This document shows, piece after piece, positions 1 through 64,000 of a stretch of DNA of 64,000 nt. The notes beneath the pieces were generated by a model. The model was not told the origin of the DNA and searched no databases. It worked only from the letters and a program-made list of their open reading frames with translations. Within the stretch, counting starts at the first letter, position 1. Every line of letters begins with the position of its first letter. The DNA comes from Cellulosilyticum lentocellum DSM 5427 (GTDB lineage: Bacteria; Bacillota; Clostridia; Lachnospirales; Cellulosilyticaceae): assembly GCF_000178835.2 (NCBI RefSeq), contig NC_015275.1:4121001-4185000 (forward strand). Direction: 5' to 3'. The translations under genes and the position numbers were made by a program.

Positions 1-31
1 ATTTTTTACTGATTTTACATTTAATTTCATC

Positions 32-1369
32 TTAATTAGCTCCCTCCATAATACGCAGTAATACATTAGAATAGTATTCCTTAAAGGCTTTATTAGTTTC
101 TACAATAGGAATATCTCTTTCTATCTGCATATCAAAATCTTCTTCTTGTCTTACAAACCCTGCAATTGGCATTTTTATAGAAAGCTCCTCACAAAGGTCA
201 GAAGCAAAAATTTCACTCACCTTATCTGGTGTAAAAAATTCATCTTCATATTGTGCTCTGTCATTATATCTAGTAATAACTAGCTTAGACTTTGCATTAA
301 CGTATCCTATGTTTTCACTTGATAAACAATTACCCATATTCCTAAGGGTAGTGATAATAGAATACTGATTATTATTGGCACACAACGCAAAAGCATCAAT
401 ATTTGGAATAACTTCTTCAAAATCCTTTAATACTTCAAAAGGTAAATCTAGTAGAATGACATTAAAATGTTGCCTAAGTACAGTTAGTAAATTCATTAAC
501 TTGCTAGTATTAAAAAATTGATTCATCAAATGCTTATCTTCAAAATTATAAGTCAAGCCAGTAAGCCATAATTTGCTGGCAACCTGACAAGCATTACTTT
601 GATAGTCTTGAGGTTTTGCAAGACATTTTAGTAAAGAGGCTGCTAAATGCTCATCCCTTTCAGCTTGTCTCATAAATTCACTAAAGTATAAATTAGTGGT
701 CCTATTATATATATCCAAATCTATGATAATGGTGCTTAGGTTGCGCTTAGATGCTTCATAACCTATGTTGACTACTGTACTAGTAATACCTACACCTCTA
801 TGACCGGTTACTCCTATTACTCTACTTATGCCCTTTCGTATATGCTTGAATCGCTTATCATCACTCTCTTCTTCTGCCTCTTTTTTTGCTCGGAATACAC
901 CACTAAATCTTCCGATAAAAGAACCTTTTTCTTTCTTAGGCTCTTCTTCTACTTGTTGCACTAGTTTATTTTCCTTTACTGCTTCTTCCTTTGTGCTTCT
1001 TGGTGCTTCATCTTCCACAATACTCTTTAATATTTGATTATATTCATCCTCGAATAAACGAATGTCTTGATTGTAAAATACTTTAGTACCATCAAATTTA
1101 TGCTTATATTCTAAGTTACTTGTCATCATTACAATTTCTTTTTCTTTATCTATCTTTTTAGTTTCAATTAATATTTTTTGTAAGTTTTCTAAGGTCTCAT
1201 CTATCCCCTCATCAACTATTAATACTGTATTAAAGCGCACACTTTCCTTTTTTAATAATTCTATTAATTCAGAAATATAAATAGGTTGCTTATTGATTAT
1301 GTTTTTTTTATATGCTATGTTTGAATAAAGTTTATTGTTTATACTTCCTGCTACTAATAATATTTCCAA
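32..1369 (-). CDS. TadZ/CpaE-like atypical ParA-family protein
   Basis: This looks like the atypical ParA/MinD relatives (CpaE, TadZ) that help position Flp/Tad pilus machinery at the membrane. Residues 1-125 resemble a small receiver-like alpha/beta domain, residues 125-180 are a charged linker, and the ATPase-like domain begins near residue 183. The Walker A' strand IIIDLD (about 214-219) is present. The P-loop region reads GHRGVGIT (189-196), so both lysines expected in a deviant Walker A motif are missing. ATP hydrolysis is therefore doubtful, as is known for TadZ proteins. The start is TTG at 1369, with GGGGAG about 9 nt upstream. A prepilin peptidase lies just across the divergent intergenic gap, which supports a pilus role. 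Other Tad genes are not visible and may lie beyond the left edge. Confidence 0.7.
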   Translation of the reverse strand: MEILLVAGSINNKLYSNIAYKKNIINKQPIYISELIELLKKESVRFNTVLIVDEGIDETLENLQKILIETKKIDKEKEIVMMTSNLEYKHKFDGTKVFYNQDIRLFEDEYNQILKSIVEDEAPRSTKEEAVKENKLVQQVEEEPKKEKGSFIGRFSGVFRAKKEAEEESDDKRFKHIRKGISRVIGVTGHRGVGITSTVVNIGYEASKRNLSTIIIDLDIYNRTTNLYFSEFMRQAERDEHLAASLLKCLAKPQDYQSNACQVASKLWLTGLTYNFEDKHLMNQFFNTSKLMNLLTVLRQHFNVILLDLPFEVLKDFEEVIPNIDAFALCANNNQYSIITTLRNMGNCLSSENIGYVNAKSKLVITRYNDRAQYEDEFFTPDKVSEIFASDLCEELSIKMPIAGFVRQEEDFDMQIERDIPIVETNKAFKEYYSNVLLRIMEGAN

Positions 1370-1423
1370 TATTAATTTCTCCCCTTTTTATATCATTTTA
1401 AATACTATAGATTGGTGGCATAT

Positions 1424-1840
1424 ATGATTAAATATATAATTTTACTTATCTTTCTTCTTTATTTTTCTTATACAGATTATTGTTATAGAAGGATTCCTAA
1501 TAAGGCTATCTTTTTATTATTAATAATAGGATTTTGTTTCCTTCCTTTTTCACATCCTATATCTCATTATTGCATAGGTTTATTTTTTCCCTCATTTATT
1601 CTATTTTTTCTCAATGTCTTATATAGTAAATTTATAGGTTTAGGAGATATTAAGCTTCTTATATGTACAGGATTATTTTTAGGTTTTAAAATAAATACCT
1701 TATTATTTGTATTAACCTGTACTTTGGGGCTAATATTTTGTGCTGTTTATACTTTTTTCTCCAAAAAGCGACTTTATTCCCTACCATTAGCACCTTTTAT
1801 ATGCTTTTCCTTAATTTACTTATTGTTTTTTATATTGTAA
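1424..1840 (+). CDS. Short A24-family prepilin peptidase (CpaA/TadV-like)
   Basis: This is a small integral membrane aspartyl protease of the A24 family. Such enzymes cleave the leader peptide of type IV or Flp prepilins at the inner face of the membrane. The two catalytic aspartates are visible: D18 in YTDYCYRRIPN and D75 in GLGDIKL. The rest of the 138 residues is several hydrophobic helices. It lacks the N-terminal cysteine/methyltransferase domain of long PilD-type enzymes, as is usual for CpaA/TadV. I chose ATG at 1424 because GGTGG at 1414-1418 is well spaced for it; a TTG at 1412 would add four residues. It is divergent from the TadZ/CpaE-like gene and fits a small pilus module. Confidence 0.8.
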   Translation: MIKYIILLIFLLYFSYTDYCYRRIPNKAIFLLLIIGFCFLPFSHPISHYCIGLFFPSFILFFLNVLYSKFIGLGDIKLLICTGLFLGFKINTLLFVLTCTLGLIFCAVYTFFSKKRLYSLPLAPFICFSLIYLLFFIL

Positions 1841-1857
1841 TTACTTAAACCAATTAC

Positions 1858-1907
1858 AATATTTAGTATTTTAATATAATATATATTATATTAAAATACT
1901 AAATATT
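1858..1907. repeat. Perfect 50-bp AT-rich palindrome
   Basis: Bases 1858-1907 form an uninterrupted perfect inverted repeat centred between 1882 and 1883 (25 bp each arm, no loop). Each arm contains only one G/C base. It starts 18 nt after the prepilin peptidase stop codon. It could form a cruciform or act as a transcript end, but it lacks the GC-rich stem of an ordinary terminator. The rest of 1841-2194 shows no gene; it holds this palindrome and the murA-side terminator. Confidence 0.85.
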
Positions 1908-2123
1908 TCAACATTTGTTTTAATTTTATTCATATATTTATATCAAAATAAGCCTAAAAGAAAGTGAGAACTAGCTAATAATATAATCTGTTATTCTCAT
2001 AGCCTCCCAAGTGATACCTCGCAGTTACTTTTATAATCAGTTCCTCCCCTTGCAAGCAATATCAAATAGCTAAATAGTTCTTGACTCCTATCCCTCAAAT
2101 GCTCTACCTTTTTTGAAAGCAAA

Positions 2124-2169
2124 AAATAAAAGGCGATACTTAGAAAAATTTCTAGTATCGCCTTTTATT
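2124..2169 (-). terminator. Intrinsic terminator downstream of murA
   Basis: The stem pairs AAAAGGCGATACTTAGAAA with TTTCTAGTATCGCCTTTT, with one bulged base. On the minus strand the stem is followed by a T-rich tract. It begins about 26 nt past the murA stop codon and would end the leftward transcript. Confidence 0.8.
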
Positions 2170-2194
2170 TAATATGATATTTTTATACTTTATA

Positions 2195-3445
2195 TTATCT
2201 ACGTTCGATATCTGCGCCTAATACCTTAAGCTTTTTCTCTATGGCTTCGTAACCTCTATCGATGTATTTAACATTTTTAATATGTGTTTCTCCCTTAGCA
2301 CGAAGTCCAGCTAAAACTAAGGCAGCTCCTGCTCTAAGGTCTGTGGCAGCTACTTCTGCTCCTGTTAATTCACTTACGCCTTCAACTGTAGCTGTGCGTC
2401 CATCTACTGTGATTTGAGCGCCTGTTTTCTTAAGCTCATCAATATACTGGAAACGATTGTCCCATACCCCTTCAATAATTGTACTTTTGCCATTAGCTAT
2501 GCTTAAAAGTACTGCCATTTGTGGTTGAAGGTCTGTTGGGAAACCTGGATGTGGTAGGGTCTTCACATTAGTACCTTTAAGAACCTCTGGTGCTGTTACT
2601 CTAATGTAATCATCACCTTCTTCAATCTTAATACCCATTTCCATCATTTTTAAGCTCACTGAATACATGTGTTCTGGAATAATATTTCTAACATATACAT
2701 CACCACCTGTAATAGCACCGGCAATCATGTATGTTCCAGCTTCAATTTGATCTGGAATAGCAGCATACTTACCACCTGTAAGTCTCTCTACCCCTTTGAT
2801 ACGAATCACATCTGTCCCAGCACCTTTAATGCTTGCACCTGCTATATTAAGAAAGTTAGCAACATCTACTACATGTGGCTCTTTTGCCGCATTTTCAATA
2901 ATCGTTGTTCCTTCTGCTAAGGTTGCTGCAAGCATGACATTAATCGTAGCCCCTACGCTGACTACGTCTAAGTAAATTTTAGTTCCAACTAATTTTTCGG
3001 CATAAGCCTTAATAATACCATCTTCAATGGTTACTTTTGCTCCTAATGCTTCAAAGCCTTTAATATGCTGATCAATAGGCCTCACACCAAAGTTACACCC
3101 TCCTGGCATAGCTACCTCTGCCTTTTTGAAGCGTCCTAAAAGTGCCCCTATTAAATAATAGGAAGCTCTAATATTTCCAACAGCTTCATTGGTTGCCTTA
3201 TAACTATATAAGGTAGAACCATCTACTTCTAAGGTATGTTCATCCTTTAAGTGAGCTATAGCACCTAAGTCTTCCATAGCACTTTTTAATTTAATAACAT
3301 CATCTATATATGGTAAATTTTCAATTTCACTAATTCCATCTACTAAAAGAGCTGCAGGTAAAATGGCAACTGCTGCATTTTTTGCTCCATTAATTACTAC
3401 ATCGCCTACCAGACGCTTTCCACCTCTTATATACAACTCGCTCAA
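2195..3445 (-). CDS. murA: UDP-N-acetylglucosamine 1-carboxyvinyltransferase MurA
   Basis: MurA catalyses the first committed step of peptidoglycan synthesis: it transfers enolpyruvate from phosphoenolpyruvate to UDP-GlcNAc in the cytoplasm. The sequence has the N-terminal GAKNAAVAILPA motif, the catalytic cysteine in MPGGCNFGVRP (C117), and the repeated alpha/beta fold over about 416 residues. I prefer the TTG start at 3445. It sits 6 nt after AGAGGTG and gives M-SELYIRGG, which numbers K22 and N23 exactly as in E. coli MurA. A GTG at 3454 belongs to the ribosome site. It is the last gene of the WalRK block but has its own likely promoter. Firmicutes often carry two MurA paralogues, and I cannot tell which this is. 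Confidence 0.95.
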   Translation of the reverse strand: MSELYIRGGKRLVGDVVINGAKNAAVAILPAALLVDGISEIENLPYIDDVIKLKSAMEDLGAIAHLKDEHTLEVDGSTLYSYKATNEAVGNIRASYYLIGALLGRFKKAEVAMPGGCNFGVRPIDQHIKGFEALGAKVTIEDGIIKAYAEKLVGTKIYLDVVSVGATINVMLAATLAEGTTIIENAAKEPHVVDVANFLNIAGASIKGAGTDVIRIKGVERLTGGKYAAIPDQIEAGTYMIAGAITGGDVYVRNIIPEHMYSVSLKMMEMGIKIEEGDDYIRVTAPEVLKGTNVKTLPHPGFPTDLQPQMAVLLSIANGKSTIIEGVWDNRFQYIDELKKTGAQITVDGRTATVEGVSELTGAEVAATDLRAGAALVLAGLRAKGETHIKNVKYIDRGYEAIEKKLKVLGADIERR

Positions 3446-3500
3446 CCTTAACACCTCTTAATTATTATTTAACAAAGCATTGCACTCTACGCCATCTTAG

Positions 3501-3509
3501 ATTATAACA
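3501..3509 (-). promoter_or_regulatory. Extended -10 promoter for murA
   Basis: On the minus strand the sequence reads TGTTATAAT, an extended -10 element with a perfect TATAAT, about 50 nt upstream of the start codon. The -35 region 17 nt further upstream (TTTTTA) is weak, as is common with extended -10 promoters. This suggests that murA can be transcribed separately from yycI. Confidence 0.5.
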
Positions 3510-3540
3510 TTAAAACTAGTAAATAAAAAGTTTAATTTCA

Positions 3541-4425
3541 TTATTTGACAATTTCATTGGTATAAGCATTAACAAATAACGTTTTTTCTAAACCATCTAC
3601 CTCAATTTTATACATTGGTACAATTTCTTCTCCCCACAAATTGCTTCCCTTTTTCTCAAGCCTTTTATACCCTAAGGTAATATCCTTTATAACAATATTC
3701 CCTTCTAAGGGAATGTATTCCTCGATGCCGAAAAGAACTAGGTCTATAGGCGTAATTCTCTGCTTTTTACCGTTTGCTGCATTCACTTCTCCTAAGTAAA
3801 TTGTTGCACTTCCTATGCCATTTTCATATACCTTCATTTCAATAGGCAAGTCAAATATAGGAATATGCTCAAAAATAGGAAAATAGGTTATGATTACACT
3901 ATTCTCCTCTTCTTTTATTTCAACAGACGCATTTTTATAAAGCTTGCCTACTCCAAGCCTTTTGATAAATGCTTCTGCTTTTGCTTTTGCTTCTGTAATA
4001 CTAGGTTTAACACCTAATAAATTGACACCCGTATTCGTATATGTTATTTCTTCTTTATCAAATGCTAAACGCTCATCTTCTGTATTAAAATAATAAACTT
4101 TGGACGCAAAGTGTTCCTTACTATTCTCTGTAGAACGGCTTACTTTAGACAAATCATTCCCCCAAAAAACTTTGACTAAATTACTTCTTACTGCTACATT
4201 ATCGCCTGTATAACTTAAAGTAGCTGACATCTTAGGAGCAAATTCTTTAGGTAATTCGGCTTCTAATGTGATACCACTTTCCGTTAATAACCCTAAGATG
4301 TTATTTATCCTGGTTTGTGAAAGCTGATATTGTGTCCCTCGTCTAATGCTAATAAAAATAAACAATATCAAATTAATGCCTATAAATAATAAAATAAGCC
4401 TCTCTAATATTTTTCTTCCATTCAT
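3541..4425 (-). CDS. yycI: YycI-like WalK regulatory membrane protein
   Basis: YycI is a single-pass membrane protein that, with YycH, binds the sensor kinase WalK and tunes its activity. The call rests on position (walR, walK, extra gene, yycH, yycI), on the one N-terminal transmembrane helix (about residues 10-27), and on the extracytoplasmic beta-rich domain of the YycH/YycI superfamily. Typical phrases are ITEAKAKAEAFI and VNAYTNEIVK at the C-terminus. The start was set at ATG 4425 because GGGGG lies 7 nt upstream; the earlier ATG at 4431 is only 1 nt from it, and a longer reading frame to 4485 has no ribosome site. A strong terminator separates it from yycH, which is odd for an operon pair. 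Confidence 0.8.
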   Translation of the reverse strand: MNGRKILERLILLFIGINLILFIFISIRRGTQYQLSQTRINNILGLLTESGITLEAELPKEFAPKMSATLSYTGDNVAVRSNLVKVFWGNDLSKVSRSTENSKEHFASKVYYFNTEDERLAFDKEEITYTNTGVNLLGVKPSITEAKAKAEAFIKRLGVGKLYKNASVEIKEEENSVIITYFPIFEHIPIFDLPIEMKVYENGIGSATIYLGEVNAANGKKQRITPIDLVLFGIEEYIPLEGNIVIKDITLGYKRLEKKGSNLWGEEIVPMYKIEVDGLEKTLFVNAYTNEIVK

Positions 4426-4482
4426 TTCCATCCCCCATATCCGGAAATATAGGATTTTATATTTCCCATAAAATAAATATAA

Positions 4483-4523
4483 CAAAAAAAATTGACAATG
4501 TGAAGTAACTTCGCATTGTCAAT
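4483..4523 (-). terminator. Strong hairpin terminator between yycH and yycI
   Basis: ATTGACAATGTGAAGT (4491-4506) pairs with its near-perfect complement at 4508-4523 and has one G-T wobble. On the minus strand a run of seven or more T residues (4484-4490) follows. The hairpin starts 6 nt past the yycH stop codon. It should end or attenuate transcription before yycI. Confidence 0.8.
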
Positions 4524-4528
4524 TTTTT

Positions 4529-5914
4529 CTACGGAAAGTACCACTCATCTTCAAACAAGGATGCCCAATCAAAATCTATCTTTGATTCTACGCTTTGAAT
4601 AATATAAGCACACTCAATATAATCTAATGGATCTGCTTCTAAATCGCTTATATTACAGAGCTGCAATGTATCATTGATAGCACCTTTAACTTCTCTTGTT
4701 AATTCCTTATAGCTTGCTACATCCTTATTGATCATTTCTAATTCTAGCATAAGCCAACTGCCTCTTACAATTTGATTACTTTTTATAGCTAACTCCAAAA
4801 ATTCATTGGTTTTGAGTTCGGTTTTTACATGGTCTGTAAGTAACACTTCGAAGTCTTCATAACGATAACCAAAGCGATAAATAGTTTCTCCTGATTTCTC
4901 ATCTTCAACAATTTGTTTTAAATAAAGTCCTTTTTTTAGTTGCTCTGGAATAGCCTCTGACTCAGCAATAAAATTATTAATCTTATTCATTTTTTCTACT
5001 GCCGATAGCTTGATTGTATCTCCTGTTATTAATTTTTTAAACTCTAAAACACCCTCATTAGAATATCTAATATTCAAATTAAGAGAATCACTAAAAACAA
5101 TGCCATCTGGCGTAATACTATAATCCTTATACAATGGATTCTTAAAAAAAACATTAATATAGCTTTCTAATTGATTAATCTGCTCGGCTTCTGTTTTTCC
5201 TGTAATAATCGGCTTTATATAAAGCTCTTTATAAGGAATCGGCAGGTTTTGATTGTCTAGAGGATAAAATACATTTTTTAAAAATGCATTACTATAATTA
5301 CTAAATAAACTGTAATTAGTATTTAATAAGCTAGCTTGATAGGTCTTAACTCCTTCAATCTTATTTTCATCATTATAATGCTTGATTGTCTTATTATGTA
5401 ACTCTAACCTGCCTTCTAAAGTAACTTTTGCAGTAACCTTTTGCTTTTCATTGATGAGATAAATATAGTTACGATAACTATCACTCTCGCTAATATCAAT
5501 AAAAATTTCAGAAATCTTATCCATTTCTTTTTTACTATTTTCTTTATTGATTGTAAAACCTAAAATTTCATCTAGGCTTAAGCTTAGTCCATATTCATAT
5601 ACGAATCCCTGTCTTGCTAAAAGTTGGGCATAAGTATATTGATCTTCTGAAGCAATCTTATATTGCCCTTTTTTCATCTCACTAACTAGTTCTATTAAAA
5701 GCCCTAATCTGCCTTGATCATTATCCCCGTCAATTTTATAAGCCAGACCACTTTTGTTAACCCATATCTCCTTTGGCTGAGTCACTACATCACTAGATGT
5801 GTCACCTAAAAAATTATGGCTTGACGTATCGCCAAGCCATAATATTGTAGTCTGCCATATGCATAATATAATGAGGGTGCCTAGGATACCAAGTCTAATG
5901 AAATTATTTCTCAT
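4529..5914 (-). CDS. yycH: YycH-like WalK regulatory membrane protein
   Basis: YycH works with YycI at the outer face of the membrane to control the essential kinase WalK. The protein has a short cytoplasmic start, one transmembrane helix (about residues 8-27), and a long extracytoplasmic region of about 430 residues. Length, topology and gene order match the YycH family, although direct motif evidence is weak because this family diverges strongly. The C-terminal segment carries several WSLEDEW-like acidic/aromatic residues (…FEDEWYFP). It starts 25 nt after the secreted-protein gene and ends directly before a strong terminator. Confidence 0.8.
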   Translation of the reverse strand: MRNNFIRLGILGTLIILCIWQTTILWLGDTSSHNFLGDTSSDVVTQPKEIWVNKSGLAYKIDGDNDQGRLGLLIELVSEMKKGQYKIASEDQYTYAQLLARQGFVYEYGLSLSLDEILGFTINKENSKKEMDKISEIFIDISESDSYRNYIYLINEKQKVTAKVTLEGRLELHNKTIKHYNDENKIEGVKTYQASLLNTNYSLFSNYSNAFLKNVFYPLDNQNLPIPYKELYIKPIITGKTEAEQINQLESYINVFFKNPLYKDYSITPDGIVFSDSLNLNIRYSNEGVLEFKKLITGDTIKLSAVEKMNKINNFIAESEAIPEQLKKGLYLKQIVEDEKSGETIYRFGYRYEDFEVLLTDHVKTELKTNEFLELAIKSNQIVRGSWLMLELEMINKDVASYKELTREVKGAINDTLQLCNISDLEADPLDYIECAYIIQSVESKIDFDWASLFEDEWYFP

Positions 5915-5938
5915 ATGCTCACCCTTATCTTGCTTTGA

Positions 5939-6466
5939 TTATAAGTTTGCTTTAACCACGAAACTTTCAATTGCTTTTTTGTTTTCTGCACTTTCGCGTT
6001 TGATATAAAAGACCATTACATCCTCTTTTTTATCTGCTTTATTCACATAAGTGATTTTAATCTTATTATCGCCTTCTAAAAGCTCTATAAGTTGTTCAAA
6101 ACCTTCTGAGGTATCAACCTTTATAGTATAGGTGTTACTAGCTTCTTCACTATACTCTTCTTTATTAGCTGTTTTATTATAAATAGCAATTGTGATTTCT
6201 GTTCCTTTATTCACATTGCCTATTAAAAGCTGTTTACCTTCAAAGGTGGTATTAGCTACTTTTAAACTTGAGTTGTTACGGGCGATTTTAACGTAGTCAT
6301 CCTCACTTACTAAATAATCGATGGAATTACCATCTTTTTCCTCTGTTACCACTTGCACATTAACACCTTTAACTGCCTCTTTTGTATCATTAGCATAAAT
6401 GGCACTAGCATATAAGCTCATCATCACAAATACAAATAAGAAAACTAAACTTTTTCTTCTCTTCAT
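5939..6466 (-). CDS. Secreted protein of unknown function in the walRK block
   Basis: I do not recognise this family. The product of about 175 residues begins MKRRKSLVFLFVFVMM, a clear signal peptide with likely cleavage after ASAIYA. The mature part is small, hydrophilic and beta-strand rich, with charged repeats of the kind seen in Ig-like cell-surface domains. It lacks an LPxTG motif, a lipobox and a C-terminal membrane helix. ATG 6466 was chosen because AGGGGG lies 9 nt upstream and the signal peptide starts there. It sits between walK and yycH, where other Firmicutes have nothing, so it may be an extracytoplasmic partner of the WalK/YycH/YycI sensor complex. That role is inferred from position only. 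Confidence 0.6.
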   Translation of the reverse strand: MKRRKSLVFLFVFVMMSLYASAIYANDTKEAVKGVNVQVVTEEKDGNSIDYLVSEDDYVKIARNNSSLKVANTTFEGKQLLIGNVNKGTEITIAIYNKTANKEEYSEEASNTYTIKVDTSEGFEQLIELLEGDNKIKITYVNKADKKEDVMVFYIKRESAENKKAIESFVVKANL

Positions 6467-6549
6467 GACTACAATCCCCCTTTCTCTAAATCTAAAAGTC
6501 ATCTATTATTAACTTTTCATTTGTCATATAGTCATTTATTAATCTACTT

Positions 6550-6578
6550 ATATTATAATACAAATTTTCTGTTTTCAA
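6550..6578 (-). promoter_or_regulatory. Possible internal promoter downstream of walK
   Basis: On the minus strand TTGAAA (6573-6578) is followed by TAATAT after 17 nt, or by a perfect TATAAT after 15 nt. It lies between walK and the secreted-protein gene and could give yycH and its partner separate expression. Confidence 0.4.
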
Positions 6579-6598
6579 TATTACAATATGATTACATC

Positions 6599-8350
6599 TT
6601 ATAACATTTTCATTACGGCTTCTGGAAAATTTAAAATCACCTTTGTCCCTTGTCCTAACTGGCTTTCAATCTTTATGTCCCCACCATGAAGAAGCATTAA
6701 TTCTTTGGCAATAGATAAGCCTAGTCCTGTACCACCCATCTTTCTAGAACGCGCTTTATCTACTCTATAAAAACGTTCAAAGATGCGTTCTAAGTCCTCT
6801 TCTGGTATACCCATTCCTGTATCAGTGATTTCTACTATAACATATGCATTTTCCTTCTTCATGTAGACACCTAAGGTACCTGGCTCTGGGCTATATTTAA
6901 TAGCATTGGATAAAATATTATGTAAAATTTGTCTTATACGAGAAAGATCGCCCTCTATGAAATATTCTTCTTTTTTATCATAACCTACTTCTAGCTGGTG
7001 ACCATGTTTAATAATATGTATGTACTGAGCTTCTAGCACCTCTTCTAAAAGAGGCTTTAAGTTAAGCCTAACAAATTCTAGCTGGATTTGCTTGTTATCA
7101 ATACGAGAAAGCTCCAATAAATCTTGAACTAAGGCCGTCATACGGTCTGCTTCCTTTTCCATAACACCAAGGAAATGCATAGCCGTCTCTTTTTCATCAA
7201 TAGCGCCATCTAATAAGGTTTCTGTATAACTCTTTACAGTGGTAAGTGGTGTACGTAGTTCATGAGATACATTTGCTACAAATTCTTTACGCATTTGATC
7301 TAACTTTTGCTGTTTCGTAACATCTTGGATAACCACTACTAGGCCATCTGCTTCTTTTTTAGCATTTAGATAAACATCAAAATGCATTTTTAAATATCTA
7401 TCACCTATAGTTAATGTTTGATCTGCGCCTTCATAAGGCTTACCTGCTAGTAGTTCTTCAAAGTTAACCTCAAGACCTATATTTTCAAAAACTTCTTCGA
7501 AATTAGGAGCCATACTAGTAGCACCTATCATTTCATAACATACAGAATTAACATGAATTAAAACGCCTTGCCTATTAAAGGCCATAACACCATCAGCCAT
7601 ATGTTCAAAAATTTTTTCTAGTTTATTCTTTTCACTAGTAATGACCTCCATAGTAGTACTTAATTGACTTGCCATGTAGTTAAAGCTCTGAGTCAATTCT
7701 CCAATTTCATCTGCTGCTTCTACAGGTATTCTATTAATAGAATTACCAGCAGCCAATTTCTTTGAGTTATTAGTAAGTGCTTTTATAGGTGAGGTAATCA
7801 TATTAGAAAATACAATACCACAGAAACCCGTAATAAACATAGCTAGCACCAGTCCTATGGTAATCGTTTTCATGATGCTAAAGATATTATTGTGTACATC
7901 TACTATATTAGCCTTAATATAAATAATACGTTCGATATCTCCCTGTTTATTCAAGATAACCCTTGCATGATCTGTATATTCACTGCCAGTAAAAACAGAA
8001 AAATGGCTAATTTCAGCTGTAGCCGACTTTTTGGTTCTTTTAGCCCTAACAACTACTTCCTCTTTTACACGTTCACCTATACTTAATTTACCACCTGTAG
8101 TACTTTCCACTCTTCCTTCTGAATCTAAGCAATAAATTTCATATTGATCATCTACCTGATTGCTCAAATCATCTAGATTCCAATTGCCTCTCTCTTCAAT
8201 GTTTTCAGCCATGTTTTCGATGGTGCTTTGTACGCTTTCATAACTTCTTTCTTCTGTACTATATACAATGTATGTACCGCTTATGAGCATAATGATGATA
8301 ATAGTGCACAAATAAATCAATACGATTTTAAGCTGTATGCTTGTTCTCAT
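6599..8350 (-). CDS. walK: WalK sensor histidine kinase
   Basis: WalK is the membrane sensor of the WalKR system, which controls cell-wall hydrolases in Gram-positive bacteria. The 583-residue protein has a transmembrane helix at 8-30, an extracytoplasmic sensor domain (31-160), a second helix at 161-183, a HAMP domain to about 236, and a PAS domain at about 240-345. A HisKA domain follows, with the phospho-acceptor H363 in VSHELRTP, and then an ATP-binding domain with N482, DTGMGI (510-515) and GGTGLGL (539-545). This is the full canonical WalK architecture, including the extracellular domain. The gene follows walR after 3 nt, so they are translated together. Its usual partners YycH and YycI are nearby. 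Confidence 0.93.
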   Translation of the reverse strand: MRTSIQLKIVLIYLCTIIIIMLISGTYIVYSTEERSYESVQSTIENMAENIEERGNWNLDDLSNQVDDQYEIYCLDSEGRVESTTGGKLSIGERVKEEVVVRAKRTKKSATAEISHFSVFTGSEYTDHARVILNKQGDIERIIYIKANIVDVHNNIFSIMKTITIGLVLAMFITGFCGIVFSNMITSPIKALTNNSKKLAAGNSINRIPVEAADEIGELTQSFNYMASQLSTTMEVITSEKNKLEKIFEHMADGVMAFNRQGVLIHVNSVCYEMIGATSMAPNFEEVFENIGLEVNFEELLAGKPYEGADQTLTIGDRYLKMHFDVYLNAKKEADGLVVVIQDVTKQQKLDQMRKEFVANVSHELRTPLTTVKSYTETLLDGAIDEKETAMHFLGVMEKEADRMTALVQDLLELSRIDNKQIQLEFVRLNLKPLLEEVLEAQYIHIIKHGHQLEVGYDKKEEYFIEGDLSRIRQILHNILSNAIKYSPEPGTLGVYMKKENAYVIVEITDTGMGIPEEDLERIFERFYRVDKARSRKMGGTGLGLSIAKELMLLHGGDIKIESQLGQGTKVILNFPEAVMKML

Positions 8351-8353
8351 AAC

Positions 8354-9043
8354 TTAGCCTCTAAAATAATAGCCTACACCTCTTTTGGTTAATACATAAG
8401 CTGCTTTGGAGGCATCGTCTTCTATTTTCTCTCTTAGTCTTCTAATGGTTACATCTACTGTTCTTACATCACCATAATACTCATAGCCCCAAACCTTTTC
8501 TAATAACTCTTCTCTAGAAAACACCTGTCCTTTGGCTTGCCATAGGAATTTTAAAAGCTCAAATTCTCTAAGAGTTAAATCAATAGCTTCATTATTTTTA
8601 CTTACTTCATACTTTTTAAGATCCATACACAAATTATCTTCTACTAAGTTATCCTCGTTAGCTTCTGCTTTATTTCCCTCTGTCATTTTTCTTCTAAGTC
8701 TTGCTTTTACTCTTGCCATAACCTCTCTCATACCAAAAGGTTTTGTGACATAATCATCAGCACCCAATTCTAAAGCTAAAACTTTATCGATTTCATCTGC
8801 TTTTGCAGAAATAATGATAATAGGCACTTCTTTGGTTTGTCTAATTTCCTTACAAATTTCTAGGCCATCTTTCTTAGGCAGCATAATATCTAGTAGGACT
8901 AGGTCTAAATCCTTTGTTTTGATAAGATTTAGACCCTCTTCACCATCATAGGCTGTATATACCTCGTAGCCGTCCTTTTCTAGGTTATACTTAATAATGT
9001 CCGAAATAGCTTTTTCATCTTCAATAATACCAATACGTTGCAT
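8354..9043 (-). CDS. walR: WalR OmpR-family response regulator
   Basis: WalR is the DNA-binding response regulator paired with WalK; in related bacteria it activates autolysin and cell-wall genes and is often essential. The receiver domain has the acidic pair near residues 8-9 (EDE), the phosphorylated D52 in LLDIMLPKKDG, and K101 in VTKPFG. The C-terminal winged-helix DNA-binding domain contains EFELLKFLWQAKGQVFSREELLEKVWGYEY-type sequence and ends YVLTKRGVGYYF. The length of 229 residues is typical. A LysM membrane-protein gene lies 32 nt upstream and walK follows immediately. Confidence 0.93.
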   Translation of the reverse strand: MQRIGIIEDEKAISDIIKYNLEKDGYEVYTAYDGEEGLNLIKTKDLDLVLLDIMLPKKDGLEICKEIRQTKEVPIIIISAKADEIDKVLALELGADDYVTKPFGMREVMARVKARLRRKMTEGNKAEANEDNLVEDNLCMDLKKYEVSKNNEAIDLTLREFELLKFLWQAKGQVFSREELLEKVWGYEYYGDVRTVDVTIRRLREKIEDDASKAAYVLTKRGVGYYFRG

Positions 9044-9075
9044 TGAATCTCCCCCTACTTGATCTCTTTTTATAT

Positions 9076-9885
9076 TTAAGCTTCTTTATTTTCTTCGGCA
9101 GGTACTTCCTCTTTCACTATCTTTAATGGCAATAATGGTTCATTTATATTCACTTTAATAGTCTGCCCAATTCTTAATACAACTTTATCTGTGAATTCTG
9201 GATTAGCTGAAATAATACTATCAATGGTTGTATTGTACTTATTAGCAATTCCTGAAAGTGTATCACCACTTTGTACTTCATAGCTGACACTTTTAGGTGT
9301 TGTTACCGTACACTTTTGTACTAGTTTTTCTATAGAAATTAAATCAGCTTCTTTGGCAAATATATCTTTTAATTCAACCTTCTTACCGAATTCTACTTTA
9401 ACAGCTTTGCCTCCATAATATTTCTTTTTAAGCTCCGTCTTAAGTGTCTCGATTTCCGCTTCTGAAGTTACTATACCTATAGGTTCATCTTCTACATAAA
9501 TTTCTTTAAATCCTACTAAAATCTGCATATTACTTCTCATGCAGGAGATTAAATAAGTAGGATCAATATAGTCTCTTTTTTTTGCGCGATATCTTCTTAA
9601 TTCTAAGTCATCTTCAAATTTAACATCACTTTGATACTCTGTCCTAAGCTGTGCAATAACAGTTTCTTTAGCTGCTTCTATCACTTTAATATCCTTAATA
9701 GCACCTATGACCTCTCCATTAATACTAATCTCATAAGCATTTGGTCTAAATGCAAGCCATATACCCAAAATAGCTGCTATAACAACCGCAATCACCATAA
9801 TTTTCCTATCCGGCTTTAAATTAAGGCTACGTTTTCTCCTAGCACTATTAAGCTTAATTACTTTTTGTCCACTACTTCTTGCCAC
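9076..9885 (-). CDS. Membrane-anchored LysM protein upstream of walR
   Basis: This 269-residue protein has a basic cytoplasmic tail, one transmembrane helix (about 29-46), an extracytoplasmic domain, and one LysM peptidoglycan-binding domain at about residues 200-245 (VQSGDTLSGIANKYNTT). Clostridial proteins with a similar N-terminal part and LysM usually continue into G5 and M23 endopeptidase domains. Here the protein stops soon after LysM, so no catalytic domain is present. The start is GTG at 9885, with AAAGGAG 7 nt upstream; an adjacent ATG is out of frame. As first gene of the leftward walRK block, it probably binds the wall and may report its state or tether other factors. Confidence 0.75.
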   Translation of the reverse strand: MARSSGQKVIKLNSARRKRSLNLKPDRKIMVIAVVIAAILGIWLAFRPNAYEISINGEVIGAIKDIKVIEAAKETVIAQLRTEYQSDVKFEDDLELRRYRAKKRDYIDPTYLISCMRSNMQILVGFKEIYVEDEPIGIVTSEAEIETLKTELKKKYYGGKAVKVEFGKKVELKDIFAKEADLISIEKLVQKCTVTTPKSVSYEVQSGDTLSGIANKYNTTIDSIISANPEFTDKVVLRIGQTIKVNINEPLLPLKIVKEEVPAEENKEA

Positions 9886-9943
9886 ATTTTTACTCCTTTC
9901 ATTTAAGCCCAGTTTGAAAAGCGTACTCTCCTAACTTATCATA

Positions 9944-9973
9944 AAAGGGGACATTTCCCTTCATGTCCCCTTT
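9944..9973 (-). terminator. Terminator downstream of the SLH-protein gene
   Basis: AAAGGGGACAT (9944-9954) pairs perfectly with ATGTCCCCTTT (9963-9973) around an 8-nt loop, and TTTTAT follows on the minus strand. It lies between the SLH gene and the LysM/walRK block and separates the two units. Confidence 0.75.
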
Positions 9974-9990
9974 CATTATTACATCCTGCT

Positions 9991-11988
9991 CTATCCAATA
10001 ATTAGGATTTTTTCTGGTGAAGAATCGTCCAAATATTTATAAGTAATTACAACTTCCATACCTATATCTAAAGTGTTACGATTTACCTCTTTATTATTAT
10101 TGATAATAGAAAGCGAATTAGGTACTTCTATACGTTTATAAATCTGAGTTTGTCCTGATATAGGGTCATAATCTACAAGCACATCAATGTAGTCACTGCC
10201 CCTTGAAACATTCTTAATGATACCTTTATAGTTCACAGCACTTGTACTCTTAACTACATCAAGAGAAACCACTTCTTTACTTTCAAGTAAGAGGTCAATC
10301 TCTTGGCCTAAATGAAGATCACGTAAGTTAATGTATTTACGTGAATTGATATCATAAATCTCTGTTTCTGTACCTAAGGTATAGGTTACAGTTTCCTTAC
10401 CGGTATTAACTACCACCCTACCTGGTTGTGCCAGATGAATCTCTTTAATCATACCTGTTACGCTGCTTTGCTCCCCTGTTGCTGTTACTGCACTAACGGT
10501 AGTTCCTGTTTTTGTTAAGCTAATTTGATCACCTATTCTTAAATCTTCTAGGTTTCTGATTTTATTGTTACGTTTAATCGTTGCTTTTTCTGGTATAAAT
10601 ACAGTTGCTTCGCTAGTTCCTTGTTTAAGGGTTACATTGTAGCCATCTAAAACAACTTGTTTAGCTGTGATTTCACCGCTACTTAAAGTACTAACAGTTG
10701 TGCCTGTTCCTTTAGTAGCTTGTACTTTAGTAATCGTTGCATTTTCTACGCTAACAACAACCGTATCCCCTGCATTAAGGGCACTACTATCAGCTGTTAC
10801 ACCATTTAAAGTAATGATGCAGTTGCTATCTAAAATATAAGTTCTTGTTTGTCCATCTGAAAGACTTATACGTACAATGCCATTACTAACCTTTTCTAAT
10901 AATGTCCCTGTTACTGCACTTGCATTAACGGTGGTGTCTGAACCACTATTAGCGTTGCTATTTGAATTACTATTACCATTTCCTACTATTTTTATACTTG
11001 TAATATACTCTATATTATTAATGAGTTCATAGGTTACTGTTATTTTTTGTTCTGCTGTAAGGGAAGATAAACTGATTTCATTACCTGCTTCATCTTTAGC
11101 TTTTAAAGTATTTTTTACAGTATAATAAATCGTTTTACTATCTCCTTCTTTTTGTACTGCTATGTATTGTTCAGAGGTGTTCTTAGACATCATTTTTTTG
11201 AAGGTAACAGTTTCACCAGATGTGGTATTAGTTTGACCACCATTGGTACCACTATTAGTATTATTGTCAGTGCCTGCTTCTTTTATCTTTAAGGCATCAC
11301 TTACCATCTTAGCACATAATGCTTTGGTAACTGGCGTATTAGGATTAGAATTACCCTTTGCATCAGGTGTAATCATACCTATACTCTTTAAGTAAGCCAT
11401 ATAAGGTCTATTCGTAGCACCTATTAAGCTTTCATCATTAAAAGCACCAGCGACATAATCAGCTTGAGCTGTTTTTTCTTTACCTAATATACGTACGATG
11501 TATACTGCTAGGTCTTGTTTAGTCATGATGGCTTTAGTTTCTTTATTATTAGCTTTTGTAATAAATTTGTCTAAGTCAGTTTTGCTAATAAAACCTCTAC
11601 CTAGTATGTACGCTACTTGTTGATCATAGAGCTTATCCCATGTACTATATTTAGTCGCATAGGATGCAAGTGTTGATTTTTGATTGTTATAATTATTGAT
11701 AATTTGATTTTTAAAGGTTTCATCAACATTTGTAGCAATCTCTACATTGACATAGCCTGTAGCTTTTGCCAAGATGTCTGCTACCTCAAAGTATGTCATT
11801 TGGTTATTAGGGAAAAATTGTCCTTTACTATTATAAGTAACAATCCCTCTATTTTCTAAATCTGTAATCGCTGTGTATGCCCAGTGATTTGCAGACACAT
11901 CAGTTGCTACTGCTGCAAAGGTACTAACTGTATATAAAGTGGCTAAGCCCAGTGCTAATAAACTCTTATTAAACTTTCTAAACTTCAT
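9991..11988 (-). CDS. SLH-domain surface protein with repeated beta units
   Basis: This secreted protein of 665 residues is attached to the cell wall by S-layer homology (SLH) domains. A signal peptide (about 1-25) is followed by SLH1 (about 30-75, ANHWAYTAITDLENRG) and two more diverged SLH-like units to about 235. Then comes an Asn/Ser/Thr/Gly-rich linker. The remainder consists of about five similar beta-rich units of 70-80 residues. Each has a strand-rich core with GxxxxVxxG-type turns and an 'xxDLxxGxxV' motif, for example LEDLRIGDQISL and LRDLHLGQEIDL. The ATG at 11988 follows GAGGAGG by 10 nt; a TATAAT (12042-12047) lies upstream on the same strand. Substrate or ligand is unknown. It may be a wall-scaffold or matrix protein. 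Confidence 0.8.
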   Translation of the reverse strand: MKFRKFNKSLLALGLATLYTVSTFAAVATDVSANHWAYTAITDLENRGIVTYNSKGQFFPNNQMTYFEVADILAKATGYVNVEIATNVDETFKNQIINNYNNQKSTLASYATKYSTWDKLYDQQVAYILGRGFISKTDLDKFITKANNKETKAIMTKQDLAVYIVRILGKEKTAQADYVAGAFNDESLIGATNRPYMAYLKSIGMITPDAKGNSNPNTPVTKALCAKMVSDALKIKEAGTDNNTNSGTNGGQTNTTSGETVTFKKMMSKNTSEQYIAVQKEGDSKTIYYTVKNTLKAKDEAGNEISLSSLTAEQKITVTYELINNIEYITSIKIVGNGNSNSNSNANSGSDTTVNASAVTGTLLEKVSNGIVRISLSDGQTRTYILDSNCIITLNGVTADSSALNAGDTVVVSVENATITKVQATKGTGTTVSTLSSGEITAKQVVLDGYNVTLKQGTSEATVFIPEKATIKRNNKIRNLEDLRIGDQISLTKTGTTVSAVTATGEQSSVTGMIKEIHLAQPGRVVVNTGKETVTYTLGTETEIYDINSRKYINLRDLHLGQEIDLLLESKEVVSLDVVKSTSAVNYKGIIKNVSRGSDYIDVLVDYDPISGQTQIYKRIEVPNSLSIINNNKEVNRNTLDIGMEVVITYKYLDDSSPEKILIIG

Positions 11989-12111
11989 TAATTCCCTACC
12001 TCCTCTTATTGTTTAAAGTTTTACATAGTTTTCCTACTTTAATTATATTCTATGCCAAAAATGCTTAAAAAACAATACAAACCTACATTACAAATAGAAT
12101 ACAAATACGTG

Positions 12112-12152
12112 AAAAGGCCACTTCAAAAGTGACCCAGGCTCTTGAAGTGGTC
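12112..12152 (-). terminator. Hairpin downstream of the sigma-like gene
   Basis: CCACTTCAA (12118-12126) pairs with TTGAAGTGG (12142-12150), and TTTT follows on the minus strand. It lies 23 nt past the stop codon of the sigma-like reading frame. The T tract is short, so it may be a modest terminator. Confidence 0.6.
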
Positions 12153-12174
12153 TTATGATTTTACTCGTTTCTAT

Positions 12175-12555
12175 TTAGCTTAATCGCTCTCTTAACTTTT
12201 TTAAAGCTGCTCCTTTCCTAAATTCAATCGTCTTATAATTAACGCCTAAAGCTTTCGCAATGTCTATTAGCTTCTTACCTTCCAAATAATAAGCTTTAAT
12301 GATGTATTGCTCCACCTCGCTTAGCTTCTTTAGCTCCCCTAGAGCCACTTCCCATAGAAGCCCCTTTTCTACTTCTTTTTCTACATCCACCCGCTCATCC
12401 ACTGCTTCTAGCAGTATCTCATTTCCTTCTAAAAGCCTACGTTTACTTTTCTTATTCTGGTTGGACCGCCATCCATATAAAGTAATTTTATAATAGCTTT
12501 CAAAGGGAACCCCTAAACGCTCATCATATCTTTCTAACGCTTTTTGTAGTTGCAT
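12175..12555 (-). CDS. Sigma-70-like protein, downstream fragment or restart product
   Basis: The 126 residues cover the end of sigma region 2 (ALERYDERLGVPFESYY, W-x-x-NQNKK) and a full region 4 helix-turn-helix (LSEVEQYIIKAYYLEGK, IAKALGVNYKTIEFRKGAALKKLRE). They lack the first part of region 2. That part is encoded directly upstream in the same frame (12568-12681) and is cut off only by a TAG at 12565-12567. The internal ATG at 12555 has an AGTAGGA ribosome-like site 7 nt upstream, so it may be translated on its own. If intact, the protein would be a 168-residue sigma factor of the small accessory type. It is divergent from the LexA-boxed gene at 12904. Confidence 0.65.
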   Translation of the reverse strand: MQLQKALERYDERLGVPFESYYKITLYGWRSNQNKKSKRRLLEGNEILLEAVDERVDVEKEVEKGLLWEVALGELKKLSEVEQYIIKAYYLEGKKLIDIAKALGVNYKTIEFRKGAALKKLRERLS

Positions 12556-12564
12556 ATAACATTC

Positions 12565-12681
12565 CTACTTTAAATCGTCCTCGTCAAAACCATACAGCAC
12601 CGTTTCTCTTACGAACTTTCTTACAAGGGGATTCATCTTTTCCCACCATACATAAGATAACCTACTTTGTTCCTCTGTCAT
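12565..12681 (-). pseudogene. 5' part of the sigma-like gene, ended by in-frame TAG
   Basis: Translation from ATG 12681 gives 38 residues (MTEEQSRLSYVWWEKM … GFDEDDLK) and then TAG. The next codons in the same frame read E-C-Y-M-Q-L-Q and run into the downstream reading frame. The joined sequence DDLK-*-ECYMQLQKALERYD matches sigma region 2.2, where glutamine is common at the stop position, so a CAG to TAG change is the simplest explanation. The ATG has AAGGTG about 4 nt upstream. It could be a nonsense pseudogene, a read-through gene or two translationally coupled fragments. Confidence 0.65.
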
Positions 12682-12823
12682 TATTCACCTTTTCTGCTGC
12701 AGCTGTTTATTTGCGCAACACAAAGGTAACATGAACTTTATTCAAAACGAATTGAACAGTTTTCATTAGTTATGTAATAGTTTGAAATACTCCCTATTTT
12801 TTATACATTTTACTAATAGATAC

Positions 12824-12852
12824 TTGAAAACCTCTCACTATAGTTATATAAT
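12824..12852 (+). promoter_or_regulatory. Consensus sigma-A promoter of the ComK-like gene
   Basis: TTGAAA (12824-12829), exactly 17 nt, then a perfect TATAAT (12847-12852). The predicted transcript start is near 12859, placing the LexA box at about +10 to +23. Confidence 0.85.
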
Positions 12853-12867
12853 TTATCATACACAAAG

Positions 12868-12881
12868 CGAACATATGTTCG
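12868..12881. promoter_or_regulatory. LexA (SOS) operator
   Basis: CGAACATATGTTCG is a perfect 14-bp palindrome that fits the Gram-positive LexA box core GAAC-N4-GTTC. It lies just after the -10 element and before the ribosome site (AAGGAGGTG, 12888-12896), where bound LexA would block transcription. This predicts induction by DNA damage. Confidence 0.8.
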
Positions 12882-12903
12882 ATTACTAAGGAGGTGAATT
12901 TTC

Positions 12904-13380
12904 ATGTTCTATTCAGATATTGCAGCTCTTATTCCTTTTTATGATACCTATGGACAAAACTCTACTTGCATTCTATTTAAAGATGGTTCTAAAGAATACG
13001 CTTCTTGTTCCATCAAAACTTATATCTATCGTATGCTTTATACGCTTCACCTTGACCCTAAGGCTATTCGTCACTGGACTCACCAGGTTATAGGAAGTAA
13101 ATTAAATACTCCTGTGGTGATTGATAATAATCTGATCTTTTTACCTGTTAAACTCCGAAAAGGTGTAGGTAAGCAGGATGGCTGCTTTGGCTATGTCAAC
13201 AGTAGTTTCATAGTAGCCTTAGAAGATAACCAGCTCACTTTAATCAATAATCAAATACTAACCACCTTGTCCCCCAAATCCTACATTCTCAAAAAGCAAA
13301 ATGCTGCCAAGCTCCTTGGCTATGCTTATGTAGATTACAAAAAACAATTTGAATTCATGTGGAAAGAAAAAGTAACTTAA
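12904..13380 (+). CDS. ComK-like protein under LexA-type control
   Basis: The product is a soluble protein of 158 residues with no signal peptide or membrane helix. I suggest a distant match to ComK, the DNA-binding competence regulator. In both proteins an N-terminal IA-xL strand is followed by a basic middle region. Then comes a PxxVDxxNxIFLxP-like segment (here TPVVIDNNLIFLPV), and next a C-G-Y/W-hydrophobic strand (CFGYVNSSFIV), a strand ending in N-N/G-x (LTLINNQ) and an S-x-x-S-like turn. The match is by eye and needs a profile search. The ribosome site AAGGAGGTG is near ideal. The gene has its own consensus promoter and LexA box, and it ends in a TTAA shared with the stop codon of the convergent gene. 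Confidence 0.6.
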   Translation: MFYSDIAALIPFYDTYGQNSTCILFKDGSKEYASCSIKTYIYRMLYTLHLDPKAIRHWTHQVIGSKLNTPVVIDNNLIFLPVKLRKGVGKQDGCFGYVNSSFIVALEDNQLTLINNQILTTLSPKSYILKKQNAAKLLGYAYVDYKKQFEFMWKEKVT

Positions 13381-13646
13381 GGACCTGCCCTCTGGTGGAA
13401 TATCCGTTTGTGACCAATGAATTTTAAGGGTATATGTACTTTATTTTCTACAAGCTGATATCTCATTACTGGGTTATCAGCTAAGGTAGAGGCCAATAGA
13501 GGTCTCTCCCTTCTTCCTCCTATACGAGTCATGGTCCTTTCCTCTGCTTTCTCCCCTATTTGTAGTCCCCTAGCTATAACAGCTCCAAACATACCTATTA
13601 CCGGTAGCAGAAAGAATACCATACTAAATAGCATTTCCATTAACAT
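13377..13646 (-). CDS. Small membrane protein of unknown function
   Basis: This gene of 89 codons is supported mainly by its ribosome site: GGAGG lies exactly 7 nt before ATG 13646. The product starts with one hydrophobic helix (about residues 4-25, MLFSMVFFLLPVIGMFGAV) and continues with a basic, arginine-rich cytoplasmic or surface tail. I recognise no family. It converges on the LexA-boxed gene, and the two stop codons overlap in the sequence TTAA. A small membrane protein near an SOS-controlled gene might be a toxin or a cell-division modulator, but nothing in the sequence proves this. Confidence 0.5.
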   Translation of the reverse strand: MLMEMLFSMVFFLLPVIGMFGAVIARGLQIGEKAEERTMTRIGGRRERPLLASTLADNPVMRYQLVENKVHIPLKFIGHKRIFHQRAGP

Positions 13647-14154
13647 ATCTTTTCCTCCATTTCTATATCTCTCATTTATTTACAGCCAAGTTTTCTGTTA
13701 TGTACTGTTCTTTTGTTTTTGGTTATTTATTTGTATTTTTGTATTTTTTTACCATTTGCAAAGGTTGTACTATTGTTATACCCTATGATTTTTTAAAAAT
13801 CAAGTTAATGTTTGAAACTTTTTTATATTTTTTCTTATTAAACAATCAGTTAAAGCCCTTGATATTCAAATATTATTTACATTCTAGTCTTTGAAAACCA
13901 CCTATTCTCATAGGTTGATTACCTTTTAGCAAACAAAAGGGATGAAGCAAACCAAGCTTTCTAGACCTTGGTTCACTTCATCCCTTTTTTATATGCATAT
14001 AACTTAGTCATTCATCACTTTAATACTCAAAATCTTTCTTTAAAATAGTTCTTCTAACTTAATGACGAGCTCCGTTTAGCAGAAGAGGACATATAATGTA
14101 TTTTCCCATTTAGTATTTATCTTTTATAATCGTTTAGATCAATGGCTAAACTCA
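13647..14154. other. Intergenic stretch without a gene
   Basis: These 508 bases are very AT-rich and show no reading frame with a ribosome site. Short frames on the plus strand (for example 13531-13788 and 13700-13894) are low-complexity and lack starts. The only clear element is the bidirectional hairpin at 13935-13988. Confidence 0.6.
13935..13988. terminator. Bidirectional intrinsic terminator
   Basis: AAAAGGGATGAAGCAAACCAAG (13935-13956) pairs with 13967-13988 at 20 of 22 positions around a 10-nt loop, and TTTTTT follows on the plus strand. Minus-strand transcripts from the lipid kinase gene would also form it. It could end read-through from the ComK-like gene or the leftward kinase transcript. 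Confidence 0.7.
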
Positions 14155-15072
14155 TTATGCCTCCTCTTCCTTTTTAGGCAAAAATATTCTTAGCTTATTA
14201 GAAAGCACCTCTATCTTCATTGGGAAACTAGGTCCTTCCTCACCATCCACATCTGTTACAAAATGCTTCTGCTCTTGGTTATGACATTCAATGGTCACCT
14301 TGTCAGTAGTAATGTAATCTACCTTTGAATCCTTTAAATGCTCTCCCTGTAATACTTTAAGGAAGAGACCTGGCACATCAAAGAAACCAATATCTTTGAT
14401 GCAAACCATATTAAATACCCCATCTGTAATCTCAGCTTCCTGAGCTAACTTCAAAAGTCCTCCGGCTCCTTTGCCATTAAATACAAGGACTAAAATATAT
14501 TTGCCTTTTAGAATTTCTTTATCAGTCGTGATGGTCATATCCATAGCTTGATAGTTTTGTATTTCTTCAAAACCCTTAACATAGTAAGCTAGCCTTCCAA
14601 ACTTCTTTTTCATTTCCAAGTCTACAGTATGAGATACGCCACTAAAAAGCCCCATGTTACACACATTAATAAAATACTTTTCATTAGCCTTACCTACATC
14701 TATATAAGAAAGTTCTCCTTCTTCTACTAAAGCCAAGCACTCCTTAATCCCCATAGGAATTCCTGCTGAGTTTGCAAAATCATTCGAAGTGCCTAGAGGC
14801 AAGATGAGAAGCGGAATATCTAGTCCTTTTTCTAGCATGCCTGTAATACAATCATTAACTGTACCATCGCCACCAGAAATAAGTATAAGCTGAGTATTAT
14901 CTACTGTTATATTTTCTTTGATATAGCTTTTAATATCTCCTGGAGCCATACTTCTATATAAGCTTAGCTCATAACCAAACTGCTGCATTTTCTTAGCAAT
15001 ATAGTCTAGATGAGTAATAATAGCCCTATGACCTGCTTTGGGATTGTACAGTAAAACTGCTTTTCGTTTCAT
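14155..15072 (-). CDS. Diacylglycerol/lipid kinase family protein (DagK/YegS-like)
   Basis: Members of this family phosphorylate diacylglycerol or related lipids, which recycles lipids released during cell-envelope polymer synthesis. The N-terminal catalytic domain shows NPKAG (about 10-14), the nucleotide-binding GGDGTVND (67-74) and LPLGTSNDFA. The C-terminal beta-rich domain contains GVFNMVCIKD and DVDGEEGPSFP, typical of DagB/YegS. The start is ATG 15072, because AGGAGG lies 8 nt upstream; the GTG at 15081 is part of that ribosome site. The predicted length of 305 residues is normal. The exact lipid substrate cannot be read from the sequence. It stands alone between the accessory block and the dipeptide transporter. 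Confidence 0.88.
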   Translation of the reverse strand: MKRKAVLLYNPKAGHRAIITHLDYIAKKMQQFGYELSLYRSMAPGDIKSYIKENITVDNTQLILISGGDGTVNDCITGMLEKGLDIPLLILPLGTSNDFANSAGIPMGIKECLALVEEGELSYIDVGKANEKYFINVCNMGLFSGVSHTVDLEMKKKFGRLAYYVKGFEEIQNYQAMDMTITTDKEILKGKYILVLVFNGKGAGGLLKLAQEAEITDGVFNMVCIKDIGFFDVPGLFLKVLQGEHLKDSKVDYITTDKVTIECHNQEQKHFVTDVDGEEGPSFPMKIEVLSNKLRIFLPKKEEEA

Positions 15073-15146
15073 CTTCTCCACCTCCTATATCCTATTTTCT
15101 TATATTGTACATTGTATGTTATTTTAATACAATTAAAACTAGCCAT

Positions 15147-15193
15147 ATAAAAAGTGTAGGCTATTTAGATTTTTTCTAAACATCCTACACTCT
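15147..15193 (-). terminator. Terminator of the dipeptide transporter operon
   Basis: AGTGTAGG (15153-15160) pairs with CCTACACT (15184-15191), with an inner TTTAGA/TCTAAA stem, and TTTTT follows on the minus strand. It lies 7 nt past the dppF stop codon. Confidence 0.8.
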
Positions 15194-15199
15194 TATAAT

Positions 15200-16219
15200 T
15201 TACACAGTTTTCTTTAACTTCTCAAGTTGCTCTTTATAAAGATGACAAGCTACTAAGTGACCTTCTCCTGTAGCATCCACTAAACTTGGACATTCTTTAG
15301 TACAAGCTTCTATTTTCTCTAAATAGCAGCGTGTGTTAAAAAGACAACCTGGTGGTGGTGCTATAGGACTTGGTACATCCCCTTTTAAGATAATGCGTTC
15401 TTTGCTTTTCTTCAGCTTAGGGTCAATAACAGGGGTTGAAGAAAGCAATGCCTTTGTATAGGGATGAATAGGTGAATCATAAAGTTCATGTTTATCTGCT
15501 AACTCCTGGATTTTACCTAAGTACATAACGCCTACTCGGTCACTAATGTGTTTAACTACATTTAACCCATGGGCGATAAAGAGATAGGTGAGGCCAAACT
15601 CTTCCTTTAAGTCTGCAAGTAAATTAAGTACTTGAGCTTGGATAGATACGTCTAGAGCTGAAACTGGTTCATCACAAACAATAAGCTTAGGTTCTACTGC
15701 TAACGCTCTAGCGATGCCCACTCTTTGGCGTTGTCCACCTGAAAATTCATGAGGGTAACGATTTCTTTGGTGACTTGCAAGCCCTACACAGTTAAGAAGG
15801 TATAGAACACGCTTTTCAATATCTTCTTTAGGCATTAATTTATTGATTCTAATAGGCTCTGCGATGATATCACCAATAGTCATTCTAGGATTAAGTGAAG
15901 CATAAGGGTCCTGGAATACCAGCTGAATATCTTTACAGTAAGCTCTTCTTTGTTTCGCATTTAATTTAGCAAGGTCTACACCATTGTATAGAATTTCTCC
16001 ACTAGTTGGGGCATAAACATTAGCTAACATTTTACCAATGGTTGTTTTACCACAACCACTTTCACCTACTAACCCAAAGGCTTCTTGTTTATAGATTTTA
16101 AAGGAAACATCTTGAACTGCTTTAAGTACTTTAGTAGGTTTTCCAAAAAAGCTTTTTTCGATGACAAATTCTTTGGTTAAGTGATTAATCTCTAATAAAA
16201 CTTCTTTTTCCTTCTCCAT
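15200..16219 (-). CDS. dppF: Peptide ABC transporter ATPase, DppF/OppF type
   Basis: This is one of the two cytoplasmic ATPases that power a dipeptide/oligopeptide importer. It has Walker A GESGCGKTT (about 53-61), the signature FSGGQRQRVGIARALA, Walker B LIVCDEPVSALD and the H-loop FIAHGL. The C-terminal Cys-rich segment GCLFNTRC…C…C is typical of the oligopeptide transporter ATPases. The start overlaps the dppD stop by one base (TAATG), with GGAGGTGG upstream, so the two subunits are translationally coupled. It is the last gene of the operon and is followed by a terminator. Confidence 0.93.
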   Translation of the reverse strand: MEKEKEVLLEINHLTKEFVIEKSFFGKPTKVLKAVQDVSFKIYKQEAFGLVGESGCGKTTIGKMLANVYAPTSGEILYNGVDLAKLNAKQRRAYCKDIQLVFQDPYASLNPRMTIGDIIAEPIRINKLMPKEDIEKRVLYLLNCVGLASHQRNRYPHEFSGGQRQRVGIARALAVEPKLIVCDEPVSALDVSIQAQVLNLLADLKEEFGLTYLFIAHGLNVVKHISDRVGVMYLGKIQELADKHELYDSPIHPYTKALLSSTPVIDPKLKKSKERIILKGDVPSPIAPPPGCLFNTRCYLEKIEACTKECPSLVDATGEGHLVACHLYKEQLEKLKKTV

Positions 16220-17193
16220 TATTTTGCCACCTCCTGCTCTTTGGTATATAAGTGACAGCGCACTTTGCGTTCACCATCAACTATCATTTCTGGTTCTTTT
16301 GTTTTACATATCTCCATGCATTTGCTGCAACGATCACTAAAGCTGCAGCCACTTGGCATATTCATTGGATTAGGTACCATACCTTCTATCATATAAAGCC
16401 TTTCTCTATCTTCATCTGCTCTAGGAATAGAAGCTAGAAGTCCTTCTGTATAAGGATGAAGTGGCCTTTCAAAAAGGGCATCTACTTTAGCTTCTTCAAC
16501 GACTTTACCACAGTACATAACGATAACTCTGTCAGCAGCTTCTGCTACAACGCCAAGGTCATGAGTGATAAGAAGCACTGCCATGCCTAATTTCTGACGA
16601 AGCTTATAGATAAGGTCTAGGATTTGTGCTTGAATCGTTACATCAAGTGCAGTAGTAGGTTCATCTGCTATAAGGAGCTCAGGATTACAAGCAAGTGCCA
16701 TAGCTATCATGACACGTTGTCTCATACCTCCAGACATTTGGTGAGGGTAGTCTTTTACCCTTTGCTCTGGGGAAGGAATCCCTACTAGTTCAAGCATTTC
16801 TACAGCTCTTGCTAGAGCTGCTTTTTTATCAAGCTTCATATGTAAACGAATACTTTCTGTAAGCTGCTCTCCAATGCGGAGAACAGGATTTAAAGAAGTC
16901 ATAGGTTCTTGGAAAATCATAGAGATTTGATTACCTCTTATGGCTCTCATTTCTGCGGGTGACTTTTTAAGGAGATTTTCTCCTTTATAAAGAATCTCAC
17001 CTTCTGCTATTTCTGCATTTTCAGCTAGGAGCTGCATAATAGATAGAGAGGTAACACTTTTTCCTGAACCACTTTCTCCTACGATTGCAAGTATTTCACC
17101 ATCATTACAGTTAAAGCTAATATCGTTAACTGCTTTTACGGTGCCTCTTTTCATTTTGAATACAGTACTTAGGTTATTTACTTCTAATAACAT
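16219..17193 (-). CDS. dppD: Peptide ABC transporter ATPase, DppD/OppD type
   Basis: This is the second ATPase subunit of the peptide importer. Motifs are Walker [11 protein letters not shown]-loop [13 protein letters not shown], signature [16 protein letters not shown], Walker [13 protein letters not shown] and H-loop LITHDLGV. The C-terminus has the oligopeptide-type [15 protein letters not shown] segment. The start was set at ATG 17193, because GAGAGGTG lies just upstream and the domain begins there; a longer frame to 17238 would overlap dppC. It is directly coupled to dppF. Confidence 0.93.
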
Positions 17194-17209
17194 ATTTTCA
17201 CCTCTCTTC

Positions 17210-18112
17210 TTAATGACGTGCCTTAGGGTCAAAGGCATCTCTTAGCCCATCCCCTAATAGATTAAATGCAAGTACCGTAATAGTAATGGCAAGTCCAGGG
17301 AAAATAAGCATATAAGGTGCTTCAAAGATAAACACGCGGGCACGTCCTAACATATCTCCCCACTCTGCATAAGGAGGTTGTACACCAAGTCCTAAGAAGC
17401 CAAGTGCTGCTGTATTTAAAACGGCACTAGAAATACCTAAAGTTGCACGAACAATAATAGGTGAAAGAACATTAGGAAGAATATGCCTAAAGATAATAGC
17501 GCCATCTTTATTACCAATAACTTTCGCTGCTTGAACATATTCACTATCCTTGATAGACATAATGCTACCTCTGACGATACGTGCATATTCTGGTATAGAT
17601 ACGAGTCCGATAGCAATAACAGCTTTATCAATACCTCTACCTAAAGCAGCCATAAACGTAATGGCAAGGAGAATATCTGGAATGGACATCATAATATCCA
17701 TAAATCTCATGATAATCGTATCGATTTTACCACCCTTATAACCTGCAATAGCTCCAAATAAGGTTCCTATAACAAGGGCAAAGCTTACGGCTGCCACCCC
17801 TACAGATAGAGAAACTCTTGTCCCATCAATAACACGAGAGAAAATGTCTCTTCCTTGTTCATCAGTACCAAACCAGTGAGCCGCGGAAGGGGTTAATTTA
17901 TTAATGGACATGTCCCCATAATTCGGATCATAAGGCATAAGGAACTTACCAAAAACGGCTAGGAAGATTAAGAAGCCAATGATAGCCATACCCACCACAG
18001 CTGCTTTATTTCTTGTAAGGGCATACCACATTTGTTTAAATTCTGATTCTGGCTTTTCTATTTTAACGTTAGCTATTTCATTATTTTGATTTGCAATTTG
18101 CTCTGCTGCCAC
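17210..18112 (-). CDS. dppC: Peptide ABC transporter permease, DppC/OppC type
   Basis: This integral membrane permease forms half of the translocation channel. It has the OppC N-terminal helix (about 38-60), the following extracytoplasmic loop ending [19 protein letters not shown], and five C-terminal helices. The cytoplasmic EAA loop, which contacts the ATPases, reads [20 protein letters not shown]-like around residues 195-215. The length of 300 residues is typical. It lies 15 nt after dppB in an unbroken operon. Confidence 0.93.
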
Positions 18113-18127
18113 TATTATTCCTCCTCT

Positions 18128-19132
18128 CTAAGAATATTTAATACGTGGATCTAGGAATGCATAGATAATATCAACGATTAAGTTCATCATAACAAAGATG
18201 AAGGCTACTAATAAAACGACACCTTGTACAATAGGGAAATCTGATTTCATAATCGCTTCTACGGTATATTTGCCTATACCTGGCCATGCAAATACTGTTT
18301 CAGTCAGCACAGCTCCACCCATTAAATACCCCAGTTGGATACCAATAACAGTTACTATAGGAATCATGGCATTTGAAAGGGCATGTTTACGAATCACTTT
18401 GCCTTCTGCAATACCCTTTGCTCTAGCTGTACGAATATAGTCTTGTGATAAAGTTTCTAGCATTGTACTTCTTGTCATACGTGCAATAATCGCCATAGAA
18501 TACATGGCAAGTGCTGCTGATGGTAAGACTAAATGCTTTAAGGAAGAAACGAAGGATTCCATATTACCTGCTATAAGACTATCTATTAAATAAAGACCTG
18601 TTACGTTCTCCGGTCTTAATAGTGTTTCGATTCTACCTTGTGCTGGTAGCCAACCTAAAATACCTGAGAAAAGAATAATAAGTAATATACCTAGCCAGAA
18701 GATCGGCATAGATACCCCCACCAAAGATAAAATCATACTTAGGTTATCAATGATGGAATTTTTCTTAACTGCTGATATGACCCCTAAGGTGATACCTAAT
18801 AGTGAAGCAATAATGATGGCACATAAGGCAAGCTCAATAGTAGCTGGGAAACGTGAGAAGATCTCTTTAGCTACTGGTTTTTTAGTATAATAAGAGTTAC
18901 CAAAGTCTCCCTTAAAAATGCCTTTCATATAATCTATGTACTGAGTAACGATAGGCTCATTAAGTCCATTGGCTTCACGCCATTCTTCCATCTTTTCTTC
19001 TGTGGCATGTTGCCCAAGTACGATACCAGCTGGATCTGGCGAGAATACACGCATCATAGCAAAGATGATGATGGACACGCCGAGAAGTACAGGAATTAAT
19101 AGCAGGATGCGTTTAGCAATATACTTTAACAT
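18128..19132 (-). CDS. dppB: Peptide ABC transporter permease, DppB/OppB type
   Basis: This is the first permease subunit of the dipeptide importer. The N-terminus MLKYIAKRILLLIPVLLGVS is characteristic of DppB/OppB, and the EAA loop (RTARAKGIAEGKVIRKHAL) and the last helix ending in DPRIKYS are present. ATG 19132 was chosen because AAAGGAG lies 7 nt upstream; the longer frame to 19258 contains no family sequence. The gene follows dppA after a gap that holds a stem-loop, so it is probably expressed less than the binding protein. Confidence 0.93.
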   Translation of the reverse strand: MLKYIAKRILLLIPVLLGVSIIIFAMMRVFSPDPAGIVLGQHATEEKMEEWREANGLNEPIVTQYIDYMKGIFKGDFGNSYYTKKPVAKEIFSRFPATIELALCAIIIASLLGITLGVISAVKKNSIIDNLSMILSLVGVSMPIFWLGILLIILFSGILGWLPAQGRIETLLRPENVTGLYLIDSLIAGNMESFVSSLKHLVLPSAALAMYSMAIIARMTRSTMLETLSQDYIRTARAKGIAEGKVIRKHALSNAMIPIVTVIGIQLGYLMGGAVLTETVFAWPGIGKYTVEAIMKSDFPIVQGVVLLVAFIFVMMNLIVDIIYAFLDPRIKYS

Positions 19133-19359
19133 GTATTGACTCCTTTCAATATTAAACTTTTTTGTGATTATAAAACATGTGCGATAGTAAGCAGTGTGGT
19201 GGGGAAAGAGAGGGGTCATCTTTCCCATAAACTTTATTGCACCTATATTATTAAACACTATTTAAAATCATAATATGTAAGAAACGACAACAGTTGATAA
19301 AAACTATTAAAAGTTGATTATAGATCCCACATTTATAGAATTTAGAAGTTGGGGATAGC

Positions 19360-19396
19360 ATAAGTACCATTCATAAGGATAATGAATGGTACTTAT
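19360..19396 (-). promoter_or_regulatory. Intercistronic stem-loop between dppA and dppB
   Basis: A perfect 15-bp stem (19360-19374 with 19382-19396) encloses a 7-nt loop. No T tract follows on the minus strand, so it is not a standard terminator. Such hairpins after a binding-protein gene commonly protect the upstream mRNA and lower downstream expression. It begins 24 nt after the dppA stop codon. Confidence 0.7.
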
Positions 19397-19419
19397 GGAT
19401 TTATTCTTAATTAAGAATC

Positions 19420-21015
19420 TTATTTGTTTTTGTACATTTCTCTAAAGAAAATGTTACCTGTTGGGTGGTAAGTATAGTTTTGTACTGCTGGTGAGTAAGC
19501 AGATAAGCTATTTGCGTGACTGATTGGAAGCCATACTGCAAGACTTGCAATATATTTTTCTGCTTCTGTGTAGATAGTATTTCTTGCCTCACCTTTTTCT
19601 GTAGATGTCCCTTCTGCGATCATAGCACTTAATTTTTCATCATTTAATTTTGCTACGTTCATCGCTGGACTTTGGTCACATAAAAGGTTGAGGAAGTTAT
19701 CTGGGTCACCATTATCACCAATCCAACCATAGAAACATACATCGTAGTCACCTGCTACAACTTTATCTTTGTATGTAGTCCAGTCATAATCTTCAATTGT
19801 TACTTCAACACCAACTTTGCTCCAGTAAGATTGAATAGATTCTGCTAATGCTTTATTTCTTGCATTATATGGTCTTGGGTTATTGTAAACGATCATTTTA
19901 ATAGGTTGATTGAAGCCTGCTGCTGCAAGTTCTGCTTTAGCTGCTTCTGGGTCGTATTCTACTTGTTTAACGTCTGCACTATAACCTGGCATAAATGTTG
20001 GAAGAATAGTTGTAGCTAATTCTGCATAATCACCATAAAGTGCTGTAACAAGCTCTGGTACATTAACTGCTTTTGAAAGCGCTGTTCTAACAGCTACATT
20101 ATCAAAAGGTGCTCTTGTTGTGTTATAAGCCATGTAGTTAATGTTCATACCTGAAACATTGTAAAGTTCATTACCATCAGCTTTGATTTGATCAACACCT
20201 GTAGAGTCAATACCATCAATCATATCTACTTCACCACTCTTAAGAGCTACGATACGAGCTGAGTTATCTGGAATGAATTTGAATACAATATTTTTTGTTT
20301 TAGCTGGTTCTCTCCAGTATTCATCGTTTCTTGTTAAAATGATATCTTCTGAAGGATTCCATTCTACAAATTTATATGGGCCAGTACCTACTGGTGACTC
20401 ATTAAGGTTACCACCATTAGCTTCAAGAGCTGTAGGACTTGCAATAGGAGCTGCAAGGCTCATTGCAAGGTTAGCAAGGAATGCTGTATTTTTCTTTGTT
20501 AAGTTAATTTGAACTGTATACTCATCTACTACAACTACATCTTTAACATCTGCATATACGAAGCTTGCATATGGCATATCTTCTTGACGAAGTGGTGGTA
20601 ATTGTCTATCGATGTTTACTTTAACTGCATCTGCATTAAAGTCTGTACCATCGTGAAATTTAACACCTTGTCTTAATTTAAAAGTATAACTTAAACCATC
20701 TTCTGAAACTTCCCAGCTTTCTGCAAGGCAAGGTTCAAGCTCTGTTGAATCCTTAGCATAAGCTAAAAGTCCTTCATATACGTTAACAATAACCTTTGAT
20801 GATTCTCCATCATCAACAAATGCAGGATCAAGTCCACGTGGTTCTGCTCCTTGTGCAAAAACTAAAGTGTCTGCAATATTAGCATCAGCAGCTGTTCCTG
20901 CTTCAGCTGAAGCTGCTGGCTTATCACCAGCTTGACTAGATGAATTTCCGCCGCAGCCTACTAGCATAGTTACTGCAAGTAGTGGGGCTATTACTAAAGC
21001 CAATTTCTTTTTCAT
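19420..21015 (-). CDS. dppA: Dipeptide-binding lipoprotein (DppA-like, SBP family 5)
   Basis: This extracytoplasmic lipoprotein captures peptides and delivers them to the DppBCDF importer. A signal peptide ends in the lipobox LVGC (cysteine at about residue 23), followed by a Gly/Ser/Ala linker. The mature protein has the family-5 landmarks: LAESWEVSEDGLSYTFKLR, VGTGPYKFVEWN and a C-terminal GWIGDNGDPDNFLNLL, which is very close to the DppA ligand-site region. ATG 21015 follows AAGGAGAGG and starts the signal peptide; a longer frame to 21099 is unlikely. A TTGCAA-N17-TATAAT promoter lies upstream. Peptide is the best-supported substrate, but other ligands occur in this family. Confidence 0.92.
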   Translation of the reverse strand: MKKKLALVIAPLLAVTMLVGCGGNSSSQAGDKPAASAEAGTAADANIADTLVFAQGAEPRGLDPAFVDDGESSKVIVNVYEGLLAYAKDSTELEPCLAESWEVSEDGLSYTFKLRQGVKFHDGTDFNADAVKVNIDRQLPPLRQEDMPYASFVYADVKDVVVVDEYTVQINLTKKNTAFLANLAMSLAAPIASPTALEANGGNLNESPVGTGPYKFVEWNPSEDIILTRNDEYWREPAKTKNIVFKFIPDNSARIVALKSGEVDMIDGIDSTGVDQIKADGNELYNVSGMNINYMAYNTTRAPFDNVAVRTALSKAVNVPELVTALYGDYAELATTILPTFMPGYSADVKQVEYDPEAAKAELAAAGFNQPIKMIVYNNPRPYNARNKALAESIQSYWSKVGVEVTIEDYDWTTYKDKVVAGDYDVCFYGWIGDNGDPDNFLNLLCDQSPAMNVAKLNDEKLSAMIAEGTSTEKGEARNTIYTEAEKYIASLAVWLPISHANSLSAYSPAVQNYTYHPTGNIFFREMYKNK

Positions 21016-21154
21016 ATTTAATCCTCTCCTTCTTTTATTATGGCTATTTTCCTGTTCAAGTTTTATCCCCAACTTGAATATTATGTAAATCATTTGCATA
21101 GAAATACGTTCGTCATTAGCTTAAACTAACCACCCTTGAAACGCTTCTTGCAAC

Positions 21155-21200
21155 AAAGATAAACTCAAACTTCATATAGCACTTTAAGTTGTTTATCTTT
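21155..21200 (-). promoter_or_regulatory. 5'-end stem-loop of the dpp mRNA
   Basis: AAAGATAAAC (21155-21164) is complementary to GTTTATCTTT (21191-21200), with additional pairing inside. The predicted transcript start is at about 21201, so the hairpin would sit at the very 5' end of the mRNA and could protect it from decay. The leader is about 190 nt long; no known riboswitch was recognised in it. Confidence 0.45.
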
Positions 21201-21207
21201 TTTAGTC

Positions 21208-21236
21208 ATTATACATATTTTTGTTGTTAATTGCAA
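21208..21236 (-). promoter_or_regulatory. Consensus promoter of the dpp operon
   Basis: On the minus strand TTGCAA (21231-21236) is separated by exactly 17 nt from a perfect TATAAT (21208-21213). It lies about 190 nt upstream of the dppA start. The rest of 21016-21573 contains the leader hairpin and the terminator of the glycan cluster; no gene was seen. Confidence 0.8.
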
Positions 21237-21466
21237 TATATTTACATAAGTTTTTGTTTTATTTGATTTTATAATAAAATATATTACTTGGTTTTTAAAT
21301 ATTTATGTCATTCATTTTTCAGTAATATAATAACAAATTTAGTCTCTTGCATAATTAAGTAATTATATTACTGCTTTATCTTAAGTACGCCTAGTAAAAA
21401 CACCTCCATCAGGCAAGGTGATCTTTGCCAAGCTAACTAGCTACGAATTTTAATAAAAATTTGAGT

Positions 21467-21518
21467 TGAAAAGGTCCTCATCCAGTAATGGTTACATTAC
21501 TGGATGAGGACCTTTTCA
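21467..21518 (-). terminator. Terminator at the left end of the glycan cluster
   Basis: A perfect 24-bp stem (21467-21490 with 21495-21518) around a 4-nt loop lies 56 nt past the stop codon of the first glycosyltransferase. A short T run follows on the minus strand. It should end the leftward glycan transcript before dppA. Confidence 0.8.
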
Positions 21519-21573
21519 TGGCATTCTTTATTATTTCATTTTTCCATTGATAGTAGTTTTAATGATAATCCCA

Positions 21574-22719
21574 TCACCTTGCTATCTTCTCAATCGCTTC
21601 ATATTGTTGTTGATGTAATTTCCTTTTTGTTTGTTCTTCTATGCACTGCTCAATATAGAGTAATAAATTTTCTTTAAACCTACTTACAGCAAAAGCCTCA
21701 CTATGTAATTTAATCTGCGCCGAATCATAACTTACACCTACAGCCTCAAATAGCTCAATAGCTGCTATCAAACTTTCACTTGTTTGTTCTCTGAATAAAA
21801 TCCCCGTCTTACTATCCTTTACAGTATCCATTACTCCCCCTCTACCATAGGCAATGACCGGTGTGCCTGATGCTTGTGCTTCTACTGGTGTAATACCAAA
21901 ATCCTCTTCACCAGGGAAAATAAACGCCTTACTCTCGGCATAATATCTGGCAATCTCTTCATCACTCAATCTACCAAGGAAGATAATATTCTCCTTAGCC
22001 ATAGCCTTTAGCTTCTTCTCCTCAGGGCCCCCTCCAATAATAACCAAAGGCAGACCTAATTCATTAAAGGCTTTTATTGCTAAATCTATTCGTTTATAAG
22101 TCACCAATCTAGATACTACCAAATAATAATCTTGCTTTTTAGGTGCTATCTCATATAAATGTGTATTTACAGGCGGAAAAATCACCTTCGACTCCCTACG
22201 ATAATACTTGCTAATGCGATTTTGTATGTAATGAGAGATAGCAATAAAATAATCTACCCGGTCTGCTGCTAATCTATCCCACATTCTAATCTTATGAATC
22301 ACATGAGAAACAAACCACCTTTTTAGACCCTTCATCTCCTTGGTATACTCATAATAAAATTCCCAAACATATCTAATAGGTGTATAGCAATAACATATAT
22401 TTAAAGCATCCGAACGCGTAATGACGCCTTTGCAGCAAGATGAGGAGGATGTAAGAACCAAGTCATATTCTGTTAAATCCAATTCTTCAAAAGCTCTCGG
22501 CATGAAGGGCAGATAATGAGGATACTTTTTTTTAGCAAATGGAAGCTTCTGCACAAAAGTCGTCCGTATATCATAATTTTTAAATCGCTCTGGCATATTA
22601 TCTTTATCGTATACTAGCGTGTAGATAGGTGCCTCTGGAAAAAGCTCATGTAGTACTTCAACTACCCTTTCAGATCCTCCATATACACTCAACCATTCAT
22701 GTACAATTGCTACTTTCAT
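21574..22719 (-). CDS. GT4-family glycosyltransferase
   Basis: This is a cytoplasmic GT-B glycosyltransferase that adds a sugar from a nucleotide donor to a lipid-linked glycan. The N-terminal lobe begins MKVAIVHEWLSVYGGSERVV with the glycine-rich GT4 loop. The C-terminal lobe has LVVSRLVTYKRIDLAI and the EX7E motif in GEEDFGITPVEAQASGTPV. Length is normal at 381 residues. It is the last gene of the leftward glycan cluster and is followed by a strong terminator. Donor and linkage cannot be read from the sequence. Confidence 0.88.
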   Translation of the reverse strand: MKVAIVHEWLSVYGGSERVVEVLHELFPEAPIYTLVYDKDNMPERFKNYDIRTTFVQKLPFAKKKYPHYLPFMPRAFEELDLTEYDLVLTSSSSCCKGVITRSDALNICYCYTPIRYVWEFYYEYTKEMKGLKRWFVSHVIHKIRMWDRLAADRVDYFIAISHYIQNRISKYYRRESKVIFPPVNTHLYEIAPKKQDYYLVVSRLVTYKRIDLAIKAFNELGLPLVIIGGGPEEKKLKAMAKENIIFLGRLSDEEIARYYAESKAFIFPGEEDFGITPVEAQASGTPVIAYGRGGVMDTVKDSKTGILFREQTSESLIAAIELFEAVGVSYDSAQIKLHSEAFAVSRFKENLLLYIEQCIEEQTKRKLHQQQYEAIEKIAR

Positions 22720-22794
22720 TATCCTACTCCTCTATTAACTATTTCATCGTTTCATCTTCTCTAACAATCTGTATAAATCATTTACTAACCCTCA

Positions 22795-23931
22795 TTAAAG
22801 TAATTCTTTATATACCTTGTGCAACTTTTCAGTAGAAGTCTCCCAACTAAATTTTTGAGCTTGAGCATAACCTTTTTGAATTAACTCTTGCTTTTTTATT
22901 TTGTTTGTTGTTAATTGATGCATACTTTCTGCTAGTGCTATAGTATCCTTTGGATCTACTAATAACCCTGCCTCTCCCACCACCTCTGGTAGTGATGATA
23001 CATTGGTGGTAATTACCGGCGTACCTGCTGCCATTGCCTCGATAACAGGAATACCAAAACCTTCATAAATAGAGGGAAAAACAAAGCATTCTGCCATTTG
23101 ATAAAGTGCCGGCTTATCAATCTCATCAATATACCCTAAATCTACTACATCATCCTCTAAGCCTAGCTCCTGTATCTTCTTAAATATTCCTTCATAAAGC
23201 CAGCCCTTCTTACCTGCTAACACTAATTTAATTTGGGCATTAGACTTGTCCCCTTCAATCTTAAACCTTTTAAAAGCTTCAATTAACGTTTCAATATTTT
23301 TTCTAGGTTCTAGGGTTCCCATATAGAGTATATATCGGTCTGGAAGTTGATATTTCCCCCTTACACTTTGACTATTATTTCTCACCTCATTAAAATGTTT
23401 AAAGTCTACGCCACAATAAATCACTTCTATTTTACTTGGATCTACTCTTAAATGCTGTATCATATCTTGTTTAGTGGCTTCCGAAATGGTAATAATCTTA
23501 TCTGGTCTTTCTAAGCTATACGCTAAATCCCTTTTAATACGCCTTAGATTACGCTTATCCATAGTCTCTGGATAAAACTCAAAGGTCAGGTCATAAATGG
23601 TATTCATCACTTTCCCCTCTATACGAGGCGGCACGATAAAGTTAAAGAAATGGGTTAACTCTACCTCTCTTTTAAAAAGCTGATTATACTTGATAGGTAA
23701 GTAATGCCATATCCTACGATAAATCCCATAGGGAAATAATTTACAAGTCTCTTTACTAAAGTTTAGACCCATTAAATCTTGCTTTAAATCATTTCTTTCT
23801 AGGAAATTAAATACATCTCCTTGCAATTCTATTTGTTCGTAAGCTTGTAACCGTTTACTAAGTTCATAGGTATAAACACCTACTCCTGACCTATTCTTTA
23901 AACAGGGTTGTAATTCTATAGCAATCTTCAT
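22795..23931 (-). CDS. GT4-family glycosyltransferase
   Basis: This is a second GT-B glycosyltransferase. It starts [24 protein letters not shown], and its C-terminal lobe shows [19 protein letters not shown] and the EX7E motif in [19 protein letters not shown]. This pattern is typical of mannosyl- or rhamnosyltransferases of the GT4 family, but specificity is not certain. It lies 15 nt downstream of the next GT4 gene, to which it is clearly related (both have 'GKKGWMYEE' or 'GKKGWLYEG'), so the pair may have arisen by duplication. Confidence 0.9.
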
Positions 23932-23946
23932 ACCTTATCTCCCTTT

Positions 23947-25047
23947 TTACTTCAATACACTTTGATATACCTCATAAGTTCTACTAGCTGTTTCCTCCCA
24001 GGTAAATTGCTTAACCCTTGCCAAACCCTTTTCTATTAGTTGATTTCTAAGATTCGGATGCTCTATTAAAGACCTCATTCCTCTTACAATCTCTTCTAGA
24101 TGCTCAAGGCTGCAAAACAAAGCACTATCTCCGCAAGTTTCTTTGAAAATTTCAAGATTAGAGACTAACACCGGACAACTTCTTATCATAGCTTCTAGTG
24201 GAGGCAAACCAAATCCTTCGTATAAAGAAAGACTAACATAAAACTCTGCTTCCTTATATAAAGCCTCTAACTCTAATTCATCTACAAAACCTGTGAATAT
24301 AACCTCTTCCTCTAAACCTAAAACACTCACCTGACTAAATACCTCTTCGTACATCCAGCCCTTTTTCCCTGCAATGACTAACTTATAATCTTTATGGATC
24401 TTCTTAATCTCATAAAAAGCTTTAATCAGTTGAACAATATTTTTATGGGGAGCTATAGTGCCTACATACAATAGGTATTTATGTGTTATACCTAAACGGG
24501 CCAAAATATCTTTAGCTTTTCTGTCATCAACTAATAACCTAGGTGATTCTATTCCCAGATGAATTACGCTAATATCTGCTGCTAAATTAGGATAATAAGA
24601 GCACAATTCCTTCTTAGTAAACTCAGAATCACAAATAAGATGGCTAGCACTTCTTATAGTAGCTTGTAATAAGGTATTCTTAGTCACATTTTGCATTCTT
24701 GTATACTTATCCCTCATGGTATGCATGGCCATATCATGAATAGTAGCTACTTTATGTCCCTGATAAAACACCGGTGTCGCATAGTCAGGAAAATGTACCA
24801 AATCATAGGATTTATATAAATGTTTACTGGTCCATTGCTCCTGTATAATACGCTTAGCACTAAATCCAAGTACTTTATCCACATGAATTATATTTTCTCC
24901 CTTATATTTATCCCCAAATTCTCCACGCATGAGGATATCTACTGGGTACTCGTCTTTTATAAAGGTATGTAGTAAATTTTTTGTGTAGTTGGAAATTCCC
25001 GCTCCATTCTTTTCATAATGGAGTCCATTGAGTAATATTTTATTCAC
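23947..25047 (-). CDS. GT4-family glycosyltransferase
   Basis: This GT-B enzyme is paralogous to its downstream neighbour. The acceptor loop reads NGAGISNYTKNLLH, the donor lobe has LYVGTIAPHKNIVQLIKAF and GKKGWMYEEVF, and the EX7E motif lies in SLYEGFGLPPLEAMIRSCP. It has 366 residues and no membrane helix. It begins the group of three GT4 genes downstream of gtrA. The exact sugar is unknown. Confidence 0.9.
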   Translation of the reverse strand: MNKILLNGLHYEKNGAGISNYTKNLLHTFIKDEYPVDILMRGEFGDKYKGENIIHVDKVLGFSAKRIIQEQWTSKHLYKSYDLVHFPDYATPVFYQGHKVATIHDMAMHTMRDKYTRMQNVTKNTLLQATIRSASHLICDSEFTKKELCSYYPNLAADISVIHLGIESPRLLVDDRKAKDILARLGITHKYLLYVGTIAPHKNIVQLIKAFYEIKKIHKDYKLVIAGKKGWMYEEVFSQVSVLGLEEEVIFTGFVDELELEALYKEAEFYVSLSLYEGFGLPPLEAMIRSCPVLVSNLEIFKETCGDSALFCSLEHLEEIVRGMRSLIEHPNLRNQLIEKGLARVKQFTWEETASRTYEVYQSVLK

Positions 25048-25112
25048 TTTATAAACTCCCTTAAATAATGATATCTATCATATAACAAAGAACATTATTA
25101 TACTTTAACGCT

Positions 25113-25517
25113 TTATTTAAATGCCCAAAACTTATTTATAAAAAAGTTAATTGGAATAGTTATTAACATATTAATAATGGGCGCAATAAATTCAGATACT
25201 CCCAAAACTTGTACTAAAAGAACTAAACAAATTGTTCCCAATAAAAAAGTCATACCATAACCCGTAAAACTTTTTAAAAATGGTTTGATATTTCCTTCCT
25301 GAGTCTTCTTAAATACATACTTATTATTCCAATAATATGCATTTATTGTTCCTAGCACAAATCCAATAGCATTAGCCATAATGTAATTTACCCCAATATA
25401 AATAAGTATATAGTATGCAGCCAATGAAATGAGAGTATTGCTTAATCCCACAATCCCAAATTTAACAAATTGAATTATAGTGTTATATTTACTTATAAAT
25501 ATTTTAAACTGTTGCAT
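25113..25517 (-). CDS. GtrA-like polyprenyl-linked sugar flippase
   Basis: GtrA/GtcA proteins are small four-helix membrane proteins thought to flip undecaprenyl-phosphate-linked sugars across the membrane. This 134-residue protein has that topology, with the typical start QFVKFGIVGLSNTLIS and the conserved F-x-x-NKxWAF end (INKFWAFK). ATG 25517 follows AAGGAG by 10 nt and removes an unlikely N-terminal extension. Its likely partner enzyme is the GtrB/CsbB-like GT2 at 33793, with the GT-C or YfhO proteins of the locus as final transferases. Confidence 0.88.
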   Translation of the reverse strand: MQQFKIFISKYNTIIQFVKFGIVGLSNTLISLAAYYILIYIGVNYIMANAIGFVLGTINAYYWNNKYVFKKTQEGNIKPFLKSFTGYGMTFLLGTICLVLLVQVLGVSEFIAPIINMLITIPINFFINKFWAFK

Positions 25518-25559
25518 GTTATATTTTCTCCTTAAATCAGAATATATATAGTATAGCAT

Positions 25560-25589
25560 AAAAAAGAAGAGGTTAACCTCTTCTTTTTT
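25560..25589 (-). terminator. Perfect palindromic terminator downstream of ugd
   Basis: Bases 25560-25589 are a perfect 30-bp palindrome: an A/T end, an AGAAGAGG stem and a TTAA centre. The leftward transcript would form a GC-containing stem followed by T6. It lies 39 nt past the ugd stop codon and 43 nt before the gtrA start. Confidence 0.8.
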
Positions 25590-25627
25590 ATGTTTTTATA
25601 TCTTTATGACCTCTTGTAAAATACTAT

Positions 25628-26794
25628 CTAATCCCTATTAAACAAATCTCTTGTATATACTTTTTCCCGTACGTCTAAAAGCTCTTCTGCTAATCTATTA
25701 GATACAATAACATCACATCTTTGTTTAAATTCATGTAGATTCCTAATTACTTTAGACTTATAAAAATGTTCCTCTTTCAATGTCGGTTCATAAACTACTA
25801 CTTCAATTCCTTTTGACTTAATTCGCTTCATAATCCCTTGAACAGAAGATGCTCTGTAGTTGTCAGAATTCTTTTTCATCGTTAATCTATAAATTCCTAC
25901 AACCTCTGGACTTCTTGCCAAAATCATATCTGCTATGTGATCTTTCCTTGTTTTATTTGCTTCCACTATAGCCTCAATAATATTATTAGGTACATCTGCA
26001 TAGTTAGCTCTTAGTTGCTTTGTATCTTTAGGCAAACAATATCCACCATATCCAAATGAAGGATTATTATAATGCGAACCTATCCTAGGATCTAGACAAA
26101 CACCTTCAATAATTTGCTTTGTATCCAATCCCCTAATCTCTGCATAGGTATCTAATTCATTAAAATATGCCACTCTAAGTGCTAAATATGTATTAGAAAA
26201 TAGTTTTATTGCTTCAGCTTCCGTTGAATTAGTGAATAATACAGGTATATCTTCTTTAAGTGCACCTTGTTTTAAAAGTTCAACAAATTTCTCTGCTCTT
26301 ACAGATTGTTCACCTACAATAATTCTTGAAGGATACAAATTGTCATATAACGCTCTCCCCTCTCTTAGAAACTCAGGGGAAAAAATAATATTATCAGTTT
26401 CAAACATAGCTCGTACTTTTTCGGTATATCCTACTGGCACAGTAGATTTGATTACCATAATAGCCTCTGGATTAATTTCTAAAACCTGCTTAATAACTGT
26501 CTCAACATTTGTTGTATCAAAATAATTCTTTTGTGGATCATAATTTGTAGGTGTAGAAATGATAATATATTCAGCCCCTTCATAAGCCTTGTTTACATCT
26601 GTAGTTGCTACTAAATCAAGTTCCTTATTAGCTAAATACTCTTCTATTTCTACATCCATAATGGGAGATCTTCCTTGGTTAATTAAATCTACCTTTTCTT
26701 GTACAACATCTAAAGCAACAACTTCTTGATGTTGTGCTAATAAAATAGCATTAGACAAACCTACATACCCAATTCCTGCTATTGTAATTTTCAT
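25628..26794 (-). CDS. ugd: UDP-glucose 6-dehydrogenase
   Basis: This enzyme oxidises UDP-glucose twice with NAD+ to UDP-glucuronic acid. The N-terminal Rossmann motif is [15 protein letters not shown], the substrate region contains [11 protein letters not shown] and SPEFLREG, and the catalytic cysteine lies in [16 protein letters not shown] (about residue 250-265). The length of 388 residues is that of the short bacterial class. It gives the locus a glucuronic acid donor, which implies an acidic sugar in at least one surface glycan. A perfect terminator follows. Confidence 0.95.
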
Positions 26795-26824
26795 CTATAA
26801 ACCTTCTTTCACCAATATACTATT

Positions 26825-27421
26825 TTATCTTTTTTCAAGTAATATAACCTGCCAAGGTAACGGGCTCTGAGTATCTATAATATTCCCATACTTACTCAAT
26901 AGCCTTTTAAATTCTTTATGCCCCCAATGATTAATATGCCCAGGTGTATTTCCTAAATCTTTAACATATTTTAGCCTACATAAATTTAGAAACCGCCATA
27001 ATGGTTCTCTTGGTACACTTACTAACACATATTTTTTTGATATTCTAAATAATTCTTCTAAAGCTTTTTCATATTGTTCTAGGTGCTCTATCACCTCACA
27101 ACATACTACTAAGTCAAACTCTTCCTCATAAGGTAACTCATATATAGAGTGTATATAAAATGGAATATCTACAAAATATCTCTTAGCCTTATTAATAGCC
27201 TCTTCTCCTATGTCAAAACCTTCTATCGTACACTTATACCTTCTCTTAATATAATCTGTAACATGCCCTTCTCCACAACCTGCCTCTAATACCCTTTGAA
27301 ATTTAATTTGATCTAGACATCGATCAATAGAATTAAAAAAACCTTGCATAAGCCTTTTTTCTATAATATTTTTACTTTCATATTTATTATAATAGTTACC
27401 TTGTGGTTGATTATCACTCAT
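26825..27421 (-). CDS. Class I SAM-dependent methyltransferase
   Basis: The 198-residue protein has a standard methyltransferase fold: motif I VLEAGCGEGHVTDYI (about 41-55), an acidic residue after strand 2 (IEGFDIG), and motif IV-like LVVCCEVIEHLE. The C-terminus contains SVPREPLWRF. Small proteins like this occur in many glycan clusters and may methylate a sugar or a lipid intermediate. It overlaps the upstream flippase-like gene by 8 nt, so the two are translationally coupled. Confidence 0.8.
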   Translation of the reverse strand: MSDNQPQGNYYNKYESKNIIEKRLMQGFFNSIDRCLDQIKFQRVLEAGCGEGHVTDYIKRRYKCTIEGFDIGEEAINKAKRYFVDIPFYIHSIYELPYEEEFDLVVCCEVIEHLEQYEKALEELFRISKKYVLVSVPREPLWRFLNLCRLKYVKDLGNTPGHINHWGHKEFKRLLSKYGNIIDTQSPLPWQVILLEKR

Positions 27422-28277
27422 ACTTTTTTCTCCCTTTAGATAGTAGAATATTTATTAAATAAATACTAATGTCACTAATAACATTAATTATTCTATGAAT
27501 TGCTACAAGCTCTATTATATGTATACCTGAAAATAGGTTTCCCATATAAACCATTAACACAGTTTCTCTAATTCCTATGCCACCAGGTGCTCCTGGGGTT
27601 ATAAATCCAACAAACCATGCTAATATGAATACCCCTATATACAAAAATACATTATTCATTGTTACCTCCAATGAATTAAAGGTATATAATACTATAACAA
27701 AGGAAATACCCATTAGCAGTAATCCCATAACATAAAAAGCTAATGAGCATTTTATGCATTTCAATATAACCTTATAGTCTATACTTCTAAGGTGTACCTG
27801 AAGTCTACTAGTAATTTTAAATACTACTAGTATGCCTAAAATAACAACAACTACTATCATTATTATAATTAGCAGATTAAGTGAAAAAAGATTAAGAATA
27901 ACTTTTAATTGTCCACTTAAAATAATAATACTACTCCCTATTAATGCCAATATCCCTAGTTCATAGATGGTACTTAGAGTAATCACCTGTTGTGAAATAT
28001 CATATTCCTTTGCCAGTATATTTCTTCCCACAAACTGCATTACATTACCTGGAATATATTTGGATAAATTAGATTTAATATAAATATTACTAATCTCTTT
28101 TTGTGGTACCTTCTTCACTGTTAACTGATTCAATATTTTCCCCCAACCTATTCCTAAATTTACAGTTGAAAGGATTATTAAGATTCCCCCTAGTAAAAGT
28201 GCTATAGAATTCTCCCAAGTAACGTACTCTTTTATATCTAATTGAAAATTTCTCAATTTTAAAAATACAAATCCCAT
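27414..28277 (-). CDS. LPG-synthase-like transmembrane protein (flippase-like domain)
   Basis: This is an integral membrane protein of the lysylphosphatidylglycerol-synthase transmembrane family (UPF0104), often found with polyprenyl-sugar synthesis. It has about eight helices; typical motifs are SKYIPGNVMQFVGRN and APGGIGIRETVL. The ATG at 28277 is likely too late: family-like sequence continues upstream in frame (WVGRSLSIVS). The only start with a good ribosome site (AAGGGGG) is an ATT codon at 28322 or 28319. It lies beside a DPM-like GT2 gene, so it may move or accept its polyprenyl-linked sugar. Confidence 0.78.
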   Translation of the reverse strand: MGFVFLKLRNFQLDIKEYVTWENSIALLLGGILIILSTVNLGIGWGKILNQLTVKKVPQKEISNIYIKSNLSKYIPGNVMQFVGRNILAKEYDISQQVITLSTIYELGILALIGSSIIILSGQLKVILNLFSLNLLIIIMIVVVVILGILVVFKITSRLQVHLRSIDYKVILKCIKCSLAFYVMGLLLMGISFVIVLYTFNSLEVTMNNVFLYIGVFILAWFVGFITPGAPGGIGIRETVLMVYMGNLFSGIHIIELVAIHRIINVISDISIYLINILLSKGRKKYE

Positions 28278-28332
28278 AGAAACTATTGATAAGCTTCTTC
28301 CTACCCACTTATACTTAATAATAGTTACCCCC

Positions 28333-29322
28333 TTATACTACATCTTTCTTATTTGTATGTACGTCCGAATTTTTTTCTTGTAAATAATTATACTCTAACT
28401 TCTTAAGCCTGTAGAGCAACTCATCATTTACCTTTCGATTTGCTGAAATAGCATCTGCTACAAACGCAAAAAATATAGATTGAACTCCTACACTTATAGT
28501 AATAGAACTTAATATAAGTGATTGAATATGTCCTGAACCATCACTAGTTAACCAATGATATATAAATCTACCTCCGATTGCTAATCCAATTAATAAAAAT
28601 ATAATACCAATACTCAAAAATACCTTTAGCGGTTTCATCATAGTATAAGTACGAGTAATCGTAATAGCTGATTTTTTAATATACCCCCACATACTTTTAA
28701 ATAATCTTGAATCTCTTAACTTTTCATTAGTACTAATGGCTACATTTTCAATAGCTAGCTTTTTATGTCCCGCATCAATAATGGTTTCTAATGTATATGT
28801 ATATTCTGAAAGTACATTAAGTTTCATAGCTGCATCTCTACTATATGCCCTAAAACCACTCGTAGTATCCGATACATTAGTATTTGATGCTTTTCTCACC
28901 ACACTACTTCCTAACTTCTGAAGCCTTTTCTTTAGTGGAGAAAAGTGCTCTATATTATCTGTCTCTCTATCACCGATAACGATCTCTGCTCTTTTCTCTA
29001 AAATGGGTTGTACAAGCTTTTCAATATCATAGCCACTGTACTGATTATCTCCATCTGTATTAACTATAATATCTGCTCCTAGGCTTAAACAGGCATGAAT
29101 ACCCGCCATAAATCCTTTTGCCAATCCTCTATTATTCATCATATCTACTATATGATGTATCCCTAATTTTTTAGCTACTTCTACTGTTTTGTCCTTACTC
29201 CCATCATTTATAATTAAGTATTCAATTTCATCAATTCCTTTTATATACTTAGGTAACTGTGAAAAGGTAATTGGCAAAGTTCGTTCCTCATTGTAACAAG
29301 GTATTTGAATTATTAATTTCAT
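28333..29322 (-). CDS. GT2 glycosyltransferase, dolichol-phosphate mannosyltransferase-like
   Basis: This GT2 enzyme probably makes a polyprenyl-phosphate sugar on the cytoplasmic face. It begins MKLIIQIPCYNEE with the GT2 strand, and has the DGD motif in NTDGDNQYSG (metal and nucleotide binding) and RAYSRDAAMKL. Two C-terminal transmembrane helices (about 230-250 and 265-290) anchor it, unlike the short soluble DPM1. I moved the start to the second ATG: an AGTGGGA-like site precedes it and the family sequence begins there. It is the first gene of a leftward unit that runs to 21574. Confidence 0.85.
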   Translation of the reverse strand: MKLIIQIPCYNEERTLPITFSQLPKYIKGIDEIEYLIINDGSKDKTVEVAKKLGIHHIVDMMNNRGLAKGFMAGIHACLSLGADIIVNTDGDNQYSGYDIEKLVQPILEKRAEIVIGDRETDNIEHFSPLKKRLQKLGSSVVRKASNTNVSDTTSGFRAYSRDAAMKLNVLSEYTYTLETIIDAGHKKLAIENVAISTNEKLRDSRLFKSMWGYIKKSAITITRTYTMMKPLKVFLSIGIIFLLIGLAIGGRFIYHWLTSDGSGHIQSLILSSITISVGVQSIFFAFVADAISANRKVNDELLYRLKKLEYNYLQEKNSDVHTNKKDVV

Positions 29323-29393
29323 CAAAATCCCACTTTCTTCCCGAATTTTAGACATATTTCTATATATTTATCATAGCACATAATGTATATATT

Positions 29394-29402
29394 TGGTATA
29401 AT
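29394..29402 (+). promoter_or_regulatory. Extended -10 promoter of the rightward GT-C gene
   Basis: TGGTATAAT is an extended -10 element with a perfect TATAAT about 100 nt upstream of the GT-C start codon. The same TGGTATAAT sequence serves wbaP at 58893-58901. The -35 region is poor. Leftward promoters for the GT2 gene must overlap this divergent region. Confidence 0.55.
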
Positions 29403-29403
29403 C

Positions 29404-29459
29404 AAACAGCGACTAATTTATATTATTATACGCATAAACAGCAACTTATTTATAATATT
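29404..29459 (+). repeat. Direct repeat pair in the GT-C leader
   Basis: Two 24-nt copies (29404-29427 and 29436-29459) start AAACAGC and match at 21 of 24 positions, offset by 32 nt (about three helix turns). They lie directly after the -10 element and before the ribosome site. This is a plausible pair of regulator binding sites; no regulator is known. Confidence 0.55.
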
Positions 29460-29504
29460 CTGTGATTATATGTGTTTTGTCACAAAATTCTAAGGAGGCT
29501 CTCT

Positions 29505-31763
29505 ATGAATACTACAATAACATCAAATCATGTTCCATCTACAAATATCAATCTACCTTTGGCTAATACCAAACATCCCCCTACCTTTTTACCATTTATA
29601 AATTTTAAAGAATTTTTGATTTTATCTTTATTTGTTATTTTAAATTCTTTTTTCTTATATACTTCAGGAAAAGAAGTACTTGGTCCTACTTTTGGAGCTG
29701 ATGAATTACTTTACTTTAGCCTAGGTAAATCTATTAACAGTAATTTTAGTTATCAAAATCATGCCCAATATAATCCTCTTTATCCTTTCCTTATTTCCTT
29801 TTTTTTCAAACAAGGAGATTTAATAAGAGCTTTTGAAATGATAAAATTGTTTAATACCATAGTATTTTCTTCCATGGTATTTCCATTGTTTTTAATATGT
29901 AGTAGATTAATTGGTAGTCGTATAATATGCTTTATTACAACTTTTAGTATAACTTTATTTCCATGGAAAGTAGTAACTAACCTTATAGTAGCTGAACCTT
30001 TATACTTTACCTTGCTTATTTGGTCAATTTTTTTATATATGTATTATCTAGAATACAAAACAACTAAACGTGCTATCTTTTATGGTCTTTCTTTAGGTCT
30101 TTTATTTTTATGCAAACAAGTAGGAATAGTACTATTAATAGCCACTTTCTTTGCTCTTGCTTATGAATTTTATTTTATTGAAAACAAAGATATAACTTAT
30201 CTAAAAAAGCATTTCATTATCTTTATTGCAGCTTTTTTGATCATTTTCCCTTGGCTCATAAGAAATTATTTAAATACCTCAGATGGTGGTTTAGGTTATG
30301 CTTCTGAGTTTGAAAATGTAAGAGAGAATATTAACATATGGAATGTATTTCGAGCAGGGATTTCTCAAATTTCTTATCTTTCTCTGGGTTGTTACACTTT
30401 CTTTTTTAGTATTTTTATAAATACCTTGATTAAGTTTAAAAAACAACCTTCTAGAAATCAATCTTTCATAGTTTTAATTGCTTTCTTTACATTGGGAATT
30501 ATAGGAATATCTGCTTTACATCATCTTCAAGTTCCTACTTATCCATATGGTAGATATGTGACTACTGCTATTCCTTTTATCATTATTGTTGCTATAAGTA
30601 ATATGGGTAGGGACAAGCAGGTGAATCTAAATAAACTTCATCTTATAGTTATCTCTATATGTTCATTAGGTATTAATATCTACTCAAATGTCATTCCTCT
30701 TACGTTACATGTTAAAGGATATTTTAATGCTTTTGATACTGCTATATGGTCTAAATTTTTTCTAGGAGATAATAATTTATATTCTGTAGATGCTGTCTAT
30801 TCAGCATTACAGAACAGTACTATAACTATTCCAATTGTTATCTTTGTACTCACTGTAATAACTGTTTTACTAATAAAAACTAAGTGCAAATATATATGTC
30901 TACCTCTCTTTTTCTTCATAGCTATCCTTGGTAGTATAAATAACAATGCAAAAGAAGTATCTGCTATGAAGGCCAACGGTAATACTACCAATGAACTATA
31001 TAGACATATGATTCAACATAATATTCCTCCTCAAAAAGTTTATAAATTAAGTGAGAACTTAGGAAATATAGATTATGAACGTACTTGGTTTAATACCTTT
31101 TACAGTGACACAAATAATTTGATTAAAGTTTTGCCACTTGACAGATTACTTACTAGTGTTGATTATTTCTTTGATTTTGGTGGTCCTGATACCCCTATTG
31201 TTAATACTTCATTAGCCATTCAAGCCCCTTGGATAGCTGAATCTTTTTTTGATCAAACTAATATTTATGGCTTTGATATCAGTAGTACTTATATAAATGG
31301 CGATTCTACCATAGGTAGTGTCTTCTTTGAAAATACAGCTTCTCCCAGTGGACTGGAGGATGTTATTTATGGAGTAACCGAAAATTATTTCTACATTGAT
31401 GTTAGTCCTGGCGAATATAATCTAACCATTAATACAAATAATTCACCTTTACCATTTACTCCACAATTAAATTGTTCCATCTATCTAAATGATACTTATC
31501 TTGGTAGATTAGATTCTAATACAAGTTTTATTAAAATTAATGACTTTAAGAATACAGGAGATCTCCTTAAAATAAAATTGGTTCCAGATGAAGGTTCTGT
31601 CTGGAGTGTTGGTACTCTTGAGCTACAATCTACTACACCTTTAGATTTAAGCGGAAAATATATTTTAACCGATAGTACAACAGACTTTTCCCTTACTTCT
31701 AAACTTTTACCTTTAGAGCTCATTTTCTCTAATAGCCACTACAAATTATATTACCTTAATTAA
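29505..31763 (+). CDS. GT-C-type membrane glycosyltransferase, GT39-like
   Basis: This is a large membrane protein of 752 residues with about 11-13 helices, followed by a C-terminal extracytoplasmic beta-rich region of about 250 residues. The first external loop has the acidic GADELLYFSLG motif, as in GT-C enzymes that use polyprenyl-phosphate sugars. The C-terminal part contains strand-rich sequence (FYIDVSPGEYNLTI, SVGTLELQ) that may bind glycan. Start: ATG 29505, 6 nt after AAGGAGG; an earlier ATG has no site. It is the only rightward gene inside the leftward cluster and has its own promoter, so it is controlled separately. Its acceptor is unknown. Confidence 0.75.
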   Translation: MNTTITSNHVPSTNINLPLANTKHPPTFLPFINFKEFLILSLFVILNSFFLYTSGKEVLGPTFGADELLYFSLGKSINSNFSYQNHAQYNPLYPFLISFFFKQGDLIRAFEMIKLFNTIVFSSMVFPLFLICSRLIGSRIICFITTFSITLFPWKVVTNLIVAEPLYFTLLIWSIFLYMYYLEYKTTKRAIFYGLSLGLLFLCKQVGIVLLIATFFALAYEFYFIENKDITYLKKHFIIFIAAFLIIFPWLIRNYLNTSDGGLGYASEFENVRENINIWNVFRAGISQISYLSLGCYTFFFSIFINTLIKFKKQPSRNQSFIVLIAFFTLGIIGISALHHLQVPTYPYGRYVTTAIPFIIIVAISNMGRDKQVNLNKLHLIVISICSLGINIYSNVIPLTLHVKGYFNAFDTAIWSKFFLGDNNLYSVDAVYSALQNSTITIPIVIFVLTVITVLLIKTKCKYICLPLFFFIAILGSINNNAKEVSAMKANGNTTNELYRHMIQHNIPPQKVYKLSENLGNIDYERTWFNTFYSDTNNLIKVLPLDRLLTSVDYFFDFGGPDTPIVNTSLAIQAPWIAESFFDQTNIYGFDISSTYINGDSTIGSVFFENTASPSGLEDVIYGVTENYFYIDVSPGEYNLTINTNNSPLPFTPQLNCSIYLNDTYLGRLDSNTSFIKINDFKNTGDLLKIKLVPDEGSVWSVGTLELQSTTPLDLSGKYILTDSTTDFSLTSKLLPLELIFSNSHYKLYYLN

Positions 31764-31765
31764 TC

Positions 31766-31806
31766 AAAAAAATGCCTACTACTTTTTACTGTAGTAAGCA
31801 TTTTTT
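31766..31806. terminator. Bidirectional terminator between convergent genes
   Basis: AAAAAATGCCTACTAC pairs with GTAGTAAGCATTTTTT (one wobble) around a short loop, with A and T tracts on both sides. It lies 3 nt past the GT-C stop and 13 nt past the rfbB stop on the other strand, and so ends both transcripts. Confidence 0.85.
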
Positions 31807-31818
31807 ATTTATATATGT

Positions 31819-32865
31819 TTATATATACATTTTTTCAAGATAATTAGAGTATTCTCCAGATACTATATTGTTCATCCACTCATCATGCTTTAAATACCAC
31901 TGAATCGTTTCCTCCATTCCTACTTCAAAGGTATATGAAGGAGCCCAACCTAACTCAGTTGCAATCTTTGAATTGTCAATGGCATACCTTCTATCATGTC
32001 CTGGCCTATCTTGAACATACTTAATAAGTTGTTCTGATTTTCCTAGTGTTTTAATAATGAGCTTAACAATTTGGATATTGGCTTTTTCATTATTTCCACC
32101 AATATTATAAACTTCACCTGTTTCTCCCTTATGTAGAACTGTATCAATTCCTGTACAATGATCTTTAACATGAAGCCAGTCACGAATTTGCATACCGTCT
32201 CCATATACAGGTAGTTGTCTATCATTTAAACAGTTATTAATCATTAACGGGATAAGCTTTTCTGGAAATTGATAAGGACCATAGTTATTAGAACATCTTG
32301 TAATATTTACAGGCATCCCAAAAGTCTCATGATAGGCTCTTACAATCATATCTGCACTTGCCTTAGATGCAGAATAAGGGCTATTGGGGGCAAGTGGTGT
32401 TGTTTCCGTAAACATTCCTTCTTTTCCTAAAGTGCCATACACTTCATCAGTAGATACTTGAAGGTATTTTACCCCCTCTTTAAAAGATTTACAGTACTTA
32501 TCTTCAATATTAACTTTCCAATATTTCTTAGCTGTATCTAATAATACTTGTGTCCCCAGTATATTAGTTGTTAAAAATATTTCTGGATCTTCAATACTTC
32601 TATCAACATGAGATTCAGCTGCGAAGTTAACCACAGTATCTATTTCATGCTCAGTAAATAGACTATCCACTAATTCTCGATCTCTAATATCTCCCCTAAC
32701 AAAGGTATATCTAGGATTTTCTTGCACTTCTATTAAATTTTCTAAATTACCCGCATAAGTAAGTACGTCTAAATTAATAATATTATAATCATAAGTTTCT
32801 AACATATACTTTACAAAATTAGAACCAATAAAACCTGCTCCACCTGTCACTAATATATTTTTCAT
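31819..32865 (-). CDS. rfbB: dTDP-glucose 4,6-dehydratase RfbB/RmlB
   Basis: RfbB converts dTDP-glucose to dTDP-4-keto-6-deoxyglucose. It is an extended SDR enzyme of 348 residues with the NAD-binding VTGGAGFIGSNFVKY, the catalytic STDEVYG segment and the YSASKASAD (YxxxK) pair. It lies 11 nt after rfbA. The genes rfbC and rfbD, which would lead to dTDP-rhamnose, are not in the window. Instead a ketoisomerase, an aminotransferase and an acetyltransferase are present, so the product probably feeds a 3-amino-3,6-dideoxy sugar. Confidence 0.96.
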   Translation of the reverse strand: MKNILVTGGAGFIGSNFVKYMLETYDYNIINLDVLTYAGNLENLIEVQENPRYTFVRGDIRDRELVDSLFTEHEIDTVVNFAAESHVDRSIEDPEIFLTTNILGTQVLLDTAKKYWKVNIEDKYCKSFKEGVKYLQVSTDEVYGTLGKEGMFTETTPLAPNSPYSASKASADMIVRAYHETFGMPVNITRCSNNYGPYQFPEKLIPLMINNCLNDRQLPVYGDGMQIRDWLHVKDHCTGIDTVLHKGETGEVYNIGGNNEKANIQIVKLIIKTLGKSEQLIKYVQDRPGHDRRYAIDNSKIATELGWAPSYTFEVGMEETIQWYLKHDEWMNNIVSGEYSNYLEKMYI

Positions 32866-32876
32866 ATGTATCTCTC

Positions 32877-33746
32877 CTATCCATGATTCGCTACAAACTG
32901 TAGATAACGCCCATAGTCTGTTTTAAGCATTGGCTCTGCTAAGTTTAGTAGCTGCTCTTTTTGTATATATCCCTTATTATACGCAATCTCTTCAATACAA
33001 GCTACATATAAACCTTGTCTCTTTTGTACAGTGTGTACAAAGTTAGTTGCTTCCATAAGTCCCTCATGTGTCCCGGTATCTAGCCATGCCATACCTCTTC
33101 CAAAGAGCTCTACCTTTAGCTTTCCTCTTCTAAGATACTCTGCATTTACCGCTGTAATTTCTAATTCTCCTCGAGGCGAAGGCTCTATAGCCTTTGCGAT
33201 TTCTATCACATCATTATCATAGAAATATAATCCCGGAATAGCATAATTAGATTTTGGGTTAGCTGGTTTTTCTTCTAAAGATAAAACATTCCCATCTCTA
33301 TCAAACTCCACTACACCAAACGAAGTCGGGTCACTTACATAATATCCAAAAATAGTTGCTCCCTCTTCTGATGCCGATGCACTTTCTAATACGCTACCAA
33401 AGCCTCTACCATAAAAAATATTATCCCCTAATACTAAAGCTACCTTGTCTTGATTAATAAACCTTTCTCCTATAATAAAAGCTTCGGCCAACCCATTAGG
33501 TTCTTCCTGAACTGAATAGCTTATATCTAATCCTAACATTTCACCTGTACCTAATAATTCCTCATATACAGGTAAATCTCTAGGGGTTGAAATAATTAAT
33601 ATTTCTCTTATTCCTGCTAACATTAATGTGGACAAAGGATAATAAATCATAGGTTTATCATATATAGGTAGTATTTGCTTCGAAATGGATTTAGTAACGG
33701 GATACAGGCGCGTTCCACTTCCTCCTGCAAGAATAATTCCTTTCAT
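32877..33746 (-). CDS. rfbA: Glucose-1-phosphate thymidylyltransferase RfbA/RmlA
   Basis: RfbA joins glucose 1-phosphate and dTTP to dTDP-glucose, the entry point of the dTDP-sugar branch. The first residues [18 protein letters not shown] hold the nucleotidyltransferase motif, and [20 protein letters not shown] and [11 protein letters not shown] are typical of RmlA. The length is 289 residues. It sits 46 nt downstream of the GT2 gene and just upstream of rfbB. Confidence 0.96.
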
Positions 33747-33792
33747 CGCTTTTCCCTTCTTTCATTATGTATTGTAAATTATCTATACATCA

Positions 33793-34752
33793 TTAACTTA
33801 CTTCACTACTCGAATTACTGTCACTAATTTCTTCATCTCTTATTTCTTCCACTATGTAAACTGGCCTATTTCTAGAAGCATCTAGAATTCTCCAAATATA
33901 TTCTCCTAGTATACCTAATGTTAATAGTATCAAGCCTGAAGAGAATAATACTACTATCATGAGTGCCGTCCATCCTTGAACTTGTATATCTCCCATCATC
34001 TTTTGAGCTATTACAACAAGCATCCAAATAAATGATACAAGAGAGAAAAAGCCACCTATAATGGACATAAAGCGAATAGGCACAAATGAAAAGCCTACTA
34101 AAGAATCTACAACCAACTTAACTTTCTTAGCTAATGTCCATCTTGATACACCTACTTCTCTCTTTTGACGAACATAATATATAGTATCTCTCTTAAATCC
34201 TGACCATAAGATTTGGAGTGTAACTGCTGAATTTGTTTCGTCTAGCATTCTCAGTACTTCTATAACCTTTCTGTCAATCAAGTAGCAGTCAAAACCACCT
34301 TCTGGCATAGATGGTATCGCGAACTTTCTAATTAACCAATAATATAAATTAGCAAATAATTTTTGAGAATAACTTTCTTGTCTGTCACTTCTTACAGCTA
34401 GCACTACTTTATTGCCTTTTTTCCAGCTTTCATGCATCTCTAATAGAATTTCTGAAGGCTCTTGAAGATCTGCCGCCTTTATTGTTGCACAGTCCCCTGT
34501 ACATACTGAAAGCCCTGCAAGAATAGCAGCATGAGAACCAAAATTACGTGAAAGCTTTACAAGCTTAATTCTACTATCTCTTTTAGATAAACTATTCATA
34601 ACGTCCCACGAATTATCACCTGACCCATCATCTATCATGACAATTTCGTAGTCTTCAACAACTGAAAGAACTACTTTCTTCATATCTTCATAAAGTGCTT
34701 CTAATGTATCGCTATTATAATAGACGGGTATTATAATTGATAATTTACTCAT
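33793..34752 (-). CDS. GtrB/CsbB-type polyprenyl-phosphate glycosyltransferase
   Basis: This GT2 enzyme with two C-terminal helices resembles GtrB, ArnC and CsbB, which load a sugar onto undecaprenyl phosphate at the inner membrane face. Motifs are IPVYYNSDTLE, IMIDDGSGDNSWDVM, AADLQEP and the family-typical ILGEYIWRILDASRNRPVYIVEE at the end. It overlaps the ketoisomerase gene by 8 nt. Together with GtrA (25113) and a YfhO protein (40452) it could form a three-component glycosylation system like CsbB/GtcA/YfhO. The sugar may be the dTDP-amino sugar made by its neighbours. Confidence 0.85.
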   Translation of the reverse strand: MSKLSIIIPVYYNSDTLEALYEDMKKVVLSVVEDYEIVMIDDGSGDNSWDVMNSLSKRDSRIKLVKLSRNFGSHAAILAGLSVCTGDCATIKAADLQEPSEILLEMHESWKKGNKVVLAVRSDRQESYSQKLFANLYYWLIRKFAIPSMPEGGFDCYLIDRKVIEVLRMLDETNSAVTLQILWSGFKRDTIYYVRQKREVGVSRWTLAKKVKLVVDSLVGFSFVPIRFMSIIGGFFSLVSFIWMLVVIAQKMMGDIQVQGWTALMIVVLFSSGLILLTLGILGEYIWRILDASRNRPVYIVEEIRDEEISDSNSSSEVS

Positions 34753-35152
34753 TTTGTGCCACTTCCCTTAAAAATTCATCAAAATCCTTTATATATTCAT
34801 CACTGTCATAAGCTTCATTTGATAGTACTAGCATCACACAGTCCTCAGAAAAGTCATACATATCTTTCCACATAAGTTTAGGTATATAAAGCCCCATATT
34901 AGGTTTATCTAAACTAACTATTGTTTCTTTCTTTCCATCATGAAGACGAACTTTAGCACTTCCACACACATTTAACATTACAAATTCACTTTTCCTATTA
35001 GAATGTTGACCTCTTACAGCCTCTTTATCCATTCCATAAATATAAAATAATCTTTTAATTTCGAAAGGGATATTCTTTATTCCTTCAATTACTACAAGCT
35101 TCCCTGTCTCACCACCATTTTCTTTCCATTCAATAATTTTAAACTCTTTCAT
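34745..35152 (-). CDS. FdtA/QdtA-like dTDP-4-keto-6-deoxyglucose ketoisomerase
   Basis: This small cupin of 135 residues belongs to the WxcM-C/FdtA-like group. FdtA and QdtA move the keto group of dTDP-4-keto-6-deoxyglucose from C4 to C3. The conserved loop reads RGQHSNRKSE, in which the His of the RGxHxH motif is kept, and the beta strands SAKVRLHDG and LYIPKLMWKDM are typical. Its neighbours are RfbA/RfbB and a DegT aminotransferase. Whether the product has galacto (Fuc3N) or gluco (Qui3N) configuration cannot be decided by eye. Confidence 0.82.
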   Translation of the reverse strand: MKEFKIIEWKENGGETGKLVVIEGIKNIPFEIKRLFYIYGMDKEAVRGQHSNRKSEFVMLNVCGSAKVRLHDGKKETIVSLDKPNMGLYIPKLMWKDMYDFSEDCVMLVLSNEAYDSDEYIKDFDEFLREVAQNE

Positions 35153-35212
35153 GATTCTATACTCCCTTTTATGGATGCTTTCCTTGCAAATTATTATATG
35201 TTTCGCATTCTT

Positions 35213-35728
35213 TTAAATACTTTTCATAAAGTCTACTTTAAAGATTCCATACCACTTTATACTCTTATATTTTCCATTAATAAAAAGATGATCTTTAAAT
35301 TCACCTTCAAAACTAAAGCCTAATTTCTCATAAAACTTAATAGCTCTTATATTATCAGATAATACATTAAGATATACCTTATTAATCTTTACTTCATTAA
35401 ACGCTTTATCAAGAAGTTTTTCAGTTGCACTTCGTGCTACTCCACTCCCTATCGCGCACTTTCTCATGCTAATTGCATATTCTGCAGTATGATTTATTGA
35501 GTCAATTTCCTTCAAGCTAATTGTTCCTAGGTACTCATCTTCTTCATTTATAATTGCCAAATGCATATCCGTAGAAATGTCTTGTGCTTTCTCAATAAAA
35601 CTATATACTTTTTCAATTGTCATACTCTGAGCATCAAATCTAAAACAACTAGTAATTTCTTTATCTTGCATCCACTCCAGCATTAAAGGAGCATCTTTTT
35701 GCTTCAGCTTTCTTAGTTTAATATTCAT
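35213..35728 (-). CDS. GNAT-family N-acetyltransferase
   Basis: The protein of 171 residues is a RimJ/RimL-like GNAT. The acetyl-CoA region shows GSGVARSATEKLLDKAF and the last strand KFYEKLGFSFEGEFKDHLF. In this context it probably acylates the 3-amino group made by the adjacent aminotransferase, in place of the left-handed-helix enzymes FdtC/QdtC. The start is ATG 35728. The GAGGTG before it forms the last codons of the upstream gene (TTT-GAG-GTG-TAG), so translation is coupled. A longer TTG start at 35740 is unlikely. Confidence 0.78.
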   Translation of the reverse strand: MNIKLRKLKQKDAPLMLEWMQDKEITSCFRFDAQSMTIEKVYSFIEKAQDISTDMHLAIINEEDEYLGTISLKEIDSINHTAEYAISMRKCAIGSGVARSATEKLLDKAFNEVKINKVYLNVLSDNIRAIKFYEKLGFSFEGEFKDHLFINGKYKSIKWYGIFKVDFMKSI

Positions 35729-35729
35729 T

Positions 35730-36827
35730 CTACACCTCAAAACTATTAATAGTCTCTATTACAAAATCTTGCTCTTCTTCTGTCATTCCATTATATAGTG
35801 GAATGGAAAGTACTGTTTCTGCGTAAGCTTCTGTAATAGGCAAATTCCCCTTTTGAAGCCCTAGATAAGAATAGGCTTCTGAAAGATGTGGTGGTATTGG
35901 ATAGTGAATAATAGTTCCTATTTCTTTTTCTTCTAAATATGTAATTAGTTCCTGTCTATACTTACATTTAATAACAAACTGATGCCATACTGTACTTGCC
36001 GATTCTCTGATTATTGGAAGCTCAATAAAAGGATTATTTAACCTTTCTAAATATCTCTCACACAACTTTTGTCTCTCATTTGTTAGTTCATCTAGATGTG
36101 TAAGACGCACTCTAAGCAATCCAGCTTGTAACTCATCTAATCTAGAATTTGTTCCTACTACTTTATTATAATATCGCTTTTCGCTTCCATAGTTTCTAAA
36201 CACCTTAAACTCTTCTGCTATTTGAGGATTATTGGTTACTATTGCACCTGCATCACCAAACGCTCCAAGATTTTTAGATGGATAAAAAGAAAAACATCCT
36301 ATATCTCCAAAGGTTCCTGTCATCTTACCCTCAAAGCAAGCACCATGACTTTGAGCACAGTCTTCTACTACTTTAAGATTGTATTTATTAGCTATTTCCA
36401 TTATTCCCTTCATATTAGAAGCTTGTCCATACAGATGCACGACCAATATTGCTTTAGTCTTATCCGTTATCTTTTCTTCTATTTTAGAAGTATCTATATT
36501 GTAATACACATCTGGCTCTACAAAAATAGGTGTTGCTCCATTCATGGTGATTCCCATCACACTCGCAATGTATGTATTCCCTTGTACAATAACTTCATCA
36601 CCTTTTCCGATATTTAAAATGCGAAAAGCCATCCAAAGTGCATCTAACCCATTCGCAACACCTACGCAATATTTACTCCCTGTATAAACTGCAAATTCTT
36701 CTTCAAATTTTGAAACTTCCTTGCCAAGAACATACCACCCCGAACGTAGTACTTCTAAAGCTTTATTTTCAAAATCTAGTTGATGCATCTGAAAACCCCT
36801 ATCCATTCGATTAGGCATTATTTTCAT
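35730..36827 (-). CDS. DegT/DnrJ aminotransferase, FdtB/QdtB-like
   Basis: This PLP-dependent sugar aminotransferase probably turns dTDP-3-keto-6-deoxyhexose into the 3-amino sugar, with glutamate as amino donor. The PLP lysine lies in FYPSKNLGAFGDAGA (about residue 180); other signs are VVHLYGQASNMKGI, EDCAQSHGA and NSRLDELQAGLLRVRL. Length is normal at 365 residues. It lies between the acyltransferase-3 gene and the GNAT gene and completes the dTDP-amino-sugar set with RfbA, RfbB and the ketoisomerase. Confidence 0.88.
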   Translation of the reverse strand: MKIMPNRMDRGFQMHQLDFENKALEVLRSGWYVLGKEVSKFEEEFAVYTGSKYCVGVANGLDALWMAFRILNIGKGDEVIVQGNTYIASVMGITMNGATPIFVEPDVYYNIDTSKIEEKITDKTKAILVVHLYGQASNMKGIMEIANKYNLKVVEDCAQSHGACFEGKMTGTFGDIGCFSFYPSKNLGAFGDAGAIVTNNPQIAEEFKVFRNYGSEKRYYNKVVGTNSRLDELQAGLLRVRLTHLDELTNERQKLCERYLERLNNPFIELPIIRESASTVWHQFVIKCKYRQELITYLEEKEIGTIIHYPIPPHLSEAYSYLGLQKGNLPITEAYAETVLSIPLYNGMTEEEQDFVIETINSFEV

Positions 36828-36844
36828 CTTCTACCACTCCATTT

Positions 36845-38326
36845 CTATTCACTTACCATTTCTATCAATTTAAGATTACTAATATTATACTCTTGATTAG
36901 TATTGAAAATTATCCTAAGGTATACTTCATTAGGAATCGTATCTGAAAAAACTTGTGCACTATAAACGTTTTTACCCATTTCAAGATTAAATATCATGTC
37001 TTGATTTGTGGAATCATAGCCCTCACCGAATAAATCCATATAAAAAAGTGCAGGTATATTCTCCCCACTTTCTAAATTGAATTCTATCCGATATAACGTA
37101 TTATCCTTTAAATTAACCCTATTATTAAGTACACATACTTCATCATATGTATTAGGAAGTTCTACTAATTCTTCTTCATAAATAACTTCCTTATCTTTAT
37201 ATACTATAACCCTAGAATAATCATTATATATTTCTTCTTTAGGATATATAAATAATATCATTATCGACAAACAAATTAAAGTACTTATAACATTAAGCTT
37301 CGGTAATCTAACCTTATCCCTATTTTTCCCCAATTTGTCTACAATAAATTTATAACTATTATAAAATATAACAGGTAGATATATAGCACCTAATGCCACA
37401 AATAACAAATTTATCAATTTACTAGGTAAGTGAAGGTACTTTGCATATACAACATTTAAAATATTGATAAATATCATATGATACAAAAATACATATAATG
37501 ATTTACTTCCTGGTTCAAATACCTTTTTGAGTACTTTCCTTACTTCACTTTCTTCTTTTAAAAAATTATCTATTCCTTCAAAAATCACATATATAAGTGC
37601 AAAGATACATAAAGTATAAAATACAGCATACTTATTAGGAGGATTTGACCAACTAGCTACTATCCAGTCTAATTTATCCATAAGAATAATCCCTATTGTT
37701 CCTATCAGTCCCATACTCACTCTTACGATTTTTTTACTAAAATAATTTCTATTTAAATAAAACCACATGCCAAATACAAATGCAAAGAAATATGAACCTC
37801 CCAGTAAATGCGAACTTCCTCCCATAGTTCCTTCAATGTATGTATATTTATTAAACAATATTCCTGTAAAGTACGCTCCTATTAATAGAATAATCTGGAG
37901 TACTTTTTGTTGTTGTGTCTTTTGGAACATAATATATATATATGGTGCTACTATAATAAGTTGGATATAGAAAAGTATAAAATAATATGGAGGCGAGGCC
38001 GAAAATGCAATCAGATTCTTAAACAGTATATTAATATTTAACAACTTATATTGAAATAAAATACATATTATGGATGCTATTATATAGGGTATGATTACTC
38101 GCTTAATCCTAGATACAAGATATGTTTTTATTTCAAAGCCTCTCTCCATATCAATAGCTGAAGTAACTCCAGAAACTAATGTAAATAGTGTAACACTAAA
38201 TGCTGTATACAGTAATACTCTGTAATTGTCAAAATAAGTGGCTCCATAAATATGATTCATGACTACTGCAAATATGGCTATATACTTGGCTGCATCTAGC
38301 CATAAATACCTTTTTTTCTCATTCAC
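36845..38326 (-). CDS. Acyltransferase-3 family membrane protein with C-terminal module
   Basis: The first 345 residues form a ten-helix membrane domain of the acyltransferase-3 (OafA/YrhL) family, which transfers acyl groups to surface glycans. The typical start is WLDAAKYIAIFAVVMNH with the conserved His. One further helix is followed by an extracytoplasmic module (about residues 385-490), which ends ISNLKLIEM. The same module ends the next protein and lies near the C-terminus of the one after. The acyl group and the sugar are unknown. It lies 18 nt upstream of the aminotransferase gene. Confidence 0.8.
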   Translation of the reverse strand: MNEKKRYLWLDAAKYIAIFAVVMNHIYGATYFDNYRVLLYTAFSVTLFTLVSGVTSAIDMERGFEIKTYLVSRIKRVIIPYIIASIICILFQYKLLNINILFKNLIAFSASPPYYFILFYIQLIIVAPYIYIMFQKTQQQKVLQIILLIGAYFTGILFNKYTYIEGTMGGSSHLLGGSYFFAFVFGMWFYLNRNYFSKKIVRVSMGLIGTIGIILMDKLDWIVASWSNPPNKYAVFYTLCIFALIYVIFEGIDNFLKEESEVRKVLKKVFEPGSKSLYVFLYHMIFINILNVVYAKYLHLPSKLINLLFVALGAIYLPVIFYNSYKFIVDKLGKNRDKVRLPKLNVISTLICLSIMILFIYPKEEIYNDYSRVIVYKDKEVIYEEELVELPNTYDEVCVLNNRVNLKDNTLYRIEFNLESGENIPALFYMDLFGEGYDSTNQDMIFNLEMGKNVYSAQVFSDTIPNEVYLRIIFNTNQEYNISNLKLIEMVSE

Positions 38327-38376
38327 TTCTCTCTTTCCTCCTTATGAAAATTGTATTCTTATGGGTATCTGTCATA

Positions 38377-40437
38377 TTAATTCTTATTAGATTTCATCTC
38401 TATAATCTTTAAATTTTCAATTGAGTAAGATGTATTTGTAATGCTAATAATTCTAAGAAATACATTGGTAGGAACGTCTTTTCCGGAAAAAATATTATAA
38501 GAATAATGATTCTTTCCTTTCTTTGGATTAATGGTAATGTCTTGCTCAGCTCTATCATAACCTTCATTATAAAAATCCAAGTAAAACAGAGTCGGCATAT
38601 TATCTTCAATTGTCATATCAAATTCTACTTTATAATAAGTTTCTGGAGATAGATTTACTTCTATAGGAATCACATTTAGGCTTTCATCACTATTAGGAAC
38701 TTCCACTTTTTGAGTAGTATAAATCTCTTGAACCTCTGTCAGTATTTCTGGAACTAAAATATCTTTTATAGTATCTTTTTCTACATATACACTCCAAATA
38801 CTAAATACTATTGAAAATACTATACACATACTGCAACCTATTAGCGTGATTCTATTACCATTCATTAAGCTATTTATATATTTCTTTATCCCTTCTTCTT
38901 TGCTTTTCACAAAAACTTTATATATAATCATAAACGATACTATTAAGGATATATATCCCATTATCCTAACAGTATCAGGAATTTTGCTCACTAATCCTGT
39001 TTCTGCTGCTGTATGAAATAAAATGGCACCTACTTCAGCTTGTCTTAAAATATTCCCCGCATAACCAATCCCTACAAATAAAATAGTTCCTCCTATCAGC
39101 AATACCTTCCATATATTCTTTATGACTCCATTTATTACTACATTCATGCTTACCCTATAACATATATAACCGTAAATTAAAAAGTAAATTAGAGACCAAA
39201 ACCTTAGTTCTGGAACCCCTGGAATACACATTATACAAGGAATTAACATTATGATTAAGAAACCCCAATTTTCCCATCCTATCCTCTTCTTATCACAATC
39301 TCCTTTAAAGATCCATCCCGCCAGTGCATATAGCCAAACAAATACATTTATTGTAAAAAAGAAATACTTATCTGCACAAAAACTATCTATATAAGTACTA
39401 TCACTCCATATAATTGTTAAGTAACTAAATATATGATTCATATAAATTGATACAAAGTCAAACGGATACTTTAAGTAAAGTTTGATAATATCTCCTAAAC
39501 CGAGTACCCCTAAACTTCCAGTTAATCCTTCCTCTATAATAATCTGCTTACCTGTGACATCAGGGTATCCTATAGCCGGTTTATCGTAGTCTTCATATTG
39601 AGTTATAAGCGACTCATACCTGGTCATCCCCATTCCCTCATATATCTGATACATTTGCAAATTATTATCGTAATTGAATAACTGCTCAGTTAGCACTCTA
39701 GGAGTACTACTGCCTGTATATTGTTCATTAATCTTCATCTGAGGTATGGCTATTAAAGCTCCACCCAGTATAAGAGCACCTATAAAGCCTATTAAAGTAA
39801 TTTTATTCTGCTTTAAGTTTATAATTATGTAATAAATAATTACTAAAATCCCCGCATATAAATAGATAGCTCTAGTATTATATGCTGCATATAATATACA
39901 ACCAATAAAAAAACTCTTTAATAAATATGGAAATATCCCCTTACCCTTATATAAGTTTTTCAACATAAGAACTGCTAACATAAACATCGCCATTGCAGGA
40001 ATGTCAGATAACGAATATACTAAATGATTTCTCCAAAAAATAACTACTAATATTGAAAAAATAAAAGATTTTATCCATGAATATTTACTATTCATATCAT
40101 ACTCTAATAATTTAGGCACTAATACACATATAATTCCAGTAAATATCACACAATTAAATAATATAAACAATATCCACTCTGAATTAAAGAGTTTTAAGCC
40201 TATTACACGCAAACTTGCAATAATAAAAGGATATAGATACCCTCTAAATGTCTCTGGAAAGTTTAAAAAGTTAATTTTTCCATTATTAAATATGCTCATT
40301 CCCCAAGACCAATAATATTCAGAATCATAGATTTGAGTCTTAGTGCAAAAAACTACTGCAGCTATAAGCAATGTAATAAATGAAATACTAATAGCTAAAA
40401 TTAGTTGCTTATTCTCCCTTATTTTCCCTTTTATCAT
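38377..40437 (-). CDS. GT-C-like membrane glycosyltransferase with C-terminal module
   Basis: This 686-residue protein has about 13 helices. Its first external loop carries IYDSEYYWSWGMSIF, an acidic GT-C-type motif, and is followed by NFPETFRGYLYPF. It resembles ArnT/GT39 enzymes, which use polyprenyl-phosphate sugars outside the membrane. The last 110 residues (about 575-682) are the extracytoplasmic module shared with its neighbours, with the key motifs NEGYDRAEQD and IENLKIIEM. It is 14 nt from the YfhO gene. The transferred sugar is unknown. Confidence 0.75.
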   Translation of the reverse strand: MIKGKIRENKQLILAISISFITLLIAAVVFCTKTQIYDSEYYWSWGMSIFNNGKINFLNFPETFRGYLYPFIIASLRVIGLKLFNSEWILFILFNCVIFTGIICVLVPKLLEYDMNSKYSWIKSFIFSILVVIFWRNHLVYSLSDIPAMAMFMLAVLMLKNLYKGKGIFPYLLKSFFIGCILYAAYNTRAIYLYAGILVIIYYIIINLKQNKITLIGFIGALILGGALIAIPQMKINEQYTGSSTPRVLTEQLFNYDNNLQMYQIYEGMGMTRYESLITQYEDYDKPAIGYPDVTGKQIIIEEGLTGSLGVLGLGDIIKLYLKYPFDFVSIYMNHIFSYLTIIWSDSTYIDSFCADKYFFFTINVFVWLYALAGWIFKGDCDKKRIGWENWGFLIIMLIPCIMCIPGVPELRFWSLIYFLIYGYICYRVSMNVVINGVIKNIWKVLLIGGTILFVGIGYAGNILRQAEVGAILFHTAAETGLVSKIPDTVRIMGYISLIVSFMIIYKVFVKSKEEGIKKYINSLMNGNRITLIGCSMCIVFSIVFSIWSVYVEKDTIKDILVPEILTEVQEIYTTQKVEVPNSDESLNVIPIEVNLSPETYYKVEFDMTIEDNMPTLFYLDFYNEGYDRAEQDITINPKKGKNHYSYNIFSGKDVPTNVFLRIISITNTSYSIENLKIIEMKSNKN

Positions 40438-40451
40438 TATATATAACTCCT

Positions 40452-43148
40452 TTAGACTCTATGTTTTTTTGTCTTATATATAGATATAACTATAATTATT
40501 ATTAAAACTACTAAGGTAATACTACCACCTATATAAAATGAAGTAGGTACGAATTTAAACTCTACAATATGACTTCCTTCAGGTACACTAATCCCTTGTA
40601 TACTACCATTTACTATATAAATTTTAGTTTCAACTCCATCAATAAAAGCTTTCCACTCTGGATAATAATTTTGTGAAAAATTCAAGAATCCCTCTTCACT
40701 ACATTCTACTTGTGCCTTTATAGAATTAATGCCTTGATCTATAATCTTAATCTCACCTAGATCGAGTCCCTCTTTATCATCATACCCCTCAATATAGCTA
40801 TTATTAATAAAATCTAATTTATATACATCATTATATATTTTTCCTCTATCTTGTACGTTAATTACATTCTCTGTAAAATATAACAAATCCTTAGCATTAT
40901 TATTTCTATAATAAACTGTCCCATTTCCCTCATATATCTTTTCATAGATTCCTGTATATGGGATAGTTTCCATTTCTATAAACTTTAAGTTTGTAATATT
41001 TATATCAGCTATAGGGGTTCCTACAATTCGTGCTACAATATTGGCTCCTTCATCTGAATCCTCTGTAAATACATAGTTTTCATAATGATGCTTACCTTCT
41101 TTAATATATATATTAACATCTTGAGCTCCACGATCATAATTTTCTCCACATAAATCAAAGTATACACTCCCTGGAGCTTTATTAGCCTCTGCATCAAATG
41201 CTACTTTATAGAAAGTATTCTTCTTTACTTCTACTGGATTACTAAATACAAACAATTGCCCCTCTAAATTTGGAACTTGTAATATTTCTTGTTCAAAAAT
41301 AGTATTTTTCTCCATACCCATTGTATATGAAGTTCCCAATTCATCTATTACATTTTCCTGATCAGCGATTACATTCACCCCTAACATAGAAAGCGTACCA
41401 TTTTGTGCTCTTACATTGGCTCTAGCTGCAGGGAACCATGTATATAAACCGGAAAAATTCAACTGAGGAATCGCATTATTATTAAATAATCTATACATAG
41501 TTGGATTATTCAACGAAACATAAGAATTAAGAGAAGGCATTTCTAGAACTGCTCCTTTATTAAATCCTATTTCACTAGTAAAATAAGCTTGTTGTTTTTC
41601 TGAGGCATACCATATATTTCCTACGCCAATTAACTCTTTTAAAGCCTTCTTTGAATCATCCATCATATATTCTTTTGAACTGACTGTAGCATACATATGA
41701 TAATAAGGAAATGTTTGAAATAAAGTAACACTTACTAAAACACCTAAGAATATAGTAAATATCTTTTGAGTTTCATATTTACTATATAAATAGATTCCAA
41801 TACAGATTATAATACAAATAACTATCGGTCCCACAAAGATTCGTCCACCTTTATAAAACTCACTTAGATTTGAGCTAAAGATTCCATTACTAATGAATAT
41901 ATAGCATAAGCAAGCTATAATGGTAAAACATATAGTTCCTATAACTGCATAACTTAATAGCTGAGTTTTCTTAGCAGTTTCTTTAAAATACTGCAATACA
42001 AGCCCTAATATAGAAAACTCTATAAATATAAAAAGAGGTAAAATTCTACTCGGCACCCTAAATCCTCCTAAAAGAGGAATACGATACAAAATTTCACTTA
42101 AATAAGGAATATGTGCATTGGCAGCATATATGTATATACCTATCATCAATAAAAGCCCAATTTTGACAAACGAATGCTTATGTAAGATAATGATGCCACA
42201 AACAACCAATAAAATAATAGCTGTTCCTAAAAATAATTCTATATCAATTTCTGAAGAGTATAAGTGGCCGTATGGCATAGAGTAGTCTGGACCAAACACA
42301 GTAGGAAATATGGTCATAAGCAGTTTCCTAAAAGAAATGGACCATCCTTTAAAGAATTCAAAGGGTGTATCTATAGTTCCCAACGATTCATAACAACTCA
42401 TCATAAATAGCATGGGGACAAGTTGTATACAAACTAATCCAATATAAGTACTCCCCCACACTAGTCCATCTTTTATAATTCTTTTAATGCCTAATTTATC
42501 TTGAATCATAAAATAAAGAAGATATATTCCTACGATAATATCTGTATAAAATGCACATTGAATAAATCCAGCTAAAAACTGTAGCGCCATTGCTATTCCT
42601 GAAAATACCAGGAATTTAACACGTTTTGTATGGATATATCTTTGTATAAAATAAAAAATAACTGGTATCCAAACAACTGTAGAGATAATTCCCATATGAT
42701 TTTTTCTATATCCACCCATATGGATTGAAAGAATATATATAAGTCCAATAACAAAACTAATTTTTTTATCGCATTTCAATTCTCTCATAAATAAATTCAT
42801 AAAAAACCCTGCAATTGCCATATGAAGTGAATAATACACTAAAATAAAAAAGTCTAATGGTAACCAGGAGATGAGTATGGAAATAGGATAAAGTTGTCCA
42901 AAACTTTGATCCATTGCAAAAGGGATACCGTTAGATAAGTACGGATTCCAAAATGGAAACTGTCCCTGCATAATGCTTTGATTAAAGTAAATTTTAAATC
43001 CAAAAAAACCCACTCCATCTCCTGACACAAATACATTTCCTGATAATATAGTTCCTAAATATATTAAAAAAGGTACTAAAAAATAAAATCCAAAGAGAAA
43101 GATTAATTTACTCTTATCATTTTGTATCATTTTCTTTAAGTAATTCAT
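40452..43148 (-). CDS. YfhO-family membrane glycosyltransferase with inserted module
   Basis: YfhO proteins are large GT-C-like membrane enzymes that glycosylate teichoic acids or other surface polymers from a lipid-linked sugar. The 898-residue protein has the start FVSGDGVGFFGFKIYFNQSI (acidic first loop), the FPFWNPYLSNGIPF motif, about 12 helices, a large external domain and a last helix near 870-890. The shared module lies at about residues 620-726 (GENYDRGAQD and ITNLKFIEM), inside the external domain and not at its end. GtrB (33793) and GtrA (25113) are plausible partners. ATG 43148 follows GAGAGGAG. Confidence 0.85.
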   Translation of the reverse strand: MNYLKKMIQNDKSKLIFLFGFYFLVPFLIYLGTILSGNVFVSGDGVGFFGFKIYFNQSIMQGQFPFWNPYLSNGIPFAMDQSFGQLYPISILISWLPLDFFILVYYSLHMAIAGFFMNLFMRELKCDKKISFVIGLIYILSIHMGGYRKNHMGIISTVVWIPVIFYFIQRYIHTKRVKFLVFSGIAMALQFLAGFIQCAFYTDIIVGIYLLYFMIQDKLGIKRIIKDGLVWGSTYIGLVCIQLVPMLFMMSCYESLGTIDTPFEFFKGWSISFRKLLMTIFPTVFGPDYSMPYGHLYSSEIDIELFLGTAIILLVVCGIIILHKHSFVKIGLLLMIGIYIYAANAHIPYLSEILYRIPLLGGFRVPSRILPLFIFIEFSILGLVLQYFKETAKKTQLLSYAVIGTICFTIIACLCYIFISNGIFSSNLSEFYKGGRIFVGPIVICIIICIGIYLYSKYETQKIFTIFLGVLVSVTLFQTFPYYHMYATVSSKEYMMDDSKKALKELIGVGNIWYASEKQQAYFTSEIGFNKGAVLEMPSLNSYVSLNNPTMYRLFNNNAIPQLNFSGLYTWFPAARANVRAQNGTLSMLGVNVIADQENVIDELGTSYTMGMEKNTIFEQEILQVPNLEGQLFVFSNPVEVKKNTFYKVAFDAEANKAPGSVYFDLCGENYDRGAQDVNIYIKEGKHHYENYVFTEDSDEGANIVARIVGTPIADINITNLKFIEMETIPYTGIYEKIYEGNGTVYYRNNNAKDLLYFTENVINVQDRGKIYNDVYKLDFINNSYIEGYDDKEGLDLGEIKIIDQGINSIKAQVECSEEGFLNFSQNYYPEWKAFIDGVETKIYIVNGSIQGISVPEGSHIVEFKFVPTSFYIGGSITLVVLIIIIVISIYKTKKHRV

Positions 43149-43163
43149 TATTTACTCCTCTCT

Positions 43164-43212
43164 AAAAAATAGCAAGCCCGATCTATCATCATTAAGAAAT
43201 AAATCGGACTTG
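43164..43212 (-). terminator. Terminator or attenuator upstream of the YfhO gene
   Basis: CAAGCCCGAT (43173-43182) pairs with ATCGGACTTG (43203-43212), with one G-U pair. On the minus strand TTTTTT (43164-43169) follows, just before the YfhO ribosome site. It splits the long leftward cluster and would lower expression of the modification genes beyond it. Confidence 0.75.
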
Positions 43213-43253
43213 ATTACTATTTACGTATATTTAATTTCCAGCACGAGGTACAC

Positions 43254-43817
43254 TTATCTTTGCTTTTTCTTATACATGAAAAATAATATCACTATAGTAA
43301 TATCAAATACGATATTCATTATGAGAATACCCTTTTGATTCTTTATTACTTGGCCATATTTTTGTTTTGCAATGCTTACCGTATTTAAATCATACTGTAT
43401 ATAGTAAGGTTTGAAGTTTATATGAGCATTATCACCAAACCAATAAATATTCTGTTCGTCCACTAAATCTAATTTTACTACAAATTTATTTTTCCTTTTT
43501 AGTTGCTCATACTTATCAAAATCTATATTTAGTGAAATAGTCGCCACATTTCCTTGTAACGAAAAAGGAATTCTTTCATTCTCAAAAACAAGTATATTTC
43601 CTTCTTCATCGTAAATATGATAAGAAAACTTGACATTTTCATTATACAATTCAATGTTATTAAACGTGATAATGGCATCTCCTACGAAGCATTTATTAAC
43701 CAAAGCTGTTTGGTTAATAACTTCAATTGTTACTTCAGCGTCAGTGCTACAAAATGCCATAATAGGACAGATTATTAATAACATGATACTAAAAACTGCA
43801 GGCAATAATTTTCTCAT
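43254..43817 (-). CDS. Exported membrane-anchored beta-sandwich protein, Wzt-C-like
   Basis: The protein of 187 residues has a signal peptide (MRKLLPAVFSIMLLIICPIMA), an extracytoplasmic beta-sandwich of about 130 residues, and a C-terminal helix followed by KKKQR. The middle part (SYHIYDEEGNILVFENERIP, then VVKLDLVDEQNIYWFG) resembles the C-terminal carbohydrate-binding domain of Wzt, the ATPase of glycan exporters. The Wzt in this locus lacks that domain. Its place outside the membrane is different from the cytoplasmic Wzt-C. The gene overlaps the double glycosyltransferase gene by 4 nt. Binding to the exported glycan is an inference. Confidence 0.6.
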   Translation of the reverse strand: MRKLLPAVFSIMLLIICPIMAFCSTDAEVTIEVINQTALVNKCFVGDAIITFNNIELYNENVKFSYHIYDEEGNILVFENERIPFSLQGNVATISLNIDFDKYEQLKRKNKFVVKLDLVDEQNIYWFGDNAHINFKPYYIQYDLNTVSIAKQKYGQVIKNQKGILIMNIVFDITIVILFFMYKKKQR

Positions 43818-46456
43818 CCATCTACCTCACTTTCTTCAGAATGTCCAAAGAACATATCGTAATATTCCTTAGCTGCATCGTCCCACGAGTAGCCTAAAAA
43901 TACTTCTGCAAATTTCTCTTGGGATTCTAAGGCTATTTCTCTATTTTCAAGGACATGTTGAATATTATTAGCAAGAGCCTCCTCATTTAAAGCATCAAAT
44001 AATCTAAGCCCACAATTCTTCTCATTAAATCCGCAACTCTCAATGCGTTCTACTGTCATTTTTATATTAGATATGACAAGTGGCACTTTCATAAATAAAG
44101 CTTCACAAGCTTGCCATGCAAATCCACCTTCAAATAAAGTTGGCACTGGCACTACTTCGGCATATTTATAAACGCTATAAAGCTCTACTTCACTTAAATT
44201 CTTTAATAATACAATCCTACTTCTTAAATTAAACTCATCTATTAGTTGGTCAACCTCTGGCATATCTTTAGGATTCCCCGTTAATACAAGTTTAAGATCT
44301 TTAAAATCCTCTTTAAGTATATTAAATGCCTTAATTAAAGTCCCTATGTTTTTATATGGCCTTACTTGAGTAGGATAAAACATATAACGCCCATGTATAG
44401 AAAACTTTTGCCTTACTTCTTGTTCTTCCATTAATTTATTCATAATATCTTTTGGTATATTAACCGGTAGATAAATAACATTTGTATTTTGAGCTTTTAA
44501 ATTCTTAATATACTTAAGTATCTGCTCATCCCTTACAGTCTTACAGTTAGAAAACATAATCGCTCCATATCTAGCTAGATTTTCTGCTCTTGAACCTATA
44601 TCTAGATATCTAAATTTAAAGCTATTATCCTTTTCTAAAAACTCGTCGTAATGTTCTGCTACTGCCATATCATGACAAGGTACATAAATAGACTTTTCTG
44701 TGCCTATTACATTATCCAAATAAACAATAAGTGGTATAAATACTTCTGCTTTAGAAAACTCTCTAGCTACAGTGGCTAAATTATCTTTTACCTCATTTAT
44801 TTCTCCTAAGCTTTCTGCTTCATAAGCTGTAGGTGTGAATTTTTCCTTCCAATTCTTCTCATCTATAAATTGAATCCTATCCTTCAATTCCTCATCCTCT
44901 AAAATAGAAGAGAAACAAATCTTCATCTCATCTATATTAAAAGAATAGCACCAAACTTCCACATTAATATTATAATTTCTTACTAACGCTTCTACCATAT
45001 AAGACATAAAACGAGCTATTCCTTCTCTATTCAGACCAGGTATGTGATATCCAAATCCAGCCCATACACCAAGATTTTTTGCACGTTCACATGTTCTACT
45101 AGTATTAGATGGGAACATTTCACTAATACTTTTAATAATACTATTAATAGTGGATGGCACAGTCTCCTCATTATACCCAAGTTCTTGAAGTCTAAAGGCT
45201 ATATCATCTAGTACTCTATTTTCAAGCTGACTTATTTTTTGTTTGGTCCCTAGTTCTTCTAGTAATGCTAATAAACGTTGTACATACATATCTGTTGTAC
45301 ACTGCGTTTCTATAAATTTGCCTGCCTCTTTTCCAGTTCTTATGATGTATTCTTTCTCTGATATTAAATCTAATAGTGTAACCTTTATCCCTATAGCCTC
45401 ATTCTCTAGACTTATCCTAATAACAGCTTCTTCAGGCATTTCACCATAAATCCCACTATTAAGTACCAATACAGGCTTTCTGTATGACATCTGCTCAAAT
45501 AAAGATAGGGAACATACTTCAGAATTTGGATATCTTAAGTTAATGCACAAATCTGCTTGACTAAGTGCTTCATTCATAACATCATTAGATTGATATCCTA
45601 GCATGTGTAGGCAGCCTTTAAGAGTAGTTTTTGAAAGCTCTTCTAATTTACTCCCATATTCTCCACCATAAGAGCCTATAACAATATAGCAGACCTGTTT
45701 TGCTATTTGGGGATGTGTAGCTAGTACATCTGTAACCTTATCTATTCTTTTTACTTGATGTACAATTCCATTAGAAACAATAATTTTTCTTCCTTCAGCC
45801 TTGGCTTGTTTTATAACCTTACTAAGTTCAGAGTCTTTCGACTCCGTAATTTGTTGAATTTCACATGGTAGATAAGAATATCCAATAGGCCCATTATTTA
45901 GTTTTCTAATCTTATTTACAAAAAACTTTGCATGTGTAAAAACACCTATGGCATTTTCAATTATAGGCTCTATTAATTTAAAGTCTCCCATTCCATCATA
46001 ATCATAAATAGGATAGTACCCACTATTATGAGCTTCTTGAACGGTTTTACCACCTAATTCCCCATAGTACTTCTTATGCATTTCTAAGTAACTACTATAT
46101 CCTGTTTCTGGATTACCTCCAAATTCAGGAAATAAATAATATTGGCCCCAAAAACCTGACATTGTTTGATCATGTAGTATAATAATTCCCGGATAGTCTT
46201 TAGAAACATCATAAATATCCCTATGGTTACCAGCAGCATTACCTAGATTATAAATTATATAGTCATAGTCAGAAAGACTAGTTAAGTCGGTATTTTTATC
46301 AAAGACTTTAACTTCAATGTCAGTTACTATCAATTCCTCTCTATTATGTGTCCAAATATCAACTTCTACTGTCTTCCTTAACGTCTCACAAATTTCCCTA
46401 CTAACCATACCTATGGCGCTTTTATTAGAAAAAGGTGTGAACCAAGCTATTCTCAT
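43814..46456 (-). CDS. Tandem GT4-GT4 glycosyltransferase
   Basis: This 880-residue protein joins two GT-B glycosyltransferases. The first (about 1-400) begins MRIAWFTPFSNKSAIGMVSRE, and its donor lobe has GSYGGEYGSKLEEL and a weak EX7E region (NSEVCSLSLFEQMSYRKP). The second (about 455-870) begins NLGVWAGFGYHIPGLNREGI and carries YPTQVRPYKNIGTLIKAF and FEGGFAWQACEALF. Such fusions usually build a repeated disaccharide. The start overlaps the upstream stop by 4 nt, as does its own stop with the next gene. The two lobes probably use GDP-sugars made by the nearby Gmd branch, but this is inferred. Confidence 0.85.
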   Translation of the reverse strand: MRIAWFTPFSNKSAIGMVSREICETLRKTVEVDIWTHNREELIVTDIEVKVFDKNTDLTSLSDYDYIIYNLGNAAGNHRDIYDVSKDYPGIIILHDQTMSGFWGQYYLFPEFGGNPETGYSSYLEMHKKYYGELGGKTVQEAHNSGYYPIYDYDGMGDFKLIEPIIENAIGVFTHAKFFVNKIRKLNNGPIGYSYLPCEIQQITESKDSELSKVIKQAKAEGRKIIVSNGIVHQVKRIDKVTDVLATHPQIAKQVCYIVIGSYGGEYGSKLEELSKTTLKGCLHMLGYQSNDVMNEALSQADLCINLRYPNSEVCSLSLFEQMSYRKPVLVLNSGIYGEMPEEAVIRISLENEAIGIKVTLLDLISEKEYIIRTGKEAGKFIETQCTTDMYVQRLLALLEELGTKQKISQLENRVLDDIAFRLQELGYNEETVPSTINSIIKSISEMFPSNTSRTCERAKNLGVWAGFGYHIPGLNREGIARFMSYMVEALVRNYNINVEVWCYSFNIDEMKICFSSILEDEELKDRIQFIDEKNWKEKFTPTAYEAESLGEINEVKDNLATVAREFSKAEVFIPLIVYLDNVIGTEKSIYVPCHDMAVAEHYDEFLEKDNSFKFRYLDIGSRAENLARYGAIMFSNCKTVRDEQILKYIKNLKAQNTNVIYLPVNIPKDIMNKLMEEQEVRQKFSIHGRYMFYPTQVRPYKNIGTLIKAFNILKEDFKDLKLVLTGNPKDMPEVDQLIDEFNLRSRIVLLKNLSEVELYSVYKYAEVVPVPTLFEGGFAWQACEALFMKVPLVISNIKMTVERIESCGFNEKNCGLRLFDALNEEALANNIQHVLENREIALESQEKFAEVFLGYSWDDAAKEYYDMFFGHSEESEVDG

Positions 46457-47484
46457 AATAACAGCCTCCTAATGGTCTCATCCCATGTAATATTTCTTTC
46501 AATAATTTCTTCATATGCTTTATTTCCCATTAACTCCGCATTATCCTTATTATCATAAAGACAATCCATTGCTATTGCTAATTTTTCAGCTGAGGGTTCT
46601 ACAATATAACCTGTTTCTCCATCTTTAACAAAGTCACATGGTCCGCCTGAATCATTACATGTTATTACTGGTTTAGACGAATAAAATGCTTCTAGAGTTA
46701 TATACCCATAGTCTTCATTATATGGTATAAATAAACAACCTAAAGCATTTGCCATAAATTTAATCTTCTCTTCTTCACTAATCCAGCTATTAATAAATTT
46801 AACTTTAGAATCTAAATTATTTCTTTTTATAACTTCTATAATCTTCTTTAAATACTCCTCATTCTCACAATATCCAGCAATTACGAGTTTAACATTACTC
46901 TTTGTGTATTTTAAAGCCTCTATAGCTAAAAGTTGCCTTTTTAATTCTGTGATTCTACTTGGATAAAATAAATAATCACCGGTACTCTCCTTAAAAAAAC
47001 TACTATTACTAATTAGTGGAGGATTAATGACTTCTGACTCGATATTATTAAACTTCTTGATTCTTTTGCTTACTACTCCTGCAATAGTATAAATGTGTCT
47101 AGCCTCACCTATATCCTTTGTATCTATAGAAGTTACTATTTGCTTTATGGCTTGATTATGTGTATTATCCGATAATCCAAATTCTTGATCCCATAAATCA
47201 TATACTTGTCTAAATTGATGACATATCCATAAAACCTTATCTCTATGCATTACAGAAAATGTTGGATATTTAAAGCATATTACCCTATCATATCCACTAA
47301 AGTTTAACATCTTTGTTGCCAAAACAAGCTCAATAAGTTTTACTTCATAATCATCAGGAAAAGGAATTCTAAAAATGGTTACCTTATGTCCTCTTATTTG
47401 TAATTGCTTACTTAAATCCTCTACTAGTCCTTCTGCTCCCCCTTTGACAAAAGGTGTCATAGTATTAAATAATGCTATTTTCAT
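46453..47484 (-). CDS. GT4-family glycosyltransferase
   Basis: This GT-B enzyme of 343 residues starts MKIALFNTMTPFVKGGAEGLVEDL with the GT4 acceptor loop. The donor lobe has FYPSRITELKRQLLAIEAL and the EX7E motif NEDYGYITLEAFYSSKPV. It overlaps both neighbours by 4 nt (ATGA type), so the group is made as one unit. Donor unknown. Confidence 0.88.
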   Translation of the reverse strand: MKIALFNTMTPFVKGGAEGLVEDLSKQLQIRGHKVTIFRIPFPDDYEVKLIELVLATKMLNFSGYDRVICFKYPTFSVMHRDKVLWICHQFRQVYDLWDQEFGLSDNTHNQAIKQIVTSIDTKDIGEARHIYTIAGVVSKRIKKFNNIESEVINPPLISNSSFFKESTGDYLFYPSRITELKRQLLAIEALKYTKSNVKLVIAGYCENEEYLKKIIEVIKRNNLDSKVKFINSWISEEEKIKFMANALGCLFIPYNEDYGYITLEAFYSSKPVITCNDSGGPCDFVKDGETGYIVEPSAEKLAIAMDCLYDNKDNAELMGNKAYEEIIERNITWDETIRRLLL

Positions 47485-48470
47485 ATATTCACCAAACTCT
47501 CTGCAAAAAATCTTGTTTTATTAAACCTCATAGAATTCTTATTCTGATTTGTAGCTTTATTTAATTCTACTAACTTAAAGCTTTTTATATTATCTGCTTC
47601 TATTTCTTTAAGTAAGGGATAATCTACTAACAGTTCCATTGATGCTCCACAATCCTTACATGCTATGATTGGTATTTGATTTTCCATCGCCATAATAATT
47701 GAATTAGAAATACGTCTATTATTATAATCCATTAACACATATGCTGAAGCATTTTTATAATCCTCTTCTGTTGCTCTTTGTTGTATAAGCTTTATTTGGT
47801 GGCCTAATTTTTCTGATTTAATCCATTTAACCATAGTCTCATAATATACTAGATTTTCACTAGGAATAAATATATTAATATCATACTGGGTATTACATTT
47901 AGCAAAAGTAATTAATAATTCCGACCTATTATAAGGTAATAAATCTGTTTCTATCATAATATAGTTACTATTTGTTAAATTTGAGTTTTTCTCTATCTCT
48001 AAAGCTGGAGGATATAAGACCTCCTTTTCTACATTCATATATATACTTAAATCCCCTAAAAGTAGTTTGGAATTACAAAATACCTTCTTAGCCTCTAAAA
48101 ATACTTTCTTCTCTATTTGACTTATTGTATTTTTAATCTTTTCATATTGATAGCTAGCCTGTACACCATATTCGCTATCATAGTACTCATTAAATGCTGG
48201 TACTCTTTCAAAAAGGTAAATTACTTTATTAGGATGAGAAAGCATACACGCTGGATATCCTACAGTAATGAGTAAATCACAACAATTTGTATCAATGAGC
48301 TGATAGGCTAATATCTGTTCTGGCAATGATAAAATGTCTCTTGAAAAAGGTAATATAAAACTGTCTACATCGTATTTCATACTCTTATATTCTTTTTCAA
48401 GCTCTTTAACTAATAGTTCTTCTTCATAACCTCCTGCATTGGACAAACTCCCAGCAATTAGTATTTTCAT
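47481..48470 (-). CDS. Degenerate GT-B glycosyltransferase-like protein
   Basis: The protein of 329 residues starts MKILIAGSLSNAGGYEEELLVKEL and has the GT-B two-lobe pattern, with a weak resemblance to the next downstream gene. The region where an EX7E motif is expected reads NNRRISNSIIMAMENQIPI, so the two glutamates are missing. It may be a non-catalytic partner of its neighbours, or a strongly diverged enzyme. It overlaps the next gene by 4 nt and lies 6 nt after the FkbM gene. Confidence 0.6.
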   Translation of the reverse strand: MKILIAGSLSNAGGYEEELLVKELEKEYKSMKYDVDSFILPFSRDILSLPEQILAYQLIDTNCCDLLITVGYPACMLSHPNKVIYLFERVPAFNEYYDSEYGVQASYQYEKIKNTISQIEKKVFLEAKKVFCNSKLLLGDLSIYMNVEKEVLYPPALEIEKNSNLTNSNYIMIETDLLPYNRSELLITFAKCNTQYDINIFIPSENLVYYETMVKWIKSEKLGHQIKLIQQRATEEDYKNASAYVLMDYNNRRISNSIIMAMENQIPIIACKDCGASMELLVDYPLLKEIEADNIKSFKLVELNKATNQNKNSMRFNKTRFFAESLVNI

Positions 48471-48476
48471 AGTCCT

Positions 48477-50231
48477 TTACCTCCTCTCAAGATATAGATT
48501 GATTGTATCAACATTCATAAGTTCATCCTGACTTACCTCTAATAATTCACCAGAAATATCACTAATCTGTTTATATCTTAAATCATACTCACTAAACAAA
48601 TCTAACATAGTCTGTATTTCTATACCTGCTCGTTTCATATGTTTTGGTGCAAATTCCATGATGATTTTTATTCCAGCATTATTTGCTATAATATTCTTCA
48701 TACCTTCTAAAATGAAATACTCTGAGCCCTCTGCATCTAACTTAACAATATCTATTTGTTCTATATCCTTTAAGTGTTCATCTAGGACAACCATTTCAAC
48801 TTGAATTTTCTGTGAATTTGAGGTTTGTTCAAAAATCGAGTTTTGTCCACACATTTTTTCCTCAATAAAAAACTCCGTAAATTCATGTTTATTAAATGCT
48901 CCTAAATTAAAGGTATTCCATCTACCACTTTCCCAATACCCATTTGCTTTAATATTCTGATTTAATATGCTATAAGTAGATGGAGTTGGTTCATAGGCAT
49001 AAACTTTACATCCACCTCTAAGTGCTCTTAATGTAAATATCCCTAAATTTGCTCCTATGTCTACTACAGACATTCCTGGTTTAATAATACTTTCGAAGAA
49101 TTTTTCTGTCCCTGGTTCAAAATGACCATTAAGAGATAGGAACATGGCAAGCCCCCATTCTTCAGAAGGGATTCCCATGATAAAGTCATCAACAATGACT
49201 GCTGTAATTCCACCTGCTATACTTGTTACTACCGATTTATTTTTAGCTCCAACTTGAGAAATATATGTCGGAAGTACATCTAACTTTTGTGAAATAGAAG
49301 TATCTATTTTCTGTACCAATTCCATACTATCCCCAATATTTGTTATGCTACTAGAAATAATATTAGCATTAGCATTAATGTTTTCTTTGAGTTCAACTGT
49401 ACTCTCCTCAAAGCATGCTTTAATATCGCTTGTATTCTTACTAAATTTATTTTCTAAGTTATCGACTTGATCCTGTATCATATTATTTATAACCTTAATG
49501 TTATTTTCATTAGATGATTGCATGCTACTTAATAGTTGATTATATGTAGAAAGCACTCTCTGTGCATTTATCTCCGCTATTACTTCGGTTCTTTCTATTC
49601 TATCATAAAGCTCACTAATCTGAGATTTAAGTGTAAATACAGAAGATACTTTTCCTAGGACAGGTAATTTTGTAACTCTTTGTTTAAAAATAAATCTTTT
49701 ATATTCCTTTTTATATTGTTTCAGATAAGTAATTTCTCCTTTTGCTCCAAATTCATCTGAAATAGCTATTAAATATACAATTGCGCCCTTACTTGCGCCT
49801 TGCCTCATTAGATTCAAGTAAGAATTCAGTCCATTTTCATCTACTTCTCTCCCTAAAAGGAGCTCATAAATAGCACTAATAAAGTCTGTCTTATACCATT
49901 CTAAATAAGGGGATACATCAAAAGTACATGTATTTAATTTAACTATGGATTTTTTAAGCATATTATTCTTTAAACTAAGCATCTTTCCTCCAATGAAAGG
50001 AATTCTTTTAATAAAGTCTTTGTTCCTAAATGCTAGTCTTATAAATTTAGCCTTTAACCCTTGCTCTGATTCTAAAATATAATTTTCTGCATCTTGGGAA
50101 GATAGTCCTCTAATATTAATATATCTTTGAGTTATAGAATCACTTCTATTCTGTTCTTCCCTACAACTTACCCTAAGTCTTCTTCTAATATATGTTTTAT
50201 CTAAGTTTAAATCCTCTCCCGTATCTGGCAT
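48477..50231 (-). CDS. DUF4214/coiled-coil/FkbM methyltransferase fusion
   Basis: This 584-residue protein has three parts. Residues 108-165 match DUF4214 (YELLLGREVDENGLNSYLNLM), a domain seen in surface-glycan proteins. Residues 190-320 are a probable coiled coil rich in Glu/Asn/Ile heptads. Residues 340-580 form an FkbM methyltransferase with motif I MSVVDIGANLGIFTLRAL and VKLDAEGSEYFILEGM. It lies between glycosyltransferase genes and wzt. By analogy with O-antigen capping enzymes, where a coiled coil sets chain length, it may methylate the growing glycan end. This is inferred from architecture. ATG 50231 follows GAGGGT by 6 nt. Confidence 0.78.
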   Translation of the reverse strand: MPDTGEDLNLDKTYIRRRLRVSCREEQNRSDSITQRYINIRGLSSQDAENYILESEQGLKAKFIRLAFRNKDFIKRIPFIGGKMLSLKNNMLKKSIVKLNTCTFDVSPYLEWYKTDFISAIYELLLGREVDENGLNSYLNLMRQGASKGAIVYLIAISDEFGAKGEITYLKQYKKEYKRFIFKQRVTKLPVLGKVSSVFTLKSQISELYDRIERTEVIAEINAQRVLSTYNQLLSSMQSSNENNIKVINNMIQDQVDNLENKFSKNTSDIKACFEESTVELKENINANANIISSSITNIGDSMELVQKIDTSISQKLDVLPTYISQVGAKNKSVVTSIAGGITAVIVDDFIMGIPSEEWGLAMFLSLNGHFEPGTEKFFESIIKPGMSVVDIGANLGIFTLRALRGGCKVYAYEPTPSTYSILNQNIKANGYWESGRWNTFNLGAFNKHEFTEFFIEEKMCGQNSIFEQTSNSQKIQVEMVVLDEHLKDIEQIDIVKLDAEGSEYFILEGMKNIIANNAGIKIIMEFAPKHMKRAGIEIQTMLDLFSEYDLRYKQISDISGELLEVSQDELMNVDTINLYLERR

Positions 50232-50257
50232 TCTTTTACCCTCACATTATCCTAAAT

Positions 50258-51007
50258 TTAAATACTCATCACCTTTAGATATTCACTAATAACATAATCT
50301 GGATCTCCATCCATTCTTACAGTTCCATGATCAAGCCAAATAACTCGGTCACATAATTCTTTAATTGCTGCAAAATCATGAGATACAAATACTAGAATTT
50401 TTGCATTTTCAATAAGCCCCATAATACGTTGTTTAGCTTTATTCATAAAACGAGCATCTCCTGCTCCAAATATTTCATCTAAAAGTAAAATGTCTCCATC
50501 AATCATAGTAGAAATAGCAAAAGCAAGTCTTACAATCATCCCAGATGAATAGGACTTGATGGGATAATCAATAAATTCTCCTAGTTCTGCAAACTCAATA
50601 ATTGATTCTGTCTTTTCTTTAATACTCCTAGGTGTTTCTCCTAATAATAGTCCTCTATATAAGATATTTTCTCTCCCTGTTGCATCAATTTCAAATCCTA
50701 CTGCTAGATCAAATAAACTTCGTATCTTCCCCTCTATCTCTATTTCTCCCCCTGTAGTAGGATAAATTCCTGCAATAGCTTTAAGTAATGTACTTTTACC
50801 TGCACCATTGTGTCCTATTATCCCTACCTTTTCACCTTCATTTATTTCAATAGATACTCCTCTCAATGCATGTACATCATTAAGTAGTTTAGCTGGTTTT
50901 TGAAGCCTAGCCATTTCAAATATAGCTTGCTTGAGTGTTTTTCTATTATAAATAGTAGATGGATAATCTAAGTAGACTTCTTTAATAGATATATGGCATT
51001 TTTTCAT
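50258..51007 (-). CDS. wzt: Glycan exporter ATPase Wzt (short form)
   Basis: Wzt powers export of a completed undecaprenyl-linked polysaccharide. Motifs are Walker A GHNGAGKSTLLK, the signature SYSSGMIVRLAFA, Walker B ILLLDEIFGAGD and H-loop VFVSHDF. The protein has only 249 residues, so the C-terminal carbohydrate-binding domain found in cap-recognising Wzt proteins is absent. This is the TagH/short-Wzt form. It lies 18 nt after wzm. Confidence 0.93.
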   Translation of the reverse strand: MKKCHISIKEVYLDYPSTIYNRKTLKQAIFEMARLQKPAKLLNDVHALRGVSIEINEGEKVGIIGHNGAGKSTLLKAIAGIYPTTGGEIEIEGKIRSLFDLAVGFEIDATGRENILYRGLLLGETPRSIKEKTESIIEFAELGEFIDYPIKSYSSGMIVRLAFAISTMIDGDILLLDEIFGAGDARFMNKAKQRIMGLIENAKILVFVSHDFAAIKELCDRVIWLDHGTVRMDGDPDYVISEYLKVMSI

Positions 51008-51024
51008 TTTTTACCTTCCTTACA

Positions 51025-51819
51025 CTATAAATAATATATAACTGTTTTCTCAAGTTTTTTATTTACATACCATGCTATTATTAATAATAATGATGCAATT
51101 GCAAAAGTATATACATAGCTTACAATGGGAGCGAAGCTACCACTTAAGAATGGCTCTCTAATCACCATCAGCACATGGGTAATTGGATTTACTAAGAAAA
51201 AAGAATGAAGTAGTGCATTACTTTCAAACATTTCTTCTTTAAAAAATACTGGGGACATATACCACAAAAATTGCATAACAAGTTGCATAACATATGGATA
51301 ATCCCTATACCTTACATTGATATGGCTAGAGATAATAGAAAGCGCCCATGCCATCAAAAAGTAAATCATACCTGTAAGAGGCAAAGAAATAAGTGCAATA
51401 GGAATATTTTCTGGATATATAAAGCCTATCCAAGCAAATAAACCAATTGTTGCAATTATAAAAGTAATCACTGATACCATTGCAGCTCTCAGAGGATATA
51501 AAGTTACTGGATGTGCGAACTGTCTAATATAAGTTTCGGCAGCTAGAAATGAACTTCCATTTCCTATAATTGCTGCTGAAATTATATCCCATACAAGAAC
51601 ACCTGATAAAATATATGGTGCATAAGTCGTCATTTCTTGATCAAAAACATAACCAAATACTAGAGCTATAATCAGAGTCAATAAAAAAGGCTGTAGTACT
51701 GTCCATATAATCCCTAGTTTCGATCTTCTAAATTTATATTTTATATCCCAATTTACTAAGTGTAAAAGAAAGTATCGTGCCTCATATATTTTCTTTACAT
51801 ATGTATTTAATGTCTCCAT
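51025..51819 (-). CDS. wzm: Glycan exporter permease Wzm
   Basis: Wzm is the six-helix membrane half of the ABC-2 polysaccharide exporter. The family motif LGIIWTVLQPFLLTLIIAL (about 33-52) and the INVRYRDYPYVMQLVMQFLW-type segment (about residue 170) are clear. The length of 264 residues is typical. With wzt it indicates that at least one glycan of this locus is fully built in the cytoplasm before export. Confidence 0.93.
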   Translation of the reverse strand: METLNTYVKKIYEARYFLLHLVNWDIKYKFRRSKLGIIWTVLQPFLLTLIIALVFGYVFDQEMTTYAPYILSGVLVWDIISAAIIGNGSSFLAAETYIRQFAHPVTLYPLRAAMVSVITFIIATIGLFAWIGFIYPENIPIALISLPLTGMIYFLMAWALSIISSHINVRYRDYPYVMQLVMQFLWYMSPVFFKEEMFESNALLHSFFLVNPITHVLMVIREPFLSGSFAPIVSYVYTFAIASLLLIIAWYVNKKLEKTVIYYL

Positions 51820-51836
51820 TTATAACTCCTATCTTG

Positions 51837-52943
51837 CTATAAAATAATGCTTTTTAATGTATCACAAATATATTTTATGTCTTCTCTTGTTAAAAGTGCA
51901 TGTGTTGGAAGATTCATTCCCGAAGCTGCTACCTTCTCACTGATAGGGCATTCTGCCTTTACGTCATAATAGACGGGCATAATATGCATCGGATAAAATA
52001 ATGGTCTTGTCTCAATCCCTCTTGCTCTCATCATTTCCATAACCTTGTCTCTAGATACTTTCACAGAATCTCTAAGTAGTACAGAGAACATCCACCATAC
52101 ACTTGTACTTCCCTCCGTTACTTTCTGGAATTGAAGATAATCATTCATATCCTTTAATTCTTCCATATACCATGAAGCCACTTTCTTTCTGTCTGCAATA
52201 TGCTCATCAATTTTTTCTAATTGTCCAAGCCCAATTGCTGCCTCTACATTTGTCATTCTGTAATTATAACCCATCTCTGTAAACCAATAACGTTTATTAG
52301 GATCTTGTCCTTGTCCTTTAAGTTGTCTCATCTTTGCATCTAACTCTTTATTATTAGTAACAATCATACCACCCTCACCTGTTGTAATAATCTTGTTACC
52401 AAAGAAACTAAAGGTACCTACCTCACCCATTGTACCTGCTTTCTTCCCTTTATACTCTGCACCATGACATTCTGCAGCATCTTCTAATACAAACAAATTA
52501 TGTTCTCTAGCAATTTCCATAATTGCATCCATATCGCAAGGATTTCCATAAAGGTGTACTGGAATAATACCTCTTGTTTTAGATGTAATTTTTCTCTTTA
52601 TATCCTCTGGATCAATATTCCAAGTATCTAATAAACAATCTGCAAATACAGGTGTTGCTCCACAATATTTAACTGCATTAGCTGTCGCTATATACGTAAA
52701 AGAAGGAATTATAACTTCATCTCCTGGCTTAAGCCCTAACGCTATAAGCGGTACGTGAAGTGCTACTGTTCCATTACAACAAGAGATTGCATACTCTGCA
52801 TCAATAAACTTTGAAAATTGTTTTTCAAATTCACTAACATACTTTCCATTGGAAGAAATCCATGTTGTATCCATACAATCCATTACATATTTCTTTTCAT
52901 TTCCTGATAAATGTGGTACTGCCACTGGTATAAACTTATCCAT
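51837..52943 (-). CDS. PerA-like GDP-perosamine synthase (DegT aminotransferase)
   Basis: This PLP enzyme most likely aminates GDP-4-keto-6-deoxymannose at C4 to give GDP-perosamine. It matches the PerA pattern closely: DTTWISSNGKYVSEFE, HLYGNPCDMDAIM, the PLP lysine in FFGNKIITTGEGGM, and GQGQDPNKRYW before GYNYRMTN. The start at ATG 52943 has AAAGGTG 7 nt upstream; ATG 52949 overlaps the upstream TGA. It neighbours gmd, manC and an acetyltransferase, which fits the perosamine route. Confidence 0.85.
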   Translation of the reverse strand: MDKFIPVAVPHLSGNEKKYVMDCMDTTWISSNGKYVSEFEKQFSKFIDAEYAISCCNGTVALHVPLIALGLKPGDEVIIPSFTYIATANAVKYCGATPVFADCLLDTWNIDPEDIKRKITSKTRGIIPVHLYGNPCDMDAIMEIAREHNLFVLEDAAECHGAEYKGKKAGTMGEVGTFSFFGNKIITTGEGGMIVTNNKELDAKMRQLKGQGQDPNKRYWFTEMGYNYRMTNVEAAIGLGQLEKIDEHIADRKKVASWYMEELKDMNDYLQFQKVTEGSTSVWWMFSVLLRDSVKVSRDKVMEMMRARGIETRPLFYPMHIMPVYYDVKAECPISEKVAASGMNLPTHALLTREDIKYICDTLKSIIL

Positions 52944-52945
52944 CT

Positions 52946-53599
52946 TCATTCACCTTTCAACTTTTTTATCATTCTTGCTGGTACCCCTACAGCTAGCGCA
53001 TATTCTTCGATATCCATCACTACAGCAGCCCCAGCACCTATAAATGCATCGTTACCCACATTTATTCCATCTATAATACTTGCACCTGTTCCAACCTGTG
53101 TTCTATCGCCTATTGACACTGTTCCTGAAATCGCAACTCCCGGGGCTATATGAACGCTCCTTCCAATTTTGCAATCATGATCGATAGAACAATTGGTATT
53201 AATAATACAATTATCTTCAATAACGGCATTTACATTAATGACGGCTCCAGGCATTACACAAATCCCATTGCCCAACTTAGCTCTGGGTGAAATATATGCA
53301 CTAGAACTAATAACATTTATAAGTTCAAATCCAAGTAAACTAACATAATCATACAATTCATCTCTGAGCTTATTTGAACCTATTGCAATAAATATCTTTT
53401 TTATGCCTTTATTTCTAAACTCTTCTAAAGCATTATCATTCCCAACAATAGGTATTTCTTCCATACCTTCAACTACTTCTCTTTTTCCAAATGCATTATC
53501 AATACATCCTACTATTTCATATTCATCATTTTGTAGTAATATATCTAGAACACTTCTCGCATGTCCACCTGCGCCTATAATTAAGACTTTATTCTTCAT
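52946..53599 (-). CDS. NeuD/PglD-family sugar acetyltransferase, PerB-like
   Basis: This 217-residue protein has a Rossmann-like N-terminal sugar-nucleotide-binding domain (LIIGAGGHARSVLDIL) and a C-terminal left-handed beta helix of hexapeptide repeats (GNGICV, GRSVHI, GDRTQV, GNDAFI). The catalytic His lies in SIDHDCKIG. Placed after gmd, with a perosamine synthase next, it probably N-acetylates GDP-perosamine with acetyl-CoA. It overlaps the reductase gene by 11 nt. Confidence 0.85.
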   Translation of the reverse strand: MKNKVLIIGAGGHARSVLDILLQNDEYEIVGCIDNAFGKREVVEGMEEIPIVGNDNALEEFRNKGIKKIFIAIGSNKLRDELYDYVSLLGFELINVISSSAYISPRAKLGNGICVMPGAVINVNAVIEDNCIINTNCSIDHDCKIGRSVHIAPGVAISGTVSIGDRTQVGTGASIIDGINVGNDAFIGAGAAVVMDIEEYALAVGVPARMIKKLKGE

Positions 53600-54518
53600 C
53601 TTCTATAACCGTCCTAAAATAATCCAAAATATCTTTTAGCGTTTTCTCTATTTCTATTTCTGGCTGCCATCCAATTTCCTGAGTAAGTCTAGAATGGTCA
53701 CATTGTATACAAGGAACATCTGAAGGTCTCATACGACTAGGATCTCTTTCAATCTTAATCGTACATTTTGACATTGCAATAAGCTTATCAACTAACTCCT
53801 GAATACAATATGACTCTCCACTTCCCACATTATAAACCACTCCGCTTCTTCCCTTTTCTACGATTAGTCTATAAGCTCTTACTATATCTTTCACATCACA
53901 GAAATCTCTTTTGACAGCTAAATTCCCTATTTTTAGTGTATCACTTTTGTGCTTCTCAATCTCAGCTATTCCACTCGCCACATCTGGAATTACAAATCCT
54001 TTACTTTGTCCTATTCCAATATGATTAAAACTTCTTGTCAAATATATATTCATTCCATATGCTGAATGATATAACTTTCCTAATTCTTCTTGAGCACATT
54101 TAGAAACAGCATAAGGTGTAGCCGGACATAGAGGTACTTCTTCATTTACAATGCCATCTTGTACAGTAATCTTTCCATACTGATCTGATGAACCAATTAA
54201 TAAAACCTGAATTTCATTATCAAACATTTTAATAGTTTCTAATAAATTAATTGTTCCTTTGACGTTTAAGTCAAACGTAAGATTGGGATTACTCCACGAT
54301 TTCGCTACCGAAGACTGTCCCGCCATATGAAATATGACATTTGGCTTTACTTGTTCTAACACATTTTGTATAGATACTCGATCTAAAATATCACATTCAA
54401 GAGTATTTTCGTCTTTTGCTATAATATCTGCTCCATAAACTTCATAGTTATTTCTATGAAGTTCATTAGCAAGATGCTTTCCTACAAATCCCGTAATTCC
54501 AGTTATAAGAGCCTTCAT
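53589..54518 (-). CDS. NAD-dependent epimerase/reductase, probable GDP-6-deoxymannose reductase
   Basis: This SDR enzyme has ITGITGFVGKHLANEL (NAD(P) site) and YAVSKCAQEELG (YxxxK). Its closest pattern is GDP-4-keto-6-deoxymannose reductase (Rmd), which makes GDP-D-rhamnose. It lies 14 nt after gmd, whose product is its presumed substrate. GDP-fucose synthase is a less likely alternative, because the usual fucose-synthase motifs are not evident. The locus thus has two users of the same intermediate, the reductase and the PerA-like enzyme. Confidence 0.8.
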   Translation of the reverse strand: MKALITGITGFVGKHLANELHRNNYEVYGADIIAKDENTLECDILDRVSIQNVLEQVKPNVIFHMAGQSSVAKSWSNPNLTFDLNVKGTINLLETIKMFDNEIQVLLIGSSDQYGKITVQDGIVNEEVPLCPATPYAVSKCAQEELGKLYHSAYGMNIYLTRSFNHIGIGQSKGFVIPDVASGIAEIEKHKSDTLKIGNLAVKRDFCDVKDIVRAYRLIVEKGRSGVVYNVGSGESYCIQELVDKLIAMSKCTIKIERDPSRMRPSDVPCIQCDHSRLTQEIGWQPEIEIEKTLKDILDYFRTVIEDEE

Positions 54519-54532
54519 CTCTATTGCTCCTC

Positions 54533-55588
<1,056 letters not shown>

Positions 55589-55636
55589 TTATTTCCTAGG
55601 AAACATTTCCTTCTTTTGTTTATATATGTACTAACC

Positions 55637-56710
55637 TTATAGGTATTCGTTACGATTGCATATCTTTAAGTTTTCTATGACCTTCTTTACATCTTGAGTG
55701 CTATCTTTAGCACAAATAAGCATAGCATCCTCTGTATCTACAATAATGAGATTTTCTACACCAATAGTCGCAATGAGCTTGTCTGAACCTTGTACGATGG
55801 CATTTTTAGTATTAATGCTAATAACATTTCCACTTACTACATTACCATCTTCATTAGTACGGTTAAAACGTTCTAATGCTAACCAACTGCCTACATCATC
55901 CCAGCCAAAGCTACCTGGTAAAGTATAAATATTACTTGCCTTTTCCATAATGCCATAATCAATGGATTCTGATTTAAAATCACTAAACTCTTTTTCTAAA
56001 ACTTCTACTTCTTGAGAAGAACCAATAGCTTCCTCTATCTTCAAGAGGCCTTGATACATCTCTGGTAAATACTTTTCAAACTGTGCTAGGATAGTAGACG
56101 TTTTCCATACAAACATACCACTATTCCATAAGTATTTACCTGATTCTAAGTATTCTTTAGCTCTCTGTAAATTTGGCTTTTCCACAAAACGTTCTACTTG
56201 ATAAACGTTGTTAGCACCTGCTTTTTCATCTCCAAAATTAATGTAACCATATCCTGTTTCAGGATAATTAGGTGTAATGCCTATAGTTACCATATTAGTA
56301 TCTTCTTCTGCTACTTGAATGGCATCTTTTAAAGTATTAATAAAAATCCCATTAAATTTAATTAAATGGTCTGAAGGTAATACCAGCATAACAGCATCTT
56401 CATATTTTTTTCTAATATATGCTGCTGCCAAACCTACACAAGGTGCTGTATTTCTAGCTGCTGGTTCCAATAAAATGTTTTCTGCTGGTAACCCACTAAG
56501 TTGCTCTTTGACTAAGCTTTCATAATCCTTATTAGTTACAATGAAAACATCTTGTATGCTGACTAGTGATTTAATACGTTCCACTGTATGCTGAATCATG
56601 GTTTTTCCATCTTCTGTTAAACTTAAAAATTGCTTTGGCAGTGTTCGTCTGCTTCTTGGCCAAAAGCGTTCTCCTTTTCCCCCAGCCATTATTACTGCTA
56701 CAACTTTCAT
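55637..56710 (-). CDS. manC: Mannose-1-phosphate guanylyltransferase
   Basis: ManC makes GDP-mannose from mannose 1-phosphate and GTP. The start VAVIMAGGKGERFWPRSRRTLPKQFL holds the nucleotidyltransferase motif, and FVEKPNLQRAKEYLESGKYLWNSGMF is typical. With 357 residues it lacks the phosphomannose isomerase domain of long ManC proteins. No phosphomannomutase (ManB) gene is in the window, so it must be encoded elsewhere. It supplies gmd. Confidence 0.95.
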   Translation of the reverse strand: MKVVAVIMAGGKGERFWPRSRRTLPKQFLSLTEDGKTMIQHTVERIKSLVSIQDVFIVTNKDYESLVKEQLSGLPAENILLEPAARNTAPCVGLAAAYIRKKYEDAVMLVLPSDHLIKFNGIFINTLKDAIQVAEEDTNMVTIGITPNYPETGYGYINFGDEKAGANNVYQVERFVEKPNLQRAKEYLESGKYLWNSGMFVWKTSTILAQFEKYLPEMYQGLLKIEEAIGSSQEVEVLEKEFSDFKSESIDYGIMEKASNIYTLPGSFGWDDVGSWLALERFNRTNEDGNVVSGNVISINTKNAIVQGSDKLIATIGVENLIIVDTEDAMLICAKDSTQDVKKVIENLKICNRNEYL

Positions 56711-56739
56711 CTGCTTACCTCCTACTATCTTCTTATATC

Positions 56740-58677
56740 TTAGCTATTCGATTCCCTTAAATGTTTTTTTGATTTTAAATCAACTGTTGCATGCGCTACT
56801 CGTTTGCTATTTTCTATTTTTTCTTTTTGAATCATAAAGTTAATTGCGATACCTATTCCTAATAAAACCCAAAAAATAGGTGCTACAGAAACAACCGAAT
56901 CATTGAACATCCCTGCTCCTAAATAACCAATGATAGCTAATGTTGTTGCTATACCTAGAATTTCTTTATTTTCATAGAAACCTTTTAATGCATATAACTT
57001 AAAGCTTTGAATGATATAGGCTATAACCAACACTAAAAAGCCTAATAATGCTAGACCTCCATTATTAATGAAATACTGCAAATATAAATTATGTACTTTA
57101 TCAACAATCATATTAGGTGTATCATAAGCCCACCATTTACCTAATAAATCATTTTGTGGAAACTTGGCAGCATAAGTATCAGGTCCATAGCCAATAAGGA
57201 AAGTATCCTTCATCATCGGAATACTTCTTGACCAAATATAACCTCTGGCCGAACCAAGTTTTTCTTTACCTCTAAAGCCTATTGTTTCTGGCTCATCAAT
57301 GTCCATCTTTTGCACAGGGTAAGCATCACAAAGAACTGTTCCTTCAGCACTGTCTGTTTTAAAGAGGAAGGTACTAAGACCATTGACATACATATTCGTT
57401 ACCTTTGGCGCCACTTGCCCTTCTGGCACAATAAGGTCTACATTAGTAAAACTTACATTAGCAAAACGTTCATCCGTGGTTGTATAAACATCTTCAGCCT
57501 CTGTGTAAACTACTGGATTACCTGCTTCATCAGAGAACGTAATACTTCCATCTGTTTCTCCTAGTACAAGCGTCGCATTTTGGAAAACAATTTTCGCGCT
57601 TCTATCCTCATTAATCACATCCCTTACTGGTATATGATCTTTGTAATTAAAGCTATTATCTGAACCACTTAATAAACCTATACTTTCATTAATCAGAGTT
57701 GGAATCCTTCTAAAGATAGTTCCTCTTGTCATGGCATTAAAGCCTACAACTACAACAGCTAAAGCTATTAGAATCGGAATAGTAACCTTCCATTTTTTAA
57801 CAATCTTTTTACCAAATATGAAAATCCCAACAAGAACAGCTAGCATAAGTCCAATAAAACCAGCTCTTGAACTACTTCCGAAAAGTAAAAACAAACTGCA
57901 AATAGAGATACAGCCACATAAAAGCTTTTGCTTTTTGCTTCTAAGGAATAAAGTAAGTGTCATAAATAAAGGTACCATCATAGCTGAAAAAGAACCCATA
58001 TAATTATAGTGGAACATCGTCCCATAAATAGTCTTATCCTCAATAATGCCTGATATACTTCCCACACTTTGATACTGTTCTTGACTCATGATCATCCTCT
58101 TAAAAAAGTCTACATGAATGAAAAGGTCATAGCCAAAATATTGAAATGCCCCAATAACCGTAGTAACCACGATTAAAAATGCTAACGCCACCAATATCCA
58201 TTTAAAGTTAGTATAATTTCTAAAACTAAGTATGGTATAAAACAAAATAAGTATGTAACACGCTGTAATAATAAAACCTTCTGAACGTCCTGGTAGCCCC
58301 CACCAAGCAGTACTGCTATTACTTGAAAAGATTGTTGCTAAAAATGTGATGAAAATAAATACTCCTGCACTAATAGCATATATTTTTATGTACTTATCCT
58401 TTTTAATCATATCCTTTTGAAATACTAGGAAGGTTAATATTAAAATACTTATACTAATTATGATAATGGCAGTTGCTTTATAATTAGAAAAGATATCCGT
58501 TATTGTATCTATATTCAATGCATCTGCTAAAGCTGGTTCTAGTGCTATTTCTTGAACCCTCATAATTAATGGAACAATTGCTAAAAGTGCTATGATAGGA
58601 ATAAACATTAATTTATTCACAATTTCCTTTTGCTTCTCTAATTTTTCTTGCTTATTAATTGCTGTAGAATTTGCCAT
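56740..58677 (-). CDS. O-antigen-ligase-like protein with large external insertion
   Basis: The protein of 645 residues is a membrane ligase/polymerase of the Wzy/WaaL class, which moves a lipid-linked glycan onto its acceptor outside the cell. About 12 helices are visible. The signature RGYIWSRSIPMMKDTFLIGYGPDTY (start residue about 470) is typical of the ligase external loop. Before it lies an insertion of about 140 residues (about 325-465), beta-rich and full of Asp/Val/Thr (FANVSFTNVDLIVPEGQVAP). In S-layer glycan loci a similar protein attaches the glycan to the S-layer protein. It is the first gene of the leftward unit, next to the divergent wbaP-like gene. Confidence 0.82.
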   Translation of the reverse strand: MANSTAINKQEKLEKQKEIVNKLMFIPIIALLAIVPLIMRVQEIALEPALADALNIDTITDIFSNYKATAIIIISISILILTFLVFQKDMIKKDKYIKIYAISAGVFIFITFLATIFSSNSSTAWWGLPGRSEGFIITACYILILFYTILSFRNYTNFKWILVALAFLIVVTTVIGAFQYFGYDLFIHVDFFKRMIMSQEQYQSVGSISGIIEDKTIYGTMFHYNYMGSFSAMMVPLFMTLTLFLRSKKQKLLCGCISICSLFLLFGSSSRAGFIGLMLAVLVGIFIFGKKIVKKWKVTIPILIALAVVVVGFNAMTRGTIFRRIPTLINESIGLLSGSDNSFNYKDHIPVRDVINEDRSAKIVFQNATLVLGETDGSITFSDEAGNPVVYTEAEDVYTTTDERFANVSFTNVDLIVPEGQVAPKVTNMYVNGLSTFLFKTDSAEGTVLCDAYPVQKMDIDEPETIGFRGKEKLGSARGYIWSRSIPMMKDTFLIGYGPDTYAAKFPQNDLLGKWWAYDTPNMIVDKVHNLYLQYFINNGGLALLGFLVLVIAYIIQSFKLYALKGFYENKEILGIATTLAIIGYLGAGMFNDSVVSVAPIFWVLLGIGIAINFMIQKEKIENSKRVAHATVDLKSKKHLRESNS

Positions 58678-58765
58678 ATTAACTCCTTCTTCAATCTCTT
58701 TATTTAATACTTTATTCGATTCTTATTTGCATTTCCTTTGATTTATGGACATAACTATTTAATAT

Positions 58766-58774
58766 AGTATACCA
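58766..58774 (-). promoter_or_regulatory. Extended -10 promoter of the leftward glycan unit
   Basis: On the minus strand the sequence is TGGTATACT, about 90 nt upstream of the ligase gene, and resembles the TGGTATAAT elements at 29394 and 58893. A perfect palindrome (58776-58787) lies at its -35 side. Confidence 0.5.
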
Positions 58775-58775
58775 C

Positions 58776-58787
58776 TTAAACGTTTAA
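58776..58787. promoter_or_regulatory. Palindromic candidate operator
   Basis: TTAAACGTTTAA is a perfect 12-bp palindrome overlapping the -35/spacer area of the leftward promoter in the divergent region. It could bind a dimeric regulator. Confidence 0.35.
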
Positions 58788-58892
58788 TATTCTATAAACT
58801 CCTCATTATTTTCCTTATTTTCTTGAGCTTTTTCTAATCTTTTCTTAGTTTTTTATTGATTTTGTCATCTTCTCCCTCATCGTAGTTTTTTA

Positions 58893-58901
58893 TGGTATAA
58901 T
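58893..58901 (+). promoter_or_regulatory. Extended -10 promoter of the wbaP-like gene
   Basis: TGGTATAAT lies 36 nt upstream of the ATG at 58938, with a good ribosome site (GGAGG) 6 nt before that ATG. The -35 region is weak. Confidence 0.65.
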
Positions 58902-58937
58902 AAAGTGTTCATTTATATATGAAACTGGAGGAATTTT

Positions 58938-60335
58938 ATGATCAAGGAAAATCAGAAATATTTTAATGTTCTTCAAGTCTTATTAGACTTAGTGATCCTT
59001 ATTATTTCCTTTATCTTAGCCTATACGCTTAGATTTGATATTTTAAAGGATGGCATCCCGTACTTTACATTGTTAGAATCTCTAGGTATCATCAGCCTTA
59101 GCATACCTTTTTATCTTATATTATATAGTTGGTTTGACCTTTATAGCTCTAAACGTATAAAAAGCTTCTCCAATGAAGCCTTGGTCATTCTTTCAACTAA
59201 TATTATTGCTAATGTCCTTTTTATCGTTATGCTTTATCTATTTAAAGAAATGAACTTTTCCAGAAAGACCTTGTTCTTTTTTGCAGCTATTAACTGTACC
59301 TTAACCATTGGCTATCGTGGTACTCTACGTTTTTTATTGCGACGTTATAGAAAAAAAGGATATAATCTTAAGCATTGTTTAGTCATTGGCACCTGCCCTA
59401 TGTCTGCTCATCTTATTGAAAAACTACAAGCGCATCCTGCCTGGGGCTATAACATTGTTGGTTGTGTTCGCTCTGATAGTAGAAAAAGTGATGCCTTTTG
59501 TGGTTATAGAATCCTAGGTGATTTAGAGGATTTAAGTTGTATCTTCGAAAAGTATTATGCCGATATAGTTATGATTGCTCTTGATGAAACGCAGACAGAT
59601 AAGCTAGGGTTACTTTTAAAGCAGTGTGAAAAAGCTGGTATTAAAACACATATTATCCCTTATTATTATAAGTACATACCTACTAAGCCTTATATTGATG
59701 ATTTAGATGGCTTACCGATTATTGATACCAGACATATTCCCTTAGATAATCTTTTTAAAGCTTGTTTGAAGCGCATCTTTGATATCGTATTTGCCTTAAT
59801 AGCTTTAATACTCACCAGCCCTCTACTTTTGTTTAGTGCCATTATGATTAAACTAACCTCTAAAGGCCCCATTCTTTTCAAACAAGAACGGGTGGGAAAC
59901 AATCGTCAAACCTTTTATATGTATAAATTTCGTTCTATGAAAGTACAAACTGATGAAGAGGAACAGGATAAGTGGACTACTAAAGATGATCCCAGAAAAA
60001 CTTGGTGGGGTAATATCATGAGACGTACCAGCATAGATGAATTACCTCAATTTTATAATGTACTAAAAGGAGACATGTCCGTAGTAGGTCCTAGACCGGA
60101 ACGACCTTTCTTCGTAGATAAGTTTAAAGAAGAAATACCTAGGTATATGGTGAAACATCAAGTTCGTCCAGGTATAACTGGCTGGGCACAGGTTAATGGA
60201 TTACGAGGAGATACTTCTATAGAGGATCGCATCGATCATGATTTATATTACATAGAAAACTGGACCTTTAGTATGGATATCAAGATTATATTACTAACAG
60301 TATTCAAGGGATTCGTAAACAAGAATGCTTATTAA
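58938..60335 (+). CDS. Undecaprenyl-phosphate sugar-phosphate transferase (WbaP/WcaJ type)
   Basis: This polyprenyl-phosphate hexose-1-phosphate transferase starts glycan synthesis by moving a sugar phosphate from a UDP-sugar to undecaprenyl phosphate. The N-terminal part has about five helices, followed by a Rossmann-like CoA-binding-type domain (about 145-250). The catalytic bacterial sugar transferase domain (from about 275) has KRIFDIVFALIALILTSPLL, the FKQERVG motif, MYKFRSM and RRTSIDELPQFYNVLKGDMSVVGPRPERP. In S-layer loci the corresponding enzyme is WsaP. It is transcribed rightward, opposite to the rest of the locus. The sugar is likely a hexose. Confidence 0.92.
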   Translation: MIKENQKYFNVLQVLLDLVILIISFILAYTLRFDILKDGIPYFTLLESLGIISLSIPFYLILYSWFDLYSSKRIKSFSNEALVILSTNIIANVLFIVMLYLFKEMNFSRKTLFFFAAINCTLTIGYRGTLRFLLRRYRKKGYNLKHCLVIGTCPMSAHLIEKLQAHPAWGYNIVGCVRSDSRKSDAFCGYRILGDLEDLSCIFEKYYADIVMIALDETQTDKLGLLLKQCEKAGIKTHIIPYYYKYIPTKPYIDDLDGLPIIDTRHIPLDNLFKACLKRIFDIVFALIALILTSPLLLFSAIMIKLTSKGPILFKQERVGNNRQTFYMYKFRSMKVQTDEEEQDKWTTKDDPRKTWWGNIMRRTSIDELPQFYNVLKGDMSVVGPRPERPFFVDKFKEEIPRYMVKHQVRPGITGWAQVNGLRGDTSIEDRIDHDLYYIENWTFSMDIKIILLTVFKGFVNKNAY

Positions 60336-60417
60336 TTTACAGAAAACCCCCTCATTAGAAAATATCGCTTCAAAAACCTTGGGTTGAAATCAATGGGCTT
60401 AAAGTGATTAGAACTAT

Positions 60418-60470
60418 AGCAGTCAAAAAGAGACACTCCTTCTACAGTGGAATGCCTCTTTTTGACTGCT
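60418..60470 (+). terminator. Terminator of the wbaP-like gene
   Basis: AGCAGTCAAAAAGAG (60418-60432) pairs with CTCTTTTTGACTGCT (60456-60470) around a partly paired loop. The stem continues with two mismatches. A T/A-rich tract follows. It lies 83 nt past the stop codon. Confidence 0.65.
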
Positions 60471-60540
60471 ATTATTTATTTATAAATTTATCTGTTCTTA
60501 ATGCACCATTCCATTTTTTTATTGAAATAGATTCAAGATA

Positions 60541-60571
60541 CAAAAAGAGTGATTCCGAAGAATCACTCTTT
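60541..60571 (-). terminator. Terminator of the stalk-domain protein gene, with UUCG loop
   Basis: AAAGAGTGATTC pairs with GAATCACTCTTT. On the minus strand the loop is TTCG closed by C-G, the especially stable cUUCGg tetraloop, and TTTTT follows. It lies 15 nt past the stop codon and fits a strongly transcribed gene. Confidence 0.85.
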
Positions 60572-60585
60572 AATAGTTTTACATA

Positions 60586-62955
60586 TTAGTTTGTAAATGT
60601 AGCTGTTTTAGATGTAGCATCCCAAGTTGTGTTGATTCCAAGTAATCTTGCAATCTCACCAGCTGGAGCATATGTTCTACCTTCTTTGATAACAACTTTT
60701 GCACCCATAGTTACAGGGTTACCATTTACTAATGCAGTAGCACTACCTGATGTTAAAGAAAGAGTTCTTTCACCAGCAAAGATTGTTACTGTACCATTAC
60801 CGAATAAGATATCTTTTTCAGCAACACCGAATGCTTGTGCAACGTATCTTACAGGAACCATTGTGTAACCTGGATCTTGGATGTAAGATGGAGCATCCAT
60901 AGTTTTTTCAAGGCCATTTAATACGTATTTGCTTTCGCCAATTACGAATGTAGCTGTACCTTTAGCTAAACCACCACTTGTGATATCTTGTGTATTTGGT
61001 GTTTCAATCTTAACGAAGTCTTCTACTGTGATTGAGTGACCACCAACTGCATAATCTTTAGTTTCTTGGTCAATAGCTGAACCTTTGATTTCGATATCAT
61101 ATGTTCCTTCTGGAACTGTTCTGTCTACATCAAATACGATTTCTTCTACAGTTACTGTAGCAGCTGCATTTGAATCACGTTTGAAATCGAAGTAAACTGA
61201 GCTAGCATTTTTGTCAGTTTTAACTCTCTTAATTTCTCCATCTACTTTGAAAGTAGCTCCTGTGATTTTGATTCCACTGTCTTTGTCTTTGATAGCGATT
61301 GTTAATCTACCATCTTTCATGAACATTTCTTTATCTGTTTCAGCGATTACAACTTTACCTGTGCTTGTTTGATCTTTTAAACCAACTTTTAAGCTAGCAG
61401 CTTCTGTTGTAATAGTGATTGGATTTTTGATTGTGATAGCAGTTGTTTCGTATTTGTTATTTTCAAGAGCACGACCTTCTGCTGTAATTGTTACTTTTTC
61501 AGCGTCTTTCTTGTCAACTGGTACACAAGCTTTTACTTTGAATTTGATTTTGTCTTTTTGATCATTCTTTTGAGCTGGAGCTGTGTAAACGCTATCTTTC
61601 TTTGGATATCCAACTGTTACGATTAAAGTATCAACGATAGCTTTACCATCAGAGTCTTTATCGAATTCTACTTTCATACCAGCCCAATCACCTTTATCAT
61701 CTTTGCTGTAGTTATCAAGAACTTTGTCAGCTAAAAGAGTTGAATCAAGTTGAGCAGCTGCAATTTTATAATCATCAGCATCAATATCTGAATCTGAATC
61801 AAGACTAGCAGTTAAATCTCCTTTAATATCTTTTACTAAACCAATGTAATCAAAGTGAGCATTGTCTTGTAATTTAACTTCGAAAGTACGCTCAGAAATC
61901 ATAGTATTTTCTACAGATTCGCCTACTTCGAATTCGATTTCAGCAATACGTCCAGCTGTAACTTCTTTTGCTTTATCATCTTTCATTTTGATGTAGTTAG
62001 CAAATGCAACAACTTCACCCATTACTACATTGTCTGCACCATTTGTAAGGTCATCGCCTTTGATATCTACTTTGAAATCACCTGTGTCAGGTTCTTTTAC
62101 TAAGCAATCAACTTTAAGACCTTTGATTGTTAATTTACCAATAGAGTCTTGGTTTGCAATAGCTGAACCATCAATACCGATGTATAAGATACCATTGTCT
62201 TTTTTGTCCATAGCAGCATAAACTTTAACGCTTTGGTTAGCGAAACCATATTTGCCTTCTACTGTAGTTGTAATATCTGTACCGTCTGCAAATACATTGT
62301 CTTTTTTATCTGTTATTTTATATCCATAGAAATTGAAATCTGTATCATTGATTTCAAGTGTAAGGATAGTTTTACCATTTGTAGCTGCTTTTAAAGCACC
62401 TGAATAACTTTCATCAAGAATTAAATCAGAAAGTTTGCTATCATTATCTGTGTAGAATGTTGTTTTATCTCCTACAGAATATTTGAAAACTTTTTCATCT
62501 GTTGTAGCAAATACAAATGTTTGACCACCTGTAATTGTAGATTGGCTACCACCTGAAAGAATAGTTACTTTTGCATCTCCACCTGTAGCTTTTGCTAATA
62601 ATGGAATGTATACACTATTGCCAGCTGTTGCACGTGTAACTTCAACTTTCATTGATGTTTTGCTTTGTCTAGTAAGTTTTACATCTGCTGTAGAAGCAGC
62701 ATTGATTGCAGCTTCATTATATTCTGCATTTTCAATATCTAAGTAGAATACTTCAACACCACTTGCTGGTGCAACATCTTTGAATTCAACTAGTAATTGG
62801 TTTGCTGTAGTTGCTTGTAAAAATTCTGTGTCTTTTTTAACTTTTAAAGTTTCTTTTTGAAGTCTGTTTGTAGAAGCAGCCATTGTTACAACTGGAACAG
62901 CTGTTACTACCATAGCTGAAGCTAAAACTACGGCTAATTTTTGACGTAATTTCAT
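60586..62955 (-). CDS. Large secreted surface protein with C-terminal stalk domain
   Basis: This 789-residue protein has a signal peptide (cleavage likely after VTMAA), a long stretch of beta-strand-rich repeats of the Ig-like kind, and a C-terminal stalk domain (about 680-785) of the copper-amine-oxidase-N family (GYTMVPVRYVAQAFGV, REGRTYAPAGEIARLLGI-type). This domain is a wall-associated fold and does not make the protein an enzyme. Conserved Trp in INTTWDA ends it. A TTGAAA-N17-TATTAT promoter and GAGGGGG ribosome site suggest high expression. It is a candidate S-layer or major surface protein and a possible acceptor for the adjacent glycan locus. Confidence 0.75.
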   Translation of the reverse strand: MKLRQKLAVVLASAMVVTAVPVVTMAASTNRLQKETLKVKKDTEFLQATTANQLLVEFKDVAPASGVEVFYLDIENAEYNEAAINAASTADVKLTRQSKTSMKVEVTRATAGNSVYIPLLAKATGGDAKVTILSGGSQSTITGGQTFVFATTDEKVFKYSVGDKTTFYTDNDSKLSDLILDESYSGALKAATNGKTILTLEINDTDFNFYGYKITDKKDNVFADGTDITTTVEGKYGFANQSVKVYAAMDKKDNGILYIGIDGSAIANQDSIGKLTIKGLKVDCLVKEPDTGDFKVDIKGDDLTNGADNVVMGEVVAFANYIKMKDDKAKEVTAGRIAEIEFEVGESVENTMISERTFEVKLQDNAHFDYIGLVKDIKGDLTASLDSDSDIDADDYKIAAAQLDSTLLADKVLDNYSKDDKGDWAGMKVEFDKDSDGKAIVDTLIVTVGYPKKDSVYTAPAQKNDQKDKIKFKVKACVPVDKKDAEKVTITAEGRALENNKYETTAITIKNPITITTEAASLKVGLKDQTSTGKVVIAETDKEMFMKDGRLTIAIKDKDSGIKITGATFKVDGEIKRVKTDKNASSVYFDFKRDSNAAATVTVEEIVFDVDRTVPEGTYDIEIKGSAIDQETKDYAVGGHSITVEDFVKIETPNTQDITSGGLAKGTATFVIGESKYVLNGLEKTMDAPSYIQDPGYTMVPVRYVAQAFGVAEKDILFGNGTVTIFAGERTLSLTSGSATALVNGNPVTMGAKVVIKEGRTYAPAGEIARLLGINTTWDATSKTATFTN

Positions 62956-63028
62956 TTGGAAATCCCCCTCTTATTTATTATTTAAATTTTTGATTTTTAT
63001 TAAATAATATCTTTATTTAATTAATATC

Positions 63029-63057
63029 ATAATATATACTTTTTTATTAATTTTCAA
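63029..63057 (-). promoter_or_regulatory. Promoter of the large stalk-domain protein gene
   Basis: On the minus strand TTGAAA (63052-63057) is followed after 17 nt by TATTAT (63029-63034). The start of transcription would be about 65 nt before ATG 62955, with GAGGGGG 8 nt ahead of it. Confidence 0.7.
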
Positions 63058-63115
63058 TAGCAATCTTATTTTGTAATTACTTTGTAATATAAATGTAATT
63101 TAAATTGAATCAATT

Positions 63116-64000
63116 CTATCTTTTGAATATAGCTACTTTATTCTCAGCATCCCATTGCTTTTTAATCCCTAATAATTTTGCAACTTCACTAATCGGTGCA
63201 TAGCTTCTTCCATCCTTTATGACAACCGGAGTGGTTAACTTAATGGATGCTTTATTAACAATAGCAATATCACTACCTGGTCTTAATTCTATATTTCTAT
63301 AATTATAATTAATGAAAATACTTCCTCCCGCATAACGTACGTCTTCCTCATCTATATCTAGAGCAGCGGCAACATATTTTAGAGGTACCATTATGTAACC
63401 CGGCGCTTGTATAAAAGTCTCGCCATCCATCTCGAACTTCTCACCATCTACTGTGTAGTAGCTTGTTCCTACCTTAAAGTGTGCACCTCGTTGTGCTTCC
63501 GCTAAAACTTCAGCTTGTTTTTCTGCTTCTTGCTTAGCTTTTTCTTCTGCTTGTTTCTCTGTTTCTATTTGTTCTTTGCTTTTGAGTACTATTTCGGCTA
63601 CTTTAACATGTTGTTTATTATCAACTACATCCATTCCTTGAATGGACATAAAAAGTGCTTGCTCACTATAAGTTGTGTTTAAATTTACAACAGGCATATT
63701 TTTAAGCTTGATTTTTCCTATCGAAGAAGCCACTTCTCCTTTAATAACAACTTCTACTTTCTGGCGTGTGCCCTTAGGGACAATTACTTTGAAAGTATTT
63801 GCTATCCCCTTGAAGCCCCCTCCATATTCTAAGTATTTATTAGTTGGTACCATGTATACTGTGTTGTCAGCATATTCCTCCTTGGACTCATATGTAAACT
63901 CGCCAAAACCATACTGGCTATTTTCTATTATAAAAGTCACTCGAAATTCTTTCTCAGATAACGCATTTTTTACTACTTCTGTAAAATCAATAGTAGCCAT
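63116..64000 (-). CDS. Stalk-domain surface protein, 5' end beyond window
   Basis: This reading frame reaches the window edge. The apparent ATG at 64000 is the last base triplet of the window and no signal peptide is visible, so the true start probably lies further right. The visible 294 residues have a beta-rich N-terminal part, an Ala/Glu/Lys helix (EKQAEEKAKQEAEKQ, about 155-175) and a C-terminal stalk domain (about 185-294) with GYIMVPLKYVAAALDI and DGRSYAPISEVAKLLGI. The stalk domain is clearly paralogous to that of the preceding gene. It is probably another cell-surface protein. Confidence 0.7.
   Translation of the reverse strand: MATIDFTEVVKNALSEKEFRVTFIIENSQYGFGEFTYESKEEYADNTVYMVPTNKYLEYGGGFKGIANTFKVIVPKGTRQKVEVVIKGEVASSIGKIKLKNMPVVNLNTTYSEQALFMSIQGMDVVDNKQHVKVAEIVLKSKEQIETEKQAEEKAKQEAEKQAEVLAEAQRGAHFKVGTSYYTVDGEKFEMDGETFIQAPGYIMVPLKYVAAALDIDEEDVRYAGGSIFINYNYRNIELRPGSDIAIVNKASIKLTTPVVIKDGRSYAPISEVAKLLGIKKQWDAENKVAIFKR

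What the first reader, a model, noticed from the sequence alone, without database searches (positions are those of the whole stretch)
36845..43148. Same ~100-residue external module on three unrelated, adjacent membrane enzymes
Three consecutive genes encode an acyltransferase-3 protein, a GT-C-like glycosyltransferase and a YfhO protein. Their membrane domains belong to different families, yet each carries the same extracytoplasmic module. It begins with a Y-K/R-x-x-F strand, continues with GEGYD/NEGYD/GENYD followed by x2-4-QD, then GK-x-x-Y, and ends ISNLKLIEM, IENLKIIEM or ITNLKFIEM. In the first two it lies at the very C-terminus; in YfhO it is inside the external domain. I know of no family with this name. 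It may bind a common glycan or acceptor and hold several modification enzymes on it. The shared module suggests domain shuffling inside one locus.
Basis: partly seen in the sequence, partly recalled or inferred. Interest (0 to 1): 0.85.

Follow-up and report, generated by a model that had tools for sequence, protein, structure and literature searches.

The report
Shared sugar-binding-like module on decorating enzymes
Three neighbouring membrane enzymes of different kinds carry the same unnamed add-on domain, which looks like a sugar-binding domain that may let each of them grip the same cell-surface polysaccharide while decorating it.

Summary
A ~120-residue segment recurs on an acyltransferase-3 protein (A), a GT-C-like protein (B) and a YfhO protein (C): pairwise blastp E 4e-27 to 2e-16. 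It has no significant Pfam or PDB sequence match. AlphaFold gives a confident eight-strand beta-sandwich (pLDDT 91.5); nearest solved structures include carbohydrate-binding modules (TM to query 0.45-0.65), but also toxin jelly rolls.

I found 11 copies in 7 genomes. It is discrete and optional: 3 other acyltransferase-3 frames of the genome are too short for it, an Acidobacteriales YfhO lacks it as a ~120-residue gap, and a relative of B lacks it.

One contrast suggests acceptor binding. NSJ-143 shares the ABC-export block, has another donor cassette and another membrane enzyme, and keeps the module. G1061 shares the donor cassette and a B relative, shows no block on its contig, and lacks the module.

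Best reading: a CBM-like acceptor-recognition module on enzymes decorating one exported, probably D-rhamnose/perosamine-containing glycan. GT-C enzymes with such CBMs are known; new are the unnamed family, its presence on an acyltransferase-3, and its sharing by three enzymes of one locus. Binding is inferred.

The parts
36848..37225 (-). module copy A, residues 368-493 of the acyltransferase-3 protein, C-terminal
   Evidence: HMM envelope, domain E 1.8e-48 with A3, which contains this copy; blastp to B and C; AF2 model pLDDT 91.5
38380..38760 (-). module copy B, residues 560-686 of the GT-C-like protein, C-terminal
   Evidence: HMM envelope, domain E 1.3e-51 with A3, which contains this copy; blastp to A and C
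40947..41345 (-). module copy C, residues 602-734 of the YfhO protein, inserted in the external domain
   Evidence: HMM envelope, domain E 5.3e-49 with A3, which contains this copy; gap in a YfhO without module
36845..38326 (-). A: acyltransferase-3 membrane protein (AT3 domain 8-321, one more hydrophobic segment at 344-362, then the module)
   Evidence: Pfam PF01757 6.6e-24; hydropathy
38377..40437 (-). B: polytopic GT-C-like protein; the class is inferred
   Evidence: 10 hydrophobic segments; no Pfam or PDB match; weak profile similarity to Acidobacteriales GT-C-like proteins (E 8e-4, probability 24%)
40452..43148 (-). C: YfhO-family membrane protein
   Evidence: Pfam PF09586 2.2e-07; 47% over 893 aa to the G278 YfhO
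33793..34752 (-). family-2 glycosyltransferase of the PgfS/ArnC kind: putative undecaprenyl-phosphate sugar synthase
   Evidence: NCBIfam best PgfS 197 bits, below its cut-off of 500; Pfam PF00535
25113..25559 (-). GtrA-type protein, putative lipid-sugar flippase
   Evidence: Pfam PF04138 8.9e-27
31819..33746 (-). RmlB (31819-32865) and RmlA (32877-33746), dTDP-sugar precursor
   Evidence: NCBIfam TIGR01181 and TIGR01207 over cut-off
34745..36827 (-). FdtA/QdtA-like ketoisomerase (34745-35152), GNAT acetyltransferase (35213-35740), QdtB-like aminotransferase (35730-36827): a dTDP-3-amino-3,6-dideoxyhexose cassette
   Evidence: PDB QdtA 2e-32 and FdtA-type 7e-32, QdtB 3frk 7.7e-118, Pfam
43254..50231 (-). 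small membrane-anchored protein (43254), dual GT4 (43814), GT4-like proteins (46453, 47481), FkbM-domain protein (48477): glycan assembly block
   Evidence: Pfam (47481-48470 was not scanned, its label rests on blastp to a GT4-like NSJ-143 protein); conserved in NSJ-143 at 44-56%, small protein 43%
50258..51819 (-). two-gene ABC exporter, ATPase (50258-51007) and permease (51025-51819)
   Evidence: Pfam; NCBIfam best is the galactan exporter Wzt/Wzm, below cut-off; NSJ-143 78% and 68%
51837..56710 (-). perosamine-synthase-like DegT (51837), NeuD-type acetyltransferase (52946), Rmd-like (53589), Gmd (54533), ManC-like (55637): GDP-D-rhamnose / GDP-perosamine genes
   Evidence: PDB 3bn1 8.5e-135, 2pk3 2.9e-77, NCBIfam NeuD_NnaD, gmd and GMP_PMI over cut-off

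Best explanation
The module is an extracytoplasmic, CBM-like beta-sandwich that recognises the polysaccharide which this locus assembles in the cytoplasm and exports by its ABC transporter. Enzymes that decorate the exported chain on the outside carry it. Proposed working: RmlA, RmlB, the FdtA/QdtA-like isomerase, the QdtB-like aminotransferase and the GNAT make a dTDP-3-acylamino-3,6-dideoxyhexose; the family-2 glycosyltransferase loads it on undecaprenyl phosphate; the GtrA-type protein flips it; YfhO (C) and/or B transfer sugars to the exported chain; A adds an acyl group. In each enzyme the module holds the common acceptor near the catalytic membrane domain. Shown: homology of the three modules, fold class of the model, presence as a discrete unit, the neighbouring gene set. 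Inferred: glycan binding, which glycan, and each enzyme's reaction.
For: Fold: confident model whose Foldseek matches include a porphyran-binding CBM (8xmz, E 7.2e-4), the hyaluronan-binding module 4d0q and CBM16, CBM6 and CBM4 entries. A profile of the three copies also finds a CBM-like repeat in a GH3-like frame (G839, E 9.6e-6; labels by eye). Discrete and optional: 8-10 residues against 120-125 in an aligned YfhO without it; 3 other AT3 frames of 345, 383 and 362 aa against 498; a B relative in G1061 without it (no A2 match in G1061). Tracking: NSJ-143 keeps ABC ATPase 78%, permease 68%, Gmd 84%, DegT 75%, NeuD-type 65%, ManC 64%, Rmd 58%, dual GT 56%, GT4-like 52 and 47%, FkbM protein 44% and carries the module on a membrane protein that matches B by blastp only within the module, beside a CDP-sugar-type cassette (by eye). 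G1061 has the window's donor cassette at 70-77% (RmlA, RmlB, isomerase, aminotransferase, GT2) and a B relative, but no block on its 42.6-kb contig and no module. ABC ATPase and Gmd also lie beside the module-YfhO of Cohnella and Paenibacillus. Precedent, read as passages (PMC11127046): the GT-C enzyme ORF12 of Citrobacter youngae has a C-terminal CBM that bound the undecorated O-polysaccharide; EmbC and AftD CBMs are said to interact with acceptor.
Against: No binding data. The beta-sandwich fold also serves other ligands and structural roles, and many of the 50 Foldseek rows shown are jelly-roll domains of insecticidal or pore-forming proteins or of ephrin receptors. The acceptor contrast rests on two positive genomes and one negative, and G1061 is an incomplete draft (88% complete, 180 contigs). 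G278 has a module-YfhO, yet on its 521-kb contig only a lone 30% ABC ATPase match was found, no block (its other contigs were not searched). On the 64 of 92 kb read of the Acidobacteriales contig with three copies no such block was found. In C. youngae the CBM proved dispensable under the conditions tested.
Confidence: 0.66

Rival explanations
1. Assembly module: the copies bind one another or a common partner (for example the membrane-anchored protein at 43254-43817 or the exporter), gathering the decorating enzymes into one complex; glycan contact is incidental.
For: Three copies on three adjacent genes; the conserved small membrane-anchored protein lies next to the module genes in both the window and NSJ-143.
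Against: Only one copy was found in each of NSJ-143, G278 and Cohnella, and one strong copy in Paenibacillus, so pairing between different module proteins cannot be the general role; the fold matches include CBMs.
Confidence: 0.15
2. Ordinary structural ectodomain: GT-C and YfhO enzymes often have beta-sandwich external domains; this is one of many, with no special acceptor role, spread by fusion.
For: External CBM domains on GT-C enzymes are known and one is suspected in S. aureus YfhO (PMC11127046 and PMC8035078, passages); two Acidobacteriales proteins carry the module after a further long C-terminal stretch.
Against: It is found on AT3, B and YfhO alike and is absent from other AT3 genes of the genome and from an aligned YfhO, so the membrane folds do not need it. 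Of 11 copies, 11 keep the D and the Y-D of the motif, 10 the Q and 10 the G.
Confidence: 0.12
3. The module binds the lipid-linked donor or the donor sugar rather than the acceptor.
For: It sits mostly in putative lipid-sugar-dependent enzymes beside GtrA/GtrB-type genes.
Against: Donor cassettes differ (dTDP-3-aminosugar type in the window and Cohnella; CDP-sugar type, by eye, in NSJ-143 and G278) while the module is shared; A uses an acyl donor; G1061 has the window's donor cassette without the module.
Confidence: 0.07

Closest known systems
GT-C glycosyltransferases with an acceptor-binding CBM: ORF12/GT136 of Citrobacter youngae, EmbC, AftD (PMC11127046, passages)
   Same: Multi-spanning glycosyltransferase with an external beta-rich domain toward the C-terminus; in C. 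youngae the acceptor is exported by an ABC transporter and has Gmd/Rmd-made rhamnose; three-component donor pathway.
   Different: No PDB chain (EmbC and AftD have PDB entries, cited in that paper) matches the 8-row module profile at E up to 10, and the 3-row profile gave only sliding-clamp matches at E 0.4 and above; here the same module is also on an acyltransferase and a YfhO protein. The ORF12 sequence itself was not compared.
CsbB-GtcA-YfhO three-component glycosylation of teichoic acids (PMC8035078, passages)
   Same: GT2 + GtrA-type protein + YfhO gene set; the review says S. aureus YfhO potentially has an extracellular carbohydrate-binding domain.
   Different: Acceptor here is probably an ABC-exported deoxyhexose polysaccharide; the module is an added ~120-residue domain absent from an aligned YfhO.
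AT3-SGNH O-acyltransferases such as OafA, OafB, OatA (PMC9558356, passages)
   Same: AT3 membrane domain plus an extra hydrophobic segment plus a C-terminal domain.
   Different: The C-terminal domain is a CBM-like beta-sandwich instead of an SGNH domain; that review names SGNH and alanine racemase as the two commonest fusions.
Jelly-roll carbohydrate-binding modules of glycosidases (CBM4, CBM6, CBM16 and the hyaluronan-binding module 4d0q, CBM70 by recall)
   Same: Fold (Foldseek TM to query 0.45-0.65) and a profile match to a CBM-like repeat in a GH3-like frame.
   Different: No significant Pfam match (best CBM_4_9_1, E 0.021, one of 8 members).
Aneurinibacillus thermoaerophilus L420-91 S-layer glycan (PMC2943079, passages)
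   Same: Glycan of D-rhamnose and 3-acetamido-3,6-dideoxygalactose; the window's Rmd-like protein is closest in the PDB to 2pk3 (that 2pk3 is from this species is recalled).
   Different: No S-layer glycoprotein gene was looked for; the ketoisomerase here differs from FdtA at a key position.

Membership tests
Carbohydrate-binding module (CBM) | Jelly-roll / beta-sandwich fold | tested here: met
   AF2 pLDDT 91.5, 8 strands; Foldseek matches include CBM4, 6 and 16 entries and 4d0q
Carbohydrate-binding module (CBM) | Sequence membership of a known CBM family | tested here: not met
   No Pfam match at E 0.01 or better for the 3 members of A1 or the 8 of A3
Carbohydrate-binding module (CBM) | Shown binding of a carbohydrate | not testable with these tools
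   needs a binding assay
Three-component (GtrA/GtrB/GT-C) glycosylation system | GT2 lipid-sugar synthase, GtrA flippase and polytopic transferase in one locus | tested here: met
   by family matches only: GT2 33793-34752 (NCBIfam best below cut-off), GtrA 25113-25559, C at 40452-43148; the GtrA gene lies about 8 kb from the GT2 gene
Three-component (GtrA/GtrB/GT-C) glycosylation system | B has a GT-C fold | tested here: inconclusive
   no Pfam or PDB match; model pLDDT 50; hhalign probability 24% to Acidobacteriales proteins that are themselves only GT-C-like
AT3 acyltransferase | Acyl_transf_3 domain | tested here: met
   PF01757 85 bits, cut-off 31
AT3-SGNH acyltransferase | SGNH C-terminal domain | tested here: not met
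   C-terminal domain is the module, beta-sandwich model; no other Pfam family
YfhO family | PF09586 match over the curated cut-off | tested here: met
   30.1 bits against 28.5, C-terminal part only
FdtA (inverting 3,4-ketoisomerase) | His at the position of FdtA His95 | tested here: not met
   Lys in the window protein where the FdtA-type entry 2pak has His and QdtA 4o9e has Arg; that this is position 95 is my reading of the alignment with PMC2943079 passages

The most novel reading that the evidence does not exclude
The module is an exchangeable acceptor address tag: it marks post-export decorating enzymes of a particular exported glycan whatever their fold, chemistry or donor (sugar transfer by unrelated membrane proteins, acyl transfer by AT3), so that a new decoration can be recruited by fusing a new enzyme to the same tag. 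This would also be a CBM-type domain on an acyltransferase-3.
Probability: 0.4. Interest if true: 0.72.

Novelty: new variant of a known kind. Interest (0 to 1): 0.58.

Why it matters
How transferases outside the membrane find their own polymer among many is open. The AT3 review asks how AT3 proteins without an SGNH domain work, and the Gram-positive review speculates that some transferases need a separate acceptor-binding partner. A sequence-recognisable module that follows the acceptor and not the donor or enzyme class would help to read acceptor identity from genomes, would make specificity testable by exchanging modules, and gives a handle on a domain that no Pfam or NCBIfam model scanned here covers.

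Tried and rejected
Rejected: chance similarity (shuffles). Rejected: recent tandem duplication (no blastn match between copies at E 1e-3). Weak profile matches taken as chance: G161 (0.009 with A1; no match at 0.01 with A2), the 626-aa frame of the own genome (0.18), five class-level genomes at 0.002-0.01 (of these I read the frames of L015, L017 and L019, which look by eye like a permease, a DNA primase and an amidase; L016 and L018 were not read), and G763 (an HtpG-like frame).

Led nowhere: the first genome-contig scan and the viral-contig scan with three rows (0 of 108 and 0 of 164 stretches); plasmids by tblastn (no match); full-length model of B (pLDDT 50), so no fold search was made with it; PDB profile search with B's membrane part (no match). 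The small protein 43254-43817 against the extra N-terminal domain of the Cohnella ABC ATPase gave a score that 31 of 2000 shuffles reached: not convincing. In an alignment with the own-genome YfhO paralogue the module columns were not a clean gap, so the insertion claim for YfhO rests on the Acidobacteriales YfhO. An earlier blastp of C with that protein had one piece running into the module (C 674-888), unlike those of the Paenibacillaceae YfhO.

Literature: YfhO + carbohydrate-binding + jelly found 0 papers; AT3 + acyltransferase + carbohydrate-binding module + fusion found 3, listing only; acyltransferase family 3 + carbohydrate-binding module + O-antigen found 1, listing only. So 'no AT3-CBM fusion in print' is limited to these searches of an open-access library plus passages of PMC9558356 and PMC12423673.
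Full report
What was claimed and what is there. The three genes are at 36845-38326 (A), 38377-40437 (B) and 40452-43148 (C), - strand. Pfam calls A an acyltransferase-3 (residues 8-321) and C a YfhO protein (C-terminal stretch only), and gives nothing for B. The external segments are homologous: blastp E 3.7e-27 (A/B), 2.2e-17 (A/C), 2.4e-16 (B/C), with local scores 24.8-34.5 standard deviations above 1000 shuffles. The genome has three copies at a convincing score and one stray match at E 0.18.

Family and fold. No Pfam family matches at E 0.01 or better for the 3 members of A1 or the 8 members of A3. No PDB chain matches the 8-row profile at E up to 10; the 3-row profile gave 3 sliding-clamp matches at E 0.4-0.5. 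AlphaFold on 5 aligned copies gives pLDDT 91.5, pTM 0.83, eight strands and almost no helix. Foldseek against the PDB lists 3 matches at E 0.001 or better: a porphyran-binding CBM and two insecticidal-protein structures. The 50 rows shown include the hyaluronan-binding module 4d0q, CBM16, CBM6, CBM61 and CBM4 entries (TM to query 0.45-0.65), together with many insecticidal and pore-forming proteins and an ephrin receptor domain (family numbers partly recalled). So the fold class is CBM-like, but the fold alone does not prove sugar binding. A profile of the three copies also finds, at E 9.6e-6, a frame whose translation shows CBM-like repeats followed by a GH3-like region (that label is mine by eye).

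Distribution. Genome searches, the own genome counted each time: 1 of 24 in the family, 4 of 295 in the order, 6 of 391 in the class, 3 of 398 in the phylum. Searches centred elsewhere: with the 5-row profile 2 of 58 in the family of NSJ-143; with the 8-row profile 2 of 396 in the phylum of the Acidobacteriales MAG, that MAG included. The samples overlap. After dropping the weak matches listed under Tried and rejected and the G839 repeat there are 11 copies in 7 genomes: window 3, NSJ-143 1, G278 1, Cohnella 1, Paenibacillus 1 (plus two weak matches, E 0.002 and 0.09, in a 2868-aa frame), Acidobacteriales MAG 3 within about 18 kb, G1307 1. Carriers are YfhO (4), other GT-C-like membrane proteins (B, NSJ-143, three in the MAG), an AT3 (A), and a membrane-like protein in G1307 where the match lies near the N-terminus of the frame. 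It is therefore rare, patchy and found in more than one phylum. Profiles made only from the Paenibacillaceae copies or only from two MAG copies, neither used to build A1, match A1 by hhalign at E 1.2e-17 and 4.1e-9. In the 8 rows of A3 seven columns are invariant (Y, F, D, Y, D, Q, R). Of the 11 copies, 11 keep the D and the Y-D of the core x-D-x-x-G-x-x-Y-D-x3-Q, 10 keep the G (B has N) and 10 the Q (G1307 has R); two have small insertions.

A discrete domain. Against an Acidobacteriales YfhO of 734 aa, four module-bearing YfhO proteins show 120-125 residues where that protein has 8-10, with both flanks aligned; against the own genome's other YfhO the gap was not clean. The own genome's 3 other AT3 genes have frames of 345, 383 and 362 aa against 498 for A. 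Of 392 order genomes, 3 besides the own have relatives of B's membrane part. The best, in G1061, is 36% identical, lies just upstream of the aminotransferase gene (in the window A stands between), is split into frames of 257 and 323 aa, and so spans about 580 aa against 686: no room for the module, and the module profile finds nothing in G1061. Hydropathy puts a last hydrophobic segment at 344-362 in A and 530-548 in B just before the module, and in C the module lies between the segments at 463-481 and 872-890, in keeping with an external location. Sidedness was not computed.

Neighbourhood. On one side of the three genes lies a dTDP-sugar cassette: RmlB, RmlA, a GT2 of the PgfS/ArnC kind, an FdtA/QdtA-like isomerase, a GNAT and a QdtB-like aminotransferase, with a GtrA-type protein further off. 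On the other side lies an ABC-export glycan block: small membrane-anchored protein, dual GT4, two GT4-like proteins, FkbM-domain protein, ABC ATPase and permease, then perosamine-synthase-like DegT, NeuD-type acetyltransferase, Rmd-like, Gmd and ManC-like proteins. This predicts a glycan with D-rhamnose and/or N-acylated perosamine, carrying a 3-amino-3,6-dideoxyhexose. The S-layer glycan of A. thermoaerophilus L420-91 has four D-rhamnose and two Fuc3NAc residues (PMC2943079, passages): a useful comparison, not an identification.

The contrast that speaks to function. NSJ-143 keeps the export block listed above at 44-84% identity (small protein 43%), but next to it has a different donor cassette (CDP-sugar type; gene names by eye) and a different membrane enzyme whose only blastp similarity to B is the module (26.8% over 123 aa). 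The module is there. G1061, placed in the same genus as NSJ-143, has the window's donor cassette (70-77% for five proteins, 52% for the GNAT, 39% for GtrA) and a B relative, but at E 1e-15 no export-block gene on its 42.6-kb contig, only general sugar-enzyme similarities, and no module. Cohnella and Paenibacillus have the module on YfhO beside an ABC ATPase (38 and 40%) and Gmd (61 and 64%), with ManC (49 and 51%), and in Paenibacillus Rmd (42%). Against this: G278 has a module-YfhO in a CDP-sugar-type locus (by eye), and on its 521-kb contig, which was fetched whole, only a lone 30% ABC ATPase match, with its other contigs unsearched. On the 64 of 92 kb of the MAG contig that were read no such block was found. 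With two positives that share the closely conserved block and one negative this is a lead, not a statistic.

Mechanism. In the known pathway an undecaprenyl-phosphate sugar is made by a GT2, flipped by a GtrA-type protein and transferred outside by a GT-C enzyme such as YfhO (PMC8035078, passages). In C. youngae the GT-C enzyme that decorates an ABC-exported rhamnose/mannose chain has a C-terminal CBM that bound the undecorated polysaccharide, although the enzyme worked without it under the test conditions (PMC11127046, passages). I think the same is happening here, with one module serving two putative sugar transferases and an acyltransferase. What each transferase adds, and that the module binds the chain, is inference.

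Verdict. It belongs to a known kind (acceptor-binding modules on external transferases), with a new module family, a new partner (AT3) and an unusual case of one module shared by three enzymes of one locus.

Noticed in passing
34745-35152: The FdtA/QdtA-like isomerase has H-S-N where QdtA 4o9e has H-S-H (the FdtA-type entry 2pak has H-A-N there, perhaps a mutant), and Lys where 2pak has His and QdtA Arg; the G1061 relative shows the same H-S-N. Its product cannot be named from sequence.
   Followed up: partly
43254-43817: Small membrane-anchored protein, conserved next to the dual GT4 in NSJ-143, where the domain is duplicated. It might be a detached acceptor-binding partner of the ABC exporter, whose ATPase has only 249 aa; similarity to the extra domain of the Cohnella ATPase was not convincing.
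   Followed up: partly
L044 12556-17222 and L025 8333-10318: Three GT-C-like proteins with C-terminal modules within about 18 kb of an Acidobacteriales contig, two of them 49% identical paralogues with a further C-terminal stretch before the module; no export block found nearby.
   Followed up: partly
L051 5316-7070, L052 6882-8317, L024 12135-13390: GT-C-like genes appear split into two frames in these three loci. The L051 pieces and the first L052 piece match B; the L024 pieces match the Acidobacteriales GT-C-like proteins and not B by blastp. Could be draft errors, decay or switching.
   Followed up: no
29472-31763: A 763-aa GT-C-like membrane protein on the opposite strand with its own, different external C-terminal region; the only Pfam match up to E 0.5 is CRIM1_C at 0.07, and it was not among the module hits.
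   Followed up: no
L046 4670-6742: The most divergent module (domain E 1.5e-9) lies at residues 149-250 of a 691-aa frame, near its N-terminus, a different arrangement from the others.
   Followed up: no
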